Source: Clostridia bacterium (lineage in GTDB: Bacteria; Bacillota; Clostridia; Oscillospirales; Acutalibacteraceae). From it: DNA of 60,158 nt. The translations under genes and the position numbers were made by a program. Below the pieces are notes generated by a model. It was not told where the DNA came from, searched no databases, and worked only from the letters and a program-made list of their open reading frames with translations. Below are positions 1-60,158 of this stretch, one piece after another. Position 1 is the first letter of the stretch. Each line of letters begins with the position of its first letter. Location of the stretch: assembly GCA_017550625.1 (NCBI GenBank), contig JAFZOL010000057.1:1-60158 (forward strand), written 5' to 3'.

Positions 1-1930
1 CGATGCCGATGTCCGCAGCCTTGATGGACGGCGCATCGTTCACGCCGTCGCCGGTCATGGCGGTCACCATGCCGCGGGCTTTCCAGGCGCGCACGATCTT
101 GGTCTTATGTTCGGGCTGCACGCGGGCGTAAACGGAATACTTCACGACCTCGTCCACCATCTCTTCGTCGGTGAACTTGTCGAGCTCCGCGCCCATGATG
201 GCCTGCGAGGTATCCGCGATGATGCCGAGCTCCCTGCCGATGGCCACGGCGGTGTCGAGGTGGTCGCCGGTGATCATGATCGGCACGATGCCGGCGCCGC
301 GGCACTCTTCGATGGCGGCCTTCACTTCGGGGCGTACGGGGTCGATCATGCCGGTCAGGCCCACGAACACCAGCTCTTTTTCAAGCGTGGTTGCTTCATA
401 ATCGGCGGGCTCGGCCACGTGCGCGCGCATCGAAAGCGCCAGCACGCGCAGGGCCTTGTCGGCCATCGCCTTGTTGCCCGCGAGGATATCCTTTTTCAGC
501 TCGTCGGTCATCGGGACGGTCCTGCCGCCGACCAGAGCGTGCGTGCATTTTTTCAGGATCTCGTCCGGCGCGCCCTTGGTGAACTGAATGATGCCGTCCT
601 TGGTCTTATGCACCGTGGACATCATCTTTCTGCCCGAGTCGAACGGCGCCTCGCCGATGCGGGGGTTCTCTTCCACAAGGCCGCCCTTCGGCATGCCGAG
701 CTTGTTCGCGTAATTCACGAGGGCTGCCTCGGTGGGTTCGCCCACGGCGTTGCCGGTCTCGTCGAGGTTCGCGTCGCTGCACAGCGCCATGCCGCGCGCC
801 AGCAGCTTTTCGTCGTCGCCGTAATAATCGACGACGGTCATCTTGTTCTGCGTCAGCGTGCCCGTCTTATCCGAACAGATGATCTGCGTGCAGCCCAGCG
901 TTTCCACGGCGGTGAGCTTGCGGATCAGCGCCTGGCGCTTACTCATCGCGGTCACGCCGATCGAAAGGATGATCGTGACCACGGCGGGCAGGCCTTCGGG
1001 GATGGCGGCCACCGCCAGCGCGATCGCGGCGATGAAGGTCGACAACCCGATGTTGCCGAGCAGCGCCATCGAGAAGGGCTCGGTGGAGGTAATGAGGCTC
1101 TCAACGAGGCCCACGACGAACACCAGCACGCTGATGCCGATCACGAGCTTCGTGAGGAACTTCGAAAGCTCCGCCATCTTGATCTGCAGCGGGGTCTGCT
1201 CGTCCTCGGCCTGGGCCAGGGCGTCGGCGATCTTGCCCATCTCGGTGTCCATGCCGGTGCCGGTCACCACGGCCTTGCCGCGGCCGTACACCACGGTGGA
1301 GCCGGAATACAGCATATTGCGGCGGTCGCCGAGCGGCACGTCTTCGGTGTCTTTCTTGAGCATCAGCGCCTCGACCATCTTGGTCACGGGCACGCTCTCA
1401 CCGGTCAGGGCGGCCTCTTCGGCCTTCATCGAATAGCTCTCGAGGATGCGGCAGTCCGCGGGCACGGCGTCGCCGGCCTCGAGCACCACCACGTCGCCCA
1501 CCACGATGTCTTCGCTCTTGATCGTCACGATCTTGCCGTCGCGGATCACGTGTGAGGTGGCCGCCGTCATCTGCATCAAAGCTTCCATCGCGGCCTCGGC
1601 CTTCGATTCCTGCACGAGGCTCATGATCGTGTTGATGATGACCACCACGAGGATGATCATCACGTCGGCGAATTCCGACAGCGTGGGCTTGCCGCCCGTC
1701 TGGATCACGGCCACCACGGCCTGAATGCCGGCGGCGACGAGCAGCATGATGATCATCGGGTCCGCGAGGGCGGAGAAGATCTTTTTCAGCAGGCTGTCCT
1801 TTTCGGCTTCCTTGAGCTTGTTCTTGCCGTTCGCGGCGAGCCGGGCTTCGGCCTCGGCGGAAGTAAGGCCGTTATCGTTCGACCCGACTTCTTTGAGTAC
1901 CGTCGCGTTGTCTTCCAGGTAAAACTTCAT
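1..1930 (-). CDS. P-type cation-transporting ATPase, type IIA (Ca2+/Mn2+-like), C-terminus cut by window edge
   Basis: About 643 codons of a P-type ATPase are visible, reading from the ATG at 1930 to the window edge. The N-terminal cation-ATPase domain is followed by two membrane segments and the actuator TGES motif (LTGESVPV). The fourth-helix PEGLP motif is typical of type IIA Ca2+/Mn2+ pumps. The phosphorylation site is DKTGTLT, with its aspartate near residue 354. The frame ends inside the hinge motif TGDGVNDAPSIKAADIG, so the last membrane helices lie outside the window. By family, the protein uses ATP to expel a divalent cation across the plasma membrane. The leader is a yybP-ykoY-like element, a class that senses Mn2+ and often controls such ATPases, so Mn2+ export is the favoured role. 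Ca2+ remains possible because the motifs do not separate the two. Confidence 0.93.
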   Translation of the reverse strand, partial: MKFYLEDNATVLKEVGSNDNGLTSAEAEARLAANGKNKLKEAEKDSLLKKIFSALADPMIIMLLVAAGIQAVVAVIQTGGKPTLSEFADVMIILVVVIINTIMSLVQESKAEAAMEALMQMTAATSHVIRDGKIVTIKSEDIVVGDVVVLEAGDAVPADCRILESYSMKAEEAALTGESVPVTKMVEALMLKKDTEDVPLGDRRNMLYSGSTVVYGRGKAVVTGTGMDTEMGKIADALAQAEDEQTPLQIKMAELSKFLTKLVIGISVLVFVVGLVESLITSTEPFSMALLGNIGLSTFIAAIALAVAAIPEGLPAVVTIILSIGVTAMSKRQALIRKLTAVETLGCTQIICSDKTGTLTQNKMTVVDYYGDDEKLLARGMALCSDANLDETGNAVGEPTEAALVNYANKLGMPKGGLVEENPRIGEAPFDSGRKMMSTVHKTKDGIIQFTKGAPDEILKKCTHALVGGRTVPMTDELKKDILAGNKAMADKALRVLALSMRAHVAEPADYEATTLEKELVFVGLTGMIDPVRPEVKAAIEECRGAGIVPIMITGDHLDTAVAIGRELGIIADTSQAIMGAELDKFTDEEMVDEVVKYSVYARVQPEHKTKIVRAWKARGMVTAMTGDGVNDAPSIKAADIGI

Positions 1931-1991
1931 TTTCGTTTCATCCTTTCGTTGGATTGCGGCGGGCTTTGCCCCGCCGGGGGATTCTTAAAAG

Positions 1992-2119
1992 AAAAAGACC
2001 CCTGACCACAGTTTCGTGCGGTCAAAGGTCTTGCTACCGAAGTTGGGCGGACCGCCAGGCGTTTCAGCCGGCTGTTGACGGTCAGCTCGGACCGAGGTCC
2101 TCAAGCTACTCCCCTTTAA
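1992..2119 (-). promoter_or_regulatory. yybP-ykoY-type (manganese) riboswitch with intrinsic terminator
   Basis: On the minus strand the leader opens with AAAGGGGAGTAGC (about 2105-2117), the signature start of the yybP-ykoY class. It then carries conserved-looking internal segments and ends in a stem pairing AAGACCTTTGACC with GGTCAGGGGTCTT, followed by a T run (1992-2032). The terminator lies about 60 nt before the P-type ATPase ATG. Known members bind Mn2+ and turn on exporters. The motif match is by eye; a covariance search with the Rfam yybP-ykoY model would decide. Confidence 0.85.
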
Positions 2120-2127
2120 TCGCAGTT

Positions 2128-2156
2128 ATCATATCATATATTTACACACGCGTCAA
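2128..2156 (-). promoter_or_regulatory. SigA-type promoter of the riboswitch/ATPase transcript
   Basis: Minus-strand TTGACG (2151-2156) and TATGAT (2128-2133) are separated by 17 nt. The predicted transcript starts just before the riboswitch signature, so the leader is transcribed independently of trkH upstream. Confidence 0.75.
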
Positions 2157-2186
2157 GAGGGAATTTGCCGCGCGGGGGTGCCGTTT

Positions 2187-3632
2187 TTACTTTCTCTGCC
2201 AGGTCGCCGGCGCCACGGCGAGCAGGACGGGGAAGATCTCGAGCCTGCCGAGCAGCATCGCGAGTGTGAGCGTCAGCTTTGAGAGGGTTGTCATGCCCGC
2301 GTAGCTCGCCGTCGGGCCCACCGCCCCGAGGCCGGGGCCGATGTTGTTGAAGCACGCGGCCGTCGCCGTGAGCGAGGTCTCGATGTTGAATTGGTCCACG
2401 CTCACCACGAGGAAGCACAACGCGAAGCACAGCATATAGAGCGCGAAATAGTTGAGGGTGTTGTGCACCACGGTCTCGTCGAGCTTCTTGCCCTCGAGCC
2501 GCAGGCTGCGCACGCTTTTGGGATGCAGCAGCCGCATGATCTCGCGGTGCATGCTCTTGAACAATATCATCACGCGCGAGACCTTCAGGCCGCCGCCGGT
2601 GGAGCCCGCCGACGCGCCGACGAACATCAGAAGCACCAGCACGGTCCGCGAAAAATGGGGCCACCGGTCGAAGTCGGTCGTCGAAAAGCCCGTCGTGGTC
2701 AGAATGGAGCTGACCTGGAACGCCGCGTGGCGTACCGTTTCGCCGAGGGTGGCGTACATCGAGCGGATGTTGATCGCGATCGCCGCGGCTGAGATCACCG
2801 CGATGGCGGCGTAGGTGCGAAGCTCCGTGCTCCTGACCGCCTGCCCGATCTTTTTCACGAGGATCAGGTAATAAATATTAAAGTTCACGCCGAACAGGAA
2901 CATGAACACGGTCACGACCCATTGCAGATAGGCGGAATCGTAAGCGCCCATCGAGGCTGCCTGCGAGCTGAAGCCGCCGGTACCGGCCGAGCCGAACGCG
3001 TGGATGAAGCAGTCGAACAGCGGCATTTTGCCGACCCACAGCAGCGCCACCTCGAGCAGCGTCATGCCCATGTAGATGAGATACAAAATCTTCGCGGTCT
3101 CGCGGGCGCGCGGTACAAGCTTGCCCACGATCGGCCCCGGGATCTCGGCGCGCATGATATGGATCGAGCGGTCGCCCATGTTCGAGATCGCCATCACGAA
3201 CACCAATATCCCCATGCCGCCGAGCCAGTGGGTGAAGCTGCGCCAGAACAGGTTCGCGTGCGACATGGCGGGGATGTCCGTCAAGATCGACGCGCCTGTG
3301 GTCGTAAAGCCGCTCATGGTCTCGAACAGGGCGTTGACGTAGTTCGGGATGTCGCCGGTGATCACGAAGGGCAGGGCCCCCACGAGGCTCATCAGCACCC
3401 ACGTGAGCGCCACGATCACGAAGCCCTCGCGCGCGTAGATCACCTTCGTCCACGGCTTCACCACGCGCTGCCCGATCACCGACAGCACAAAGGTCGCCGC
3501 GCCCACGCATAGATAGACGAGGGCGTGGCGCGTTTCGCCGTAGATGAGCCCCACCAGAGCCGGCAGCAGCAGCACGGCCGCCGCCACCTTAAGGATCTGC
3601 AGGGGCATATACAGGATCATCCGTCTGTTCAT
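2187..3632 (-). CDS. trkH: Potassium uptake protein TrkH/KtrB family (membrane subunit)
   Basis: This 481-aa membrane protein is the K+ channel-like subunit of the Trk/Ktr uptake system. It has many hydrophobic helices and four pore-loop repeats, each with a filter glycine: MSGFTTTGAS, GSAGTGGFSS, SSILTTTGFSTTDF and NNIGPGLGAVGPT. The length matches TrkH proteins. Its ATG overlaps the TGA of trkA (ATGA), so the two are translationally coupled, and together they form a complete K+ uptake system. No clear terminator is visible between its stop and the following riboswitch promoter. Confidence 0.93.
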   Translation of the reverse strand: MNRRMILYMPLQILKVAAAVLLLPALVGLIYGETRHALVYLCVGAATFVLSVIGQRVVKPWTKVIYAREGFVIVALTWVLMSLVGALPFVITGDIPNYVNALFETMSGFTTTGASILTDIPAMSHANLFWRSFTHWLGGMGILVFVMAISNMGDRSIHIMRAEIPGPIVGKLVPRARETAKILYLIYMGMTLLEVALLWVGKMPLFDCFIHAFGSAGTGGFSSQAASMGAYDSAYLQWVVTVFMFLFGVNFNIYYLILVKKIGQAVRSTELRTYAAIAVISAAAIAINIRSMYATLGETVRHAAFQVSSILTTTGFSTTDFDRWPHFSRTVLVLLMFVGASAGSTGGGLKVSRVMILFKSMHREIMRLLHPKSVRSLRLEGKKLDETVVHNTLNYFALYMLCFALCFLVVSVDQFNIETSLTATAACFNNIGPGLGAVGPTASYAGMTTLSKLTLTLAMLLGRLEIFPVLLAVAPATWQRK

Positions 3633-4999
3633 TTCCTGCCTCCGGCCATGATATCCGAGAGCTCCACGAGCTTGCGTCCGGCGGTCACCACGATCACGCG
3701 GTCGCCGGGCTCAATGGTGTCGCTGCCGGTAGGGATCAGGGTCTTGCGCCCGCGCGAGATGCCGGCGATCAGGGTGTTCGGCTGGAGCTTGAGGTCCCTG
3801 AGCTCCACGCCCTTGCCGCGGAATTCCGGCGTCACCACGAATTCGATCGCCTCGGCCTTTTCGTCCGCGATGCGGTAAAGCGTTTCGATCTTGCTGCCTT
3901 CGGCTGTATTCAGGGCGCGGGCGTAACGCGTCACCACGTCCGTCACGGCCTTTTTGGGCGAGATCACGGTCTCAAGCCCCAGATCGCCCGCGATTCCCGT
4001 AAGCTCGGTGCGGTTGACCTTGGTGATCACGCGCTTCACGCCGAGCTTCGACGCGAACACCGACAGAAGGATATTCTCTTCGTCCGTGCCGGTGAGCGCC
4101 ACGAAGGCGTCGACGCTGCGGATGCCCTCTTCGAACAGCAGGTCCTGATGCGTGCCGTCGCCCTCCACGACCGACACCGAGGGCAAAAGGTCCGCGAGCT
4201 CCCGGCAGCGGACGGGATCCTTGTCGATGATCTTCACGCTTTTGCCGAGAAAGTCGAGCCTGCGCGCCAGATAATACGAGGCGCGGCTGCCGCCGAGGAT
4301 CATGATCGAGCGGGCGGTCTTCGTGGTCAGGTGCATCTTTTTGAGAAGGCGCTGCATCTCGCCCGGCGACGCGATCACGCCGATCTTGTCGTCCGCGAGC
4401 AGGGTAAAGCGCCCGTCCGGGATTATCACGTCCTCGCCGCGCTGCACGTAGCACACGAGAAACAGGCCTTTATACTTTTCGCGCAGGTCCCACAGGGTGA
4501 GGCCGCACACGGGGTTGTCCTGCTTGAGGCGCAGCTCCACCATCTCGATGTTCTTGCCCGAAAACGTGTCGATGCGGGCGGCCGAGGGCAGCCTGAGCAG
4601 GTTGAACACCTGCTGGCCCGCGAGCAGGTCGGGGTTCAGCGCCATCGAGAGCTGTAATTCCTGCTTGAGAAAGCCGAGGTTGCCCTCGTTATAGTCGGTG
4701 GTGCGGATGCGCGCGATCGTGTGCTTCGCGCCGAGCCTGCGCGCGAACAGGCAGGCGAGCATGTTCATCTCGTCCTTTTCGGTCACGCTGACGAACAGGT
4801 CCGCCTTGCCGGCCTCCGCCTCGAGCAGCACGTCGTAGTCGGCGGCGCTGCCGGTCAGGCCGTTCACGTCGTAGCGGTTGATGAGTTCCTCAACCGCGGC
4901 GCCTTTGATATCCACAACGGTCACGTTGTGCCCCTCGCCCACGAGGGCGTGGGTGATCGCGGTGCCGATCTTTCCGCATCCGGCAACAATGATTTTCAT
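3629..4999 (-). CDS. trkA: Trk system potassium uptake protein TrkA (regulatory RCK subunit)
   Basis: The 456-aa cytosolic protein has two RCK units. The first begins MKIIVAGCGKIGTAITHAL, with the GxGxxG nucleotide-binding turn, and ends in a TrkA-C domain. The second starts near residue 230 with a glycine-rich turn (SIMILGGSRASYYLARRL), followed by a second TrkA-C domain. TrkA binds nucleotides and gates TrkH. The start is supported by GGAGAG a few bases upstream and a promoter at 5031-5059. It is first in the trkA-trkH operon. Confidence 0.93.
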   Translation of the reverse strand: MKIIVAGCGKIGTAITHALVGEGHNVTVVDIKGAAVEELINRYDVNGLTGSAADYDVLLEAEAGKADLFVSVTEKDEMNMLACLFARRLGAKHTIARIRTTDYNEGNLGFLKQELQLSMALNPDLLAGQQVFNLLRLPSAARIDTFSGKNIEMVELRLKQDNPVCGLTLWDLREKYKGLFLVCYVQRGEDVIIPDGRFTLLADDKIGVIASPGEMQRLLKKMHLTTKTARSIMILGGSRASYYLARRLDFLGKSVKIIDKDPVRCRELADLLPSVSVVEGDGTHQDLLFEEGIRSVDAFVALTGTDEENILLSVFASKLGVKRVITKVNRTELTGIAGDLGLETVISPKKAVTDVVTRYARALNTAEGSKIETLYRIADEKAEAIEFVVTPEFRGKGVELRDLKLQPNTLIAGISRGRKTLIPTGSDTIEPGDRVIVVTAGRKLVELSDIMAGGRK

Positions 5000-5030
5000 A
5001 CGATCTCTCCGTAGTCGGTTTGATTCTTAT

Positions 5031-5059
5031 ATTTTACACCTTTTTTTTCTTGTTGTAAA
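5031..5059 (-). promoter_or_regulatory. Promoter of trkA-trkH
   Basis: Minus-strand TTTACA (5054-5059) and TAAAAT (5031-5036) with a 17-nt spacer lie about 35 nt upstream of the trkA ATG. It stands back to back with the alkaline phosphatase promoter. Confidence 0.6.
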
Positions 5060-5084
5060 GAGAAAGTTTCGTCTCCCGCCCGCC

Positions 5085-5113
5085 TTGACAGGCGGAATGC
5101 GGCATGCTACAAT
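5085..5113 (+). promoter_or_regulatory. Consensus SigA promoter of the alkaline phosphatase gene
   Basis: TTGACA (5085-5090) and TACAAT (5108-5113) are separated by exactly 17 nt, and the gene starts 25 nt further on. No obvious Pho box (repeated TTAACA-like words) was seen, so phosphate control cannot be claimed. Confidence 0.8.
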
Positions 5114-5138
5114 AAGAAACCGGAACGGAGGCGAAACG

Positions 5139-6314
5139 ATGGAACGGTTCCGGCGCCTGACGGCGCTCGCGGCGGCGTTCGTGCTGCTTTTCATATGCGC
5201 GCTGCCCGCCGCTGCCCAAAAGGGGAGCGGTGAGGGCATCCGCAACGTGATCTTCATGATCGGCGACGGCATGGGGTTCAACCATCTGCGCCTCGCCGAG
5301 CAGGAGGGGTACGAACTCTTCATGCAAGAGAACGCCGACCTCGCGGGCGAGAGCCGCACGCGTTCCACCATTGAAGTCACCGACTCCGCCGCCGGCGCCA
5401 CCGCCCTCTCGGCTGGGGTGCGCACCGCCAACGCGTGCGTGGGCGTTTACCCGTCCGACGTGCTCGGGCTTTTCACTGCGCCGCGCCTCATCACTGAAGC
5501 CGCGCGCGGCCTCGGCATGAGGGTCGGCGTGGTCACTACGGACCTGACCTCCGGCGCCACGCCCGCGGGCTTCACGGCGCACACGCTCAACCGGAACCAG
5601 CCGGGCGAGATCACGCGCGACCAGCTGAAAACGGGCTTCGACCTCATCTGGGGCGCGAATGAAGCGGCTGCCGACCCTGCCGATATCGCCGCAGCGGGCT
5701 ATACCCGCGTTTCATCGCGCGAGGACCTCGCTTCTCTTGCCCCCGGCGACAAAAGCTTCGGGCAGTTCAGCCTCAACACCTGGAAGCTCGAAACCGACGC
5801 CGACGACCCTTCGCCCACGCTCAAAGAGATGACCGAAGAGGCGCTCCGGCTCCTCTCTTCGGACGCCGGTCACGGCTTTTTCCTGATGGTCGAGGGCGCG
5901 CACATCGACAAGTGGTCCCACTTGAAGCCGGGCGGCGTCGCGGATTCGCCCTATAAGCGGCAGAACGCCGCCGAGGCGGTCAAGGCCTTCGACCGGGCGG
6001 TCGAGGCGGCTGTGGACTTCGCGCGGCGCGACGGCCACACCCTCGTGATCGTCACCGCCGACCACGAGACCGGCAACCTCTACGCCGAAAACGGCGAATA
6101 TGTCTTCCATTCGTGGTCGCACACCGGCGTCAACGTGCCCGTGTTCGTCTACGGCAGCGACACCTTCATCGAAAACGGGCAGGCCGTGGATAACTATGAA
6201 CTGCCGGTGCGCGTCGCGAAGGCGCTCGGCTGGGACGAAGCGGTATTCCCCGCCGTGGAGCCCGGCGACCTCACCGATAAGCTCGCCGAAGCGCTCCTGC
6301 GCCTCGCGGGCTGA
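5139..6314 (+). CDS. Secreted alkaline phosphatase
   Basis: The 391-aa product hydrolyses phosphate monoesters outside the membrane. A signal peptide (MERFRRLTALAAAFVLLFICALPAAAQ) precedes the catalytic fold. GDGMG near residue 43 supplies a metal ligand, DSAAGATA gives the nucleophilic serine (about S83), EGAHIDKWSH contributes a metal-binding glutamate (about E252), TADHETGN gives D308/H309 and SWSHTG gives H328. These match the PhoA two-zinc, one-magnesium site. The frame is open further upstream, but the ATG at 5139 has GGAGGC eight bases before it and begins the signal peptide. It is a single-gene unit with its own promoter and a terminator at 6334-6364. Confidence 0.93.
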   Translation: MERFRRLTALAAAFVLLFICALPAAAQKGSGEGIRNVIFMIGDGMGFNHLRLAEQEGYELFMQENADLAGESRTRSTIEVTDSAAGATALSAGVRTANACVGVYPSDVLGLFTAPRLITEAARGLGMRVGVVTTDLTSGATPAGFTAHTLNRNQPGEITRDQLKTGFDLIWGANEAAADPADIAAAGYTRVSSREDLASLAPGDKSFGQFSLNTWKLETDADDPSPTLKEMTEEALRLLSSDAGHGFFLMVEGAHIDKWSHLKPGGVADSPYKRQNAAEAVKAFDRAVEAAVDFARRDGHTLVIVTADHETGNLYAENGEYVFHSWSHTGVNVPVFVYGSDTFIENGQAVDNYELPVRVAKALGWDEAVFPAVEPGDLTDKLAEALLRLAG

Positions 6315-6333
6315 TGCCCGATCAATACAAAAT

Positions 6334-6364
6334 GACCGCCGGGATCCTCCGACGGTCTTTCTGT
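6334..6364. terminator. Terminator between convergent genes
   Basis: The hairpin GACCG...CGGTC carries one internal mismatch and is followed by CTTTCTGTTT on the plus strand. It lies between the convergent alkaline phosphatase and metallophosphoesterase genes. The minus-strand side (ATTTTGT) is weaker. Confidence 0.6.
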
Positions 6365-7690
6365 TTATTTCCGCTTCGCCCTGCCGAAGGTCCGCCCGCG
6401 CGGGTCGCCGGGCGCGTCGTACACGGCGGGGTCGTACTGCATCTTCACGTCCTCTTTGCCGTCGAGAGCGTATTTGTCCTGATAATAGCTTTCCGACCGG
6501 CAGCCGAACGATCCGTCGGGGTTTACCTCGATCACGGTGCACCCGCGCTGGCCGCCCACGCGGGCGATGCCCGGCATGGCGAGGTAGTCCACGCTCTTGC
6601 CGTAGGTGAGCCGCACGCCCCGATACTCCACCGAAAACGTGTTATAGTGGTCGTGCCCGCAGAAAAAGCCCTGCGTGGAGCCGAGCGCGATCGCGGTCTC
6701 GAACAGGTCGTCCTCGCCCACACCGCAGTATACGACCTTATGGCTGTCCGACGCCGCCCCGTACACGTAGCGCACGTTTTCGGTGTTCCGGCAGCCGTTG
6801 TCGAGAAACTCATACCACGCGTCGCGGTATTCGGTGAGCGGGATGTGGAAAAACGCGAGCGAATTCACGGCCGCGCCGTTCGCTTTTTCGTATTCCCCGA
6901 GCGTGCGCGCGTACCACGCGACCTGGTTCTCGTGGATATTGTCGTATTTCCACGTGAGCCATCCGAGGGCTCTGTCCCTGCGGTAGTCGTGCGAGTCAAA
7001 GAGATAGAGGAGCTGCGTATACGCCCCTTCGCTGTTTCGCACCGAAACGATCTGGTTGCCAACGCCGTCGACGTCGGTCGGGCCGCGGCGGAACAGGCAG
7101 TGCGGATAGTCCCCGCTCTCATAGAACGCGCCGATCTCTTCGCGCGTGTAGTAAGAATAGCTCTCCGCGTCGTGATTGCCGAGGGTCAGCGTCCAGTACA
7201 CGCCGAGCCGCTCCATCAGGGCGGCGAACATTTTTGCCGGGGTCAGGTTGTTGAGCGTGCCGGACTGGAAGGGGATCGGGTACCCCACGTCGCCCGTCAC
7301 GATCACGAGGTCGGGCTTTTCGGCCGCCAGCATCGCCGCCACGCACCCGAGCGCCATCGCGTCCTTTTTGAGCGACATCCACCCGCAGCCGAGGTGGATA
7401 TCGGTAAGCTGCACGATCTTGAGCGTCCGGTCGGTCACGAAGCTCACGTTCCCGAACGCGTCCGTATCGGGCACGAGCCGGTCCTCCGGATAGTCGACGG
7501 GGGAGAGGGCCTCGACCTTTCGCATATTCGAGCGGTTGCCGAGCGCGCCGACGCCCGCCCCGAGCGCGATGAGCGCGCATAAAACGAGCAGCAGGATCAA
7601 ACACACCTTCAGTCGCTTTTTTGCCTGTGCGCCGCGTTTTTGTCCCGTTTTCGCCTCTTCGCGTACGGCCTCTTTCTCAAGCGTCTCCAC
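6365..7690 (-). CDS. Membrane-anchored calcineurin-like metallophosphoesterase
   Basis: The 441-aa protein starts at a GTG at 7690 preceded by GGGAGGAGG. A basic cytosolic stretch leads to one membrane helix (about residues 28-50, VCLILLLVLCALIALGAG), so the catalytic domain should face outside. Metallophosphoesterase motifs appear in order: DIHLG, GDVG, GNHDAE, a later histidine region (FFHIPL) and GHDHYN. These form a two-metal site for phosphomonoesters, phosphodiesters or nucleotides; the substrate cannot be read from the sequence. A lysine/arginine-rich C-terminus ends the protein. It is transcribed away from the glycoside hydrolase gene at 7813 from its own promoter. Confidence 0.87.
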   Translation of the reverse strand: METLEKEAVREEAKTGQKRGAQAKKRLKVCLILLLVLCALIALGAGVGALGNRSNMRKVEALSPVDYPEDRLVPDTDAFGNVSFVTDRTLKIVQLTDIHLGCGWMSLKKDAMALGCVAAMLAAEKPDLVIVTGDVGYPIPFQSGTLNNLTPAKMFAALMERLGVYWTLTLGNHDAESYSYYTREEIGAFYESGDYPHCLFRRGPTDVDGVGNQIVSVRNSEGAYTQLLYLFDSHDYRRDRALGWLTWKYDNIHENQVAWYARTLGEYEKANGAAVNSLAFFHIPLTEYRDAWYEFLDNGCRNTENVRYVYGAASDSHKVVYCGVGEDDLFETAIALGSTQGFFCGHDHYNTFSVEYRGVRLTYGKSVDYLAMPGIARVGGQRGCTVIEVNPDGSFGCRSESYYQDKYALDGKEDVKMQYDPAVYDAPGDPRGRTFGRAKRK

Positions 7691-7717
7691 GTTCCGCCTC
7701 CTCCCGGTTTTTTTACC

Positions 7718-7746
7718 ATTATACCACCCGGAACCGCCCGGCGCAA
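7718..7746 (-). promoter_or_regulatory. Promoter of the metallophosphoesterase gene
   Basis: Minus-strand TTGCGC (7741-7746) and TATAAT (7718-7723), spacer 17 nt. Its -35 box lies only 8 nt from the -35 box of the divergent promoter at 7755, so one regulator could affect both genes. Confidence 0.65.
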
Positions 7747-7754
7747 CAAAAGAC

Positions 7755-7783
7755 TTGCATTTTTTGCGGCGGGGGTCTATGAT
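7755..7783 (+). promoter_or_regulatory. Promoter of the glycoside hydrolase gene
   Basis: TTGCAT (7755-7760) and TATGAT (7778-7783), spacer 17 nt, followed by AAAGGAG and the ATG at 7813. Confidence 0.7.
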
Positions 7784-7812
7784 AGAGAAAACGACCCGAA
7801 AGGAGCGGTCCT

Positions 7813-9474
7813 ATGCGTCTTCCCGATCATTACGGCTACGGCGCGCTGTTCGCTTACAGCGGCGTCGACGGCGAAAACTTCCACGGCCGCGATTTTGTCG
7901 CAGTCACGATGCCGTCTCCCGTCACCCTGCGCTTCGACGCGAATGTGCCCGTCACACTCAGCGCCCCGCTGCCCGGCGGCGCGGCGTTTACCTGCGTGCT
8001 CTCGGATCTCATCATCGCCGAGGGCTTCACCGCTGCCTTCGCCGACGGCGAGACCGTGATCGGCTGTTCCTCCGTCCCGCCCGCGGTCGCGGCGGGGGAG
8101 GGCGGCGCGCGCAAAACGGACGGCGATCTCACGCTCATTTCGGCCGACGGCTTCGTTTACGCCCTCGCTTTATCCGGTGAGCGCTTCGCCTTCTGCCGCG
8201 CGGGGAATGAACCCGACGCGAGATCGAAAGCCCTTCGCGCCCTCGCCCTCGACCTTTCGGCGCGCGTTGACGAAATCCTCGGCTATTACCGCCGCCTGCC
8301 GCCCTGTCCGCGGCCGGAATACGAGCGCCTTTATTACAAATGCCTCGCCGTGAACCGCGTCAACGTCTACAGCCCGCAAAACGGCGTCCCGTGCCGCTAC
8401 ACCACGCCCGACCGCCTGCCGCACCGCCATATGTGGCTGTGGGACAGCATGTTCCACGCCATGGCGATCGTGCGCTACGACCCCGCCCTCGCGAAGGACG
8501 CGGTGCGCGCCGTGCTCGCGTGTCAGCGCGCGGACGGCTTCATCCCGCACATGATGAAGAGCCGCGCCGACGTGTCGTCCATCACGCAGCCGACCGTCGT
8601 CGCGTGGGCGCTATATGAAATCTACCGCCGCGACGGGGACCTTGCTTTTCTTCGTGAAACGGCCCCCGCTGCCGCCGCGTTCCTCCGCTGGTTTGCCGAA
8701 AACCGCGACCAAAACCGCAACAGCGTGCAGGAATGGTACATGAATTTCGACAGCGTGCGCTGCCGCTGCGACGAATCGGGCATGGATAACTCCCCGCGCT
8801 TCGACGTGACCGAGCCCGTCGACGCGATCGACGCCGTGAGCTTCTTCGTCCACGACTGCCTTTGCCTTTCCGGGATATTCACTATCCTCGGCGACAAAAC
8901 GCAGGCTTCGGAATTCGCCGCCCGCGCGAAGGCCTCCGCCGACGCCGCGAACGCCCTTTTATGGGATGAATCCGTCGGCGCGTATACCGACCGCACGCTC
9001 TCCGGGCGCCTCACCGGCGTGCTGACGCCCTCGTCGTTCTTGCCGATGTTCGCGGGCTTCTGCCCGCCCCGGCGCGCCGAACGCCTCGTGCGGCTTCTGA
9101 AAGACCCCGAAAAGTTCGCCTCTCCCTTCCCGATCCCCAGCGTCACGCGCGACGACCCGGCCTACGGCAGCGATATGTGGCGCGGCGGCGTCTGGCTCAA
9201 CTATAATTATATGGTAAGCGCCGGCCTCAGGCGCTGCGGGTACGAAAAAGAGGCGCGCGCCCTGCTCGAAAAAACGCTCGAATGCGTCAACCGCCGTTTC
9301 CTCTCCACCGGCGCGGTGTTCGAGTTCTACGACCCCGAGGACAAAACCGACCCGTGGTTCCTGCACCGCAAGGGAGAGCAGCCCACGCCCCCCGACTACC
9401 GCGTCAAAATGCACGCGATCACCGATTACAACTGGTCGGCCAGCTTCCTGCTGCTGATGCTCTTCGGCGATTGA
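7813..9474 (+). CDS. Cytosolic (alpha/alpha)6 glycoside hydrolase, GH63/trehalase-like
   Basis: The 553-aa protein lacks a signal peptide, so it acts in the cytoplasm. The N-terminal third is beta-rich. The rest is an (alpha/alpha)6 barrel of the kind found in GH63 and GH37 enzymes: HRHMWLWDSMFHAMA (barrel entrance with a catalytic-region aspartate), IPHMM, ESGMDNSPRFD and WRGGVWLNYNYM near the C-terminus. By family it hydrolyses an alpha-linked oligosaccharide such as a glucoside, mannosylglycerate or trehalose-type sugar; the exact substrate is open. AAAGGAG precedes the ATG, and the gene ends at a strong terminator. It stands alone with no sugar transporter beside it. Confidence 0.8.
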   Translation: MRLPDHYGYGALFAYSGVDGENFHGRDFVAVTMPSPVTLRFDANVPVTLSAPLPGGAAFTCVLSDLIIAEGFTAAFADGETVIGCSSVPPAVAAGEGGARKTDGDLTLISADGFVYALALSGERFAFCRAGNEPDARSKALRALALDLSARVDEILGYYRRLPPCPRPEYERLYYKCLAVNRVNVYSPQNGVPCRYTTPDRLPHRHMWLWDSMFHAMAIVRYDPALAKDAVRAVLACQRADGFIPHMMKSRADVSSITQPTVVAWALYEIYRRDGDLAFLRETAPAAAAFLRWFAENRDQNRNSVQEWYMNFDSVRCRCDESGMDNSPRFDVTEPVDAIDAVSFFVHDCLCLSGIFTILGDKTQASEFAARAKASADAANALLWDESVGAYTDRTLSGRLTGVLTPSSFLPMFAGFCPPRRAERLVRLLKDPEKFASPFPIPSVTRDDPAYGSDMWRGGVWLNYNYMVSAGLRRCGYEKEARALLEKTLECVNRRFLSTGAVFEFYDPEDKTDPWFLHRKGEQPTPPDYRVKMHAITDYNWSASFLLLMLFGD

Positions 9475-9482
9475 ATGATATA

Positions 9483-9527
9483 AAAAAACCAAGGACCGGA
9501 ACCCTTGACGGGCTCCGGTCCTTTTTG
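9483..9527. terminator. Bidirectional terminator
   Basis: AAGGACCGGAACCC pairs with GGGCTCCGGTCCTT around a short loop, flanked by an A run and a T run. It serves both the hydrolase gene and the convergent dockerin-like protein gene. Confidence 0.9.
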
Positions 9528-9552
9528 TGTTGTGTGTTTGTGTCGCGTCAGT

Positions 9553-12500
9553 TTACCACTTCGTGGGATCTTCAAGGGACACGGCCGCGCGCAGGATGTG
9601 TCTCGCGTCGCCTGCGGTCACCTTGCCGTCCTTGTCCACGTCGCAGGCCTTGAACTCGCGGCTGCCTGCGGGATAGGTCTCAAGGTCCACGGCGCGTCTG
9701 AGCGCGAGGCGGGCGTCGGACGCGGTGATCTTCTTGTCGTTGTCCACGTCGCCGAGCATCACGCTCTCGCTCTTGTCAACGAATACCGCGGTCACGGTCA
9801 CGTTTTCGGCGGGCTGGATGAAGGTGGTGGTGGCGGAGGTGATGCTGGCGAGCTTCACGTTGCCCGAGTCGACCACCCAGCGGCTGAACACCTTGCCCTC
9901 CGGCGCGGCGTCGGCGGTGATGGTGATCTTCGTGCCGGCCTCCTGCGGGCCGGTGGGCGTTCTCTTGCCGTTTTTGACCATCGTGTAGAACGTCTCTTTC
10001 TCGGGCACGGCGTCAATGGTCTGGTTGAAGTTGACTTCAAAGATGAATGCGCCGGTCTCGAAATCCTTCGACATTTCGTAATAGCCGTAGTCCACTTCCT
10101 TGCCGTTGTCATCGTACATCACGATGCGCAGCGGGTCGGCGAACTGATAGCCGGGCTGCGGTTTGAGATAGAACCGGATCGCGTAGGCGGTTTTGGAATC
10201 GAACACCGAACCGGCGCTGATGTAGTCGCTGTGGTCCAGGTCGTACATCTCAAGCCAGTAGCCGCCGTTGAAGCGCATGAACTGGTATTTCCAGGGTTCG
10301 CCCAGGGTCGCCCACTCTGCGGCGTGACCCGACATGTCGCCGTCGCCGACCGTCTGGCCGTTCACGGGCTGCGTCACGCCGTTGATGACGACTTCGTCGA
10401 CCGTCTTCGCGGGCGTGGAAGCGAGCGAGTTGACGAAGAACCAGATGATGTAGTTGTCGCCCTGCTTCGTGTATTCAATGTGGTCGACGTCGACCTCGGT
10501 GCCGTTCTTGTCCGTCAGCTTGAACTTGGGGGACTTGCCGAAGTTGTAGCCGTCCTGCATCTTGATGACGACCCTGAGGGCGTACATGGTGTCCGCCTGG
10601 AAGGTGTCGCTCGACTCGAGCTGCTCGTCGGGGTCGAGGCCGTCCACGGTGAACCATGCGCCGTTGTCGTTGGCCAGCAGGTATTTGTCCGGCGCGCCGG
10701 AGGTCACCGAGGAACTGACCTTCTGGCCCTTCACGGGCTGGGTGGCGTTTTCAAAGGTGAACGTCTCCACGGGTTCTGGCGTCTTCGGATACGGCATCAC
10801 GAAGCGCAGCTTGAACCCTGCCACGTCGTCCGGCAGGCCGAGGCTGTAGTCGCGGTAGGTGCGGCGGGAGTTGATCGTGTCGCCGTCCACGACCCAGTTA
10901 AGGTACACGTTCTCGTCGAACACGGCGCCGCTGTGGGTCACAAGGCCCACGTAAACGTCCACCACGTCGCCGGCGGCGGGCGTCGTATCCGGGTCGATGA
11001 CCTTTTCGCCGTTGATGTAATACGAGATGAACGCCAGATGCGCCAGCGGGGCGTTGACGGTCACTTCGGTGTCGAGCGGCTTTCCGATCTTCGGCGAATC
11101 GAGGCCGTCCAGCACGTTCTTGAGCGAGTGGATCTCGTTGCACTTGATGCCGACCCAAACGGTCGCCGTGTCGTTGTCGCGGGTCCTGGTCCACACCTTG
11201 ACCTGCTTGCCCTCAAACGGGACCGTGTTCATATCCTTGTCGCGCAGGCTCACCGAAAGGCTGTCGGTATAGGGGCTGAAGCTGTAGCCGTCATACGCGC
11301 CGAGGACGAGCTGCATGTAATAGACTTCGCCGACCTGCGGGGCCGCCACGATGCTGCCGTCGGGCTTGTCGTACCAGCCCTTGGCGAGGTTGACGAAATA
11401 CTTGTTCGCCTCATTGCCGTTCGCCGAAACGGCGGGATCGGTCCTGAAGCCCGCGCCGTTGCACGGCCGCGTGACGTTGCTGATCACCACGTTCGTGAGC
11501 CGGTCGGGCAGGTTTTCATAGGTGAAGTCCACGATATAGCGGCCCACGTTCAAAAGCTTCTTCGTGGGGGATTTATCTGTGGTGTTCAGGGTGAACGAGG
11601 GGTTGCTGCCCCACGAGAACCCGGTGTTCGGCAGGATGGTGAAGCGGTAGGTATAAGTCTTGCCCTTGACAAATTTGTCGCCCGCGTGCATCTGCGTGGG
11701 ATTCGAGATGTCCTTGCCCTCATACCAGTAGCCTTCGAGCGTCACGGCGCAGCCGGTCGAGGTGCCCGCCACGTAGTTGCCGGCCTTGTCCCTCGCGCCG
11801 GGCGTCGCATACGATTTGATCTCATTCCCCGGCAGCGGATCCTGCGGGATCATCAGGTTCAGGTAGTTGATGGTGTTCGAAAGGGTATAGGTCGCCTGCG
11901 CGTGCGCCGTTCCCTTATCCACGTCATACTCGAGCAGGATGTCGCTGTCCGGCTTCCAGAACGAGACCACTCTTTCGCCGAACTGGAAGCTGTCCGCCAT
12001 GTAGTAACCGGCCTTGAGCTTGTAAGTGACGTCCACGGTATAGGTGCCGGCGGTGATCGTCGAGCCGGGATTGAAGGCGCTGCCGTTCTTGGTCCATTTT
12101 TCGGTCACGGTAAAGTACTGGACGCCGGCGGACGGACCGGTGGTGCAGCTGTAGTTGGCCGCCTGATGCACCAGCGTGTCGCCGATCTTCGGGACCTGCC
12201 AGCCGACCTGGAACCCGTACACGGGCTGCGGCTCGGGAATGGTGAACTGATACTCCAGTATGGCAAAGGCCGAGTTGATATTTGCGCTCACAGGCTTCAG
12301 AGAAGCGCCCTTGACATTCAGTGTCATGTTCGGCGCGAACATCCAGCCTGTATCGGGGAAGATCTGAAGGCGGACCGTATAAGTCTTGCCGCTTTTCATT
12401 GTGGGCACGTTGGTGGAATAACTGCCGCTGCCTTCTTTCCAGGACACGTTGTTGACGTAATAATGCTTGTCAGAGAGCTTGCCCGGGTTGACCACGAAGT

Positions 12501-13617
12501 TCGAGGGCGTGTTGCCGACGGTCGGGGTGCCGTTGAACTTCAGCTCGATCTGGGTCAGGTCGTAGTCGCCGGTGAGGCGGATGACCGGGCGCACGCCGTG
12601 CAGGCAGTCGACCTGCGAATCAAAAACGCTGTCGCCGTTGTACCCGACAAAGGCCGCGAATTTGCTGAAATACACGGGCTGCGAGTGGGTGTATCTGTTG
12701 GTGAGCCAGAACGAGCAGGCTTCGGTCGTGCTGTCGTACGCCACGCCCATGCATTTCGCGTAGTCGGTGGGCTTGCACACTTCGGTCTTGTGCTTGGCGC
12801 GGTAGGCGGAATACTGCGATAGCGAGAGCGACGACACCTTCGCGGTGAAGCCGGGATCGGGGTAGTTTTCCCAGTCCACGTTGCCGTTCTGGTCCTCGTT
12901 CGCGATCGGCACGTCGGCGAGCATCGCCTTCTGGTCGTCGTCGAACGCGACGTTATAGAAGCTGTAGTCGTAATACTGGCTCGAGAGGCGCCCGTTCAGG
13001 TCGCTCATATAATAGCAGTTCGCGTACATATTCGGGTATTCCGCGGCTGCCACGAGCCATTTGTTGTTGACGACTCTGTAGGTGCCGTTGTACCACGCGG
13101 CGTCGACCACGTTGGTGCACACCAGAAGCCCCTTCTCGGCGTCCAGCACTTCCCAGTACAGATCGTCATATTTAAAGAAATATACGGTATTGATCGTGTA
13201 GCCGTTGTCGTCGACCAGGGAATTGGCCGGGATATACGACTGATACGCGATCCTCGGGCGGTAAGCCGCGTATTTCACGGCGCGGTATTTTTCTCCTTGA
13301 TACGTAAAGTCGATATAATGCGCGTAATTCTCTTCCACCTTCGCGGTGCCGGGGCTGCCGGTGCCGAACACGAAGCGGAGGCTCTTTTTGTCGGGGTGCG
13401 TGTCGAAATTGCCGATATACGAGCTCAGCGTGGTGTACATCGAATCGGTCACGCGTTTTGTGGGATAGGAGCCGAACCTGACGAATTCCGTCGAGGGCAG
13501 GTCCTTGACAAGGGTCGCTTCGGCCGGCGTTGTGAACAGCCCGTCGAGCCCCATAAGGGGCAGGGCGGTGACCACCATCAGCACGGCCAAAACGATGGAA
13601 ACCATACGTTTTTTCAT
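9553..13617 (-). CDS. Large secreted multidomain protein with DUF6273-like head, InlB-type repeat and C-terminal dockerin-like pair
   Basis: A 1354-aa exported protein. The start at 13617 has GGAGG seven bases upstream and begins a signal peptide (MKKRMVSIVLAVLMVVTALP). Residues about 40-340 resemble the DUF6273 fold (FVRFGSYPTK, WEVLDAEKGLLVCTNV, and WLTNRY with VRPVIRL near its end). A long series of beta-sandwich-like modules follows, each opening with words such as ATQPVKGQKV or GVTQPVNGQTV, suggesting diverged repeats. A domain like the InlB B-repeat (KITITADAAPEGKVFSRWVVD) precedes the tail. The final 65 residues carry two calcium loops, DVDNDKKITASD and DVDKDGKVTAGD, each with an ALR/ILR helix as in type I dockerins. 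It is probably a surface or matrix protein; ligand unknown. No cohesin is visible in this window. Confidence 0.82.
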   Translation of the reverse strand: MKKRMVSIVLAVLMVVTALPLMGLDGLFTTPAEATLVKDLPSTEFVRFGSYPTKRVTDSMYTTLSSYIGNFDTHPDKKSLRFVFGTGSPGTAKVEENYAHYIDFTYQGEKYRAVKYAAYRPRIAYQSYIPANSLVDDNGYTINTVYFFKYDDLYWEVLDAEKGLLVCTNVVDAAWYNGTYRVVNNKWLVAAAEYPNMYANCYYMSDLNGRLSSQYYDYSFYNVAFDDDQKAMLADVPIANEDQNGNVDWENYPDPGFTAKVSSLSLSQYSAYRAKHKTEVCKPTDYAKCMGVAYDSTTEACSFWLTNRYTHSQPVYFSKFAAFVGYNGDSVFDSQVDCLHGVRPVIRLTGDYDLTQIELKFNGTPTVGNTPSNFVVNPGKLSDKHYYVNNVSWKEGSGSYSTNVPTMKSGKTYTVRLQIFPDTGWMFAPNMTLNVKGASLKPVSANINSAFAILEYQFTIPEPQPVYGFQVGWQVPKIGDTLVHQAANYSCTTGPSAGVQYFTVTEKWTKNGSAFNPGSTITAGTYTVDVTYKLKAGYYMADSFQFGERVVSFWKPDSDILLEYDVDKGTAHAQATYTLSNTINYLNLMIPQDPLPGNEIKSYATPGARDKAGNYVAGTSTGCAVTLEGYWYEGKDISNPTQMHAGDKFVKGKTYTYRFTILPNTGFSWGSNPSFTLNTTDKSPTKKLLNVGRYIVDFTYENLPDRLTNVVISNVTRPCNGAGFRTDPAVSANGNEANKYFVNLAKGWYDKPDGSIVAAPQVGEVYYMQLVLGAYDGYSFSPYTDSLSVSLRDKDMNTVPFEGKQVKVWTRTRDNDTATVWVGIKCNEIHSLKNVLDGLDSPKIGKPLDTEVTVNAPLAHLAFISYYINGEKVIDPDTTPAAGDVVDVYVGLVTHSGAVFDENVYLNWVVDGDTINSRRTYRDYSLGLPDDVAGFKLRFVMPYPKTPEPVETFTFENATQPVKGQKVSSSVTSGAPDKYLLANDNGAWFTVDGLDPDEQLESSDTFQADTMYALRVVIKMQDGYNFGKSPKFKLTDKNGTEVDVDHIEYTKQGDNYIIWFFVNSLASTPAKTVDEVVINGVTQPVNGQTVGDGDMSGHAAEWATLGEPWKYQFMRFNGGYWLEMYDLDHSDYISAGSVFDSKTAYAIRFYLKPQPGYQFADPLRIVMYDDNGKEVDYGYYEMSKDFETGAFIFEVNFNQTIDAVPEKETFYTMVKNGKRTPTGPQEAGTKITITADAAPEGKVFSRWVVDSGNVKLASITSATTTFIQPAENVTVTAVFVDKSESVMLGDVDNDKKITASDARLALRRAVDLETYPAGSREFKACDVDKDGKVTAGDARHILRAAVSLEDPTKW

Positions 13618-13685
13618 GATTGTTTTCCTCCAATCCGGAATCATGTTACGAAATCAGATCTGAAAACCGAAATCGTTACATATAA

Positions 13686-13714
13686 ACTATACAATAAACT
13701 TTTGTTGAATGCAA
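13686..13714 (-). promoter_or_regulatory. Promoter of the large dockerin-like protein gene
   Basis: Minus-strand TTGCAT (13709-13714) and TATAGT (13686-13691), spacer 17 nt, about 70 nt upstream of the chosen start. Confidence 0.6.
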
Positions 13715-13858
13715 GCACATTCGTGCAATTTGTCAAAAAAGTCAACATAAAAAACGGGAATGGCGGAAATCAAAAAGAATATTTTCTGCAATTTCCTCTT
13801 TCTTTTTTTGAAATTCTGTGCTATGATAAAAAAGAAAATTCCGACAGGAGGAATCGCC

Positions 13859-14488
13859 ATGAACGAGATCGTATCGAAACGCAGCGCCCTGTATGCGCAA
13901 AAGGTCATCAAGGGGCTCGAGTCCCGCAACATGGCGGGCTATTACGCCGCCACGCGCGAAGAGGCGCTCGCCCTCGCGCTGTCGCTCATCCCCGAGGGCG
14001 CGTCCGTCACCATGGGCGGGAGCGTCAGCGCCGCCGAGATCGGCCTCGTTTCGGCCGTGAAAGCGGGGAACTACAACTTCATCGACCGCGCCGCCTTCGC
14101 CGACAAAAGGGAGGCGCTGCTCGCCGCCTACGGCGCCGACGTCTTCCTCTCGTCCGTGAACGCCATGACCGAAGACGGCGTGCTCGTGAACATCGACGGC
14201 AACGCCAACCGCGTGTCCGCGATCGCGAACGGCCCCAAAAAGGTCGTCTTCATCGTGGGCATGAACAAGATCTGTCAGGACGTTGACGCCGCCATGAAGC
14301 GCGCCCGCGGCACGGCCGCGCCGATCAACGCCCAGCGCTTCGGGCTCAACACCCCCTGCTCGAAGACCGGGGCGTGCGCGAACTGCAAGTCGCCCGACAC
14401 GATCTGCTGCCAGTTCCTCATCACGCGCTATTCGCGCCACGCGGGGCGCATCCACGTGATCCTCGTCAACGATACCCTCGGCTTCTGA
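13859..14488 (+). CDS. LUD-domain protein (lactate-utilisation LutC/YkgG-like)
   Basis: The 209-aa protein matches the LUD fold: an N-terminal helix pair, SVTMGGSVSAAEIGL as the glycine-rich loop, VFLSSVNAMTEDGVLVNIDG, and VVFIVGMNKICQDVDAAMKR. A cysteine group (PCSKTGACANC followed by ICC) lies near residue 165-185 and could bind a metal or iron-sulfur cluster. Related LUD proteins act in lactate oxidation, but many clostridial copies stand alone, as here, with no LutA or LutB nearby; its role is therefore unknown. The start at 13859 has AGGAGG upstream. A TATGAT at 13822-13827 could be its -10 box, with a poor -35. Confidence 0.85.
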   Translation: MNEIVSKRSALYAQKVIKGLESRNMAGYYAATREEALALALSLIPEGASVTMGGSVSAAEIGLVSAVKAGNYNFIDRAAFADKREALLAAYGADVFLSSVNAMTEDGVLVNIDGNANRVSAIANGPKKVVFIVGMNKICQDVDAAMKRARGTAAPINAQRFGLNTPCSKTGACANCKSPDTICCQFLITRYSRHAGRIHVILVNDTLGF

Positions 14489-14519
14489 CCGGGGAATGAA
14501 TAGAATCGGGAGGTCAGTT

Positions 14520-15848
14520 ATGAAAAACATCAAAAAGCTTCTCGCCCTGATCCTTGTAACCGCGCTCTGCCTGCCCTTCGCCCTGCCCGCCTTCGCGGCG
14601 GACGGCGGGGTCTCCTACGCGATCACGAACCCCTACGAGACCGTCGACTGGGATAATTGGAACCGGTACCGCGCGCAGCTGCACACGCACACCCTCTACT
14701 CCGACGGCCGGCAGAACATCACCGACGTCGTGGAGGCGTATTACGCCCTCGGCTACGATATCCTTGCCATCACCGACCACGGCGTGGTGAACACGGGCTG
14801 GAACAAGAAACACCAGATGATCCCGGTCATCGGCTACAACGCCCTCATCAAGCCCTTCGACGTCAAGCCCATGAGCGACGAGCGCTACGCCGAGATCACC
14901 ACCGGCGCCGACCGCGGCGGCCGCGGCATGCTCGACGTGCCGCTGGGCATCGAGATGAACGCCCTCAACGTGCGCAAGAACCATGTCAACGGCTATTTCT
15001 GCGGCTGGGGACAGGGGTACCTCGGCAAAGAGGAAGACTATGAGACCTCGATCGCCGAAACCGAAAAGGCGGGCGGCATCTCGGTCATCAACCATCCCGG
15101 CGATTTTTTCCACGCCAACCAGAACCGCGCACGCGCCTACGATTGGAACAACCTGATGATCTTCGCCGACTCGCTGCTCAAACACCCGAAAAGCTGCGTG
15201 GGCGTCGAGGCGTTCAACGGCTTCGACACGGCCGACCGCTACGACCGCATCATCTGGGATAACCTGCTCATGTACTGCATCCCGCGCGGGCGCAACGTGT
15301 TCGCCTTCTCGAACGACGACTCCCATTATGACGACGACATCGGCATCACCGCCGAGATCATGCTCATGCCCGAAAACACCGCCGAGGCGCTTCGCACCGC
15401 GATGGAGACCGGCACGTTCTTCGCCTGCTCCACGATCGCCCGCGACGAGATGGGCGAGGATTTCCGCGGCAACGGCAACTTCGCGAACGTTCGCAGAATC
15501 ACCGTGGACGACGAAAACGACGTGATCACCGTCGACGCCGAAAACGCCGACGCGATCGAATGGGTCGCCGACGGCGTCGTGATCGCCACCGGCCCCTCGA
15601 TCTCCCTCCGGGAGCACGCGGATGAGATCGGCGCCTACGTGCGCTTCCAGATCAAGAACGAGGGCGGCCTTCTGCTCTCGCAGGCGTTCATCTGCGACGA
15701 CGGCAATATGCAGAGCCATCTGATCGCCGAGCCTGTGCCCGAGAGCCATCCGTTCATCGTGCAGAAGCTTCTCGACCTCGTCGACATGATGCGCCGCACC
15801 CTCCTCGGCGAGGCCCTCTACCGCAAGTTCGTGCTCGAGAAAGACTGA
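14520..15848 (+). CDS. Secreted PHP-domain metal-dependent phosphoesterase
   Basis: The 442-aa protein carries a signal peptide (MKKIKLLALILVTALC-like, cleaved after PAFA) and a PHP domain. Motif 1 is LHTHT near residues 55-57 with YSDG after it, TDHG lies near residue 87, and further metal ligands are in INHPGDF and FSNDDSHY. PHP domains bind two or three metals and hydrolyse phosphate esters; the substrate is not evident. The C-terminal 90 residues form a small beta domain (VEWVADGVVIATG-type) and end in a helical basic tail. GGGAGG lies before the start, and the gene follows the LUD gene by 31 nt, so the two may be cotranscribed. It ends at a strong terminator. Confidence 0.85.
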   Translation: MKNIKKLLALILVTALCLPFALPAFAADGGVSYAITNPYETVDWDNWNRYRAQLHTHTLYSDGRQNITDVVEAYYALGYDILAITDHGVVNTGWNKKHQMIPVIGYNALIKPFDVKPMSDERYAEITTGADRGGRGMLDVPLGIEMNALNVRKNHVNGYFCGWGQGYLGKEEDYETSIAETEKAGGISVINHPGDFFHANQNRARAYDWNNLMIFADSLLKHPKSCVGVEAFNGFDTADRYDRIIWDNLLMYCIPRGRNVFAFSNDDSHYDDDIGITAEIMLMPENTAEALRTAMETGTFFACSTIARDEMGEDFRGNGNFANVRRITVDDENDVITVDAENADAIEWVADGVVIATGPSISLREHADEIGAYVRFQIKNEGGLLLSQAFICDDGNMQSHLIAEPVPESHPFIVQKLLDLVDMMRRTLLGEALYRKFVLEKD

Positions 15849-15868
15849 GTAAATATACCGTATATGCA

Positions 15869-15899
15869 AAAAAAGCCGCGCTCAGCGCGGCTTTTTTTC
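15869..15899. terminator. Terminator after the PHP gene
   Basis: AAAAAAAGCCGCGC TCA GCGCGGC followed by seven T, a textbook bidirectional hairpin. Confidence 0.9.
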
Positions 15900-15995
15900 G
15901 GGCGCACAGGGCCGAGGGCACACAGGGCTGAGGGCACACAGGGCCGAGGGCGTATAGGGCGCACAGGGCGCACAGGGCGCACAGGGCACACAGGG
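15900..15995 (+). repeat. Tandem 10-nt repeats (GGGCGCACAG family)
   Basis: About ten imperfect units of GGGCRCACAG or GGGCCGAG run head to tail, with perfect GGGCGCACAG copies near 15957-15987. It does not read as part of a gene. The rest of this 455-nt gap (15996-16158) holds small GC palindromes such as GGCGCAGACCCCTGCGCC and no convincing ORF. Confidence 0.75.
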
Positions 15996-16158
15996 ATCGG
16001 CGAGGCCGCGAGGTGGACGGTAGGGGCGCAGACCCCTGCGCCGTTTACGGATAGCGCGGCGCAGCGCGCCACCGAAAACAAGCCCGCCCGTGATTTGTGT
16101 CCCGTAACCCGCTCCGCAGCGGAATCTGCCGATCCTTTCCCCGCATTTGTTATTTCAC

Positions 16159-16241
16159 GTTTCGCGTGAGCGAAACACATCACGCCGCGAAGCGGCACAT
16201 CACTTGCGAAGCAAACATCAGGCAGCTTTGCTGCACTTCAC
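16159..16241 (+). repeat. REP-like element, copy A: four mini-hairpins joined by ACATCA
   Basis: Four short palindromes follow each other: GTTTCGCGTGAGCGAAAC, GCCGCGAAGCGGC, TTGCGAAGCAA and GCAGCTTTGCTGC. Each is joined to the next by an ACATCA-type linker. Copy B in opposite orientation is at 25296-25394, with three of the four hairpins nearly identical. The element sits between two terminators, outside any gene. Confidence 0.85.
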
Positions 16242-16258
16242 GCGAAAACGCAGAGAGA

Positions 16259-16287
16259 AAAAAAGCCGCTTATCAGCGGCTTTTTTT
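16259..16287. terminator. Bidirectional terminator
   Basis: AAAAAAAGCCGCT TAT CAGCGGCTTTTTTT directly after REP copy A; it ends the minus-strand DUF6935-like gene. Confidence 0.88.
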
Positions 16288-16303
16288 CAGCGTTTTCGCA
16301 CCC

Positions 16304-16792
16304 TTACGCCCACGGGTCCTGCGACTTCGGCGTGCGGATATCCGACAGCAGCATTTCCTCCCACAACAACCACTGTCCGTCGCCCTTGCGGCGCACCGTG
16401 ACCTGACGGGGGTTGTCCGCGCCGCCGGATCTTACGAGGAACTGCTTGTAATTCTCGTCCGGCATCACCGGGTTCTCGCACACCGTGATCACGTACGGCA
16501 CGTCGGGGGCGTAGTCGTTGGCGGGCACGGCGCCGGCGAAGAACGAGAAGGGCTTATATTCTTTCCCGCCGAGGCGGTCGCGCAGAAACTGCACGTCATA
16601 GGGCGAAAGCGGACGCGGCCCGCGCAGGAAATCCAGCATCTCCACGCACGCGTCTTTGTCCGTGCCGTAGCGGCACAGCGCGGCCACGGTGAGGGCGACG
16701 GCGGCGCAGGGGTCCGTGAGGTCGGCTTCGGGCATCGCTTTGAGCTCCTCGAGCGTCTGCGGAAGCGCGTTGAAGGTGAAGGTCTTTTCCAT
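16304..16792 (-). CDS. DUF6935-like cytosolic protein
   Basis: The 162-aa soluble protein has no signal peptide or membrane segment. The pattern NALPQTLEELKAMPEADLTDP, VALTVAALCRY, RPLSPYDVQFLRDRL, YKPFSFFAGA and WLLWEEMLLSDIRTP matches my memory of the DUF6935 family, small proteins common in gut Clostridia. No catalytic motif is visible, and the function is unknown. The family name is from recall and needs a profile search. AAAGGAG precedes the ATG, and a promoter lies at 16821-16849. Confidence 0.72.
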   Translation of the reverse strand: MEKTFTFNALPQTLEELKAMPEADLTDPCAAVALTVAALCRYGTDKDACVEMLDFLRGPRPLSPYDVQFLRDRLGGKEYKPFSFFAGAVPANDYAPDVPYVITVCENPVMPDENYKQFLVRSGGADNPRQVTVRRKGDGQWLLWEEMLLSDIRTPKSQDPWA

Positions 16793-16820
16793 AACGGGGC
16801 TCCTTTCGTTTTATGCTTTC

Positions 16821-16849
16821 AGTATACCGAACCGCGCCGCAAAAGTCAA
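16821..16849 (-). promoter_or_regulatory. Promoter of the DUF6935-like gene
   Basis: Minus-strand TTGACT (16844-16849) and TATACT (16821-16826), spacer 17 nt, 28 nt before the start codon. Confidence 0.75.
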
Positions 16850-16869
16850 GGTCCCGGCCTTTCAATACG

Positions 16870-16897
16870 AAAAATCCCCGTCCGCTGGGGACGGGGA
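16870..16897 (-). terminator. Terminator of the 38-aa peptide gene
   Basis: On the minus strand TCCCCGTCC CCAGC GGACGGGGA is followed by TTTTT. It ends transcripts of the small peptide gene just before the DUF6935-like promoter. Confidence 0.8.
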
Positions 16898-16903
16898 ACC
16901 GGG

Positions 16904-17020
16904 TCAGTTGTTGCAGCCGCAGCCGCAGCCGTTGTTGTTGCCGCAGCCGAAACCGTTTTCACTGAGCACGAGGATCAGGATGATGAAAAGGATCCAATAA
17001 CTGTTGTTGCCGAAGAACAT
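16904..17020 (-). CDS. 38-aa small membrane peptide with Gly/Asn/Cys-rich tail (YjcZ-like)
   Basis: Too short for most ORF callers, this reading frame encodes MFFGNNSYWILFIILILVLS and then a tail of Gly, Asn and Cys with four cysteines arranged C-x(5)-C-x-C-x-C. A perfect AAAGGAGGT lies 9-17 bases upstream of the ATG, and a good terminator follows directly. One hydrophobic helix plus a Gly/Cys tail resembles the YjcZ-type sporulation peptides of Firmicutes. The assignment is by resemblance only; a spore-envelope role is inference. It lies downstream of hinT on the same strand. Confidence 0.7.
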   Translation of the reverse strand: MFFGNNSYWILFIILILVLSENGFGCGNNNGCGCGCNN

Positions 17021-17082
17021 GCCTCCCAACCTCCTTTCACGGACAGTATATGCCGCAAAGGATGAAGGGTGACTTGCCTCTG

Positions 17083-17421
17083 TCAGCCCGCCGGCCAGCC
17101 GAAGGGCCTGCCCGCCATCAGGTGGAAGTGCAGGTGCTTCACGCTCTGCCCGGCGATGTCGCCGCAGTTGTTGACGATGCGGAACCCGTCCTCCACGCCG
17201 AGGCTCTTCGCGATCTCGGGGATCTTCTCGAAGATGTGCGCCACCACGGCGGAGTTCGTTTCGTTGACGTCATACGCCCATTTGATGTGCTGCTTCGGAA
17301 TGATCAGCACGTGCACGGGCGCCTGGGGGTCGATGTCGTGGAACGCGAGGATCTCGTCGTCCTCGTAAACCTTTTTGCTCGGGATCTCGCCGTTCGCGAT
17401 CGCGCAGAAAATGCAGTCCAT
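17083..17421 (-). CDS. hinT: HIT-family nucleotide-binding hydrolase (HinT)
   Basis: The 112-aa protein starts MDCIFCAIANGEIPSKKVYEDD and contains the histidine triad HLHFHLM near its C-terminus, preceded by VLIIPKQHI. HinT enzymes hydrolyse purine nucleoside phosphoramidates, including aminoacyl-adenylates. The Cys-x-x-Cys at the start is common in bacterial members. The start at 17421 has GGGAGG upstream; the longer frame at 17436 would overlap the alaS stop codon and lacks a site. It follows alaS by 14 nt, so the two are cotranscribed, which suits a role in clearing aminoacyl-AMP. Confidence 0.92.
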   Translation of the reverse strand: MDCIFCAIANGEIPSKKVYEDDEILAFHDIDPQAPVHVLIIPKQHIKWAYDVNETNSAVVAHIFEKIPEIAKSLGVEDGFRIVNNCGDIAGQSVKHLHFHLMAGRPFGWPAG

Positions 17422-17435
17422 AGTCGTTCCTCCCA

Positions 17436-20069
17436 TTATTTGATCATGCCCTGCACGGCGGCGAACACCGCGCCGAGGGCTTCTTTCACTTTCGTCGGGT
17501 CCTTGCCGCCGGCCATGGCGGAATCGGGCTTGCCGCCGCCGCTGCCGCCGGCTACCGTCGCCACCGCGCGCACCACGTTGCCCGCGTGCGTGCCCTTTGC
17601 CACGGCCGTTTTGCCGGCCGCGCAGGCGAAGGCGCAGGTGCCTTTTTCTTTATTCACGCCCGCCGCCACGATCACGGCGTCGTCCGCCTTCACGGAATCA
17701 AGAAAGCTTCTGAGCGCATTGGCGTCCGCCTCGCCGAGGTCGGCGGTGAACACCTTCACGCCGTTCAGTTCGCCCGCGTTTTCGAGCACCTTGTCGGCGC
17801 TCATCGCGGTCAGCTCGCTCTTCGCCTTCGCGAGCTCTTTCTGCGTGTCCTTAAGTTCCGCCTGCAGCGCCGACACGCGCTCCGGCACGTTCAAAGCGTC
17901 GCCGCACTTGATGAGCGCCGCTGCTTTATGCAGCGCAGCCGCGGTCTCGTCGAGGTAAGTCAGCGCGTTGAAGCCGGTCACGGCCTCGATCCTGCGCACG
18001 CCCGACGCGACGCTCGCCTCGGACAGCACGCGGAACAAGCCGATCTCGCCGGTGTTCTTCACGTGCGTGCCGCCGCACAGCTCAATGGAGAAATCGCCCA
18101 CGCTCACCATGCGCACGGTGTCGCCGTATTTCTCGCCGAACAGCGCCATCGCCCCGGCCTTTTTCGCCTCTTCGATGGTCGTCTCCACGGTGTTCACGCT
18201 CTGCGCCGAAAGGATGACTTCGTTCACCGCGCGCTCCACGGCCTTCAGCTCTTCGCCGGTGAGCGGCGAGAAGTGCGTGAAGTCGAAGCGGCACACCGTG
18301 TCGCTCACGAGCTGGCCGGCCTGCTCTACGTGGGTGCCGAGCGTTTTTCTGAGCGCGGCCTGCAGCAGGTGGGCGGAGGTGTGGTTGCGCATCACGGCGC
18401 GGCGGCGCGCTTCGTCGACCTTGGCGACGCATTCCGCGCCCTTCATCAGGGTGCCGCATTTCACCGTGCCCTTGTGGAGATACACGTTTTTCGGGGTCTT
18501 GAGCGTCTCTTCGACGGTGAACGTAAAGCCTTCGCCCTCGATCACGCCGGTGTCGGCGATCTGGCCGCCGCCGCCCGGATAGAAGGGCGAAACGTCGAGC
18601 GCCACGATGGCTTTTTCGCCTTCGGCCGCCTCTTCGCAGAGCTCGCCGTCGGCGTTCAGAATGTCGAGCACGTGCGCGTCCGAAACAAGGGTCTCATAGC
18701 CCGTGAACGCCGTCTCGCCGATGTCGCTGATCGCGAAGCCGGCGCTCTTCCACGCGTCGGTGTCCTCGGCCTTTCTCGCGGCGCGGGCGGTCTGCTTCTG
18801 GTTGAGCACGAGGGCGTTGAAGCGGTCGAGATCCACCTCCATGCCTCTTTCTTCGATGATCTCCTTCGTCAGGTCGATCGGGAAGCCGAAGGTGTCGCTG
18901 AGCTTGAACGCCGCGTCGCCCGAAAGCGTCTTGCCGTCGGATTCCGCGATCATGTTCTCGAGCAGGCTCAGGCCCTGGTCGATGGTGCGGGCGAAGTTTT
19001 CTTCTTCGATGGTGATGATCTTGATGATGAAATCGTGCTTCTCCACGAGCGCCGGATACGCGGAGCCGCTCTCGCGGATCACGGTCTCGGCGACTTTATA
19101 AAGGAAGGTATCCTCGATGCCGAGCAGCCTTCCGTGGCGCGCGGCACGGCGTAGCAGGCGTCTCAGCACGTAGCCGCGGCCCTCGTTCGAGGGCAGCACG
19201 CCGTCCGAGATCATCATCACGGTGCTGCGGATGTGGTCGGTGATGACGCGCAGCGACACGTCGTTCTTCTCGTTCTCGTGGTACTTCACGCCCGCGATCT
19301 CCGAGATGTGCTTCATGATGTTCTGGATGGTGTCGACCTCGAACAGGTTGTCCACGCCCTGCGCGATGCAGGCGAGGCGCTCGAGGCCCATGCCGGTGTC
19401 GATGTTGGGGTGCGACAGGCGGGTGTAGTTGCCGTTGCCGTCGTTCTCGAACTGCGTGAACACGAGGTTCCAGAACTCCACGTACCGGTCGCAGTCGCAG
19501 CCGACCCTGCAGGTGGGCTTGCCGCAGCCCTTTTCGGGCCCGCGGTCGTAATAGATCTCGCTGCAGGGGCCGCAGGGACCGGCGCCGTGCTCCCAGAAGT
19601 TGTCCTCCCGGCCGAGGCGCACCATGTGGTCGGGTTTCACGCCCCTTCTCTGCGTCCAGATGTCGTAGGCCTCGTCGTCCTCTTCAAACACCGAAACATA
19701 GAGCTTGTCCACGTCCATCTCCATGACCTTCGTGCAGAATTCCCACGCCCAGGTCGTGGCCTCTTCTTTGAAATAGTCGCCGAACGAGAAGTTGCCCAGC
19801 ATCTCGAAGAACGTGCCGTGGCGGGCGGTGTGGCCCACGCGCTCGATGTCGGGGGTGCGGATGCACTTCTGGCAGGTGGTCACGCGCTTTCTCGGCGGGG
19901 TGACTTCACCGGTGAAATACTTCTTCATCGGCGCCATGCCGGCGTTGATGAGCAGCAGGCTCTTGTCGCCCTGCGGGATGAGCGAGAACGAGGGGAGCCT
20001 TAAATGGTCCTTCGTCTCGAAAAAGGCGAGATACTTCTCGCGGATGGTGTTCAGAGATTGCCATTCCAT
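17436..20069 (-). CDS. alaS: Alanyl-tRNA synthetase
   Basis: The 877-aa enzyme attaches alanine to tRNA(Ala) and edits mischarged Ser and Gly. The N-terminal class II core shows motif 2-3 features (FFEMLGNFSFGDYFKEEA, GMGLERLACIAQG), then the tRNA recognition region, the editing site with HTSAHLLQAAL and the CGGTH zinc motif, and a C-terminal DHHA1 domain ending GGSGGGKPDSAMAGG. The length is standard for the family. The start at 20069 (MEWQSLNTIREKYL) fits AAAGGAG ten bases upstream. Expression is governed by an alanine T-box. Confidence 0.97.
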   Translation of the reverse strand: MEWQSLNTIREKYLAFFETKDHLRLPSFSLIPQGDKSLLLINAGMAPMKKYFTGEVTPPRKRVTTCQKCIRTPDIERVGHTARHGTFFEMLGNFSFGDYFKEEATTWAWEFCTKVMEMDVDKLYVSVFEEDDEAYDIWTQRRGVKPDHMVRLGREDNFWEHGAGPCGPCSEIYYDRGPEKGCGKPTCRVGCDCDRYVEFWNLVFTQFENDGNGNYTRLSHPNIDTGMGLERLACIAQGVDNLFEVDTIQNIMKHISEIAGVKYHENEKNDVSLRVITDHIRSTVMMISDGVLPSNEGRGYVLRRLLRRAARHGRLLGIEDTFLYKVAETVIRESGSAYPALVEKHDFIIKIITIEEENFARTIDQGLSLLENMIAESDGKTLSGDAAFKLSDTFGFPIDLTKEIIEERGMEVDLDRFNALVLNQKQTARAARKAEDTDAWKSAGFAISDIGETAFTGYETLVSDAHVLDILNADGELCEEAAEGEKAIVALDVSPFYPGGGGQIADTGVIEGEGFTFTVEETLKTPKNVYLHKGTVKCGTLMKGAECVAKVDEARRRAVMRNHTSAHLLQAALRKTLGTHVEQAGQLVSDTVCRFDFTHFSPLTGEELKAVERAVNEVILSAQSVNTVETTIEEAKKAGAMALFGEKYGDTVRMVSVGDFSIELCGGTHVKNTGEIGLFRVLSEASVASGVRRIEAVTGFNALTYLDETAAALHKAAALIKCGDALNVPERVSALQAELKDTQKELAKAKSELTAMSADKVLENAGELNGVKVFTADLGEADANALRSFLDSVKADDAVIVAAGVNKEKGTCAFACAAGKTAVAKGTHAGNVVRAVATVAGGSGGGKPDSAMAGGKDPTKVKEALGAVFAAVQGMIK

Positions 20070-20145
20070 ATCGATAACACTCCTTTGAATATTCACTGAA
20101 ATTGCATAAAAATACTAAAACGTTTTGCAGCCGGGGGATAGCGGG

Positions 20146-20372
20146 GAATAAAAAAGCCCCTCCGCGTTCTCCGGGACGATCGAACCGACCGCGGTACCAC
20201 CCGGATTATGCTTTGGGCATCACTCGACTGCCCTTAACGCGGGCAAAACGCCGGGCTCGTCACCCGGCTGCCGTACGGCGGCGCGCTTCCGTCCGCTTTA
20301 GGCCCTCGCACCCACCGGGCCCTCTCTGAAACGCTCGCGGAAACTGACCGTACGATCGCAGAAAAAATATCG
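20146..20372 (-). promoter_or_regulatory. T-box leader of alaS (Ala specifier GCG)
   Basis: On the minus strand the conserved T-box GGGTGGTACCGCGG lies at about 20188-20203, followed by a terminator stem (GTCCC/GGGGC) and a T run ending near 20150. Stem I is closed by CGTACGG pairing with CCGTACG. On its 3' side GGAA is followed by GCG (20284-20286), an alanine codon in the specifier position. Uncharged tRNA(Ala) would stabilise the antiterminator and turn alaS on. Confidence 0.93.
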
Positions 20373-20377
20373 TTCAG

Positions 20378-20406
20378 ATTATAATCCGCCGGGCGCGGTT
20401 TGTCAA
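20378..20406 (-). promoter_or_regulatory. Consensus promoter of the alaS T-box transcript
   Basis: Minus-strand TTGACA (20401-20406) and TATAAT (20378-20383) with a 17-nt spacer, both perfect. Confidence 0.88.
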
Positions 20407-20468
20407 GCAAAACTTGCGCCCGCCGCCCCATATTTCTGATAAATCGCGTTCCGTTCATAATTTTTCTA

Positions 20469-20497
20469 TTGATTCTCGGATATTTCTGTTGTATAAT
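20469..20497 (+). promoter_or_regulatory. Promoter of the CHAP-like secreted protein gene
   Basis: TTGATT (20469-20474) and TATAAT (20492-20497), spacer 17 nt. Confidence 0.75.
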
Positions 20498-20529
20498 AAC
20501 CTAAAATCCAACATTGGGGGATGAAAGAG

Positions 20530-21723
20530 ATGAAATTGAAACACCTGCTCAGCGTGCTGCTCGCGGCTCTTTTGCTGCTCTGCGTGCTGACGCCCGCGTT
20601 CGCCGAAGAGCCCGAAACGCCCGGCGAGCCCGAAACGGGGGAGACCGAGCCCGGCGGGGAAGAGCCGGACGTGCCCCCGGTCGGGGAAGAGCCCGAAGAC
20701 CCTGAAGAACCCGACGCGCCCGCCGCCCTGTCCGGCATCGCCGGCGACGTCGACAACGACTACGTCGTCACCGCGGCCGACGCGCGCATCGCGCTCAGAG
20801 CCGCCGTGGGCCTTGAGGAGCTGACCGGAGACGCGTTTACTGTCGCCGATATGGATGAGGATAACCTCATCACCGCCGCCGACGCGCGCGTGATTTTGCG
20901 CCTCGCCGTCGGCCTGCCCGCCGAAGAGCCCGATGATCCCACCCCGCCCGTGACCCCTGGCGGCCCGTATCCCGAGCCCGTGGACCCGCACGAGACGCCG
21001 AGCCAGCGCACGCTTGTGTTCAACACCATGCTCTATGAGCATTCGCACCGCTTCAAGGGCTATTCCGCCCTCGATATGGAAAGGGCCTGGGGCGGCTCCT
21101 CCGTCGTCGGCATGGCGTACCGCGCCTCCACCGACTGGTGCTGCTATTACACGATCAAGGACGTGTTCCGTCCCGTGCTCGAAACGATGGGCTACACCGA
21201 GGCCCAGATGGATAAGATCGCGCCGCGCTATCACGATTCCGACAAGGTGCAGAAGGCGATCAAAAAGGGCGTGAACATGAACATCCCGTCCGCTCTTATC
21301 GGTCTCAAGCTCATCGAGACCTACGTGCCGAGCCTTCTCGGCGACTACTACCTCTGCCATCCGGAATACGCGACCACCTATACCTTCGTCTCGTATTACG
21401 ACGACATCGTCACCGAGCGCGCCTACACGCGCTCCGCGAACGCGAATTCCTATTATCCCAAGGTCGGCGACATCCTGTTCATGAGCAACAAGACCAGCAC
21501 CTACGTCAACGGCCTGCCCACCGTCGACCACACCGCCCAGATCACGCAGGTGTATGCCGACGGCACGTTCCTGTGCACCGAGGGCGCGCTGATGTACGAC
21601 ACCCCGCGCGTGACCGAGCGCGTCTACTATTTCGACCGCCAGATGGGCACGTGGCGCTACGAGCCGCTCGCCGAGGTTATCACCCTCGTCATCGCCCGCC
21701 CGAACATGAACGTCTCGGGCTGA
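20530..21723 (+). CDS. Secreted protein with dockerin-like module and CHAP-like (Cys/His amidase) domain
   Basis: The product (397 aa from the ATG at 20530; GGGGG lies nine bases upstream) has a signal peptide cut near AFA-EE, then an acidic proline-rich linker (EPETPGEPETGETEPGG). A dockerin-like pair follows at about residues 70-130, with loops DVDNDYVVTAAD and DMDEDNLITAAD. A second linker leads to a C-terminal domain of about 240 residues. That domain has a tryptophan-cysteine pair (TDWCCYY), KVGDILFMSN and VDHTAQITQVYADG, a layout like CHAP or NlpC/P60 peptidases (Cys then His before a beta strand). A cell-wall amidase is therefore plausible, but no third catalytic residue is certain. 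Having the dockerin-like module ahead of the enzyme is unusual. Confidence 0.72.
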   Translation: MKLKHLLSVLLAALLLLCVLTPAFAEEPETPGEPETGETEPGGEEPDVPPVGEEPEDPEEPDAPAALSGIAGDVDNDYVVTAADARIALRAAVGLEELTGDAFTVADMDEDNLITAADARVILRLAVGLPAEEPDDPTPPVTPGGPYPEPVDPHETPSQRTLVFNTMLYEHSHRFKGYSALDMERAWGGSSVVGMAYRASTDWCCYYTIKDVFRPVLETMGYTEAQMDKIAPRYHDSDKVQKAIKKGVNMNIPSALIGLKLIETYVPSLLGDYYLCHPEYATTYTFVSYYDDIVTERAYTRSANANSYYPKVGDILFMSNKTSTYVNGLPTVDHTAQITQVYADGTFLCTEGALMYDTPRVTERVYYFDRQMGTWRYEPLAEVITLVIARPNMNVSG

Positions 21724-21744
21724 CCGGCGAACGAACCGCATACG

Positions 21745-21780
21745 AAAAAAGAGATTTGCGCACGCAAATCTCTTTTTTTT
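21745..21780. terminator. Bidirectional terminator
   Basis: AAAAAAGAGATTTGCG CAC GCAAATCTCTTTTTTTT, between the CHAP-like gene and the convergent sugar transferase. Confidence 0.9.
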
Positions 21781-21800
21781 GATTCCGGATTCTCCGTTGT

Positions 21801-22472
21801 TTATTTCTCTTCCGCTGGTTCCTTTTTCCACTGGGCGCGCAGCTCGTCGAGCTCGTTCTGGATCGTGGATTTGCCCGCGTCCGCGCCCTCGCTCGAGAAC
21901 ACGGCCTTCACCGTGAGCAGCACGACCTTCAGGTCCTCGATGAGTGAATAATTGTCGATATACTCGAGGTCGTAGCCGATCTTCTCGAAGATCGACAGGT
22001 TGTTGCGCCCCTTGGCCTGCGCGAGCCCCGTGATGCCGGGGGTCACGTCCACCCGGTGGCGCTGCTCCTCGTTCATGAGCTCGTAATAGTCCGTGATCCA
22101 CGGGCGCGGGCCGATGAAGCTCATTTTGCCGCTCAGCACGTTGAACAGCTGGGGAAGCTCGTCCAGACTTGTTTTACGCAGGAATGTGCCGATCTTGGTG
22201 TGCTGGTCCGAGGTCGAAAAATCATGCACGTCGTTGTCCGCGATCATGGTGCGGAACTTCCACGCCTTGAAAGGCTTGCCGTATTTTCCGGTGCGAAGCT
22301 GCTTGAAGATCACCGGGCCCTTGCTGTCGAGCCTGATTGCGAGCGAGATCGCAGTGATCACGGGGGATAAAAGGATCAGGGCAAACAGCGAGAGCAGAAA
22401 CTCGAGGATCCGCTTGATCACAGCGTACATAGCCTTCGGTTTGCTCCAGTTCCTTTTTTCGTAGTTGTTCAT
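21801..22472 (-). CDS. Polyprenyl-phosphate sugar-1-phosphate transferase (exopolysaccharide priming enzyme)
   Basis: About 223 aa. One N-terminal membrane hairpin (RILEFLLSLFALILLSPVI) is followed by the bacterial sugar transferase domain. Its motifs are KGPVIFKQLRTGKYGKPFKAWKFRTM, TSLDELPQLFNVLSG, FIGPRPW and PGITGLAQAKGRN. Such enzymes move a sugar-1-phosphate from a nucleotide sugar to undecaprenyl phosphate, the first step of polysaccharide or glycan assembly. The C-terminal extension (to KKEPAEEK) is soluble and charged. The start is uncertain: ATG codons at 22496 and 22472 both lack a strong ribosome site, and 22472 was chosen for a weak AGG upstream. No other glycan genes adjoin it. 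Confidence 0.88.
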   Translation of the reverse strand: MNNYEKRNWSKPKAMYAVIKRILEFLLSLFALILLSPVITAISLAIRLDSKGPVIFKQLRTGKYGKPFKAWKFRTMIADNDVHDFSTSDQHTKIGTFLRKTSLDELPQLFNVLSGKMSFIGPRPWITDYYELMNEEQRHRVDVTPGITGLAQAKGRNNLSIFEKIGYDLEYIDNYSLIEDLKVVLLTVKAVFSSEGADAGKSTIQNELDELRAQWKKEPAEEK

Positions 22473-22531
22473 ATTTTTCCGGACCTGCCAATACATATGT
22501 GATTGAGAGGGCCGCACGCCCTCAAGTTAAA

Positions 22532-22560
22532 AGTATAACCGAAAACGCGGTTTCTGTCAA
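22532..22560 (-). promoter_or_regulatory. Promoter of the sugar transferase gene
   Basis: Minus-strand TTGACA (22555-22560) and TATACT (22532-22537), spacer 17 nt. It occupies the space where spoIIIAA-AB would otherwise lie upstream of spoIIIAC. Confidence 0.78.
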
Positions 22561-22626
22561 GTCCCGTTATTTGGAGTCGAAGGAAGCCGTATCCGCGCCG
22601 GACGCGGCGAAATGCGGAGGGATGCC

Positions 22627-22821
22627 ATGAACGTAGACGTGATATTCAGGATCGCCGCCCTGGGACTGTTGGTGGCGGTGCTCGACCAGGTGCTCGCGCG
22701 CGCCGGCAAAGGGGAATATTCGGTTCTCTTGACGCTGTCGGGGCTGCTTGCGGCGCTGCTGATCCTCCTGCCGTATCTGTCGCAGCTCTTCCGGTCGCTC
22801 AGGGAGCTGTTCAGCCTGTGA
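22627..22821 (+). CDS. spoIIIAC: Stage III sporulation protein AC
   Basis: The 64-aa protein has two hydrophobic helices (VIFRIAALGLLVAVLDQVLARAG and YSVLLTLSGLLAALLILLPYLSQL), the size and layout of SpoIIIAC. The protein belongs to the mother-cell channel complex linking to the forespore during engulfment. The start at 22627 has GGAGGG five bases upstream. It is the first gene of the cluster here: no spoIIIAA ATPase or spoIIIAB precedes it. The GTG of spoIIIAD overlaps its stop codon. Confidence 0.88.
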   Translation: MNVDVIFRIAALGLLVAVLDQVLARAGKGEYSVLLTLSGLLAALLILLPYLSQLFRSLRELFSL

Positions 22822-23189
22822 CCGCCATACTTGCGGGCGCGGCGGCGGGCCTCATCCTGTTCACGCTCGTCAAAGAAGTGGTCCCCGCCTGGTCCGGCGT
22901 GATGCGCCTCGCGCTCACGGCCCTCGTCGTGCTCGCGGTCCTGCCCACGGTGCAAACGCTCGTCTCGTTCGCCGCCGAGGCCGCAAACGCCGCCGGGGCG
23001 GGGGAGTGGCTCACGCCCCTCACGCAGGTGCTCGGCGTCGCGATCGTGAGCGGCCTTCTTGCCGAAAGCGCGCGCGACGCGGGCGCCTCGGGGCTCGCCT
23101 CGGGCGTCGAGCTCGCGGGCAAAGCGGCGCTGCTGCTCCTCGTGCTGCCGGTGCTTCGGGCGCTGTTCGCCCTGATCGGAGGCACGTGA
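22818..23189 (+). CDS. spoIIIAD: Stage III sporulation protein AD
   Basis: This 123-aa membrane protein starts at a GTG overlapping the spoIIIAC stop (GTGA). It has hydrophobic segments at about 4-25, 30-50, 70-85 and 100-118, with the family-like words FTLVKEVVPAW and QVLGVAIVSGLLAESARDAGASGLASGVELAGKA. It is part of the SpoIIIA-SpoIIQ channel in the mother-cell membrane. The one-base stop/start overlap with spoIIIAE (TGATG) shows tight coupling. Confidence 0.88.
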   Translation: MTAILAGAAAGLILFTLVKEVVPAWSGVMRLALTALVVLAVLPTVQTLVSFAAEAANAAGAGEWLTPLTQVLGVAIVSGLLAESARDAGASGLASGVELAGKAALLLLVLPVLRALFALIGGT

Positions 23190-24301
23190 TGAAATTCCTG
23201 CGTTTCTCCCTGTCCGTCCTTCTGCTGCCCGTCCTTTTCGCTCTTTTTCTTCTACCCGTTTTTGCCGCGGCTCAAGACGATCCCCTCGCCGACGAAAACG
23301 AGGTCTATTCCGCGGCGTGGAGCCTTCTGGACCCCGACACGGCGCGCCTTCTCGAAAGCGTCGGCGTGGACCCCGAAGACCTCTCGTCCCTCTTCTCCCT
23401 TTCGCCGACTTCGCTTTTGACGCTCGTCAAAAACGTCTTCTCCGCCACGTCTTCGGACATCGCGTCGCAGTTCCTTGCCGCCGGGGCAGCGCTTCTTACG
23501 GCTGCTGTACTGCTGCCGCTGTGCCCCGAAAGCGTGCGCGACACGGCGGGCCAGTGTGCCGCCCTGTTCGCCGTCTTTCTCATCTCCGCGCCCGCCGTCG
23601 CCGCCGCCCGGAGCGTCGCCTCCGCCGTCCGGCTCACGCGGACGCTCGAACTCTCCCTCCTGCCCGTGCCGGTCGCAGCGGCTTCGCTCGCGGGCAAGCC
23701 CCTCACCGCGGCCGTCGTCGAAAACGGCGTGTTCTTCTTCGCCGAGACCGTCGGTGCTGCGTTCTCCGACGCCGTCGTCCCGCTCACCGCCGTGCTGATG
23801 ACCCTGTGCGCCGCCGCGGCGATCGACCCCGACGATACGCTGTCGCGCCTGACTGCGGGACTTTCGAAGGGCCTTACCCTGCTTGCGGGCCTCGTTTCGG
23901 GCGTGTTCGCCCTTGTCACGCGTCTGCAGGGCACGCTCGCGGGGGCGGCGGACTCGGTCACTCTCAAGAGCGCCCGCATCCTTGTCGGCAGCGCGGTGCC
24001 GGTGGTTGGCGGGGCGCTCGCGGACACCCTTTCGGGCGTGCTCGAGGGCGTGCGCCTCGCGGGCGGGAGTGTGGCGATGCTCGGCGTGCTGCTCGCCCTC
24101 GTGGTATTGCTGCCCGCCCTCGCGGCGGTGCTCACAGTCAAGCTGTTTTTGTGGGCGGCGGCGCTGTTCGCCCCCGCCGTCGGCATGCCGAAGGCCGGGG
24201 ACTACGCAACCGCCCTCTCGTCGGCGTTCACCCTGCTCGGCGCGGCGGCCGTGTTCCACGCCGCCGTTTACGTCATCTCCCTCGCCCTTCTCCTGCATTG
24301 A
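23189..24301 (+). CDS. spoIIIAE: Stage III sporulation protein AE
   Basis: The 370-aa protein begins with a signal-like helix (FLRFSLSVLLLPVLFALFLLPVFAAAQ) and continues with several membrane segments. Words such as TAAVVENGVFFFAETVGAAFSDAVVPLTAVLMTL and GVFALVTRLQGTLAGAADSVTLKSARILVGSAVPVVGGALADTL fit SpoIIIAE, the largest membrane protein of the complex. The length is close to the usual 390-400 aa. Translation is coupled to spoIIIAD. After its stop there is a 55-nt gap with ACATC-type repeats before the next gene. Confidence 0.88.
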   Translation: MKFLRFSLSVLLLPVLFALFLLPVFAAAQDDPLADENEVYSAAWSLLDPDTARLLESVGVDPEDLSSLFSLSPTSLLTLVKNVFSATSSDIASQFLAAGAALLTAAVLLPLCPESVRDTAGQCAALFAVFLISAPAVAAARSVASAVRLTRTLELSLLPVPVAAASLAGKPLTAAVVENGVFFFAETVGAAFSDAVVPLTAVLMTLCAAAAIDPDDTLSRLTAGLSKGLTLLAGLVSGVFALVTRLQGTLAGAADSVTLKSARILVGSAVPVVGGALADTLSGVLEGVRLAGGSVAMLGVLLALVVLLPALAAVLTVKLFLWAAALFAPAVGMPKAGDYATALSSAFTLLGAAAVFHAAVYVISLALLLH

Positions 24302-24304
24302 TTC

Positions 24305-24345
24305 CTTTCATCCCACATCTCAAATCCAACATCTCACATCCCGAA
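24305..24345 (+). repeat. ACATCTCA-type short direct repeats
   Basis: CATCCCACATCTCAAATCCAACATCTCACATCCC contains several copies of a CACATC/ACATCTC word. The same word family recurs at 25446-25470 and 26518-26565. It fills the gap between spoIIIAE and spoIIIAF. Confidence 0.65.
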
Positions 24346-24356
24346 AGGATCATGCC

Positions 24357-24845
24357 ATGCTCGAATCTCTTTCCGCCTGGTCGCTGCGCCTGTTGGCGTT
24401 CTCGGTGTTCGCCTTCCTCTGGCGGCGGCTGACGCCCGAAACGCGCGTCGCCCCGGCGCTGAGGCGCGTACTGTCGTGCTGCCTGCTGCTTCTGGCGTTC
24501 TCGCCCCTGTTCACGACCGCACTGCCATCTCTCTCCGCTTGGGAACTTCCGTCCGCTTCCCCCGCGGGCGCGGACGGGACGCGCTTCCTGCCTGAGGTCG
24601 AATCCGCGGTCACGGCGCTGTGCGAGCCCGTCATCCGCTCGTATACCGACGCGCCCTACGAGATCGGCGCCGACGCGCATATCCGCGAGGACGGCAGCAT
24701 AGATATTACCGTCGTCGAGATCGTGATCGGCGGCGAAGGGCCTTACGAAACGGCGCTGACCGGGGAGCTGATCGATCTGCTCGGGCCCGCCGTGCGCGTG
24801 GCCTTTTCCGGCCCGCAAAGCGACGAAAGGGGAGATCCGCCGTGA
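24357..24845 (+). CDS. spoIIIAF: Probable stage III sporulation protein AF (diverged)
   Basis: The 162-aa protein has two N-terminal hydrophobic helices (SLRLLAFSVFAFLW and VLSCCLLLLAFSPLF) and a soluble C-terminal part with an ITVVEIVIGG strand and helix. This layout, and the position between spoIIIAE and spoIIIAG, point to SpoIIIAF; the sequence itself is diverged, so the name rests mainly on order. AAAGGATC lies upstream, and the stop overlaps the spoIIIAG GTG (GTGA). Confidence 0.72.
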   Translation: MLESLSAWSLRLLAFSVFAFLWRRLTPETRVAPALRRVLSCCLLLLAFSPLFTTALPSLSAWELPSASPAGADGTRFLPEVESAVTALCEPVIRSYTDAPYEIGADAHIREDGSIDITVVEIVIGGEGPYETALTGELIDLLGPAVRVAFSGPQSDERGDPP

Positions 24846-25291
24846 AAAATCCAGCCGATTTCTTCCGGAACGCCTTCGCGGGGCGGAAAAAATGGATCCT
24901 GCCGGGGCTGCTGCTTTCGGGCGTCCTGCTGCTGGCGCTGGCCGGCGGCGGCAAAAAGACGGCGGTCGGCGATTCGGACCGCGCGGCCTTCGCCGCCCGG
25001 ACGGAGCAAGCCCTGGAAGAGCGGATCCAAAAGCTCTTGAACACCGTCGACGGCGTGAGCGGCGCGCACGTCCTCGTTACGATCGAGCGCCTCGAGCCCG
25101 CCCCGGACGACGGCGCCTCGGGCGCGTTTACGCTCACGGGCGGCACGGGGACGGTGTATCTCCCGGTCGTACGCGGCGTGGCGGTCACCTGCCGCGGCGG
25201 CGATTCGCCGGTCGTGCGCCAGCGCATCGTCGGGCTGCTCTCGGCCTGCCTCGGCGTCGGCGAGAACCGCATCAGCGTCGCCCCGGGATAA
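24842..25291 (+). CDS. spoIIIAG: Stage III sporulation protein AG
   Basis: The 149-aa protein starts at a GTG with GGGGAG upstream and overlaps spoIIIAF. One membrane helix (WILPGLLLSGVLLLALAGGG) is followed by a ring-building-motif-like domain. That domain includes LEERIQKLLNTVDGVSGAHVLVTIERLE, a GTVYLPVVRGVAVTCRGGDSPVVRQRIVGLLSACLGVGENRISV stretch and little else. It is shorter than the usual 190-230 aa, with a reduced loop after the beta hairpin. SpoIIIAG forms the large ring of the channel in known systems. Confidence 0.87.
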   Translation: MKNPADFFRNAFAGRKKWILPGLLLSGVLLLALAGGGKKTAVGDSDRAAFAARTEQALEERIQKLLNTVDGVSGAHVLVTIERLEPAPDDGASGAFTLTGGTGTVYLPVVRGVAVTCRGGDSPVVRQRIVGLLSACLGVGENRISVAPG

Positions 25292-25295
25292 CGGT

Positions 25296-25394
25296 GCGCG
25301 CTTTCGGCGCAGTGATGTGTCGCTGATGCGACGTGATGTTTGCTTCGCAAGTGATGCGCCGCTTCGCGGCATGATGTGTTTCGCTGCGCGAAAC
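25296..25394 (-). repeat. REP-like element, copy B (inverted relative to copy A)
   Basis: Read on the minus strand it contains GTTTCGCGCAGCGAAAC, GCCGCGAAGCGGC, TTGCGAAGCAA, GTCGCATCAGCGAC and GCGCCGAAAGCGC, joined by ACATCA linkers. The first three hairpins align with copy A at 16159-16241. The fourth differs in sequence yet still forms a stem. It lies between spoIIIAG and spoIIIAH. Confidence 0.85.
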
Positions 25395-25398
25395 GTTT

Positions 25399-25470
25399 CG
25401 GAGCCTGCGGCTCGCATTATAAAAATGGGTACGGGCAGAGCCCGTCCTTCACTTCACATTCCACATTTTA
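25399..25470 (+). repeat. Left arm of an inverted repeat around spoIIIAH and the DUF1292 gene
   Basis: GGAGCCTGCGGCTCGCATT, then GGGTACGGGCAGAGCCCGTCC, then CACATTCCACATTTTA. The reverse complement of 26447-26520 carries the same three blocks in the same order with small differences. Both arms adjoin ACATTCCAC-type words. Confidence 0.8.
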
Positions 25471-25503
25471 TGTTTTTTATAAAGTTATAAAGGAGTCCTG
25501 ACC

Positions 25504-26142
25504 ATGCACATTCTCATCGGTAAAAAGCAGATCCTGCTCGCCGCCCTCGTCGTGACGCTGGCGCTCGCGGTCTTCGTCAACTGGTACTACGCGAAAAACG
25601 GCTCGCCGTTCACGCCCGAGGGCACGTCCCCGGCCGACGGGCAGGCGCTCGACGGCGCGGCAAAGTTCACCGCCGCCGATACCGACGCCTATTTTGCCGA
25701 TATGCGCGTCAGGCGCGCGTCCGAGCAGTCGGCTGCGCTCGAAGAGCTCGAGGCGGTGGCGGCGAACGCCGAACCCGACACCGAGCAGGGCAGGGCAGCC
25801 GCCGAGGCCGTCGCTTCCTACACCGCCCGCCTGCAGAAGCAGACGGACATCGAAAGCCTCGTGTCGGCGGGCGTCGGCAGCGAGTGCGTGGCCGTGGTGA
25901 CCGACACCGGCGTCGACGTGATCCTGCGCCCCGAGGCGCTCAACGAGCAGAACGTGCTCACAGTCACCGACGTGATCCGCACCGTCTGCGGCGACGCCTA
26001 CGAAAACGTGCGCGTCTCGGCTCCCGTGGGCGTGACCGCGGTCGAATCTCCGTCTGAAAGCGAAGCCGCCGAGGCAAACGCCTCCGCAAAGGAGCCTGCC
26101 GAAACCGCCCCCGATCAGGCCGAAACGCCCGCCGACGGTTGA
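25504..26142 (+). CDS. spoIIIAH: Stage III sporulation protein AH
   Basis: The 212-aa protein has an N-terminal membrane anchor (KQILLAALVVTLALAVFVNWYY), typical of SpoIIIAH, and a soluble YscJ/FliF-like ring domain at about residues 55-175 (EELEAVAANAEPDTEQGRAA, GVGSECVAVVTDTGVDVILRPEALNEQNVLTVTDVIRTVC). SpoIIIAH binds SpoIIQ from the forespore side to form the feeding channel. A Glu/Ala/Pro-rich tail follows. AAAGGAG lies nine bases upstream. It is separated from spoIIIAG by 212 nt of repeats, which is unusual for this operon. Confidence 0.92.
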   Translation: MHILIGKKQILLAALVVTLALAVFVNWYYAKNGSPFTPEGTSPADGQALDGAAKFTAADTDAYFADMRVRRASEQSAALEELEAVAANAEPDTEQGRAAAEAVASYTARLQKQTDIESLVSAGVGSECVAVVTDTGVDVILRPEALNEQNVLTVTDVIRTVCGDAYENVRVSAPVGVTAVESPSESEAAEANASAKEPAETAPDQAETPADG

Positions 26143-26167
26143 CAAACCCCGCGCCGGGGCGTATACT
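26139..26167 (+). promoter_or_regulatory. Promoter of the DUF1292 gene, overlapping the spoIIIAH stop codon
   Basis: TTGACA (26139-26144) and TATACT (26162-26167) are separated by 17 nt. The spoIIIAH TGA is part of the -35 box. Confidence 0.8.
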
Positions 26168-26194
26168 GGGCTTATCCCGATACGGAGGCGCGAT

Positions 26195-26449
26195 ATGAAG
26201 CTTGTGAAGACCGGCGAAAAGGACGATAAGATCATCCTGAAAAACGATGACGGCTTAACGGCCCTCTTCACCTTTCTGGACCTGCTTATTTACGAGGGGC
26301 GCGAATACGCGGTGATCGCCGACGAAAACGACGACGCCTATATTATGGCGTTCGCCGAGGGCAAAAACGGCCGCGAGACCTACACCGAGATCACCGACGA
26401 CGCGCTTTACGACACACTTGTTGAGATGTTTGAGAGCGAAGAGGAATAA
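26195..26449 (+). CDS. DUF1292 small acidic protein
   Basis: The 84-aa cytosolic protein fits DUF1292: DDGLTALFTFLDLLIYEGREYAVIADENDDAYIMAFAEG and ETYTEITDDALYDTLVEMFESEEE, a compact beta/alpha fold with an acidic end. The function is unknown; family members are widespread in Firmicutes, often near yrzL/yqgF-type housekeeping genes, which are not here. GGAGGC precedes the ATG. The right arm of the inverted repeat begins at its stop codon. Confidence 0.87.
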   Translation: MKLVKTGEKDDKIILKNDDGLTALFTFLDLLIYEGREYAVIADENDDAYIMAFAEGKNGRETYTEITDDALYDTLVEMFESEEE

Positions 26450-26520
26450 ATGTGAAATGTGGAATGTAGGACGGGGCTGCGACCCGTACCCTATTTAAAA
26501 TGCGAGCCGCAGGCTCCGAC
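26447..26520 (-). repeat. Right arm of the inverted repeat around spoIIIAH-DUF1292
   Basis: On the minus strand it reads GGAGCCTGCGGCTCGCATT, GGGTACGGGTCGCAGCCCCGTCC and CATTCCACATTTCACATTTA, matching the left arm at 25399-25470. It includes the TAA of the DUF1292 gene. Confidence 0.8.
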
Positions 26521-26565
26521 ATCTCACATCCGACATTTCACATCCGACATTTCACATCCCACATC
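26518..26565 (+). repeat. Tandem ACATTTCACATCCG repeats
   Basis: Three near-identical units of CGACATYTCACATC run in tandem, ending CCCACATC. They extend the right arm of the inverted repeat. Confidence 0.75.
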
Positions 26566-26598
26566 TTTTTTTGGATGATTATACAACCCGATAACAAC

Positions 26599-26638
26599 GG
26601 AGCCGGACTGCTTTCTGACAGTCCGGCTCCGGTTTTTT
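26599..26638. terminator. Strong terminator
   Basis: GGAGCCGGACTG pairs perfectly with CAGTCCGGCTCC around CTTTCTGA, followed by GGTTTTTT. It lies between the DUF1292 and Lgt-like genes. Confidence 0.88.
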
Positions 26639-26661
26639 ATGTCATATTTCCTTTGTTGCGG

Positions 26662-27495
26662 TCATTCTTCCTCGATCGTTAATTCGGGATCTTCGGCCGG
26701 TTTGTTCTTTCCCGGCAGCGGGCTGCTTTCGCCCGTTTTATAAAGCACGATCAGCGAGATCACGGACGACACGAACACGATCACGCTCGCGCACTGCCAC
26801 AGCGTCATGCCGAGCACGGCGCGGCGCATCTCGGGCTCGTACCAGCGCAGAAACTCCACGCCGAAGCGGATCGCGCAATAGCACGCGGCGGTCAGGGGAT
26901 AGGCCATGCCCCGGCGGTAGAAGGGGCGTTTTTTGAGAAAATATACGGCGATCAGCATGCCGAAAATGAGGCACGCCTCGAAGATCTGCACCGGAAACGT
27001 GCGCACCGCCGCGCCGTTCACGGTATGCTCGATGCCGAAGCCGCACTCGATGCCGAAGCAGCAGCCGTTGAGGTGGCAGCCGAGCTTGCCGAAGCCCAGC
27101 ACGATAAAGATGTTGGGCGCCAGCATGTCCACGGTGTCGCGTACGCTCACCGCCGGCAGGGGAGCCTTTATCTGCGTCTGCGCCCGCTTTTTGTTGACCG
27201 CTTTCCGCACCGCCTTTTCGGTCAGCACCGTCGCGATCTCCATCACCGGCACCAAAATCACCGCGCCGAACATGGCGAAGGTCGCGTCCCCCGCAAAGCC
27301 GAGGCGGTGGTACACGACGTTATACACGCGCCCGGCGGCGAACGCCCCCGCGAAGCCGTAAACGAAGGTCAGCGAATACATCCACACCCGCGTCGCCGTG
27401 GTGCGGTATTTGTAATACGTTTTCAGGTTGACGAAAAACGCGGCGAGATACCCCACGAGAAAGCTCGCGTAATACAGATACAGTCCGGTGTTCAT
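26662..27495 (-). CDS. Lgt-like (prolipoprotein diacylglyceryl transferase family) membrane protein, paralogue 1
   Basis: The 277-aa protein has about seven membrane helices. The words GFGKLGCHLNGCCFGIECGFGIEH, TFPVQIFEACLIF, RRGMAYPLTAACYCAIRFGVEFLRW and GMTLWQ match the Lgt family. The conserved arginine-glutamate pair appears in RFGVEFLRW. The HGG motif of classical Lgt is absent: the matching loop reads YGFAGAFAAGRVYN. Classical Lgt adds diacylglycerol to the lipobox cysteine of prelipoproteins. Given the divergence, this may be a true Lgt variant or a relative with another acceptor. GGAGAAC precedes the ATG; it follows paralogue 2 by 20 nt. Confidence 0.75.
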   Translation of the reverse strand: MNTGLYLYYASFLVGYLAAFFVNLKTYYKYRTTATRVWMYSLTFVYGFAGAFAAGRVYNVVYHRLGFAGDATFAMFGAVILVPVMEIATVLTEKAVRKAVNKKRAQTQIKAPLPAVSVRDTVDMLAPNIFIVLGFGKLGCHLNGCCFGIECGFGIEHTVNGAAVRTFPVQIFEACLIFGMLIAVYFLKKRPFYRRGMAYPLTAACYCAIRFGVEFLRWYEPEMRRAVLGMTLWQCASVIVFVSSVISLIVLYKTGESSPLPGKNKPAEDPELTIEEE

Positions 27496-27515
27496 AAAAG
27501 GTTCTCCGTTGGGCG

Positions 27516-28451
27516 TCAGCGCTTTTTACCGCCCTTTTTCTTCTTTTTGTGATGGACCCTGTTTTGGGCGAGTTCCTTTTTGCGCTGTTTTTCTTTCGAC
27601 GTGAACACCTTTTCCAGAAAGGCGTAGGACCTGCCTTTCGGCAGCGGTTCGTTCGGCTGCGTCTTGTAAAGGACCCAGACCCATATGCCGGCAACGATCA
27701 GCACGACTACGCAGAAGGCCTGCCAAAGGGTAAGGCCGAAAACGAAGTACCGCGTTTCGGGCGAATACCAGCGGAAGTGCTCCCAGAAAAAGCGCACCGC
27801 GCCGTACATGAAAGCGGCAAGGGGACCCGCCATGCCGCGGCGGTAAAACCGCGACTGCTTGATGTAATAAGACACGATCACGATGGCGAAGAGCGAAGCG
27901 CTCTCAAAGATCTGCACGGGGAACAGGGTCTTGTTCAGTTGGGGATTCATAAGGCCCCAGCTCCATTCCACGCCCATGCAGCAGCCGTTGATCGCGCAGC
28001 CGATCTTGATGGTAGCGAAAACGACGAACGCCCCCGGGATCATCAGGTCCATGGTATCGCGAAAGCTCACGGTTTTCGGCGCGGCCCGCTTCTTTTTCTG
28101 GTCCCCGTCGGCTTCGGCGTCCGCTTTTTCCTTTTTCTTCTGCCAAAGCTTCAAAAACCATTTTTCGGGATACACCGCCGCCAGAAGGAACACGGTGGTA
28201 AAGATCACCGCGCCGAGCATGTCCACTTTGATCTTGGGATACCAGTCTTTCAGCGAGGCGATCAGATTATAGACCTGCCCCACGAGCCACGCCCCGCACA
28301 AACCTCCGCCGAACGTGATAAAGCAATATATAAAGGCGCGCAGACGCGAGATCCCGTAAGCCCTGCTTCTGACGGTGCACAGCACCAGCATGAACAGAAA
28401 GCCCAGCAAGTAGGTCGCGTCGTAGATCAGCATCCGGGTAATGATGTTCAT
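27516..28451 (-). CDS. Lgt-like membrane protein, paralogue 2
   Basis: The 311-aa protein is homologous to its downstream neighbour: KIGCAINGCCMGVEWSWGLMN, LFPVQIFESASLF, RRGMAGPLAAFMYGAVRFFWEHFRW and GLTLWQ. The central cytosolic loop is lysine-rich (KKKEKADAEADGDQKKKRA) and the C-terminus is very basic (NRVHHKKKKKGGKKR). The HGG motif is also missing (FGGGLCGAWLVGQVYN). The start at 28451 has AAAGGAG upstream; the longer frame adds a helix without a ribosome site. It is the first gene of a two-gene operon with its own promoter. Confidence 0.75.
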   Translation of the reverse strand: MNIITRMLIYDATYLLGFLFMLVLCTVRSRAYGISRLRAFIYCFITFGGGLCGAWLVGQVYNLIASLKDWYPKIKVDMLGAVIFTTVFLLAAVYPEKWFLKLWQKKKEKADAEADGDQKKKRAAPKTVSFRDTMDLMIPGAFVVFATIKIGCAINGCCMGVEWSWGLMNPQLNKTLFPVQIFESASLFAIVIVSYYIKQSRFYRRGMAGPLAAFMYGAVRFFWEHFRWYSPETRYFVFGLTLWQAFCVVVLIVAGIWVWVLYKTQPNEPLPKGRSYAFLEKVFTSKEKQRKKELAQNRVHHKKKKKGGKKR

Positions 28452-28488
28452 CCTGAGGTCTCCTTTCCCGAAAAGTCGGTTCATAACG

Positions 28489-28517
28489 AGTATACAAAAA
28501 GCGGTTTGAAAAGTCAA
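28489..28517 (-). promoter_or_regulatory. Promoter of the Lgt-like operon
   Basis: Minus-strand TTGACT (28512-28517) and TATACT (28489-28494), spacer 17 nt. Confidence 0.75.
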
Positions 28518-28528
28518 TATCAAAAACC

Positions 28529-28568
28529 GCGGCGGCACGGCACGGCGGCGCGCCCGTGCCGCGCCGCA
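28529..28568. other. GC-rich hairpin in the divergent spacer
   Basis: GCGGCACGGCACGG can pair with CCGTGCCGCGCCGC. There is no T run, so it is not a normal terminator. The rest of the 364-nt spacer (28452-28815) is AT-rich leader for the giant gene plus promoters; no ORF was seen. Confidence 0.45.
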
Positions 28569-28708
28569 ACGTTCCGGGCCCCGTTTTTTCCGTCACGGCT
28601 TTTACATTATGCGGTTTTTTATGCTAAAAGGGGGTGCTTTGTGCAACATTACTATATTTTGATGTTAAAAACTTCTTTTTTGACGATATAAAATATTCTT
28701 AAAAAGAC

Positions 28709-28737
28709 TTGAAAAAAATATCGTATTTATATAAAAT
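28709..28737 (+). promoter_or_regulatory. Likely promoter of giant gene 1
   Basis: TTGAAA (28709-28714) and TAAAAT (28732-28737), spacer 17 nt, in an AT-rich tract. The untranslated leader would be about 70 nt. Confidence 0.55.
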
Positions 28738-28815
28738 AGATACGAATATATATCTAAAGCGTCGCATCCGACAACGGAGCGCCGCGGCGGATAAGAAAGG
28801 TCGTGATTTCAGATC

Positions 28816-31800
28816 ATGAAAAAAACAACATTCACCAAAGCACTGAGTCTGTTCCTCTCTTTTGTCATGGCATTCTCAGTCACAGCAGTGGCGTTGCCGC
28901 TGCTGGCCCCCGAGGCAAAGGCCGCGCCGTCAACGGCGGATTACGAGAATCTTGCCACGAAGATTGATAACGCCACGGTGAAAGACTCCACGCATTATCT
29001 GACGCAGGGGGACGAATGCTCGATCACCGATCCCACCGGTGAGATCCTTGCTGCCGCGGAACAATACTGGACCGTGTTCAACAAGCTTTATTCTCAGAAC
29101 GCAGACCAGAACTCTTCCACCCGCACGTCAACGCAGATCAACAACGTCATTCTGAACAACGTGCAGGGCAAGAACACTCTGACTGAGGTGCAGAATCGAA
29201 CCATTCTGAAGTATTTCGATCCCGGCACGAATGTCAGCGAAACAACGACCAGCACTTCCACCCTTACCGCTGTTACGAAGAAAGTGACGGTGACCGTGCT
29301 GGACGCGGTGCTTCTGTATGCGAACGCGCAGTCCGTTCCCACCACAGTGACGAAGAAAGTCATTTATCAATACTATAATACGGATGCGAGTTACGAATCC
29401 GGAACCGGCTGCAATAAGAAAACCTATCATTATCTGACGCTGTCCTCCGCGTCCAGAACGCCTGAAACGGTCGACACGACCGTGATCAAGAGCCTGTATG
29501 ATGTCGCAACGAGTGAAGCTTATGCTGAATATCTCACGAAGGATATCTCCCAGCTGCTCACGTTGGATAATGATACGCTCAACGCCGTGAAGACCGCGCT
29601 CACCACGCGGTATAACGCTCTGATCAATGTGACAACTTTCGACGGCCAGGCTGCGTACACGAAGTATTTCGGAACGCCCGGTATCGACGTCAAAGGCACG
29701 ATCGATCGCATCACTGAAGCGCTTGGCATGATCACCTACATCGAGGCCTGTGAGTATCTGATGGATCAGCTCGATGTGGATATCGACGCGCTGGATTTCC
29801 AAGGGCTTTCGGATCTCTATACGGAGATGGATCAGAAATTCACGTTCTATAACAGCGCGACCGCTTCCACGAAAGAGTATCTCGAAGAACACGACTATAT
29901 CGACGTTGCACAAGTTACGGCCAAGATCGCCGCTGTTAAAAAGGCGCGCGACCTCTACTATCTCGTGCACACCCTCAAGCCGAGGATCGAGGCCGACCTC
30001 GCGACCTACGCCGGCTATACCGACGACTGGGTTGTCGCTACCGAAGGCGTTGAAGGTATCATTGCGGCCGCCGAGGTCGAGATCGGCTTAGTGATCTCCG
30101 ATCTCAGAGCCCGCAGCTCCGAAGCGGTCGCCGAGGTGTTCGGCGCCGAAACCGAGGCGTATATCTCCGCCACGTTCGATCCCGTTGACGCGCAGTTCGC
30201 GAGGATCCGCGAGGTCAACGGTTACAACCTGAGCTTCAAAGAGTATCAGAGCGTTTACAACAGTGTGTTCCTGCCTCTGACGCTTGAAGAGACCTCCACG
30301 CAGCTTCTGAACATCCTGAACCAGAGAGACGCTTGGTATACTGAGCTTCTGGAATTCGTGGAAGAGGTCAGGGCATACGACGAAACGGTTGCCGAAAAGA
30401 TCTTCACCGACGCTGAAGCCGCGATGGAAGATAAGATCGACGCGACCTATTCCGCGCTGAACATCATCCTCGAAAACGAGATCAACTTTGCTTGGGGTCT
30501 CTATGAGAACCTCAGAGACGAAACGGGGCTTCAGATCACCGAGGCGAACATCAACACGTATAACGATTTGAAGAGCAGCGTCGGCATGATCGAAGTCAAC
30601 GTTTATAATTTCCTGTTCAACAGCCCGAATTTCAATTTGACCGAACAGGCGCAGAATCGGTATAACGAACTGAAAAACATCGTTATCGCGCTGAACAACT
30701 ACACGCCCTCCAAAACGCTTTCCGCCTATCGGTATAACGCGGTCCAGCTCGATCCCATCGTGCGCACCGTTTCGAAGGACGAACCGGGCAACGAGCGCGA
30801 TTACTACGATGTCGCCCGCGATCGCGACTATACCGTCACCGACGAAGCTTACAACACGCTGATCCAGTCCCTGCAGAATCTCATTCTGGATGGCGGTCTT
30901 GCCGATCTGGGGCTTGATTTCGATCTTGTCGACACGTTGGACGGCATCCCCGAGAAGGTGTATACCGATAAATTCGTGAACAGCATCATGGACGCTGTCT
31001 ATCCCATGCTCTGCGAGCTTGTCAGAGACATGCTCAACGAAAAGGGCGGCAGCCTCATCGGCCTTGCCGGCGACCTTGACGACGCCTTCGCAAAGCTCAA
31101 TGTCGGTCTCGCGCCCAAAAAGGTCGGCAGTTACGTCCCGTCAAGGTATTCCACGATCAAAAACCTTCTGACCAACACCTCAGGCGGTTTCATGGACGGC
31201 GATGCCGACGCCGGCACGAACTGCTGGAACAGCAGCAACGCCAGAAGCAGGCTTTATAAAGTCGCTACGGATGAAAACGGCGAAAACATTCTCGACGATG
31301 ACGGCAATGTCACCTATGAGCTGGTCTTCGACTGGGGCATCGACGCCGCTGAAGGGCTCGACGCGAAACGCGAAGCCTTCCTCGACGCGATCGACGCCGC
31401 CCTCAAGGCGCTTGAACCCCTTCTTATGGGCCTGCTGTGCAATAAGAAGGTCAACGATACGAAGATCGTTTCGATTTCCATTATTTGGGAAGTTGCTTCC
31501 CTCACGATGGGCGTCTATCCTAACGACGGCTACAACAATACCCTGCTTCCGATCTTCGAAGCTATGGGTGTTGACGCCAGCGCGCTGAAAGACGCGAAGA
31601 CCTACACGAGCGTCAGAGACGTCGTGAAATACGGTCTCGTGGAACCCGTGCGGAACCTCTTCGAACAGATCAAGGAAAGACCCCTTGAGAAGATCCTCGA
31701 GCTCCTGCCGAACCTTGCCTTTGCCGTACAGCACAATCTGATCCTTGAGCTGCTCAACAACCTGGTCCTCAACCTTCACGTTGTCGGCAGCGGCTGCGCG

Positions 31801-34800
31801 GACAGCATCAACGATTCGCTCGATAACGGCATGATCTACGTCAATCTCGGCGACAGAGGCACCCTCGACCTCTCCGATATCCTCGGGATCGACACCTTCT
31901 ATGAGGATTTCATGACCATGGACGGTGTGGTCGATATCCTGCTCGGCCTGCTCAATCCCGCTGAGGAAACTGAAGAAGGCGAAGAGCCCGCGCCCGAGCT
32001 CAAGCTGCCCCATATCGACGGCGCCAAGCTTGCCATGCTCGGCACGGACGTGGAATGGAACGACTCGTTCCGCTCCAAGAGCCAGATCATCTATGAAGGC
32101 CGCTCGAACATCCACGCCAACATCATCGTGGATCAGCCGAAGGTGATGCAGGGCATTCTCGAATACCTTGTCAGAGCGTTGGGCGACGAAGACTTTGTTG
32201 CCACGCTGAAGACCATGCTCGCCAAGGACGAAGAGCCCGCTGCCGGCACGGAACCTGCCGAGCCCGCTGATCCCGAGAATCCCGACGAGCCGGCAGAACC
32301 GCCTCTGATCGATCAGATCCTTGAGAATATTTCGAAGAACGGAACCGACGCCATCGCAGCCATCTTTGAACTGATTTGTCCCGCCGATCCGAAATATACT
32401 TCGCCTCAGAAGATCACATGGATCACCGAGGGCAACATCGGCGCGGGCGACTACCAGTATTGGAAAGAATCCAATCCCGAGCAGAACGGAACGGCCTGGT
32501 CGTATCAGGATGCGAAATTCGCAGACGACAACCTTGAAGATCTTCTCGATCAGATCGTTCTTCTTGTCCATAACATGCAGGCAGACGAAGAAGAGAAGAC
32601 CTTCGGCGAAGCAACCGACTTCGCCGGTGCGGTTGATTATCTGCTCAACCAGAAGCTCTTCACCGCCGATCTTGCCAACACGCTTCTGCATACATTTAAA
32701 GATTTAATGAACGGTAAGGGCGAGCTGGAAGACGGCACCGTTGATACCGGTCTCAAGGGCATGCTTCCCGATCTTGTCACAAAGTTCCGTCTGCTTGAGC
32801 AGCTCGGGCTTGATATCACGGCTTGGGATGACATCGAAGACTATGCCTTTGAAAACGGTGACGCCGATGCCTTCAAGGCCGCGCTTATCGAAGTCCTCAG
32901 CCCGCTGAACAACCTTCTTGCTTTCATTCTGACCGGCGAAGACGATATCCATCTCAGCATTCTCGGGCTTGATCTCACTGCTGTGAGCTACGACGGCTAT
33001 TCTTACGGCCTTGTGCCTTTCCTTGAGGCGCTCGGCGTCAGAACGGAAGACGGTCTCAAGACCACCGCCGAATTTGCCGCGGATTCTGAGAATATCGTCG
33101 CGAACATTGTGAATCCCGTATTCTCACTGCTTGACAGCATCACCGCCGATCCGCTCGAGTTCATCCGCAACACCTTGCCCGCCCTCATCTACTTCGATAT
33201 GGTCGGCGGCCTTCCCGTTGCGATCGAACATCTGAAGATGAGCGTGAACGTCCTGCTCGACACCATCCGCCCGATTTACGATGTGAATCTCGATTCGCTC
33301 TTCACCGGCGCTGTGTTCGATCTGAATTCCGTGGCGACCGATCCTCTCAAATATGTGATGTCGCTGCTGTCCGATATGATCTACGAAGCCACCGCCGATG
33401 AAAACGGTGAAAACGGCGTGCGTGTGTTCGTGGACTTCACGCTTGACACGTTGAAACAAACGATCCATTACACCGATCCCATCGAGTTCAATTCCGCCAA
33501 CGGCGATAAGGCGTACACGATCACGCTTGATCCTACCTACGGCAGACCCGAACTTCTTGCCCGCATCTTCGACTACCTGATCGAACAGATCAACTATAAG
33601 GACGAAGAGACCGGCGCCGACAATCCCGCCGCGATCGGACGGATCCTCTCCGATCTTCTCGGCGACGATGAAAAGGTGGTTGAGACCGTCGGAAAGATTG
33701 TCTCGAACCTCACCGATAATTACACCGATTCCGTCCTTGTCATCTTCAAGCTGCTGTTCCCGAGAGATCCCGAAGTGCCGAGTGAGACGAATCCCACCGA
33801 CCGTGAGGATATGTCCCCCGTCAAGAAGATCGAATGGATCACCGAAGGCACGACTTCGACCGAACCCTTCTGGACCACCGACGAAGTTCCCGGCAAGACC
33901 CCCTGGAGACAGGCGGACGCCGAATACGCCGCGAGCCATCTTGAAGAGCTTTTGACCGGCGTGATCAAACTGCTCGCCGATACCGACACTCTCGGCGGAG
34001 CCGAAACCATTGCCGAAGCGGTCCAGAATCTCACGGGTTCGCTGTTCACCGCTGATAACGCCAATAAGATCGTTTCGGCGATCAAGGATCTGCTCGGCGG
34101 CTTCGATTTGCCCGATCTCGTCGTTGACCTCGGCGTGCTCCAGCAGCTCGGCCTTGCCGAAGTGATCGTTACCGAAACTCCGGCCGAAGACGAAGAATCC
34201 GAACCCACCGTGACCAAGACCGTCAAATGGGCTTGGGACGATATGGACAACTTCAACTTCGAAGACGGCGATACCGCGGCCTTCAAGAACGCCCTGATCA
34301 CCATCGCTAAGCCGCTCACGCCCATCCTTGCTTATCTGCTTGCAGGCAAGACCCTCGAGCTGCCCGTGATGGATGCGCTCGTTGTCAAGTCTCTCGGCTA
34401 CGACGGCTATTCCTACGGCATCGTGCCGCTGCTTGAGGCGCTCGGTGCTGAAGGCGTCAAAACCACCGACGAATTCCTTGCCGATCCCGAAAACATCGTC
34501 AAGAACGTGATCGATCCGCTCTTCACCGTCGTTGATCATCTGATCGCGAACCCGGTGGCGACCCTCACCGACCTCATTCCCGCGATCCTCTACTTCAATC
34601 AGGTCGACGGCATCCAGGTCGCGCTCGACAACATCCTCTTCTCCATCAACGCTTTGTTCAGACTCATCCAGCCGCTCTACGAAGTCGATCTCTACGATCT
34701 CGTGAAAGAGCTGACCGCCAAAGAGGGGAGCGAAGGCATTGACCTCGAAACCGTCAACGGCGACTTCATCGTCGAAGCGCTGCTCGGGCTTGCCTCCGAA

Positions 34801-37800
34801 AAGGTGACTGAGCTCGGCATCACGCTCGATCTTGACCTCGCGCTCGAAGATCTGATGAACGATCTTCAGTTCAGCGATCCCACCAAGTTCGATTCCGCCA
34901 ACGGCGACGACGCCTACACCGTGCGCATGACGGCAGAAGGCAAGGCCAGACTCTTCGCCACCGTTATGGATATCGTGATCGCCCAGATCGGCACGGAAGA
35001 GAACCTTGCCTCCATCAAGGCGATGGTTGCCGAAAAGCTCGGCGACAACGAACAGGTCCAGGCCGCGGTCAACGAGATCCTCGATAACGTCGTCGGCAAC
35101 TACACCGACTCCGTCCTGGTCCTCTTCAAGCTCCTCTATCCGAGAGAGCCCGAAGAGCGTGCGGATATGACGCCCGTCAAGAAGATCAACTGGATCACCG
35201 AAGGCAATATCGGCAGCGAGCCTGTGGATCCCTTCTGGTCCACCGAAAGCACCGAAGGCTACACCAAGTGGACGAAAGTTGACGCCACGTATGCCGAAAG
35301 CCATCTCGATGAGATCCTCGACAACGTTGTGAAGCTTCTCGGCGACAAACTCGGCGGTGCCGAAGACCTCGGCGACGCGCTCAACTACGTGCTTGCCAAT
35401 GTGATCACCGCCGAAAACGCCAACAAGATCGCTGAAGCCCTTGCCGGCGTGTTCGAAGGCATCGCGCTTCCCGAAGAGGTCGGTGAATACATCTCGCTCG
35501 CGCCGCTCGGCATCGACGCTGCCAACTGGACCGGATTGAGCTACAGCTTCGAAGACGGTGATACCGAAGAATTCAAGAAAGCCCTGATCGAGATCCTCGA
35601 GCCGCTCACGCCCATCCTTGCTTACCTGCTTGCGGGCCAGACCCTCGAGCTGCCCGTGAAGGATGCGCTCACGGTCAAGAGCTTCGGCTACGACGGCTAC
35701 TCCTACGGCATCGTGCCGCTGCTTGAGGCCCTCGGCGCCACCAATATCATGACCACCGAGGATTTTCTCGCGGATCCCGACAACATCGTCAAGAACATCG
35801 TTGACCCGCTGTTCACGGTCGTCGATCACCTGATCGCCAACCCGATGAACACCATCCGTAAGCTGATTCCGTCGCTCATCTACTTCAATAAGGTGGACGG
35901 CATCGGCGTCGCGATCGACAACATCCTCTTCTCCGTCACCGCGCTGATCGACATGATCCAGCCGCTCTACGAATTGGATCTGTTCGAGCGCATCAAGGAC
36001 TTCACCGCCGGTGAAGACAGCGAAGGCATCGACCTCAGAACCGTCGACGGCGAATTCATCGTCGAAAAGCTCCTCGGAGTCGCTTCCAAGGCGATCACCG
36101 AGAACACGCCCGTCACCGTGAACCTTGAGCTCACGCTTGACCAGCTCGCGAACGTCCTTCTGTTCACCGCGCCCAAGAAGGTCACCTCCGCCAACGGCGA
36201 CGACGCCTACACTGTTGAGCTGTCCGCAGAAGGCAGAGCCAGACTCCTTGCCGTGGTGCTGGATATCGTGATGGAGACCATCGGCAAGTCCGAGAACAAG
36301 GCCGCGATCAAAGAGGCTGTTCATGAGGCAGTGACCGACGAACAGGCGCAGGCCATCGTTGACGAAGTGATCGATAACGCCGTCGCCAACTACACCGACT
36401 CCGTCATGGCGCTTGTTATCCTCATGTATCCCAGAGATCCTGCCGAACCGAGCGAGACGAATCCCACCGACCGTGAGGATATGTCCCCCGTCAAGAAGAT
36501 CAACTGGATCACCGAGGGCAACATCGGCTCCGATGAGGACTGGATGGGTTACGCCGACATTCCCGAAGGCGAGAGGACCCTGTGGACCAAAGAAAAGGCC
36601 GTCTACATGGCCGAGCATCTCGGCGACTTCCTCAACGACATCGTCGTGATCTTCGGCGAACAGCTCGGCGGCGCCGAGACTGTTGACCAGGCCGTTGAAT
36701 ACCTGGTGAAGGATATCTTCACCGCCGAGAACGCGAACAAGATCGCGAAGGCGCTGTATGACTTCGTCGACGGCCTGAACCTTCCCGAGATCGTGGCTGA
36801 CCTCGGCGTGCTCGAGCAGCTCGGCCTCGAAGCCTCGAACTGGGAGGGCATGACCTTCAGCTTCGCCGACGGCGACAGAACCGCGTTCAAGAACGCCCTG
36901 ATCACGATCATCAAGCCGCTTTCGCCCGTGCTTTCCTTCCTGCTTGCCGAAAAGCAGCTTGAAGTCATCCTCAAGGATGCGCTTCCGATCCGTGCCCTCG
37001 GTTACGACGGTTACTCCTACGGCATCGTGCCGCTGCTCGAGGCCCTCGGCGCCACCGGTCTCAAGAAGACCGCCGCCTTCAAGGCCGACACGGCTCACAT
37101 CGTTGAAAACATCATCAACCCGCTCTTCACGATCGTCGACCATCTGATCGCGAACCCCGTGAAGTTCATCGAAGACGTGATCCCCGCGATCCTCTACTTC
37201 GATAAGGTCGAAGGCATCCAGGCCGCCGTCCCGAACCTTCTGTTCGCGGTCGAAGCCCTGCTGCACGTCATCTCCCCGCTCTACGACAAGATCGATATCT
37301 ACGAGCTCGTCGAAGAGAAGACCGGCATTGACCTCACCTTCGAAAACGAAGACCCGATCGACGTCGTGCTCGACCTGGTCACCGACATGGTCGAAGACAG
37401 CACCGGCATCAAGCTCAACCTTGAGTCCGCCGCTGAGCTGACCGAGGCGCTCGAGTTCGAAGAGCCCACCAAGTTCACCTCCGCCAACGGCGACGACGCC
37501 TACACCGTGCGCCTGACCGAAACCGGCACGGCCGCCCTGCTCTCCAGAATTCTGGACTACGGCGTCAACCAGGTGATCTTCGAGGATAACTTCGACAAGC
37601 TGTCCGAGATCTTCAAGAGCCTCATCTCCGACGACGATACCCGCGCGTTCGCGATCGGTATCCTCGACATCATGAAGCACGCGGATCAGGATTACAGAGA
37701 TCTGCACGGCATCCACGACGTGGCGCTCGCCGAGCTGTTCTGGATCTTCTTCGGCGCGGATTCCGTGACCGACGCTGTGGCGGACTTCTTCTACCGCTAC

Positions 37801-38064
37801 AAGGATGCGAACTTCTTCGAGATCCTGTATCTCATCTCCGACAAGGCGCCCGATTACATCCAGCGCATCGAGTTCCTGATGAAGGAAGTCTACGCCGTTG
37901 AGTATCCGGCCGCTCTCGAGCTCATCGAGAACGCGGACGAATACCTCAAGCCGCCTTACGAGTATGACGAGCATGAGACGCAGGTCGTGTCCGGTGTTCT
38001 GGGCCGCATCCTCGCGTTCTTCACGCAGCTCATCAACTTCTTCAAGCACCTGTTCAACAAATAA
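28816..38064 (+). CDS. Giant secreted repeat protein 1 (3082 aa), unrecognised family
   Basis: I do not recognise this family. A signal peptide (MKKTTFTKALSLFLSFVMAFSVTAVALP) leads to a mainly helical, acidic protein. Residues about 40-700 form a helical region; a first module with NDGYNNTLLPIFEAMG follows (nt about 31,100-32,300). Four repeats then begin at residues 1200, 1672, 2124 and 2562 (nt 32413, 33829, 35185, 36499), each opening with WITEGNIG or WITEGTTS and containing YDGYSYGIVPLLEALGA, a DPLFTVVDHLIANP-like helix and an SANGDDAYTVRL strand. A C-terminal domain (HADQDYRDLHGIHDVALAELFWIFFGADSV) ends in GVLGRILAFFTQLINFFKHLFNK. No dockerin, sortase motif, SLH domain or enzyme motif was seen. 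Linkers are Glu/Pro-rich. A surface, adhesion or matrix role is inference. Confidence 0.85.
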   Translation: MKKTTFTKALSLFLSFVMAFSVTAVALPLLAPEAKAAPSTADYENLATKIDNATVKDSTHYLTQGDECSITDPTGEILAAAEQYWTVFNKLYSQNADQNSSTRTSTQINNVILNNVQGKNTLTEVQNRTILKYFDPGTNVSETTTSTSTLTAVTKKVTVTVLDAVLLYANAQSVPTTVTKKVIYQYYNTDASYESGTGCNKKTYHYLTLSSASRTPETVDTTVIKSLYDVATSEAYAEYLTKDISQLLTLDNDTLNAVKTALTTRYNALINVTTFDGQAAYTKYFGTPGIDVKGTIDRITEALGMITYIEACEYLMDQLDVDIDALDFQGLSDLYTEMDQKFTFYNSATASTKEYLEEHDYIDVAQVTAKIAAVKKARDLYYLVHTLKPRIEADLATYAGYTDDWVVATEGVEGIIAAAEVEIGLVISDLRARSSEAVAEVFGAETEAYISATFDPVDAQFARIREVNGYNLSFKEYQSVYNSVFLPLTLEETSTQLLNILNQRDAWYTELLEFVEEVRAYDETVAEKIFTDAEAAMEDKIDATYSALNIILENEINFAWGLYENLRDETGLQITEANINTYNDLKSSVGMIEVNVYNFLFNSPNFNLTEQAQNRYNELKNIVIALNNYTPSKTLSAYRYNAVQLDPIVRTVSKDEPGNERDYYDVARDRDYTVTDEAYNTLIQSLQNLILDGGLADLGLDFDLVDTLDGIPEKVYTDKFVNSIMDAVYPMLCELVRDMLNEKGGSLIGLAGDLDDAFAKLNVGLAPKKVGSYVPSRYSTIKNLLTNTSGGFMDGDADAGTNCWNSSNARSRLYKVATDENGENILDDDGNVTYELVFDWGIDAAEGLDAKREAFLDAIDAALKALEPLLMGLLCNKKVNDTKIVSISIIWEVASLTMGVYPNDGYNNTLLPIFEAMGVDASALKDAKTYTSVRDVVKYGLVEPVRNLFEQIKERPLEKILELLPNLAFAVQHNLILELLNNLVLNLHVVGSGCADSINDSLDNGMIYVNLGDRGTLDLSDILGIDTFYEDFMTMDGVVDILLGLLNPAEETEEGEEPAPELKLPHIDGAKLAMLGTDVEWNDSFRSKSQIIYEGRSNIHANIIVDQPKVMQGILEYLVRALGDEDFVATLKTMLAKDEEPAAGTEPAEPADPENPDEPAEPPLIDQILENISKNGTDAIAAIFELICPADPKYTSPQKITWITEGNIGAGDYQYWKESNPEQNGTAWSYQDAKFADDNLEDLLDQIVLLVHNMQADEEEKTFGEATDFAGAVDYLLNQKLFTADLANTLLHTFKDLMNGKGELEDGTVDTGLKGMLPDLVTKFRLLEQLGLDITAWDDIEDYAFENGDADAFKAALIEVLSPLNNLLAFILTGEDDIHLSILGLDLTAVSYDGYSYGLVPFLEALGVRTEDGLKTTAEFAADSENIVANIVNPVFSLLDSITADPLEFIRNTLPALIYFDMVGGLPVAIEHLKMSVNVLLDTIRPIYDVNLDSLFTGAVFDLNSVATDPLKYVMSLLSDMIYEATADENGENGVRVFVDFTLDTLKQTIHYTDPIEFNSANGDKAYTITLDPTYGRPELLARIFDYLIEQINYKDEETGADNPAAIGRILSDLLGDDEKVVETVGKIVSNLTDNYTDSVLVIFKLLFPRDPEVPSETNPTDREDMSPVKKIEWITEGTTSTEPFWTTDEVPGKTPWRQADAEYAASHLEELLTGVIKLLADTDTLGGAETIAEAVQNLTGSLFTADNANKIVSAIKDLLGGFDLPDLVVDLGVLQQLGLAEVIVTETPAEDEESEPTVTKTVKWAWDDMDNFNFEDGDTAAFKNALITIAKPLTPILAYLLAGKTLELPVMDALVVKSLGYDGYSYGIVPLLEALGAEGVKTTDEFLADPENIVKNVIDPLFTVVDHLIANPVATLTDLIPAILYFNQVDGIQVALDNILFSINALFRLIQPLYEVDLYDLVKELTAKEGSEGIDLETVNGDFIVEALLGLASEKVTELGITLDLDLALEDLMNDLQFSDPTKFDSANGDDAYTVRMTAEGKARLFATVMDIVIAQIGTEENLASIKAMVAEKLGDNEQVQAAVNEILDNVVGNYTDSVLVLFKLLYPREPEERADMTPVKKINWITEGNIGSEPVDPFWSTESTEGYTKWTKVDATYAESHLDEILDNVVKLLGDKLGGAEDLGDALNYVLANVITAENANKIAEALAGVFEGIALPEEVGEYISLAPLGIDAANWTGLSYSFEDGDTEEFKKALIEILEPLTPILAYLLAGQTLELPVKDALTVKSFGYDGYSYGIVPLLEALGATNIMTTEDFLADPDNIVKNIVDPLFTVVDHLIANPMNTIRKLIPSLIYFNKVDGIGVAIDNILFSVTALIDMIQPLYELDLFERIKDFTAGEDSEGIDLRTVDGEFIVEKLLGVASKAITENTPVTVNLELTLDQLANVLLFTAPKKVTSANGDDAYTVELSAEGRARLLAVVLDIVMETIGKSENKAAIKEAVHEAVTDEQAQAIVDEVIDNAVANYTDSVMALVILMYPRDPAEPSETNPTDREDMSPVKKINWITEGNIGSDEDWMGYADIPEGERTLWTKEKAVYMAEHLGDFLNDIVVIFGEQLGGAETVDQAVEYLVKDIFTAENANKIAKALYDFVDGLNLPEIVADLGVLEQLGLEASNWEGMTFSFADGDRTAFKNALITIIKPLSPVLSFLLAEKQLEVILKDALPIRALGYDGYSYGIVPLLEALGATGLKKTAAFKADTAHIVENIINPLFTIVDHLIANPVKFIEDVIPAILYFDKVEGIQAAVPNLLFAVEALLHVISPLYDKIDIYELVEEKTGIDLTFENEDPIDVVLDLVTDMVEDSTGIKLNLESAAELTEALEFEEPTKFTSANGDDAYTVRLTETGTAALLSRILDYGVNQVIFEDNFDKLSEIFKSLISDDDTRAFAIGILDIMKHADQDYRDLHGIHDVALAELFWIFFGADSVTDAVADFFYRYKDANFFEILYLISDKAPDYIQRIEFLMKEVYAVEYPAALELIENADEYLKPPYEYDEHETQVVSGVLGRILAFFTQLINFFKHLFNK

Positions 38065-38078
38065 GCTGAACGAACCTC

Positions 38079-38116
38079 AGAGCCCTCCCGGGAAACCGGG
38101 AGGGCTCCCTTTTTTC
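38079..38116 (+). terminator. Terminator of giant gene 1
   Basis: GAGCCCTCCCGG GAAA CCGGGAGGGCTC followed by CCTTTTTT, a 12-bp perfect stem with a GAAA loop, 15 nt after the stop codon. Confidence 0.93.
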
Positions 38117-38157
38117 CGCGGATACGCTGCGTCGCCGCGGCAGGGGAGCGGCGCACA

Positions 38158-38200
38158 AAAAAGGCCTTCGTTTACCATTACGGTCTCCGAAGGTTTTTTT
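38158..38200. terminator. Second hairpin with T run
   Basis: AAAAAGGCCTTCG ... CGAAGGTTTTTTT has a 6-8-bp stem with a large loop and A/T flanks, so it may stop transcripts from either side. Between it and 38388 I see AT-rich sequence without a gene. Confidence 0.5.
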
Positions 38201-38387
38201 CTGTCCGTTCCCTTTTTTTGTCGGTTACGGTTTCCGGCAGGGAAAACCGACAGAAAAACGCGTGTGTGATCTGCCCCTACCGCTTTGAATGCACGGATAG
38301 CCCGAAAGTGTGCAAAAATATAAAGAAAACTGCATATGTAAGAGGCAAAGGAACTCTGTGTTTCGATTTGTCCCATTGTAATAAAAA

Positions 38388-38416
38388 TTGACAAAAGCAC
38401 ATTCAAACTGCATAAT
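38388..38416 (+). promoter_or_regulatory. Upstream promoter of giant gene 2
   Basis: TTGACA (38388-38393) and CATAAT (38411-38416), spacer 17 nt, about 100 nt upstream of a second promoter. Confidence 0.6.
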
Positions 38417-38487
38417 AACCGGCAATATAAACATAAAAACGTAAAAATATTCAGCAAAAACGACGAAAAAGACTGCTCGCAAAACCC

Positions 38488-38516
38488 TTGTAAATCCCGA
38501 ATCGAATATGTATAAT
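38488..38516 (+). promoter_or_regulatory. Proximal promoter of giant gene 2
   Basis: TTGTAA (38488-38493) and TATAAT (38511-38516), spacer 17 nt. Confidence 0.7.
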
Positions 38517-38590
38517 GGAATAGAAAATATGCATTCTGGCGGCATGTGTTGAAAAACGCTGCCGCCGGGGCAAAGAAAGGATGTGTTTCT

Positions 38591-41500
38591 GTGAAGAACA
38601 AAACACTGAGAAAGTATTTATGTATCGTTCTTTCGCTGGTGATGGCCTTCTCGGTAACGGCTGTCGCTCTGCCGCAGTTCGCGCCGACGGTATTCGCCGC
38701 CAACATCAGCGATGCGCAGTGGAATACCCTCATCGCCGCGCTCAAGCTCGATAACGTGAAGGACGCGCAGTTCAACGCGGACGGGACCAACGCCGTGAAG
38801 GCTGACGACCCATCCGGCAACCTGCTCGTCGCAGCCGAAGCGTACTACGACGCTTTCAACACCTATAAGGCGATCCAGACGGGCAACGGGTCCGAAAACA
38901 ACGCCGGCGCCAACACCCGCACCGCCAGTAAGGTGAACGCTTACATCAAAAACCAGCTCCAGACCAAGATGGGCGATGATTTTACGGCCTATAACGTCGC
39001 GAACGTCCTGCTCGGCTTCAACGCGAACTATTCCTTAGACACGCTGTCGAGCAACGACTACGGCACCTCCGCAAGGGACGGCGTCACGCTCAAAGTCACG
39101 ATCACCAATTCCGTCGGCGTGCTTGGCTATGACAGCATTGCGACCCTTCCGGATTCAGTGATGACGCAGGTCGTTTACACCTACGTGCACGGCGATACCT
39201 ATTATTCGACCGGCTCCGGCTGTAATGCTGTGGAGCATCACTATGCGCGCCTTACGAGCGTCACCCGCACGCCTACCTCGGCCAACACGAGTGCGATCAA
39301 AACCCTTTATAACGTCTGCGTAAACAACGCCGCGTATTTCGGCTACTCGTTCGACGAGCTGCTCGCCCTGGGCGAGGATGGCCTTGCCGCCGCGAAGACG
39401 CTCTTCAAAACGCCCTACGACGCCCTGCTCAACGCCTCCGGCTACAGCGGCGCCGCCGCCTATGAAAAGTATATCTCCGCTTATGACGTCGCGGGCCTGA
39501 TCGATCAGATCGACGCCGCGATCGCGATCGCGAGCTATGTCGAGATCGCCCAGTGGCTGCAGTCGAAAACGGAAGTCGTCGTCGCCGAGCTCTCGTTCCA
39601 AGAGCTGTCCGACCTCTACTTCCTGATGCGCACCAGATACAATAACTATAAGTCCGCGCCCGCCGCCGCGAAAAGCTATCTCGAAGAGAACGGCTACATC
39701 GATATCGACGCGGCCGACGCGAAGTTCATCGAGATCGAAAACGAATATGAGCTCAGGTATCTGCGCGACGTGCTCGCGCCCCGCATCGAAGAGGACCTCG
39801 CGCTCTATGCGACCTATGACGACGACTGGGTGATCGCCACCGGTCCCGACGCCGTCTCCGCCGCCGTTTCCGCCGCGATGATCGAGCTCGAATCCATCCG
39901 TTCCGATCTGTCGTCCAAAAAGCCCGAAAACGTTGTCGCCGTGTTCGGTGAGGATTATTTCGAAACCGTCATCCAGCCCGTGATCGACGGCTTTGAAGAC
40001 GTGCTCGACACGAACGACCTCAACCGTCAGTTCCTCAATTATCAGGCGACCTACAATTCGGTCTTTGCGCCCCTTACGCTGAACGAGACCTCCACGCAGC
40101 TGCTTAACATCCTGCGTCAGCGCGACGGCTGGTATTCCGATCTGCTCGCGTTCGCCGAAGAGCTGCGCAATACGAATCCCGAGCTCGCCGCGAAGATCTT
40201 CACCGACGCCGAAGCCGCCATGGAAGCGAAGATCAACGCGACCTACGCCGCGCTGAACGCGATCCTCGAGGGCGAGATCAACGACGCTTACGCCATCTAT
40301 CTCGACCTTGTCGAAGCTACCGGTCTTGTGATCGACGAGGTCACCATGGATAACTACAACGAGCTGCGCAGCTCCATCGGCCTCATCGAGGTGGACGCCT
40401 ACGAGTTCCTCGAGGGCTCGCCGAACTTCACCCTCGCGCCCGAGACCGTTGAGAAGTATGAGGCGCTGCGCGACATCCTGATCGCCCTGCGCAACTACGA
40501 TCCTTCCCACACCCTTTCTGCTTATAAGTATAACGCCCAGACGCTCGAGCAGATCATCCGCTACGTCAGCGCGAAGGACATCGTCCGCGACCGCGATTAC
40601 GCCGTTGAAGACGCCGACTTCGCGAATCTCATCGGCGTGTTGCAGAATCTTCTGACCGGCGATGGCCTTGCCGCCCTCGGCGTTGAGCTCGACATCGCCG
40701 GCACGCTCGACGGCATCTGGAATACGTTCTATACCGATAAATTCGTGAACACCCTGATGAACGCGCTCTATCCCATGCTGGCCGAACTGGTCCGCGATCA
40801 GTTGAACGAGCTGGTCGGCAGTTATCTGAGCCTGATGGGCAATCTCGACGACGCGTTTGCAAAACTGAACGTCGGTCTGTCGCCGAAGAAGGTCGGCAAC
40901 TATGTTGACAGCAGCAAATATCCGGCGATCGCGAACGCTCTGAAAGGCGTAACCGGCAGCGACAGCGGCTTCATGTACGGTGATGCGGAAGCAGGCACAA
41001 ACTGCTGGAACAGCACCGAAGCAAGAAACGAGCTTTACAGAGCAGTGGTTGATGAAAACAATGAGCCTGTGCTGGACGAAGACGGCAACCCCACCTATGA
41101 GCTGATCTTCGACTGGGGCATCGACGCCAAAGAAACGCTCGCAGAAAAGAAAGAAGCCTTCCTTGAGGCCGTCGACTCCGCCCTGAAGGCCCTGCAGCCT
41201 CTGTTTATGGCGCTGCTCTGCAACAAGGCCGTTGCGAAGACGCAGATCGTTTCCGCGCTCGGCGGTTTGGCGACCGTGTCGATGGGCATGTTTGCCAACG
41301 ACGGCTATAACAACACGCTGCTTCCGATTTTTGAAGCTCTGGGCGTGCACGCGGACGCGCTGTACGACGCGAAGACATATACGAGGATCAGAGACATCTT
41401 TGAATTCGGGCTCTTCTCTCCGCTTGCCGATCTGCTCGATCAGATCAAGGGGACCCCGCTCGAAAAGATCCTTGATCTTCTGCCGAACCTTGCCTTTGCG

Positions 41501-44500
41501 ATCCAGAACCAGTTGTTCCTTGAACTGCTCCACAACCTGAAGGTCGACCTCGATATCTCGGGCGGCGGCTGCGCCGGCGGCATCATCAACAATCAGCTTC
41601 CGGCGGAAGGCGTTTCGATCGACCTTTACGAAGAACTTGACTTTGTCGACCTGCTCGGCGTCGAGACCTTCTACGACGATATCAAAACCATGGACGGCGT
41701 GCTCAAGATCCTGATGGGCCTGCTCATGCCCGCTGAGGAAGCCGAAGAAGGTGAGGAGCCCGCGCCCGAGCTCGTGCTCCCGCATATGGACGGCGCGAAG
41801 CTCGCGATGCTCGGCACCGACGTCGAGTGGAACGATTCGTTCCGCTCCAAGAGCCAGATCACTTACGAAGGCCGCGTGGACGTGCACGCCAACATCATCG
41901 CGAACCGTCCGCAGGTCATGCAGTTCCTTGTGGAATTCCTGCTCGAGGCGATCAAGGACGAAAACTTCCTGCCCGCCATTCAGAATATGCTTGCCAAGGA
42001 AGAGGAACCCGCCGAGGGTGACGAACCCGCCGAGCCTGCTCCCGAGGAGCCCGCGGAGGCAACCCCCGACATCCTGACCACCATTCTGGATAATATCATT
42101 ACAAACGGCACCGACGCCATCGCCGCGATCTTCGAGCTGATCCGTCCCGCCGACCCGAAATACACGATGCCCGACGCGATCGACTGGATCACCGAAGGCA
42201 ACATCAACAGTGAAGATCAGTATCAGGTCGTTTGGGCGGACTTCGCCGGCGACGTGGGCGATCTCAACGTCAAAGACTACCAGACCAAGTGGACCAAAGC
42301 GGATATCAGCTTCGTTGATTCCAAGTTTGAACAAGTCCTCGGCTACATTCTCAAGCTTGACTTTGTCTCCGAAAAGATCGGCGGCGCGACCACCGTCGGC
42401 GGCGCGATCGAATATCTGCTCGCGAACTTCATCACGGCGGATACCGCCAACTCCCTTGTTGAGACCATCGGCGGCCTTTTCGGCGGTCTTGAACTGCCCG
42501 AGGCGATCGCGGATCTCGGCCTGCTCGAGCAGCTCGGCCTCGACGTCAATGCCTGGGACAACATGACCTTCAACTTTGAACCCGGCGATCTTGACGCGTT
42601 CAAGGCTGCGCTCGTTACGATCCTGAATCCGCTGAACGACATCCTTGCCTACGTCCTCACCGGCGCGAAGAATCTCGAGCTGAGCGTTCTCGGCCTTGAC
42701 CTCACCGCCGTCTCCTACGACGCCTATTCCTACGGTCTCGTGCCGCTTCTTGAGGCGCTGAACTCCAAGGCCGTTCCGACCACCGCATACCTGCAGGCGA
42801 ACCCCGACAAGGTCGTTTCCGGCATCGTTGACGCCCTCTTCAGCGTTGTCGATCAGCTCCTCGACGATCCCATCGGCTTCCTTCGCACCGTCCTGCCGAA
42901 GCTCATCTACTTCATCAAGGTGGACGGCCCCAAGGTCGCCGCGAACCACCTTCTGGTTTCCGTCAACGTCCTGCTCGACACCATCCGTCCGATCTATGAT
43001 ATCGATCTCTTCGCGCTCATCAAAGAGCTCACCGCCAAAGAGGACGAAGAGGGCAACGTGGAACCCGGCGTCGACCTGAACGCGATCCTTGCCGATCCCG
43101 TGAGCTTCCTGCTTCAGACGGTCGTCGGGCTCGTGTCCGAGAAGCTGGGCATCACCCTTCAGATCGACTTCGAGCTTGAAGATTTCGTTCACACCATTCA
43201 CTTCACCGATCCCACCCGCTTCGATTCCGCGAACGGCGACGACGGTTACACCATCGCCCTGAGCGAAGACGGCCGGCTCGAGCTTCTTGCCCGCACCTTC
43301 GACTTCGTTCTCGGTCAGGTCCTCTTCAGGGATAACTTCGAGCTCATCACCGACGCCGTGGCCGGTCTTGCCGGCGAAGGTGAAGAAGTGCCCGCCATCG
43401 TCACCGACATCCTCAACAACGTCAAGAACAACTATCCCGATTCCATCGTCGCCGCCTTCCGCCTCCTGTTCCCGGATCGGAAGGATATGAGACAGGAATA
43501 CAACACCTATCCTCGCCTGGAGGGCTACTCGCCGCTCAAGGCTGCTCCGGTCATTGAATGGACCACCGAAGGCAACATCGGCGCGGCTGACGACTGGATG
43601 GGCACCGACGCCCTTCCCGAAGGCCACAAGACGCTGTGGACCGAAGAAAAGGCCGTCTACATGGCGGAGCACCTCGGCGACTTCCTGAACGATATCGTCA
43701 TCATCTTCGGCGAGCAGCTCGGCGGCGCGTCCACCGTGGAAGAAGCGATCGACTTCCTTGTCAAGAACTATCTGACCGCCGAGAACGCCAACGCCATCGC
43801 CGCGGCGCTCAAGAACCTGATCGCCAGCCTCGGCCTGCCCGACACGATCTTTGACGTCGCGAAGCAGATCGGCGTCGATCTCACCGCGTGGGACGACATG
43901 AGCTTCAGCTTCGCCGACGGCGACAAGACCGCGTTCAAGAACGCCCTCATCGAGATCATCGATCCCATCGCGCCCATCCTGCGCATGATCCTTGTGGACA
44001 AGGGCGACCTCGAGGGCACCGTGCTTGACGCCCTTCCGATCACCATCCACGGCTACGACGGCTATTCCTACGGCATCGTGCCGCTGCTCGAGGCCCTCGG
44101 CGCCACCGGCGTCAAGACCACCTCCGCGTTCAAGGCCGATAAAGCCCACGTCGCCAAGAACCTTGTCGATCCCGTGTTCTCGATCCTCGATCATCTGATC
44201 GCAGATCCCATCGCGTTCATCGAGGACGTGCTTCCGGGCATCCTGTTCTACGATTACAACAAGGGCGTTCAGGTCGCGATCCCGAACCTGCTCTACGCCA
44301 TCAACGTCGTGCTCGACACACTCTTCCCGATCTACGACCTCGATATCTATGAGCTCGTCGAAGAAAAGACCGGCGTCGACCTGCACTTCGCCGAAGAGAG
44401 CCCCGTCGACTTCCTGCTGACCAAGATCGCCGATGTGATCGAAGAGAACACTGACGTGCGCATCAACATCGACTTCACGGTGGCCACGCTCACCGAGACG

Positions 44501-45115
44501 CTGCACTTCACCGAGCCCGAGGCCTATACCTCCGCAAACGGCGACACGGCGTACCGGATCCGCCTGACCACCCAGGGCAAGGCGGAGCTGCTGTCCAGAG
44601 TCCTCGATTACGGCATCAATCAGGTGATCTTCGAGGATAACTTCGACAAGCTGTCTGAGATCTTCTCCGGTCTCATCACCGACGACGATACGAGAGCCTT
44701 CGTGATCGGCCTGCTCAGCATCATGAAGCACGCGGATCAGGATTACAGAGACCTGCACGGCATCCACGACGTGGCGCTCGCCGAGCTGTTCTGGATCTTC
44801 TTCGGCGCCGACAGCGTGACCGACGCGGTGGCGGACTTCTTCTACCGCTATAAGGATCTCAACTTCTTCGAGATGCTTTACCTCATCTCCGACAAGGCGC
44901 CCGATTACATCCAGCGGATCGAATTCATTTACGCCGAGGTCCTTGCCGTTGAGTATCCGGCCGCGCTCGAGCTCATCGAAAACGCGGAAGACTATCTGAA
45001 ACCGCCTTACGAGTATAACGAGCATGAGACCGCTGTCGTGTCCGGCGTTCTCGGACGCATCCTCGCGTTCTTCACGCGGATCATCAGCTTCTTCAAGAAC
45101 CTGTTCGGCAGATAA
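38591..45115 (+). CDS. Giant secreted repeat protein 2 (about 2174 aa), paralogue of protein 1
   Basis: The frame is open from 38546, but a GTG at 38591, with GAAAGG ten bases upstream, begins a signal peptide aligned with the paralogue (LSLVMAFSVTAVALPQFAPTVFA). The N-terminal helical region matches protein 1 (LEETSTQLLNIL versus LNETSTQLLNIL; KIFTDAEAAME in both), as does the first module (NDGYNNTLLPIFEALG). Only two repeats follow, at residues about 1197 and 1655 (nt 42179, 43553). The first keeps features of repeat 1 of protein 1 (LGLDLTAVSYD-YSYGLVP) and the last those of its repeat 4 (PEG..TLWT.EKAVYMAEHLGDFLNDIV). The C-terminal domain is nearly identical, ending GVLGRILAFFTRIISFFKNLFGR. 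Function unknown; no enzyme or anchoring motif was seen. Confidence 0.85.
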   Translation: MKNKTLRKYLCIVLSLVMAFSVTAVALPQFAPTVFAANISDAQWNTLIAALKLDNVKDAQFNADGTNAVKADDPSGNLLVAAEAYYDAFNTYKAIQTGNGSENNAGANTRTASKVNAYIKNQLQTKMGDDFTAYNVANVLLGFNANYSLDTLSSNDYGTSARDGVTLKVTITNSVGVLGYDSIATLPDSVMTQVVYTYVHGDTYYSTGSGCNAVEHHYARLTSVTRTPTSANTSAIKTLYNVCVNNAAYFGYSFDELLALGEDGLAAAKTLFKTPYDALLNASGYSGAAAYEKYISAYDVAGLIDQIDAAIAIASYVEIAQWLQSKTEVVVAELSFQELSDLYFLMRTRYNNYKSAPAAAKSYLEENGYIDIDAADAKFIEIENEYELRYLRDVLAPRIEEDLALYATYDDDWVIATGPDAVSAAVSAAMIELESIRSDLSSKKPENVVAVFGEDYFETVIQPVIDGFEDVLDTNDLNRQFLNYQATYNSVFAPLTLNETSTQLLNILRQRDGWYSDLLAFAEELRNTNPELAAKIFTDAEAAMEAKINATYAALNAILEGEINDAYAIYLDLVEATGLVIDEVTMDNYNELRSSIGLIEVDAYEFLEGSPNFTLAPETVEKYEALRDILIALRNYDPSHTLSAYKYNAQTLEQIIRYVSAKDIVRDRDYAVEDADFANLIGVLQNLLTGDGLAALGVELDIAGTLDGIWNTFYTDKFVNTLMNALYPMLAELVRDQLNELVGSYLSLMGNLDDAFAKLNVGLSPKKVGNYVDSSKYPAIANALKGVTGSDSGFMYGDAEAGTNCWNSTEARNELYRAVVDENNEPVLDEDGNPTYELIFDWGIDAKETLAEKKEAFLEAVDSALKALQPLFMALLCNKAVAKTQIVSALGGLATVSMGMFANDGYNNTLLPIFEALGVHADALYDAKTYTRIRDIFEFGLFSPLADLLDQIKGTPLEKILDLLPNLAFAIQNQLFLELLHNLKVDLDISGGGCAGGIINNQLPAEGVSIDLYEELDFVDLLGVETFYDDIKTMDGVLKILMGLLMPAEEAEEGEEPAPELVLPHMDGAKLAMLGTDVEWNDSFRSKSQITYEGRVDVHANIIANRPQVMQFLVEFLLEAIKDENFLPAIQNMLAKEEEPAEGDEPAEPAPEEPAEATPDILTTILDNIITNGTDAIAAIFELIRPADPKYTMPDAIDWITEGNINSEDQYQVVWADFAGDVGDLNVKDYQTKWTKADISFVDSKFEQVLGYILKLDFVSEKIGGATTVGGAIEYLLANFITADTANSLVETIGGLFGGLELPEAIADLGLLEQLGLDVNAWDNMTFNFEPGDLDAFKAALVTILNPLNDILAYVLTGAKNLELSVLGLDLTAVSYDAYSYGLVPLLEALNSKAVPTTAYLQANPDKVVSGIVDALFSVVDQLLDDPIGFLRTVLPKLIYFIKVDGPKVAANHLLVSVNVLLDTIRPIYDIDLFALIKELTAKEDEEGNVEPGVDLNAILADPVSFLLQTVVGLVSEKLGITLQIDFELEDFVHTIHFTDPTRFDSANGDDGYTIALSEDGRLELLARTFDFVLGQVLFRDNFELITDAVAGLAGEGEEVPAIVTDILNNVKNNYPDSIVAAFRLLFPDRKDMRQEYNTYPRLEGYSPLKAAPVIEWTTEGNIGAADDWMGTDALPEGHKTLWTEEKAVYMAEHLGDFLNDIVIIFGEQLGGASTVEEAIDFLVKNYLTAENANAIAAALKNLIASLGLPDTIFDVAKQIGVDLTAWDDMSFSFADGDKTAFKNALIEIIDPIAPILRMILVDKGDLEGTVLDALPITIHGYDGYSYGIVPLLEALGATGVKTTSAFKADKAHVAKNLVDPVFSILDHLIADPIAFIEDVLPGILFYDYNKGVQVAIPNLLYAINVVLDTLFPIYDLDIYELVEEKTGVDLHFAEESPVDFLLTKIADVIEENTDVRINIDFTVATLTETLHFTEPEAYTSANGDTAYRIRLTTQGKAELLSRVLDYGINQVIFEDNFDKLSEIFSGLITDDDTRAFVIGLLSIMKHADQDYRDLHGIHDVALAELFWIFFGADSVTDAVADFFYRYKDLNFFEMLYLISDKAPDYIQRIEFIYAEVLAVEYPAALELIENAEDYLKPPYEYNEHETAVVSGVLGRILAFFTRIISFFKNLFGR

Positions 45116-45143
45116 TCAAGATCCTCATTTTCACGACCTTTAC

Positions 45144-45178
45144 GGGGCGGCCCTTCCGGTTTCGGAGGGGCCGCTCCG
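45144..45178 (+). terminator. Possible terminator of giant gene 2
   Basis: GGGGCGGCCCTTCC and GGAGGGGCCGCTCC form a strong stem, but only GGTTTATGG follows, so termination may be weak. Confidence 0.5.
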
Positions 45179-45225
45179 GTTTATGGAATCCGCGAAGCGT
45201 GCAGAAGAAAAATCGCGTTTTTATA

Positions 45226-45254
45226 TTGACAAACCGCGCCCGATGCAATATAAT
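45226..45254 (+). promoter_or_regulatory. Consensus promoter of the trpB2 T-box transcript
   Basis: TTGACA (45226-45231) and TATAAT (45249-45254), spacer 17 nt, both perfect. Confidence 0.88.
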
Positions 45255-45259
45255 ATCAC

Positions 45260-45528
45260 CAACACCTGTGAACGGGAGTAAGTACGCTTCGTTTTTCTTT
45301 CTCAGAGAGCCGCCTTTCGGTGCGACGCGGCAAAGAATGCGTTGCGGAATGGACCCGCGAGGGCGAACCGAAAGCGGCCGCGAGTAGGGGAGACGGGCGC
45401 CGCCCGTTACAGCGGATAGGCTTACGCAAAGCGAGAGCCGAACAGAGTGGGCGGTTTTTTTCCGTCAAGCAGGGTGGCACCGCAGGAAGTTTTCCTGTCC
45501 CGGCAAATTCCAGCCGGGGCGTTTTTTT
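45260..45528 (+). promoter_or_regulatory. T-box leader of trpB2 (Trp specifier UGG)
   Basis: The conserved T-box AGGGTGGCACCGC lies at about 45471-45483. Stem I carries the GAACGGGAGTAAGTACG-type start, AGAGAGCCGCC with GGTG in the distal region, and on the 3' side GGAA-TGG-ACC with TGG at 45350-45352, a tryptophan codon. The terminator is CCCGGC ... GCCGGG with GCGTTTTTTT (45499-45528). Uncharged tRNA(Trp) should allow readthrough into trpB2. Confidence 0.92.
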
Positions 45529-45551
45529 GTCCCGGAAACGGGGCTTTTTTT
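45529..45551 (+). terminator. Second terminator between the T-box and trpB2
   Basis: GTCCCG GAAA CGGGGC followed by TTTTTTT, directly after the T-box terminator and 28 nt before the trpB2 ATG. Confidence 0.75.
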
Positions 45552-45579
45552 CGTCCCGAAAAAGAAAGGAGAAAAAACC

Positions 45580-46953
45580 ATGAGCGAACAGCACATCCCC
45601 TACAAAATGTACCTCAACGAAAACGAGATCCCGTCGGCGTGGTATAATCTGCGCGCCGACATGCCGATCAAGCCGGCGCCGCTTTTGAACCCCGGCACGA
45701 AGCAGCCGATGACGGTGGACGAGCTCTCGGGCGTGTTCTGCCGCGAGCTTGCCGAGCAGGAGCTCGACAACGACACGCGCTTCATCCCGATCCCCGCCGA
45801 GATCCGCGATTTCTACCGCATGTACCGTCCGTCGCCCCTCGTGCGCGCCTATTTCCTTGAAGAAAAGCTCGGCACCCCGGCGCACATCTATTATAAGTTC
45901 GAGGGCAACAACACCTCGGGCAGCCACAAGCTCAACTCCGCCGTGGCGCAGGCCTATTACGCCAAAAAGCAGGGCCTCAGGGGCGTCACCACCGAGACGG
46001 GCGCGGGCCAGTGGGGCACGGCGCTCTCGATGGCGTGCTCGTTCTTCGGCCTCGACTGCAAGGTCTATATGGTCAAGGTCTCTTACGAGCAAAAGCCCTT
46101 CCGCCGCGAGGTCATGCGCACCTACGGCGCGTCCGTCACGCCTTCGCCCTCGATGGATACGGCGATCGGGCGCAAGATCAACGCCGAGCACCCCGGCACC
46201 ACGGGCAGCCTCGGCTGCGCCATCAGCGAGGCGGTCGAAACCGCGGTCGGCACGCCCGGCTACCGGTATGTGCTGGGCAGCGTGCTCAATCAGGTGCTGC
46301 TGCACCAGTCCGTGATCGGCCTCGAAACCAAGGCCGTGCTCGATAAATACGGCGTCAAGGCCGATATCGTGATCGGCTGCGCCGGCGGCGGCTCGAACCT
46401 CGGCGGCCTCATCGCCCCGTTCATGGGCGAAAAGCTGCGCGGCGAAAACGATTACCGCATCATCGCCGTCGAGCCCGCGTCCTGCCCGTCGTTCACCCGC
46501 GGACGCTACGCCTACGACTTCGCCGACACCGGCATGGTGTGCCCGCTCGCGAAGATGTATACCCTCGGCGCCGACTTCATCCCCGCGCCGAACCACGCCG
46601 GCGGCCTGAGGTACCACGGCATGAGCCCGGTGCTCTCCGAGCTCTACCACGAGGGCCTCATGGAGGCGGTCAGCGTCAAGCAGACCGACGTGTTCGAGGC
46701 GGCTGAGCTCTTCGCCCGTGTCGAGGGCATCCTGCCCGCGCCCGAATCGAGCCACGCCATCCGCGTCGCGATCGACGAAGCGCTCAAATGCAAAGAGACC
46801 GGCGAAGCAAAGAACATCGTCTTCGGCCTCACCGGCACCGGTTATTTCGATATGCTGGCTTACGAGAAGTTCCACGACGGCAAGATGACCGACTACGTGC
46901 CCACCGACGAGGAGCTCGCCGTCTACGCCGCCAAACTCCCGCAGATCGACTGA
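45580..46953 (+). CDS. trpB: Tryptophan synthase beta chain, TrpB2 type
   Basis: The 457-aa PLP enzyme joins indole and serine to form tryptophan. GSHKLNSA holds the PLP-binding lysine, ETGAGQWG is the catalytic loop, and GCAGGGSNLGG is the phosphate-binding loop. A long N-terminal segment (PYKMYLNENEIPSAWYNLRAD, RPSPLVRAYFLEE) and RGRYAYDFADTGMVCPLAKMYTLG mark the TrpB2 subgroup, which usually works without TrpA. No trpA or other trp gene is present here, so salvage of free indole is a reasonable inference. AAAGGAG precedes the ATG at 45580. It is controlled by the Trp T-box upstream. Confidence 0.93.
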   Translation: MSEQHIPYKMYLNENEIPSAWYNLRADMPIKPAPLLNPGTKQPMTVDELSGVFCRELAEQELDNDTRFIPIPAEIRDFYRMYRPSPLVRAYFLEEKLGTPAHIYYKFEGNNTSGSHKLNSAVAQAYYAKKQGLRGVTTETGAGQWGTALSMACSFFGLDCKVYMVKVSYEQKPFRREVMRTYGASVTPSPSMDTAIGRKINAEHPGTTGSLGCAISEAVETAVGTPGYRYVLGSVLNQVLLHQSVIGLETKAVLDKYGVKADIVIGCAGGGSNLGGLIAPFMGEKLRGENDYRIIAVEPASCPSFTRGRYAYDFADTGMVCPLAKMYTLGADFIPAPNHAGGLRYHGMSPVLSELYHEGLMEAVSVKQTDVFEAAELFARVEGILPAPESSHAIRVAIDEALKCKETGEAKNIVFGLTGTGYFDMLAYEKFHDGKMTDYVPTDEELAVYAAKLPQID

Positions 46954-46968
46954 CCCCGCAAAATCTCA

Positions 46969-46996
46969 TTGACTTCCCGTATTCTTTGTGTATAAT
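46969..46996 (+). promoter_or_regulatory. Promoter of a candidate small RNA (plus strand)
   Basis: TTGACT (46969-46974) and TATAAT (46991-46996), spacer 16 nt, 16 nt after the trpB2 stop. No ORF follows for over 500 nt. Confidence 0.65.
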
Positions 46997-47001
46997 CTAA
47001 T

Positions 47002-47073
47002 CGGACGGCATATCAAGGTTCGCTTCGAGCGTAGCTATGAAGGCTTCGGCATTCAGCTCTTGATTGCCGTCCG
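47002..47073 (+). ncRNA. Candidate structured RNA with a three-way junction
   Basis: CGGACGGCA (47002-47010) pairs with TGCCGTCCG (47065-47073), and the stem continues with ATCAAG/CTTGAT. Inside are two hairpins: CGCTTCGAGCG, and AGCTATGAAGGC TTCG GCATTCAGCT. It starts right after a good promoter. No T run follows on this strand, so the 3' end is unclear. I could not match it to a known family. Confidence 0.5.
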
Positions 47074-47106
47074 CTGCATTCTATAAATGTAATTATATAA
47101 AGTGAG

Positions 47107-47172
47107 AAAAAAAGCAGGCGCACTGCATATGGATGTTCACTCAGAATTGAGCTAACCCAACAGGCACCTACC
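47107..47172 (-). ncRNA. Candidate small RNA, single long hairpin with terminator
   Basis: On the minus strand AGGTGCCTG pairs with CAGTGCGCCT, with an inner GCTCA ATTC TGAGT hairpin, ending TGCTTTTTTT (47107-47113). The perfect-spacing promoter at 47179-47207 lies just upstream, giving an RNA of about 65 nt. It contains no clear ORF or known motif. Confidence 0.55.
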
Positions 47173-47178
47173 GTTAAT

Positions 47179-47207
47179 ACAATAGCAGATTATTGCTCGT
47201 TTGTCAA
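47179..47207 (-). promoter_or_regulatory. Promoter of the minus-strand small RNA
   Basis: Minus-strand TTGACA (47202-47207) and TATTGT (47179-47184), spacer 17 nt. It faces the plus-strand promoter at 46969. Confidence 0.68.
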
Positions 47208-47310
47208 GATGAACGGTAGCCCCATCGTCCTTGTTCCCGCACGCCGCTTTTCCCGCCGGAACAGATCCACTCAAATATCAATGTAATAATATATTAAAAT
47301 AGATCATACA

Positions 47311-47340
47311 ATTTTGTATTTTGTATTTTGCATTTTGCAT
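47311..47340 (+). repeat. Short ATTTTGT/ATTTTGC tandem repeat
   Basis: ATTTTGTATTTTGTATTTTGCATTTTGCAT gives four 7-nt units. It is a simple repeat in AT-rich spacer. Confidence 0.7.
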
Positions 47341-47383
47341 TGACCTACGCGGCTCCGCCGCGTTCCCGTGCACCCGTGCACCC

Positions 47384-47428
47384 GCGGCGCTTGCGCCGCT
47401 TTTTTTTCGCCCGAACGGGCATTTTTTT
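47384..47428 (+). terminator. Two consecutive terminator hairpins
   Basis: GCGGCGC TT GCGCCGC with TTTTTTTT (47384-47407) is followed by GCCCGAACGGGC and TTTTTTT (47409-47428). They insulate the MarR promoter from upstream transcription. Confidence 0.75.
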
Positions 47429-47430
47429 GC

Positions 47431-47459
47431 TTGCATTTCGTTTTGGATTGTGATATTAT
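47431..47459 (+). promoter_or_regulatory. Promoter of the MarR-ABC operon
   Basis: TTGCAT (47431-47436) and TATTAT (47454-47459), spacer 17 nt. Confidence 0.65.
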
Positions 47460-47479
47460 GTAGCTTGCAACGTAAATTC

Positions 47480-47497
47480 ACGGCGGTTTTCCGCCGT
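47480..47497. promoter_or_regulatory. Inverted repeat, possible MarR operator
   Basis: ACGGCGG TTTT CCGCCGT lies between the promoter and the TTG start of the marR gene. A palindrome in this place could be the autoregulatory site; it could also be only a leader hairpin. Confidence 0.4.
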
Positions 47498-47519
47498 TTC
47501 ACAGAAAGAGGCGATCCCA

Positions 47520-47987
47520 TTGACGGAACCGATCCCGATCGGGGTCCTGCTCAAGGTCTGCTCCCGCGAAAACGAGCTGCTTCTCAGCCAGAAGGCGGAG
47601 GAGCTCGGGCTCACCGGGGCGCAGCTGCACATCCTGCACTTCATCTGCCGCCATTCCGGCAGGGTCGTGCTCCGGGATATCGAGCAGAAGTTCGATCTCA
47701 CCCATGCCACCGCGTCGGGCATCATCACGCGGCTTGAAACAAAAGGCTTCATCCGGCGGCAAGAAGACGCCGCCGACCGCCGCCGCACCGTGCTGTTCGC
47801 CGAAGAAAAGGCGCTTTTCGTCGACGGCCAGGCGCACGATTTCATTGTCGCCAACGAGCACGCGATGCTCGGGGGCTTCTCTGAGGACGAAACCGCGGCG
47901 CTCAGGGCGTATCTCGTCCGGTTGCTTGAAAACCTCGGCGTAAAACCGCCTCGCCCGCGGTGCGAAAAGGAGGGACCCGCATGCTGA
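47520..47987 (+). CDS. MarR-family transcriptional regulator
   Basis: The 155-aa protein starts at a TTG (47520) with AAAGAGG nine bases upstream. The winged helix is at about residues 30-95: LTGAQLHILHFICRHSGRVVLRDIEQKFDLTHATASGIITRLETKGFIRRQEDAADRRRTV, with the wing arginines of MarR. It is the first gene of an operon with two ABC exporter subunits, and its stop overlaps the next start (ATGCTGA). By analogy it represses the exporter until a drug or metabolite binds; the ligand is not visible. Confidence 0.92.
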   Translation: MTEPIPIGVLLKVCSRENELLLSQKAEELGLTGAQLHILHFICRHSGRVVLRDIEQKFDLTHATASGIITRLETKGFIRRQEDAADRRRTVLFAEEKALFVDGQAHDFIVANEHAMLGGFSEDETAALRAYLVRLLENLGVKPPRPRCEKEGPAC

Positions 47988-49726
47988 AAAAACTATCCAA
48001 GAGCGTACGGGAATACAAAAAACCGGCGCTGCTCACGCCCCTCTTCATGATCGGCGAGGTCACGTGCGAGTGCGTCATCCCCACGCTCACGGCGTATCTT
48101 ATCAACACGATCCAGGCGAACGGCGCGTTTGCCGACATCGTGAAATACGGGCTGGGGCTTCTCGGCATGGCCATGCTCTCGCTCATGTTCGGGGCGCTCG
48201 CCGGCAAATTCGCGGCCGACGCCTCCACGGGCTTCGCCAAGAACCTCCGCAAGGACCTGTTCTATCGCGTCCAGTCGTTCTCGTTCGCGAACATCGACAA
48301 ATTCTCCACCTCGTCGCTCGTCACGCGCCTCACCACCGACGTCACGAACGTGCAGATGTCGTTCATGATGATCATCCGCGTGGCTGTGCGCGCCCCGCTG
48401 ATGCTCATCTTCTCGTCGATCATGAGCGCCAACCTCGGCGGCAAGCTTGCGTGGGTCTTCGTCGGCTTCCTGCCCCTGCTCGCTTTCGGCGTGATCATGA
48501 TGACCGTGTTCGTCATGCCGCTGTTCAAGGCCGTGTTCAAGAAATACGACGACGTCAACGCCTCGGTGCAGGAGAACATCAAGGGCATCCGGGTCGTCAA
48601 GAGCTTCGTGCGCGAGGAATATGAAAAAGAGAAATTCGGCAAGGCTTCCGATATGCTGCGCGCGAACTTCCTCAAGGCCGAGCGCATCATCGCCGGCGCG
48701 GCGCCGCTCATGCAGGTCGCGATGTACGGCTCGATGATCCTCTTGAGCTACTTCTGCGCCAAAAACGTCATCAACTACCTCGGCACGGATCTCGAGGTCG
48801 GCACCATCTCCGGCATGCTGACCTATTCCATGCAGATCCTCATGTCGCTGATGATGGCCACCATGATCTTCGTCACGGTCACCATCTCCATCGCCTCGGC
48901 CAAGCGCATCACCGAGGTGCTCGACGAAGAGAGCGACATCACCGCGCCCGAAGACCCGGTCACCGAGGTCGAAAGCGGCAGCGTCGACTTTGACCACGTG
49001 TCGTTCAAATACGTAAAAACCGCCGAAAACAACGCCCTCGACGACATCGACCTGCACATCCCCGCGGGCGCCACCGTCGGCGTCATCGGCGGCACGGGCG
49101 TCGGCAAGACCACGCTCATCCAGCTCATCTCCCGCCTCTACGACGTCACCGAGGGCGAAGTGAGAGTCGGCGGCGTGGACGTGAGGCGCTATGACCTCGA
49201 AACCTTACGCAACGAAGTCGCGGTCGTCTTGCAGAAAAACGTCCTCTTCTCGGGCACCATCAAAGAAAACATGCGCTGGGGCAAGCCCGACGCCACCGAC
49301 GAAGAGATCGAATACTACTGCCGTCTCGCGCAGGCGTCCGAGTTCATCGAGGCCTTCCCCGATAAATACGATACTTACATCGAGCAGGGCGGCGCGAACG
49401 TGTCGGGCGGCCAGCAGCAGCGGCTCTGCATCGCCCGCGCGCTCTTAAAGCAGCCGAAGATCCTGATCCTCGACGACTCCACCTCCGCCGTGGACACCCG
49501 CACCGACGCCCTCATCCGCAAGACCTTCCGTGAGGAGATCCCGAACACCACCAAGATCATCATCGCGCAGCGCATCGCCTCGGTGCAGGACGCCGACATG
49601 ATCGTGGTGATGGAAAACGGCAAAATCGACGCGGTCGGCACCCACGATACCCTCCTCGGCACCAACGAGATCTATACCGAGGTCTATGAATCCCAGACGA
49701 AGGGCGGTGATTTTGATGAGCAATGA
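47981..49726 (+). CDS. ABC exporter subunit 1 (ATPase fused to membrane domain, degenerate Walker B)
   Basis: The 581-aa half-transporter has a six-helix membrane domain (about residues 10-310) and an ATPase domain. Walker A is GGTGVGKTT, the signature is VSGGQQQR (canonical) and Walker B is ILILDDSTSAVD, with Asp in place of the catalytic Glu. This is the pattern of heterodimeric exporters such as BmrCD, LmrCD and TM287/288, where one ATP site does not hydrolyse. The start at 47981 follows AAAGGAGGG. Its stop overlaps the start of subunit 2. Confidence 0.93.
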   Translation: MLKKLSKSVREYKKPALLTPLFMIGEVTCECVIPTLTAYLINTIQANGAFADIVKYGLGLLGMAMLSLMFGALAGKFAADASTGFAKNLRKDLFYRVQSFSFANIDKFSTSSLVTRLTTDVTNVQMSFMMIIRVAVRAPLMLIFSSIMSANLGGKLAWVFVGFLPLLAFGVIMMTVFVMPLFKAVFKKYDDVNASVQENIKGIRVVKSFVREEYEKEKFGKASDMLRANFLKAERIIAGAAPLMQVAMYGSMILLSYFCAKNVINYLGTDLEVGTISGMLTYSMQILMSLMMATMIFVTVTISIASAKRITEVLDEESDITAPEDPVTEVESGSVDFDHVSFKYVKTAENNALDDIDLHIPAGATVGVIGGTGVGKTTLIQLISRLYDVTEGEVRVGGVDVRRYDLETLRNEVAVVLQKNVLFSGTIKENMRWGKPDATDEEIEYYCRLAQASEFIEAFPDKYDTYIEQGGANVSGGQQQRLCIARALLKQPKILILDDSTSAVDTRTDALIRKTFREEIPNTTKIIIAQRIASVQDADMIVVMENGKIDAVGTHDTLLGTNEIYTEVYESQTKGGDFDEQ

Positions 49727-51734
49727 GAACACGAAGGCCGTAAAGGCCCCGCAGGGTCCCCGCGGCAGAGGCGGCCCCCGCGGCGCGAAGATCCGTGACC
49801 TTGACTTCAAGCTCATCGGCAAGCTCTTCCGCCTGTTGTGGAAGGACTATCCTGTCGTGCTCATCCTGATCGCCGTGTGCATCGCCGTGGCGGCGGGCGC
49901 GGGCGTGGTGCCCGCGATCATCGTGCGCAAAATGACCGCCTTCATGACCGACGGTTTGGCCCTTCACGCCGAGACCGGCATGAGCGGCGCCGAGATCTGG
50001 GCGCTCTATCTGCCCGAGATCGGCAAGGTCCTGCTCACCTACGGCTCCATCCTGTTCCTCGGGCTCGTCGCCGCGGCAACGCGCGAGCAGCTCGTGGCGT
50101 ATATGACGCAGGGCTTCCTTGACAAGATGCGCGTGCGTCTGTTCGACAAGATGGAAGACCTGCCCGTCAGATACTTCGACCGGAACACCCACGGCGATAT
50201 CATGAGCATCTACACCAATGATATCGACACCCTGCGCCAGCTTATCAGCCAAGGCATCCCGTCCATCTTCTCCGCCGCCATCACCCTCGTGGTGCTCGTC
50301 TTCGTGATGATGTATTTCAGCATCTCTCTGATGCTCGTGGTGGTGCTCGGCGTCATCGGCATGTTCTTCGTCACGAAAAAGGTCGGCGGCAACTCCGCCA
50401 AGTATTTCGGCAAGCAGCAGATGAGCGTCGGCAAGGTCGAGGGCTTCATCGAAGAGATGATGAACGGCCAGAAGGTCATCAAGGTCTTCACGCACGAAGA
50501 GGCCGCGAAGCGCGACTTCGACGCCGTCAACGGCGAGCTGTGCGAAAACAGCCGCCGCGCGAACACCTTCTCGAACATCTTCGGGCCCATCATGAACAAC
50601 ATCGGCAACATCCTCTACGTGCTCACGGCGTTCATGGGCGGCGTGCTCATCACCTTCGGCGACAACGTGCCGAATATCTCGCTTGAGAACGTGTTCACGG
50701 GCAACTTCCTCGCCCCCCTCACCGTGGCTGTCGTCGCGTCGTATCTCGGTATGTGCAAGCAGTTCACGGGGCAGGTCAACCAGGCCAGCCAGCAGATCAA
50801 CGCCATCGCCATGGCCATGGCGGGCGCGGGCAGAATTTTCACCCTCCTCGAGCAGGAGCCCGAGCCCGACAACGGCTACGTCACGCTCGTCAACTGCAAA
50901 GAAGAAAACGGCGAGCTTGTCGAGTGCGCCGAGCACACGGGCAACTGGGCGTGGCGCCATCCGCACGCGGCCGAGGGCACCGTCACCTATACGCCCCTCA
51001 AAGGCGACATCGTGCTCGACCGGGTCGATTTCGCCTACGTGCCCGATAAGCAGGTGCTGTTCGACGTGTCGCTCTACGCGCGTCCCGGCCAGAAGATCGC
51101 CTTCGTCGGGGCCACGGGCGCCGGCAAGACCACGATCACGAACCTCCTCAACCGCTTCTATGACATCGCCGACGGCAAGATCCGCTACGACGGCATCAAC
51201 ATCAACAAGATCAAAAAGGACGACCTCCGCCGCTCGCTCGGCGTGGTGCTGCAGAGCGTGAACCTCTTCACCGGCACGGTGATGGAGAACATCCGCTACG
51301 GCCGGCTCGAGGCCACCGACGAAGAGTGCATCGAGGCCGCGAAGCTCGCCAACGCCCACGACTTCATCACGCGCCTGCCCGAGGGCTATCAGACCATGCT
51401 CACCTCGAACGGCGCGAACCTCTCGCAGGGCCAGCGGCAGCTCATCTCGATCGCCCGCGCGGCGGTCGCCGACCCGCCCGTGATGATTTTGGACGAAGCC
51501 ACGTCCTCGATCGACACGCGCACCGAGCTGCTCGTCCAGCGCGGCATGGACGCCCTCATGCACGGGCGCACCACCTTCGTGATCGCGCACAGACTCTCCA
51601 CCGTGCGCAACGCCGACGCCATCATGGTGCTCGACCACGGCCGCATCATCGAGCGCGGCTCGCACGACGACCTGATCGCCCAGAAGGGCACCTATTACCG
51701 CCTCTACACCGGCTCGTTCGAGTCCGCCGAATAA
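49716..51734 (+). CDS. ABC exporter subunit 2 (ATPase fused to membrane domain, catalytic site)
   Basis: The 672-aa partner has an N-terminal Gly/Arg-rich stretch (PQGPRGRGGPRGAK), a six-helix membrane domain and an ATPase domain. Walker A is GATGAGKTT, Walker B is VMILDEATSSID with the catalytic Glu, and the signature is LSQGQRQL, degenerate at the third position. The pair therefore has one good site (Walker motifs here plus VSGGQ of subunit 1) and one weak site. A roughly 45-residue insert (NCKEENGELVECAEHTGNWAWRHPH) lies before the ATPase domain, common in the YheH-like subunit. It probably exports a hydrophobic drug, peptide or lipid. A terminator follows. Confidence 0.93.
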   Translation: MSNENTKAVKAPQGPRGRGGPRGAKIRDLDFKLIGKLFRLLWKDYPVVLILIAVCIAVAAGAGVVPAIIVRKMTAFMTDGLALHAETGMSGAEIWALYLPEIGKVLLTYGSILFLGLVAAATREQLVAYMTQGFLDKMRVRLFDKMEDLPVRYFDRNTHGDIMSIYTNDIDTLRQLISQGIPSIFSAAITLVVLVFVMMYFSISLMLVVVLGVIGMFFVTKKVGGNSAKYFGKQQMSVGKVEGFIEEMMNGQKVIKVFTHEEAAKRDFDAVNGELCENSRRANTFSNIFGPIMNNIGNILYVLTAFMGGVLITFGDNVPNISLENVFTGNFLAPLTVAVVASYLGMCKQFTGQVNQASQQINAIAMAMAGAGRIFTLLEQEPEPDNGYVTLVNCKEENGELVECAEHTGNWAWRHPHAAEGTVTYTPLKGDIVLDRVDFAYVPDKQVLFDVSLYARPGQKIAFVGATGAGKTTITNLLNRFYDIADGKIRYDGININKIKKDDLRRSLGVVLQSVNLFTGTVMENIRYGRLEATDEECIEAAKLANAHDFITRLPEGYQTMLTSNGANLSQGQRQLISIARAAVADPPVMILDEATSSIDTRTELLVQRGMDALMHGRTTFVIAHRLSTVRNADAIMVLDHGRIIERGSHDDLIAQKGTYYRLYTGSFESAE

Positions 51735-51750
51735 AACGCACAAAACATCG

Positions 51751-51787
51751 AAAAAGCGAAAGAGCGTCAAAGCCCTTTCGCTTTTTG
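51751..51787. terminator. Terminator of the ABC operon
   Basis: AAAAAGCGAAAG ... CTTTCGCTTTTT with a mixed loop, ending six bases before the next promoter. Confidence 0.85.
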
Positions 51788-51817
51788 TTGACATTCCCGC
51801 CGTCGGGATTGTATAAT
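51788..51817 (+). promoter_or_regulatory. Promoter of the secreted metallophosphoesterase gene
   Basis: TTGACA (51788-51793) and TATAAT (51812-51817), spacer 18 nt. Confidence 0.8.
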
Positions 51818-51841
51818 AAACGGGTAGGGAGGGGAAGTCCC

Positions 51842-53500
51842 ATGAAAAAACCGCTCGCGCTCATTCTGGCGCTCACGCTGGCGCTCGGCTGCCTGTCAGT
51901 CTGCCCCGTGTCGGCGGAGCCTTCGGCGCTCAAGATCGCCGTCGCGTCCGACCTCCATTATAATCTGCCCGAAGAGGAGCTTGCGTGGCTCACGTCCGAC
52001 CCCGTGTTCGGCTACGCGAACCGCCGCGCCGCGATGGAAAACGAGAGCGGCTTTCTGATCGACGCCTTCCTCTCCGACGCCGCCGGAGCCGGCGCCGATT
52101 ACGTGCTCATTTCCGGCGACCTTGCCGACAACGGCCGCAGCGTGCCCGAAGAGCATTACGCGGTGCGCGACAAGCTGCTCGCCTTCGAGCGCGAAACCGG
52201 GATCGAGGTCTTTGTCATCGACGGCAACCACGACCTCGGCGACGGGGCCGCCACCGATGTCGCCGCCTTTCAGGCGATCTACCGCGACCTCGGCTACGAC
52301 CACGCGCTTTCTTTGCGCGAAGCCGACTGCTCCTACACCGCCGACCTCGGCGAAACGATCCGCCTCATCGCCCTCGATTCCTGCGACCCAACCGTTTCCA
52401 CCGCCGACGGCATGTCCGCCGAAAAGGTCCTGTGGGTGCTCGAAGAGGCGAAGCGCGCGAAGGATGAGGGGCGCACGCCCCTCCTGATGATGCACCATAA
52501 CCTTCTCGACCATATGCCCGCCCAGCGGTTGTTCAGCCGCAATTTCATCGTGCGCGCCCATTATACGACCGCCGAGCTCTTCGCCGACGCCGGCATCGGG
52601 ATCGTCCTCTCCGGCCACGAGCACTGCTCCGACGCGGCAATCTGCCGCTCCGCCGCCCTTAATGAGATCCGCGACTTCGCGACGACGTCGCTCACGATGT
52701 ATCCGCTCTCGTACCGCCTTTTCACCTTCACCGGCGGCGACGTCTCCTATTCCTCGCGCACGCTGCAAACGATCGATACCGAAGCCCTCTCCCGCGCCGT
52801 CAACGGCTACACGGACGCCCAGCTCTCCCTCATGGACGCCGACCTCAACGCCTACTCCAAGGCGTTTCTGAAGGCGGGCGTCGTTTACCGGCTGCGCCTC
52901 GGCCTTTCTGCCGAGAAGTCCGGTCTCACGCCGGGCACGCCGCTCTATGAGCTTCTCGACGCCGTCTATCTGCGGCTCGACGAGGTCCTCTCCATGCCGA
53001 TGGACGAGGCCGTCGCCCTCGCGGCCGTCTACGGCATCGAAGTGCCCGTCACGCCTTACGACTCGGGTTGGGATCTCGCCGCCGAATTCGTTGCGGCGCA
53101 CTACGCCGGCAGCGAGCGTTTCGCCCTCGATTCGCCCGAGGTCACGGCGCTGCTGCGCCTTGCCTCGCTCATCCTCAAGGACGTGCCCGCCTCAGCTCTC
53201 GAAAGCCTGTTCTCCGAAGCCGTTTCTTCGATCGAAACGGACGCCCTCGCGTCCGCGAAGGCGCTCGCGAAACGCGTGTTCGGGCGTATAAACCCCGGCG
53301 AGGTCCTCGTGGCCCTGCTCGTGTCCGACCTCGTTTACGGCTTCGCCAACGACTCTGACGGCGTTGACGACAACAACGGCGTGTTTTCGCTTGCCGCGCC
53401 GAAAACCGAAACTCTGACCCTGAAACTGCGCGCGTTTTTCGACCGTCTCAGACGCCTTTTCGAAAACGCCGCCGCGATCTTTCGCTCCCTTTGGACCTGA
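51842..53500 (+). CDS. Secreted calcineurin-like metallophosphoesterase with aromatic/basic C-terminal tail
   Basis: The 552-aa protein has a signal peptide (KKPLALILALTLALGCLSVCPVSA) and a metallophosphoesterase domain. Motifs in order are DLHYN, ISGDLADNG, DGNHD, MMHHNLLDH and LSGHEHCSD. A helical region of about 250 residues follows. The protein ends LKLRAFFDRLRRLFENAAAIFRSLWT, an amphipathic aromatic/basic tail like those of the two giant proteins. AGGGAGGGG precedes the ATG. It hydrolyses a phosphate ester outside the cell; the substrate is unknown. larB follows after 17 nt, so they may be cotranscribed. Confidence 0.87.
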   Translation: MKKPLALILALTLALGCLSVCPVSAEPSALKIAVASDLHYNLPEEELAWLTSDPVFGYANRRAAMENESGFLIDAFLSDAAGAGADYVLISGDLADNGRSVPEEHYAVRDKLLAFERETGIEVFVIDGNHDLGDGAATDVAAFQAIYRDLGYDHALSLREADCSYTADLGETIRLIALDSCDPTVSTADGMSAEKVLWVLEEAKRAKDEGRTPLLMMHHNLLDHMPAQRLFSRNFIVRAHYTTAELFADAGIGIVLSGHEHCSDAAICRSAALNEIRDFATTSLTMYPLSYRLFTFTGGDVSYSSRTLQTIDTEALSRAVNGYTDAQLSLMDADLNAYSKAFLKAGVVYRLRLGLSAEKSGLTPGTPLYELLDAVYLRLDEVLSMPMDEAVALAAVYGIEVPVTPYDSGWDLAAEFVAAHYAGSERFALDSPEVTALLRLASLILKDVPASALESLFSEAVSSIETDALASAKALAKRVFGRINPGEVLVALLVSDLVYGFANDSDGVDDNNGVFSLAAPKTETLTLKLRAFFDRLRRLFENAAAIFRSLWT

Positions 53501-53517
53501 CGAAAGGAGACTTTCTC

Positions 53518-54285
53518 ATGACCGACCCCGAAACCAAAAATCTGCTTGAAGCCGTACGCGACGGCGCGATGACCGTGGACGAAGCGCTGCTGCGCCTCAA
53601 AACCGAGCCCTTCCGCGAGCTCGGCTACGCCAAGGTCGACCTGCACCGCAAGCTCAGGCAGGGCGCGGCCGAGGTGATCTACGGCGCGGGCAAAACGCCC
53701 GAGCAGATCGCCGGCATTGTCGGCGCCATGCTGTCCGCCGGGCAGAAAACCGTGCTGATCACGCGCCTCTCCGCCGAGCAGGCCGAGGCGCTGCGCCTTT
53801 TGCCCGATATGCCCGAATTCTCTTATGATAATACCGCCCGCCTCGCTTTGGTGGGCGCCGTCCCGCCGCCGGACGGCCTCGGCACCGTGGTCGTGGCGAC
53901 CGGCGGCACCAGCGACATTCCGGTCGCAGAGGAGGCGGCCCGCACCGCCGAGATCTTCGGCAGCAAAGTCGTGCGGCTCTACGACGTGGGCGTGGCGGGG
54001 CTCCACCGCCTGCTCTCGCATATGGAAGAGCTCATGAGCGCCTCGGTCGTCGTCGCGGTCGCTGGCATGGAGGGCGCTCTGCCGGGCGTGATCGGCGGTC
54101 TTGTCGACTGCCCGGTCATCGCCGTCCCCACGTCCGTGGGCTACGGGGCGTCGTTCGGCGGGCTCTCGGCGCTGCTCGACATGCTCAACTCCTGCGCAAC
54201 GGGCATGAGCGTGGTGAACATTGACAACGGCTTCGGCGCGGGCTTTCTCGCGAACCGCATCAACCACATGGCGAAAAAAGACTGA
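53518..54285 (+). CDS. larB: Nickel-pincer cofactor biosynthesis protein LarB
   Basis: The 255-aa protein carboxylates nicotinic acid adenine dinucleotide at the pyridinium C5, the first step of the nickel-pincer nucleotide. The C-terminal AIR-carboxylase-like domain shows TGGTSDIPVAEEAARTAE, DVGVAGLHRLL, VVAVAGMEGALPGVIGGL and PVIAVPTSVGYGASFGGLSALLDMLNSCATG. The N-terminus has FRELGYAKVDLHRKLRQGAAEVIYGAGKTPEQI. The start at 53518 has AAAGGAG upstream. larE follows after 15 nt. Confidence 0.93.
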   Translation: MTDPETKNLLEAVRDGAMTVDEALLRLKTEPFRELGYAKVDLHRKLRQGAAEVIYGAGKTPEQIAGIVGAMLSAGQKTVLITRLSAEQAEALRLLPDMPEFSYDNTARLALVGAVPPPDGLGTVVVATGGTSDIPVAEEAARTAEIFGSKVVRLYDVGVAGLHRLLSHMEELMSASVVVAVAGMEGALPGVIGGLVDCPVIAVPTSVGYGASFGGLSALLDMLNSCATGMSVVNIDNGFGAGFLANRINHMAKKD

Positions 54286-54300
54286 AAAGGGGGCTTTTAA

Positions 54301-55095
54301 GTGGACGCGCACGAAAAACAACAGGCGCTTCTGACACGGCTCTCTTCCCTCGGCAGCGTTGCCGCGGCGTTTTCGGCGGGCGTGGATTCCACCTATCTGC
54401 TCCACGCGGCTGTCCAAGCGGGCTGCCGGGTGCTCGCCGTCACCGTCGACGCGTCGGCCGTGCCGCGGCGCGAGACGCAGGCCGCCGAAGACTTCTGCCG
54501 CGCAAACGGGATCGGGCAACAAATCATTTCTTTCGACCAGTTTACCGTCCCCGCCTTCGTCCATAACGCGAAGGACCGCTGCTATCACTGCAAAAAAGCC
54601 CTGTTTTCCGAAATAATCAAAGTTGCATCCGAAAAGGGGATCTCCCGCGTGATCGAGGGCTCCAACGCCGACGACGCCCTCGTTTACCGCCCCGGCATGC
54701 TGGCGGTCGAAGAGTTCGGGGTCATAAGCCCCCTGCTCGACGCCGGCCTCACGAAAGCCGAGATCCGTCTGCTCTCCGCCGAGGCGGGGCTGCCCACTGC
54801 GTCAAAACCGTCGCTTTCGTGCCTTGCCACGCGCTTTCCCTACGGCGAAACGCTCACGCCCGAAAAGCTCGCCGCCGTGGAAGCGGGGGAGTCGTACCTC
54901 TTCTCTCTGGGCCTGAGGCAGGCGCGCGTGCGCGTGCACGGCGAGCTTGCCCGCATCGAGGCCCTGCCCGCCGACTTTCCGCTCCTCACGTCGCCCGGTG
55001 CCGCCGCGGCGGTCGCCGAAAAGCTTCGTTCCCTCGGATTCAAACACGTCACGTTGGACCTCGCGGGCTTTCGCAGCGGCAGCATGGACGAATAA
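54301..55095 (+). CDS. larE: ATP-dependent sulfur transferase LarE
   Basis: The 264-aa PP-loop enzyme activates the pincer pyridine carboxylates with AMP and inserts sulfur. The PP-loop is AFSAGVDSTYLL near residue 22, with the variant SAGVDS. EGSNADD and KPSLSCLATRFPYGETLTPEKL follow. The cysteine in SLSC (about C174) matches the sacrificial cysteine of the one-cysteine LarE type. It starts at a GTG with AAGGGGGC upstream. It forms a pair with larB; no larC or larA was found here. Confidence 0.92.
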   Translation: MDAHEKQQALLTRLSSLGSVAAAFSAGVDSTYLLHAAVQAGCRVLAVTVDASAVPRRETQAAEDFCRANGIGQQIISFDQFTVPAFVHNAKDRCYHCKKALFSEIIKVASEKGISRVIEGSNADDALVYRPGMLAVEEFGVISPLLDAGLTKAEIRLLSAEAGLPTASKPSLSCLATRFPYGETLTPEKLAAVEAGESYLFSLGLRQARVRVHGELARIEALPADFPLLTSPGAAAAVAEKLRSLGFKHVTLDLAGFRSGSMDE

Positions 55096-55106
55096 CTCTG
55101 CTAAAC

Positions 55107-55133
55107 AAAAAAAGAGCCCCCGGGCTCTTTTTC
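55107..55133. terminator. Bidirectional terminator
   Basis: AAAAAAAGAGCCC CC GGGCTCTTTTT between larE and the convergent DUF3842 gene. Confidence 0.88.
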
Positions 55134-55150
55134 TTTTCATTCGCATATAT

Positions 55151-55591
55151 TTATAACTGCGCGATCTCTGGCTTTTTCGGCGAAGAAATGCGTTCGATCT
55201 CGTCGCACACGGCTTCGATGAGCTGCGTGCGCGTCAGGGCGTCCGCGCCCACGATGCGGCAGGCGCAGCGGTTCACGGGCACCGGGATCTTCACGGCCTC
55301 GCTCTGCCCCACGGCCACGCTGATCGCGGGCGTGATCTCGCCGAGCAGTGAGTCAGCGAGCAGGATCCCGATCGGCCCCGTGATGATATCCGCCTTTTTC
55401 GCCTGTACCACGGCTGCGTTCTCACCGGTCGCGCCGGCCGAAACGCCGGCCTTGAGCATGGCGGCGGTGGCGAGGGCGTTCGTGCCCACGCCCAGCACCT
55501 CGTGCCGCTCGGTCACGCCGCGGCGTCTGAGCTCTTCTGCAAGGCACGCGCCGATGCGCCCGCTCTGCCCGTCTATGATCAAGATCCGCAT
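55151..55591 (-). CDS. DUF3842 family protein
   Basis: The 146-aa protein starts MRILIIDGQSGRIGACLAEEL, a Rossmann-like opening, and continues GVGTNALATAAMLKAGVSAGATGENAAVV and ITGPIGILLADSLLGEITPAISVAVGQSEAVKIPVPVNRC, typical of DUF3842. These proteins occur widely in Clostridia and have no known function; the opening suggests nucleotide binding. The start at 55591 has AAAAGGGG upstream. It is transcribed alone from a consensus-like promoter. Confidence 0.86.
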   Translation of the reverse strand: MRILIIDGQSGRIGACLAEELRRRGVTERHEVLGVGTNALATAAMLKAGVSAGATGENAAVVQAKKADIITGPIGILLADSLLGEITPAISVAVGQSEAVKIPVPVNRCACRIVGADALTRTQLIEAVCDEIERISSPKKPEIAQL

Positions 55592-55629
55592 GCCGGATAC
55601 CCCTTTTCTCTTCGTTCGGTTCTTTGTCA

Positions 55630-55658
55630 AGCATAGCAGATTGCGCGCCGTTTGTCAA
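55630..55658 (-). promoter_or_regulatory. Promoter of the DUF3842 gene
   Basis: Minus-strand TTGACA (55653-55658) and TATGCT (55630-55635), spacer 17 nt. Confidence 0.78.
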
Positions 55659-55680
55659 GGTTTGCCCTCTTAAATAGGCA

Positions 55681-55709
55681 TTGACTTTTCGCCGTTTCCA
55701 GTGTATGAT
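55681..55709 (+). promoter_or_regulatory. Promoter of the envelope operon
   Basis: TTGACT (55681-55686) and TATGAT (55704-55709), spacer 17 nt. It drives the genes from 55741 to beyond the window end, with no terminator seen between them. Confidence 0.75.
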
Positions 55710-55740
55710 AAAATAGCAAATTTATGGAGTTTATATCGAT

Positions 55741-57267
55741 ATGAAACGATTCAGGGCACTCCCGCGTTTGCTGATCCCGCTCCTGTGTCTTGCGCTTTTA
55801 AGTTCCTGTGTGACCAACGTCGTCACCGGCACGCCGCCGACCGCGGGCGTGACGGACCCCGCCGTCTCCGACACGCCTTCGGAAGAGTCCACCGAACCTA
55901 TCGGCGAAGCGACCGAGTTCCTCGGCCTGTATCTCGGCGTGCAGGGCTACGGCGACACCGAGCGGATCAACAAAGAAAACGCCGCGCAGTTTTTATACCG
56001 TTTTTATACGTCCGGGCAGGAGAAGACCTACCGGATCCCGGTCGGCGCGGGCGAAAACGCCTACGCCCTGCAGAATCTGCTTGAAGAGGGCGCGTTTTTC
56101 CGCGTCACGGCGCGCGGCAACGTGATCGAAGCTCTCGACCCCTTTACCGACGGTGACGCCCTGTTCACGGTCAAACAGCCGACCGACGGGGGCTTCCTCT
56201 CCGCCGACGGACAGGAATTCGCCCTCTCCGACGGCGTTCCCGTCATTCGGATCGACCCCAAGGCCGGCGGCGCGCTCCTTTATGAATCCGCGTTCAAAAA
56301 GGGCGATCGCGTGCTGCTCGAATACGAAAACGAAGAGCTTTCGCGCGCGTTCATCCTGCCGCTCTCGGTCGATTACGAGCCGCCCGTCGCGGGGACTCCC
56401 GGCGTTAAAACGCTCAAAAACCTGCTCGCCACGGCGCTTGAGCCGGTCGGCGTGTGCCTTTATATGTTCGGCGGCGGCTGGGACTGGCAGGACGAGGGCT
56501 CAGGCCCGCAGTCCGTCACGCTGGGGCTCTGCCGGACGTGGACCGACTTCTTCTTCCAACAGGACGAAAACTACTCCTACCGCGATCCCTTCGGCGATCC
56601 CGAACAGCGCGACAAGGCGCATTCCTTCTGCCCTTTCGGGGAATTCAACGAATATTACTACGCGGGCCTCGACTGCGCGGGGTACCTCGCGTGGATCGCC
56701 TATAACGTCACGCACACCGAAAGCGGGGGCGACGGCTACGTCGTCGGCGGCACGCCCACGGCGGGCGCGTTCGCCTCTTACGGCTGGGGCACGTTCACGC
56801 AGACCTTCGCGCCGACCGATTTCAAACCCGGCAGCGTCATGAGCATCAACGGCCACGTGTGGATGTGCGTCGGCGTCTGCTCCGACGGCAGCATGGTGAT
56901 CGCCCACGCCTCGCCCACAAAAAGCCAGTCCGGCTGTCCCGGCGGGGGCGTGCAGCTCTCGGCGATCGGCGAAAACGAGACCTGTGAGGCTTACCGCCTC
57001 GCGGTCGAATACATGACCCTGTTCTATCCGGAGTGGTCGCGCCGAAACGACGTGAGCCTTTACTCCTATTCGTATTACACGTCCTTTACCGGCGACGTCG
57101 CGGGCCTCTTCACGTGGGACCTCGAAAACGGCGTCCTCACCGACCCGGACGGCTTCCGGGACCTGTCGGCGTATGAGATCCTCGCCGCGCTCTTCGGCTA
57201 CGAGAGCGTGCTGGGGCAGCCCGAACCGCCGGCGGACGAGCCTTCTTCACAGGAGGGAACCGCATGA
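55741..57267 (+). CDS. Lipoprotein with NlpC/P60-like cysteine peptidase domain
   Basis: The 508-aa protein has a lipobox, LLSSC, near residue 23, so it should be lipid-anchored outside the membrane. Residues about 60-230 form a beta-rich region. The C-terminal domain contains LDCAGYLAWIAYN, the usual place of the NlpC/P60 cysteine, then FKPGSVMSINGHVWMCVGV with the histidine, and IAHASPT. Such enzymes cut peptidoglycan stem peptides. A large insertion lies ahead of the cysteine (GGGWDWQDEGSGPQSVTLGLCRTW). GGAG lies upstream of the ATG. It heads an operon with SGNH and MBOAT proteins, so cell-wall maturation is likely. Confidence 0.8.
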   Translation: MKRFRALPRLLIPLLCLALLSSCVTNVVTGTPPTAGVTDPAVSDTPSEESTEPIGEATEFLGLYLGVQGYGDTERINKENAAQFLYRFYTSGQEKTYRIPVGAGENAYALQNLLEEGAFFRVTARGNVIEALDPFTDGDALFTVKQPTDGGFLSADGQEFALSDGVPVIRIDPKAGGALLYESAFKKGDRVLLEYENEELSRAFILPLSVDYEPPVAGTPGVKTLKNLLATALEPVGVCLYMFGGGWDWQDEGSGPQSVTLGLCRTWTDFFFQQDENYSYRDPFGDPEQRDKAHSFCPFGEFNEYYYAGLDCAGYLAWIAYNVTHTESGGDGYVVGGTPTAGAFASYGWGTFTQTFAPTDFKPGSVMSINGHVWMCVGVCSDGSMVIAHASPTKSQSGCPGGGVQLSAIGENETCEAYRLAVEYMTLFYPEWSRRNDVSLYSYSYYTSFTGDVAGLFTWDLENGVLTDPDGFRDLSAYEILAALFGYESVLGQPEPPADEPSSQEGTA

Positions 57268-58109
57268 ACCAAACCCGCCGCAAAGGCGCCTTCCCGTATC
57301 CGCTCGCGATCCCCGTCGCGCTCGCGGTCGCGCTCGCGGTGCTGCTGCTCGTGGCAGTGAGCGAAATCAAAACCAAAAAGCAGTCCGACCCCGCCGAGCT
57401 GCCCGCTCTGGCGCTGCTCGACGCCGAGGCCGACGCCGACCCCAAAGAGGTCGAGCGCGAGCTCAAGGCGCGGCGCGAGTCGCAGCAGGCCGAGATGGAC
57501 GCCTCCGAGCGTGAGAGCATGCGCGACGAACTGATGTCCGAGATCGAGAACGCGGGCGACGACGTCTGGTCGCGCTTTCACGATTACGCGGTTCTCGGCG
57601 ATTCCCGTGCCGTGGGCTTCTATTACTATCGCTTTCTGCAGTCCTCGCGCGTGTTTGCCGACGGCGGCGACTGCATCCGCGACGTGAAGGACCATATGGA
57701 CGAGCTCAGGGCCCTCGATCCCTCGTACATCTATCTGTGCTACGGCCTCAACGACACCGGCATGGGCTACTGGAAGACCGGCGAGGAATACGGCGTCGAG
57801 TGCCGCGAGGTGCTCACGCTTCTCAAAGAGACCTTCCCCGAGGCCGAAATCGTGGTCTCCTCCATCCTGCCCGCCACCGAGAGCGCGATGTACCTGAACC
57901 CCGTCTGGCGCAAGATCCCGGCGTTTTCCGAGGCCATGCGCGAAGCGTGCGAAGAGCTCAACTGCGCCTTCGCCGACTGCGCGGAGCTCGCGGACAAATA
58001 TATGGACGTCTACTGGGAGAGCGACGGCGTCCACCTGAACCCCGATTTTTATCCCTACTGGGCGGCAAACCTGCTGCTCGCGCAGCTTGCGGCCGAGCAG
58101 GCGGAATAA
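57264..58109 (+). CDS. Membrane-anchored SGNH/GDSL-type hydrolase or O-acyltransferase partner
   Basis: The 281-aa protein has one N-terminal membrane helix (PLAIPVALAVALAVLLLVAVSE), a charged coiled stretch (DPKEVERELKARRESQQAEMDASERESMRDEL) and an SGNH domain. Block I is LGDSRAVG, block III YGLNDTG and block V SDGVHLNPDF, giving Ser, Asn, Asp and His for catalysis. SGNH proteins beside MBOAT proteins usually move or remove acetyl groups on a surface polymer. The ATG overlaps the previous stop (ATGA). Confidence 0.87.
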   Translation: MNQTRRKGAFPYPLAIPVALAVALAVLLLVAVSEIKTKKQSDPAELPALALLDAEADADPKEVERELKARRESQQAEMDASERESMRDELMSEIENAGDDVWSRFHDYAVLGDSRAVGFYYYRFLQSSRVFADGGDCIRDVKDHMDELRALDPSYIYLCYGLNDTGMGYWKTGEEYGVECREVLTLLKETFPEAEIVVSSILPATESAMYLNPVWRKIPAFSEAMREACEELNCAFADCAELADKYMDVYWESDGVHLNPDFYPYWAANLLLAQLAAEQAE

Positions 58110-58119
58110 GGAGACGCGC

Positions 58120-58602
58120 ATGACGAAATATCGCATTCTTGAGATCGCCCGGCTCATCCCCGTGCTGGCGGTCGTCATATTCTGGGCGGTGTCGTGCTCC
58201 GGCAATCGCGTGAGCAAAACGCCGTTTGAAGAAGTGAAGCAGGCGGTCGCCGAAGCGAGCGTTTCGCCGTCCATGCAGGACGGCGACGACGCGGCCGTCC
58301 GCCGCCTCTACGGCCTTGACCCCGCCGATTACGAGGGCGTATACCTCCGCTGGCCCCTGTCGAACATGGACGCCGAGGAGCTGCTGCTGATTAAACTGTC
58401 CGACGTGTCGCAGGGCGCCGCCGTGAAGCAGGCGGTCGTTTCGCGCGTGGACGCGCAGAAAAAGAGCTTCGACGGCTACGGCGTGACGCAGTTCGACCTG
58501 CTTGAGAACCACTGTGTGATCGAGGTGCGCGGCAACTACGTGCTCTTCGTCGTCGGTGAGGACGCCGAAGCCGTGCGGCAGGCGTTCCTCTCGGCGCTGT
58601 AA
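58120..58602 (+). CDS. DUF4358 exported protein
   Basis: The 160-aa protein begins with a membrane or lipoprotein-like helix (RLIPVLAVVIFWAVSC), in which SC could be a lipid site with a poor lipobox. A DUF4358 domain follows: LYGLDPADYEGVYLRW, AEELLLIKLSDVSQGAAVKQAVVSRVDAQKKSFDGYG, VIEVRGNYVLFVVGEDAEAVRQAFL. The function is unknown; the family often sits beside SGNH and MBOAT genes in Clostridia. The start at 58120 has AAGGAG upstream, ten nt after the SGNH stop. Confidence 0.85.
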   Translation: MTKYRILEIARLIPVLAVVIFWAVSCSGNRVSKTPFEEVKQAVAEASVSPSMQDGDDAAVRRLYGLDPADYEGVYLRWPLSNMDAEELLLIKLSDVSQGAAVKQAVVSRVDAQKKSFDGYGVTQFDLLENHCVIEVRGNYVLFVVGEDAEAVRQAFLSAL

Positions 58603-58616
58603 GGGAGGGCAATACG

Positions 58617-59975
58617 ATGGCGTTCCAGCAACTGATTTTCACGCTCCTGATTCTGCCGCTCGCGGTGATTTTGTTCCGCTTTTTGCCGGCGCGTTTGCGC
58701 AAACCGGCGCTTCTGATCCTGAGCGTATTCTACATCGTGTGGGGCAGCGCGGCCGACCTGTTTTACGTCGCGTGCGCGATCGCGTTCAACTACCTCACGG
58801 CGATGCTGTTCACCGGCCTCAAAAAGGACGGTTATGTCAATTACGCGCGCGTCACGTTCATCACGGGCGTCGCGCTGGACCTCGGGTTCCTGGCCTTTTT
58901 CAAATACATCAACGTCTGGGCGGGCAGCCCCCTGCCCGTGCCCGTGGGCGTGTCTTTCTTCACGTTTTCGCTGTTGTCGTTCCTTGCGGACCTCTACCGC
59001 GGGCGCGAAACGCTGCCCAATTTCCTCGATTTCTCGCTGTTTGTCACCTTCTTCCCGAAATTCACGAGCGGCCCGATCGTGCGTTTTGTTGACTTCACGA
59101 AGCAGCTCTCCGAAATGGAGGTCACGCGCGAAAAGACCGAAGAGGGCGCCTGTCTTTATCTCACGGGCCTTGCCAAAAAGGTCCTGCTGGCGGACGGCCT
59201 CACGGTCCTCTTCACCGCCGCGTCGACCGCCGCCGCGCCGTCCGCGCTGCTCGCTTGGGGCGGGGCGCTGGCGTATACGTTCCTTCTCTATTTCGATTTC
59301 TCGGGCTATTCCGACATGGCGCTCGGCGTCGGGCGGATGCTCGGCGTCACGATGGCCGAAAACTTCCGCTATCCTTACGTCAGCCTCTCGGTGTCCGATT
59401 TCTGGCGGCGCTGGCACATCAGCCTCGGCGCGTTCTTCCGCGAATACGTCTATATCCCGCTCGGCGGCAACCGCAAGGGCGCGCGCCGCACGGTGCTCAA
59501 CCTTCTCGTCGTGTGGATCCTCACGGGCGTGTGGCACGGCAGCACCCTCGCCTTCGTCGCGTGGGGGCTCTGGCATTTTCTGTGGATCGCCGCGGAGAAA
59601 TACCTCTTCAAGAAAAAGCTCGATAAGATCCCGCCCGTTCTTCGCATCGCGGGCACCTTCCTGATCGCGCTGACCGGCTGGGTGTTCTTCTTCTCGGGCT
59701 CGCTCATCGGCAGCTTTAAGTACCTCGGCGCGATGCTCGGGATCGGCGCGGGCACCGACCCCGGCGCCTACGCCGTCCTGACCGCCCTTCCGCTGCTGCT
59801 CATTTCGGCGTTCGCCGCCCTGCCCGTCGGCAAAGAGCTCGCCGGCCGCCTCGAGCAGCGCCTCCCGAAGGCGTACCCCTATATCAAAGTCGCGTATTTC
59901 GCGTGCCTGCTGCTTCTGAGCGTCGCCGCCATGGTCGGCAGCACCTACACCTCATTCCTTTACGCGGGCTTCTAA
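58617..59975 (+). CDS. MBOAT O-acyltransferase (AlgI/DltB-like)
   Basis: The 452-aa protein has about 10-12 membrane helices and MBOAT motifs: PVGVSFFTFSLLSFLADLYRG, FPKFTSGPIVRF, DFSGYSDMALGVGRMLG, FWRRWHISLGAFFREYVYIPLGGN and LTGVWHGSTLAFVAWGLWH. The likely catalytic histidine is near residue 307. By family it carries acyl groups from the cytosol across the membrane to an SGNH partner that modifies a polysaccharide, teichoic acid or peptidoglycan. AAGGGAGG precedes the ATG, 14 nt after the DUF4358 gene. Confidence 0.93.
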   Translation: MAFQQLIFTLLILPLAVILFRFLPARLRKPALLILSVFYIVWGSAADLFYVACAIAFNYLTAMLFTGLKKDGYVNYARVTFITGVALDLGFLAFFKYINVWAGSPLPVPVGVSFFTFSLLSFLADLYRGRETLPNFLDFSLFVTFFPKFTSGPIVRFVDFTKQLSEMEVTREKTEEGACLYLTGLAKKVLLADGLTVLFTAASTAAAPSALLAWGGALAYTFLLYFDFSGYSDMALGVGRMLGVTMAENFRYPYVSLSVSDFWRRWHISLGAFFREYVYIPLGGNRKGARRTVLNLLVVWILTGVWHGSTLAFVAWGLWHFLWIAAEKYLFKKKLDKIPPVLRIAGTFLIALTGWVFFFSGSLIGSFKYLGAMLGIGAGTDPGAYAVLTALPLLLISAFAALPVGKELAGRLEQRLPKAYPYIKVAYFACLLLLSVAAMVGSTYTSFLYAGF

Positions 59976-59988
59976 GGAGGGCGAGAAC

Positions 59989-60158
59989 ATGGATAAAAAC
60001 GAATATTCCGGTCTCTTCCGCCCCGAAAACGGCGACGGGATGAAACTCATGTCGGACGACGTGTTCGGCGCGCCGAAGGCCGCCCGCCCGTCCGCGCCCG
60101 CGCCCGAACCGCGCCCGCGTCCTGCTGCCCGCGCAGCGGAAAAGCCCGCGCCCGCGCC
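59989..60158 (+). CDS. Start of an unidentified gene, cut by the window end
   Basis: Fifty-six codons are visible: MDKNEYSGLFRPENGDGMKL, then a Pro/Ala/Arg-rich low-complexity stretch (RPSAPAPEPRPRPAARAAEKPAPA). AAGGAGGG precedes the ATG, 13 nt after the MBOAT stop, so it belongs to the same operon. A basic proline-rich cytosolic head before a membrane protein is common; a DHHW or other SGNH partner would fit the place, but nothing visible proves it. Confidence 0.7.
   Translation, partial: MDKNEYSGLFRPENGDGMKLMSDDVFGAPKAARPSAPAPEPRPRPAARAAEKPAPA

Follow-up and report, generated by a model that had tools for sequence, protein, structure and literature searches.

Giant surface proteins are already known. 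The staphylococcal adhesins Embp and Ebh have been described as exported Gram-positive surface proteins of about 1 MDa with long tandem helical repeats and a putative C-terminal membrane region, and structures have been solved for the Embp repeats, which are about 125 and 170 aa long and each consist of two helical bundles (PMC7587433). In Apilactobacillus kunkeei the adjacent genes Giant1-5 are reported to encode extracellular proteins of 3,000-8,000 aa and to account for about 6% of the organism's small genome (PMC12863079). Here we analyzed a 60,158-nucleotide stretch of DNA (the window), which comes from an uncultured, probably gut-dwelling bacterium. Two neighbouring genes in it encode proteins of 3082 and 2174 aa that share one layout (Table 1), in agreement with an earlier reading of the same DNA (the original prediction) as encoding paired exported paralogues of like architecture.

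Like Embp and Ebh, the window giants are exported (as read from the sequence), very long and composed of tandem, mostly helical repeats. Unlike the staphylococcal adhesins, they are built from a module of ~400-480 aa whose model contains two beta hairpins. Their family includes a two-module form with an ABC transporter gene next to its own, and its members usually carry an aromatic tail at the end. FIVAR/GA (F- and FG-) repeats were found in neither window protein when Pfam, NCBIfam and the PDB (sequence and fold) were searched. With A. kunkeei Giant1-5 the giants have in common adjacent genes and very long, putatively extracellular products, but Giant1-4 are described as having beta-solenoid N-terminal domains (PMC12863079), whereas the N-terminal domain and modules here are predicted to be largely helical. 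They also recall the very large proteins reported from Oscillospiraceae metagenome-assembled genomes (MAGs), in both their extreme size and their origin in gut-associated uncultured lineages, although those proteins reach ~40,000 residues and carry many InterPro domains (PMC13104272).

Table 1. Coordinates in the window of the two giant genes, their parts and flanking signals.
Feature	Position	Strand	Description
Promoter-like site 5' of gene 1	28709..28737	+	TTGAAA-17-TAAAAT, consensus match only
Giant gene 1	28816..38064	+	ATG start; 3082 aa made up of signal peptide, N-terminal domain, A-B4 module array, C-terminal domain and tail
Signal peptide region, protein 1	28816..28920	+	residues 1-35, read from sequence
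N-terminal domain, protein 1	28930..30891	+	about 650 aa, mostly helices in weak model
Module A, protein 1	30838..32400	+	divergent first copy, holds NDGYNN; iterated profile, residues about 675-1195
Module B copy 1, protein 1	32407..33840	+	windowed BLAST, residues about 1200-1672
Module B copy 2, protein 1	33817..35199	+	windowed BLAST, residues about 1672-2123
Module B copy 3, protein 1	35170..36513	+	residues about 2124-2560; copy used for AlphaFold2
Module B copy 4, protein 1	36484..37755	+	residues about 2561-2962; clusters with relatives' last copies
C-terminal domain, protein 1	37756..38061	+	near-identical to protein 2 counterpart
Aromatic amphipathic C-terminal tail, protein 1	37999..38061	+	read from sequence; helical moment
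Terminator-like hairpin 3' of gene 1	38080..38107	+	12 pairs, then T run
Promoter-like site 5' of gene 2	38388..38416	+	TTGACA-17-CATAAT, consensus match only
Giant gene 2	38591..45115	+	GTG start; 2174 aa made up of signal peptide, N-terminal domain, A-B2 module array, C-terminal domain and tail
N-terminal domain, protein 2	38708..40663	+	same layout as protein 1
Module A, protein 2	40610..42172	+	approximate limits, from alignment with protein 1
Module B copy 1, protein 2	42176..43543	+	regular copy
Module B copy 2, protein 2	43538..44770	+	clusters with relatives' last copies
C-terminal domain and aromatic tail, protein 2	44771..45112	+	near-identical to protein 1 counterpart

Protein 1 opens with the putative signal peptide MKKTTFTKALSLFLSFVMAFSVTAVALP. 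A simple codon-usage caller placed the start of gene 1 at 28888, inside this peptide; since the peptide begins upstream at 28816, the caller's choice was set aside and the ATG at 28816 kept. For gene 2 the full open frame runs over 38546-45115 (2189 aa), but the better start is the GTG at 38591, which has AAAGAAAGGATG upstream and lines up with the first residue of protein 1. The strong terminator proposed downstream of gene 1 was recovered as a hairpin followed by a T run, while the proposal that each gene has its own promoter held in that promoter-like pairs lie upstream of both, although these are consensus matches only. No Rfam match was obtained anywhere in the window at the gathering threshold. 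The window also contains an ABC half-exporter, not MacB-like, at 47960-49726.

Protein 1 was compared with protein 2 over its residues 1-1675 and 2557-3082, in 50-residue windows. Identity was 84-96% in the three covering residues 2912-3061, bearing out the near-identical C-terminal domain of the original prediction, and 26-74% in the remaining ones, with 71% over the last 21 residues. Where residues are identical, most third codon positions have diverged, while the protein is conserved.

Windowed BLAST showed that the ~450-aa repeat proposed previously is real. The NDGYNN part, which had been taken for a module of its own, is not separate: the iterated profile and a tree place it as the divergent first copy of the repeat, a point overlooked before. 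In protein 2, windowed BLAST and the profile gave one divergent and two regular copies. Searches of Pfam, NCBIfam and PDB sequences gave the module no significant match (best E-values 0.05 to 0.33), and a profile match to a characterized family, which would have refuted the original prediction, was not found there. Structures were modelled for one B copy and for the N-terminal domain. The AlphaFold2 model of the B copy (protein 1, copy 3) is compact (pLDDT 79, pTM 0.78) and rich in hydrophobic helices, with two beta hairpins; Foldseek found no PDB match at E 0.001 (best E 0.33) and none among viral models (best E 0.3), in keeping with the claim that no known fold was recognizable. The N-terminal domain gave a poor, mostly helical model (pLDDT 67, pTM 0.44), consistent with the helical N-region predicted, and Foldseek returned for it only a weak helical-bundle likeness, including spectrin repeats (best E 0.075), which at TM <= 0.30 among the best 50 matches listed was not counted as similarity. 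This domain is present also in giants from other genera. An enzymatic role was rejected, no catalytic motif having been found by motif or profile match, as stated originally. Neither the module nor the tail was described in the literature searched, which consisted mainly of titles and abstract openings from a collection that leaves out preprints and the majority of subscription journals.

In a tree built from 115 modules two types, A and B, were resolved (support 0.998 on the B side). The order of the types follows a rule: one A followed only by B modules was found in 59 of 72 ORFs, a count that takes in training members and truncated ORFs. The arrays in the window are A-B4 (protein 1) and A-B2 (protein 2), and the largest member of the family is A-B17, with 18 modules in 10,643 aa. 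The rule is broken in the other 13 ORFs, of which at least L142 and L143 (BB), L144 (AABB) and L146 (AAB) show no obvious truncation.

The arrays grow from within: the giants keep conserved ends while their interior expands. The last B copies of six giants from three genera form one clade (0.99), as do the last copies of both window proteins together with those of L021, G007 and G023 (0.993). When a 12-module giant was compared with an 8-module giant from another species, copies 2-4 and the last two paired off and the middle differed. Within protein 1, B copies 2 and 3 form a late-branching pair (support 1.0).

At the other end of the size range, the smallest form of the family consists of A-B and one predicted C-terminal membrane helix. 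At 13 of the 32 loci examined, a MacB-like ABC/FtsX gene comes directly after the A-B gene and in the same orientation, and these pairs come from 13 genomes in 6 genera. This gene order was seen with the small A-B form and not with the giants. At the other 19 loci, some of them on short or truncated stretches, no full-length MacB-like gene adjoins the module gene; among the 19, six are of the lipoprotein type and five have a hydrophobic helix at the C-terminus. A TetR gene was dropped as a constant part of the operon, being upstream in only 6 of the 13 loci.

The transporter has the MacB plan, with an N-terminal ABC domain, four membrane helices, a large extracytoplasmic domain after helix 1 and an FtsX domain. 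The copy beside L062 matched ABC_tran (1e-34) and FtsX (1.4e-16) in Pfam; by hydropathy, two copies have four membrane segments and two others five (two abutting), and ~480 residues follow the first segment. The NCBIfam MacB equivalog was the best model by E-value, yet scored 273.7 bits against a cut-off of 966. PADLOC gave generic ATPase matches for the transporter and none for the module proteins. Like MacA/YknX, the A-B protein is predicted to be membrane-anchored and extracytoplasmic and its gene lies beside a MacB-type gene, but the membrane helix of MacA is N-terminal (PMC5985334) and that of the A-B protein is predicted to be C-terminal. Also unlike MacA/YknX, three transporter-linked A-B proteins (L056, L061, L062) showed no known adaptor domain, no HlyD-like hairpin, lipoyl or beta-barrel domain being found with Pfam and NCBIfam. 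From gene order, the A-B protein is most likely the extracytoplasmic partner of the MacB-type transporter. It is a tentative and rather doubtful proposal that the A-B pair represents a new class of MacB partner with an unseen fold, whose B half was turned into a fibre with an aromatic-tail anchor. Such a class would be lineage-specific and the transporter of the mechanotransmitting MacB type; the fibre would hold up to 17 B copies, and the anchor would be one so far undescribed that many exported proteins of these bacteria use.

We infer from the sequences that the giants are surface-displayed rods, which arose when an A-B protein, anchored in the membrane and partnering a MacB-type transporter, had its B module amplified, most likely for adhesion or scaffolding, and we give this account an even chance of being right. 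The ancestral unit was likely an A-B protein of two modules and a single transmembrane helix, its gene lying immediately 5' of one for a MacB-type ABC transporter. This unit would have gained the N-terminal domain and the tail, and its interior B modules would have multiplied, yielding the order signal peptide, helical N-terminal domain, one A, variable B chain and aromatic amphipathic tail. The resulting long acidic fibre would present many module copies away from the cell, putatively in adhesion or scaffolding. A likely origin can be read from the sequences, leading from a membrane protein of two modules, encoded next to an ABC transporter, to arrays of up to 18 modules with conserved ends. 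It offers a way into the surface biology of Clostridia that have been little studied.

The original prediction recognised no anchor. This is doubtful, as the last ~20 residues of both window proteins resemble an aromatic amphipathic tail, overlooked earlier, that recurs at the C-terminus of unrelated exported proteins of the same genome, GDSL lipases and an M6 peptidase among them. By eye, the tail is present in 31 of 35 ORFs of at least 1700 aa with the 3' end present; L142, L143, G034 and G020 are without it. Its helical moment, taken from the best of four 18-residue windows, is 0.50 and 0.58 in the two proteins; set against the 95th and 99th percentiles along protein 1 (0.46 and 0.51), these values are high without being extreme. 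By an analogy of position in the protein only, the tail probably keeps the giants attached to the membrane or the cell envelope, and if it is an anchor it would allow surface proteins to be predicted in these bacteria.

The same tail could instead serve self-association, the giants being matrix or sheath proteins shed after export. The window proteins have no LPxTG-type signal, SLH or dockerin domain (sequence, Pfam) and no C-terminal transmembrane helix seen by eye, and the tail occurs on diverse exported proteins, all of which suits release. However, other members carry the same modules with membrane or lipid anchors: a lipobox is found in four small members (L055, L065, L066, L129), and L133, L136 and L139 have a sorting-signal-like TGD or NGD, a hydrophobic stretch and a basic end. 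The fairly high helical moment also fits membrane binding, without proving it, and we regard shedding as unlikely.

A different function is conceivable, in which the MacB-like transporter handles a hydrophobic or peptide ligand, the B modules bind that ligand and the giants are storage or relay chains for it, not adhesins. The A-B gene order, the hydrophobic helices of the module and the extracytoplasmic partners described for MacB relatives in Gram-positive bacteria (PMC5985334) are consistent with this. Those helices may simply form the core of the fold, however, and a pocket is only hypothetical; no MacB-like gene adjoins either window giant, and the half-exporter nearby is of another type. 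We consider this function quite unlikely.

Extremely large bacterial proteins, some of them from Oscillospiraceae, have been suggested to be processed into smaller ones (PMC13104272), and the giants might likewise be polyproteins cut into free modules after export. The conserved ends, growing interior and single leading A of most ORFs fit an ordered array better than a set of interchangeable products, and we consider cleavage very improbable. An assembly artefact or a non-coding open frame in a GC-rich genome can be dismissed almost entirely: long antisense open frames do cross both giant genes and one contig of the host genome is palindromic, but that contig (C59) is not the giants', the protein is conserved while third positions diverge, and homologues occur in related genomes.

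A prophage or plasmid origin was rejected: scans of viral collections with protein 2 and with the module profile found no relative, tblastn of protein 2 gave no match in plasmids and phages, and PHROGs returned only weak matches (best E 5e-4), no single stretch of which passed alone. The family is lineage-restricted and nearly confined to one bacterial family. Class-wide and phylum-wide genome draws yielded the module only in the window's own genome, while matches were found in 30 of 200 genomes searched from the host family and in all 26 searched from the host genus. Congeners share the layout of the two giants, which is seen also in the named MAG Ruminococcaceae bacterium RUG11941, where residues 19-2185 are matched with 39% identity in the best segment.

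The two giant paralogues of the window are built from one repeat module of ~400-480 aa, and the repeat register proposed in the original prediction was seen again in windowed BLAST. The NDGYNN region had been described as a module of its own; the motif is present, but the region was partly matched by a profile built from six regular copies, and an iterated profile spanned it as the first, divergent repeat copy of protein 1, which brings the total to five modules in protein 1 and three in protein 2. The proposed terminator after gene 1 was recovered as a terminator-like hairpin, while the separate promoter suggested for each gene corresponds to promoter-like sites that are consensus matches. 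Directly upstream of gene 1, on the opposite strand, lie two adjoining genes matching LGT (prolipoprotein diacylglyceryl transferase).

Features of the giant gene pair and its surroundings in the window
Feature	Coordinates	Strand	Description
LGT-matching genes	26662-28538	-	two, adjoining
Gene 1	28816-38064	+	intact, 3082 aa, start reads as signal peptide
NDGYNN region	30838-32400		first, divergent copy of protein 1
Gene 2	ORF 38546-45115, better start 38591	+	intact, 2174 aa, start reads as signal peptide
Candidate T-box-like leader	45440-45560		before PALP gene
ABC half-exporter	47960-49726	+	downstream of giant pair
Half-exporter and following ORF	47960-51734	+	second ORF 672 aa

The leading and regular copies represent two module types, A and B. 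In a midpoint-rooted maximum-likelihood tree of 115 modules, 36 A modules were separated from 79 B modules with support of 0.998 on the B side. All 13 small two-module proteins encoded beside a transporter gene carry A first and B second, each set forming one clade (support 1.0). Typing of ORFs by A-clade and B-clade profiles found one A followed exclusively by B in 59 of 72 (a set that takes in training members and truncated ORFs), the orders running from AB in the small forms through ABB and ABBBB in the window to a maximum of A-B17 in 10,643 aa. The 13 exceptions are partly frames cut at stretch edges (e.g. G024 C277, G028 C13, G027 C6); others read BB (L142, L143), AAB (L146), AABB (L144) or lone A (L136). 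At locus L135, AA and BB occupy two neighbouring frames (4677-7211 and 7215-9965), which share a reading frame and are separated by one stop codon; the pair could come from a split gene or a sequencing error, or the stop may be read through.

Within the giants, the last B copies of six proteins from three genera clustered together (0.99), and when a 12-module protein of the host genome was compared with an 8-module protein of the relative G012, copies paired near both ends and the middle differed. The giants are conserved at their ends and expand in the interior. A profile of the ~660-aa N-terminal domain matched 30 ORFs, 24 of them at nearly full length, including giants of other genera (G028, G033, G034); the other matches were five small lipoprotein-type members over ~45 residues and one partial match.

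Proteins 1 and 2 were compared over residues 1-1675 and 2557-3082 of protein 1 in 50-residue windows. As far as residue 2911, identity was 26-74% per window, and third positions at identical residues were 28-85% identical (mostly 50-80%). The near-identical C-terminal domain noted originally was borne out, with 84-96% identity in windows 2912-3061 and 71% in the last 21 residues; third-position identity across this part was 0.76-0.87, and the pattern fits either recent exchange or strong constraint.

The original prediction recognised no known fold in the giants, and the searches made agree with it. Pfam and NCBIfam gave neither an above-cut-off match nor one at E < 0.05 for the window proteins, and PDB sequences gave nothing at E < 0.2 with protein 1 or with a profile of 11 modules. 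For the small members, Pfam yielded no match above cut-off, the NCBIfam matches of L056 (best 1.8e-5, at 24 bits where the cut-off is 450) fell in its charged C-terminal region, and a PDB sequence search with one member found nothing below E 0.39. An AlphaFold2 model of one B module, computed from a shallow alignment with 10 other modules (window and L021), was largely helical with four short strands, apparently two hairpins (pLDDT 79.4, pTM 0.78). Foldseek against the PDB returned 91 matches at E ≤ 10, none at 0.001 (best 0.33), with TM ≤ 0.20 among the best 50 of the 91, and nothing significant among viral models. The predicted fold is likely novel, a grading that reflects the shallow alignment and a comparison limited to the PDB and viral models, and the module is apparently undescribed in the sources searched. 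The N-terminal domain model was weak (pLDDT 67, pTM 0.44), a long-helix bundle in mid-domain being better predicted.

Three types of C-terminal end were found: a transmembrane helix with a charged tail; a sorting-signal-like TGD or NGD followed by a hydrophobic stretch and a basic end; and an aromatic amphipathic tail, recognised on visual inspection in 31 of the 35 ORFs of ≥1700 aa with the 3′ end present (absent from L142, L143, G034 and G020; weaker in L021, G018 and G023). A profile of 13 tails, one from the host genome, gave 21 matches there at E ≤ 10, 14 of them below 0.1. Thirteen of these 14 lie ≤11 residues from the stop codon (protein 1 by coordinates, the others by re-scan) and the remaining one lies near an N-terminus (L158); the L153 match is a mirror copy of L152. 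Carriers below 0.1 include four giants, GDSL lipases (L149, L151, L159), an M6 peptidase (L152) and ORFs that gave no clear Pfam match; weaker tail matches fell in a PETase-like hydrolase (L161), a choline-binding protein (L162) and a cadherin-like protein (L167). The domain scan covered the last ~520 residues of the longer ORFs. Because the tail ends proteins as diverse as giants, GDSL lipases and an M6 peptidase, we infer that it is probably an anchor. Different exported proteins (L150, L152, L154, L155) share the end CxxCGxxHTGFF...FFHRIxYFFxNLF, which may combine a zinc-ribbon with an aromatic tail and for which neither Pfam nor NCBIfam has a clear model.

The protein 1 modules are acidic, with a net charge of -256 over 2311 residues. 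The parsimonious reading is that the giants are surface rods whose length is tuned by module copy number, since they are exported, long, conserved in their first and last modules, variable in the interior and probably tied at one end. Giant bacterial proteins are already known (PMC12863079, PMC13104272), and the proposed working is comparable to that of Embp (PMC7587433); the window giants are not Embp family members, because Embp's defining repeats were not found in them.

In 13 of 32 loci, from 13 genomes and 6 genera, the gene for an A-B protein with a single hydrophobic helix at its C-terminal end is followed directly, on the same strand, by a gene for an ABC/FtsX protein of ~915-944 aa (two of 13 cut by the stretch end). 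The one copy scanned (L062) contains ABC_tran and FtsX domains, and its best NCBIfam model is MacB, yet under that model's cut-off. Hydropathy showed four segments in two of four copies and five, two abutting, in the other two, with ~480 residues after the first segment. A TetR-type gene lies upstream in 6/13 loci, and a gene putatively encoding an MscS-type channel, judged from sequence, is near in all five from the host's genus. As a review reports that MacB relatives in Gram-positive bacteria work with extracytoplasmic partners (PMC5985334), we infer a partnership between A-B protein and transporter; the arrangement suggests that the A-B unit may mark the module's origin. No such transporter was found within the stretches of five further loci whose module protein has a hydrophobic helix at the C-terminus (L077, L133, L136, L139, L140) or six lipoprotein-type loci (lipobox in four), the remaining loci being giants or cut frames. 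The half-exporter downstream of the giant pair is of a different type. Between them, the sequence before the PALP gene includes GGGTGGCACCGC, followed by a terminator-like hairpin, and resembles a T-box leader; Rfam gave no match at the gathering threshold over the window, this stretch included.

Elsewhere in the host genome, modules occur in stop-to-stop frames of 6951 aa (C22) and 6702 aa (C46) and in small frames of 1051 aa (C60, a lipoprotein judging by its start) and 1050 aa (C59). Contig C59 mirrors itself (8780/8780 compared bases equal), so its frame and genes appear twice (L056, L057), probably an assembly artefact. A small-form query found a match in all 26 genomes of the genus, though the match need not be the small form in each: in G001 it comes in pieces, and in G016 and G021 it sits in ~1840-aa frames. 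Within the family, the module profile was positive in 30 of 200 genomes, which represent 18 of 135 genera. An order-level draw gave 3 positives among 295, namely the host, a second member of its family and, from a different family, a genome of 75% completeness (E=1e-17). In class (291) and phylum (299) draws the host alone was positive; the draws overlap and include the host genome. One named relative is a Ruminococcaceae MAG of the RUG series, presumably of rumen origin from its name. G016:C38 and G021:C13, from the same genus, each hold a 10,643-aa frame; the bit scores of the two are equal and their coordinates mirrored, so the contig is perhaps shared or cross-binned. A single in-frame TGA was reported within family-ORF matches of several draft genomes (G003:C10, G009:C60, G011:C143, G023:C139).
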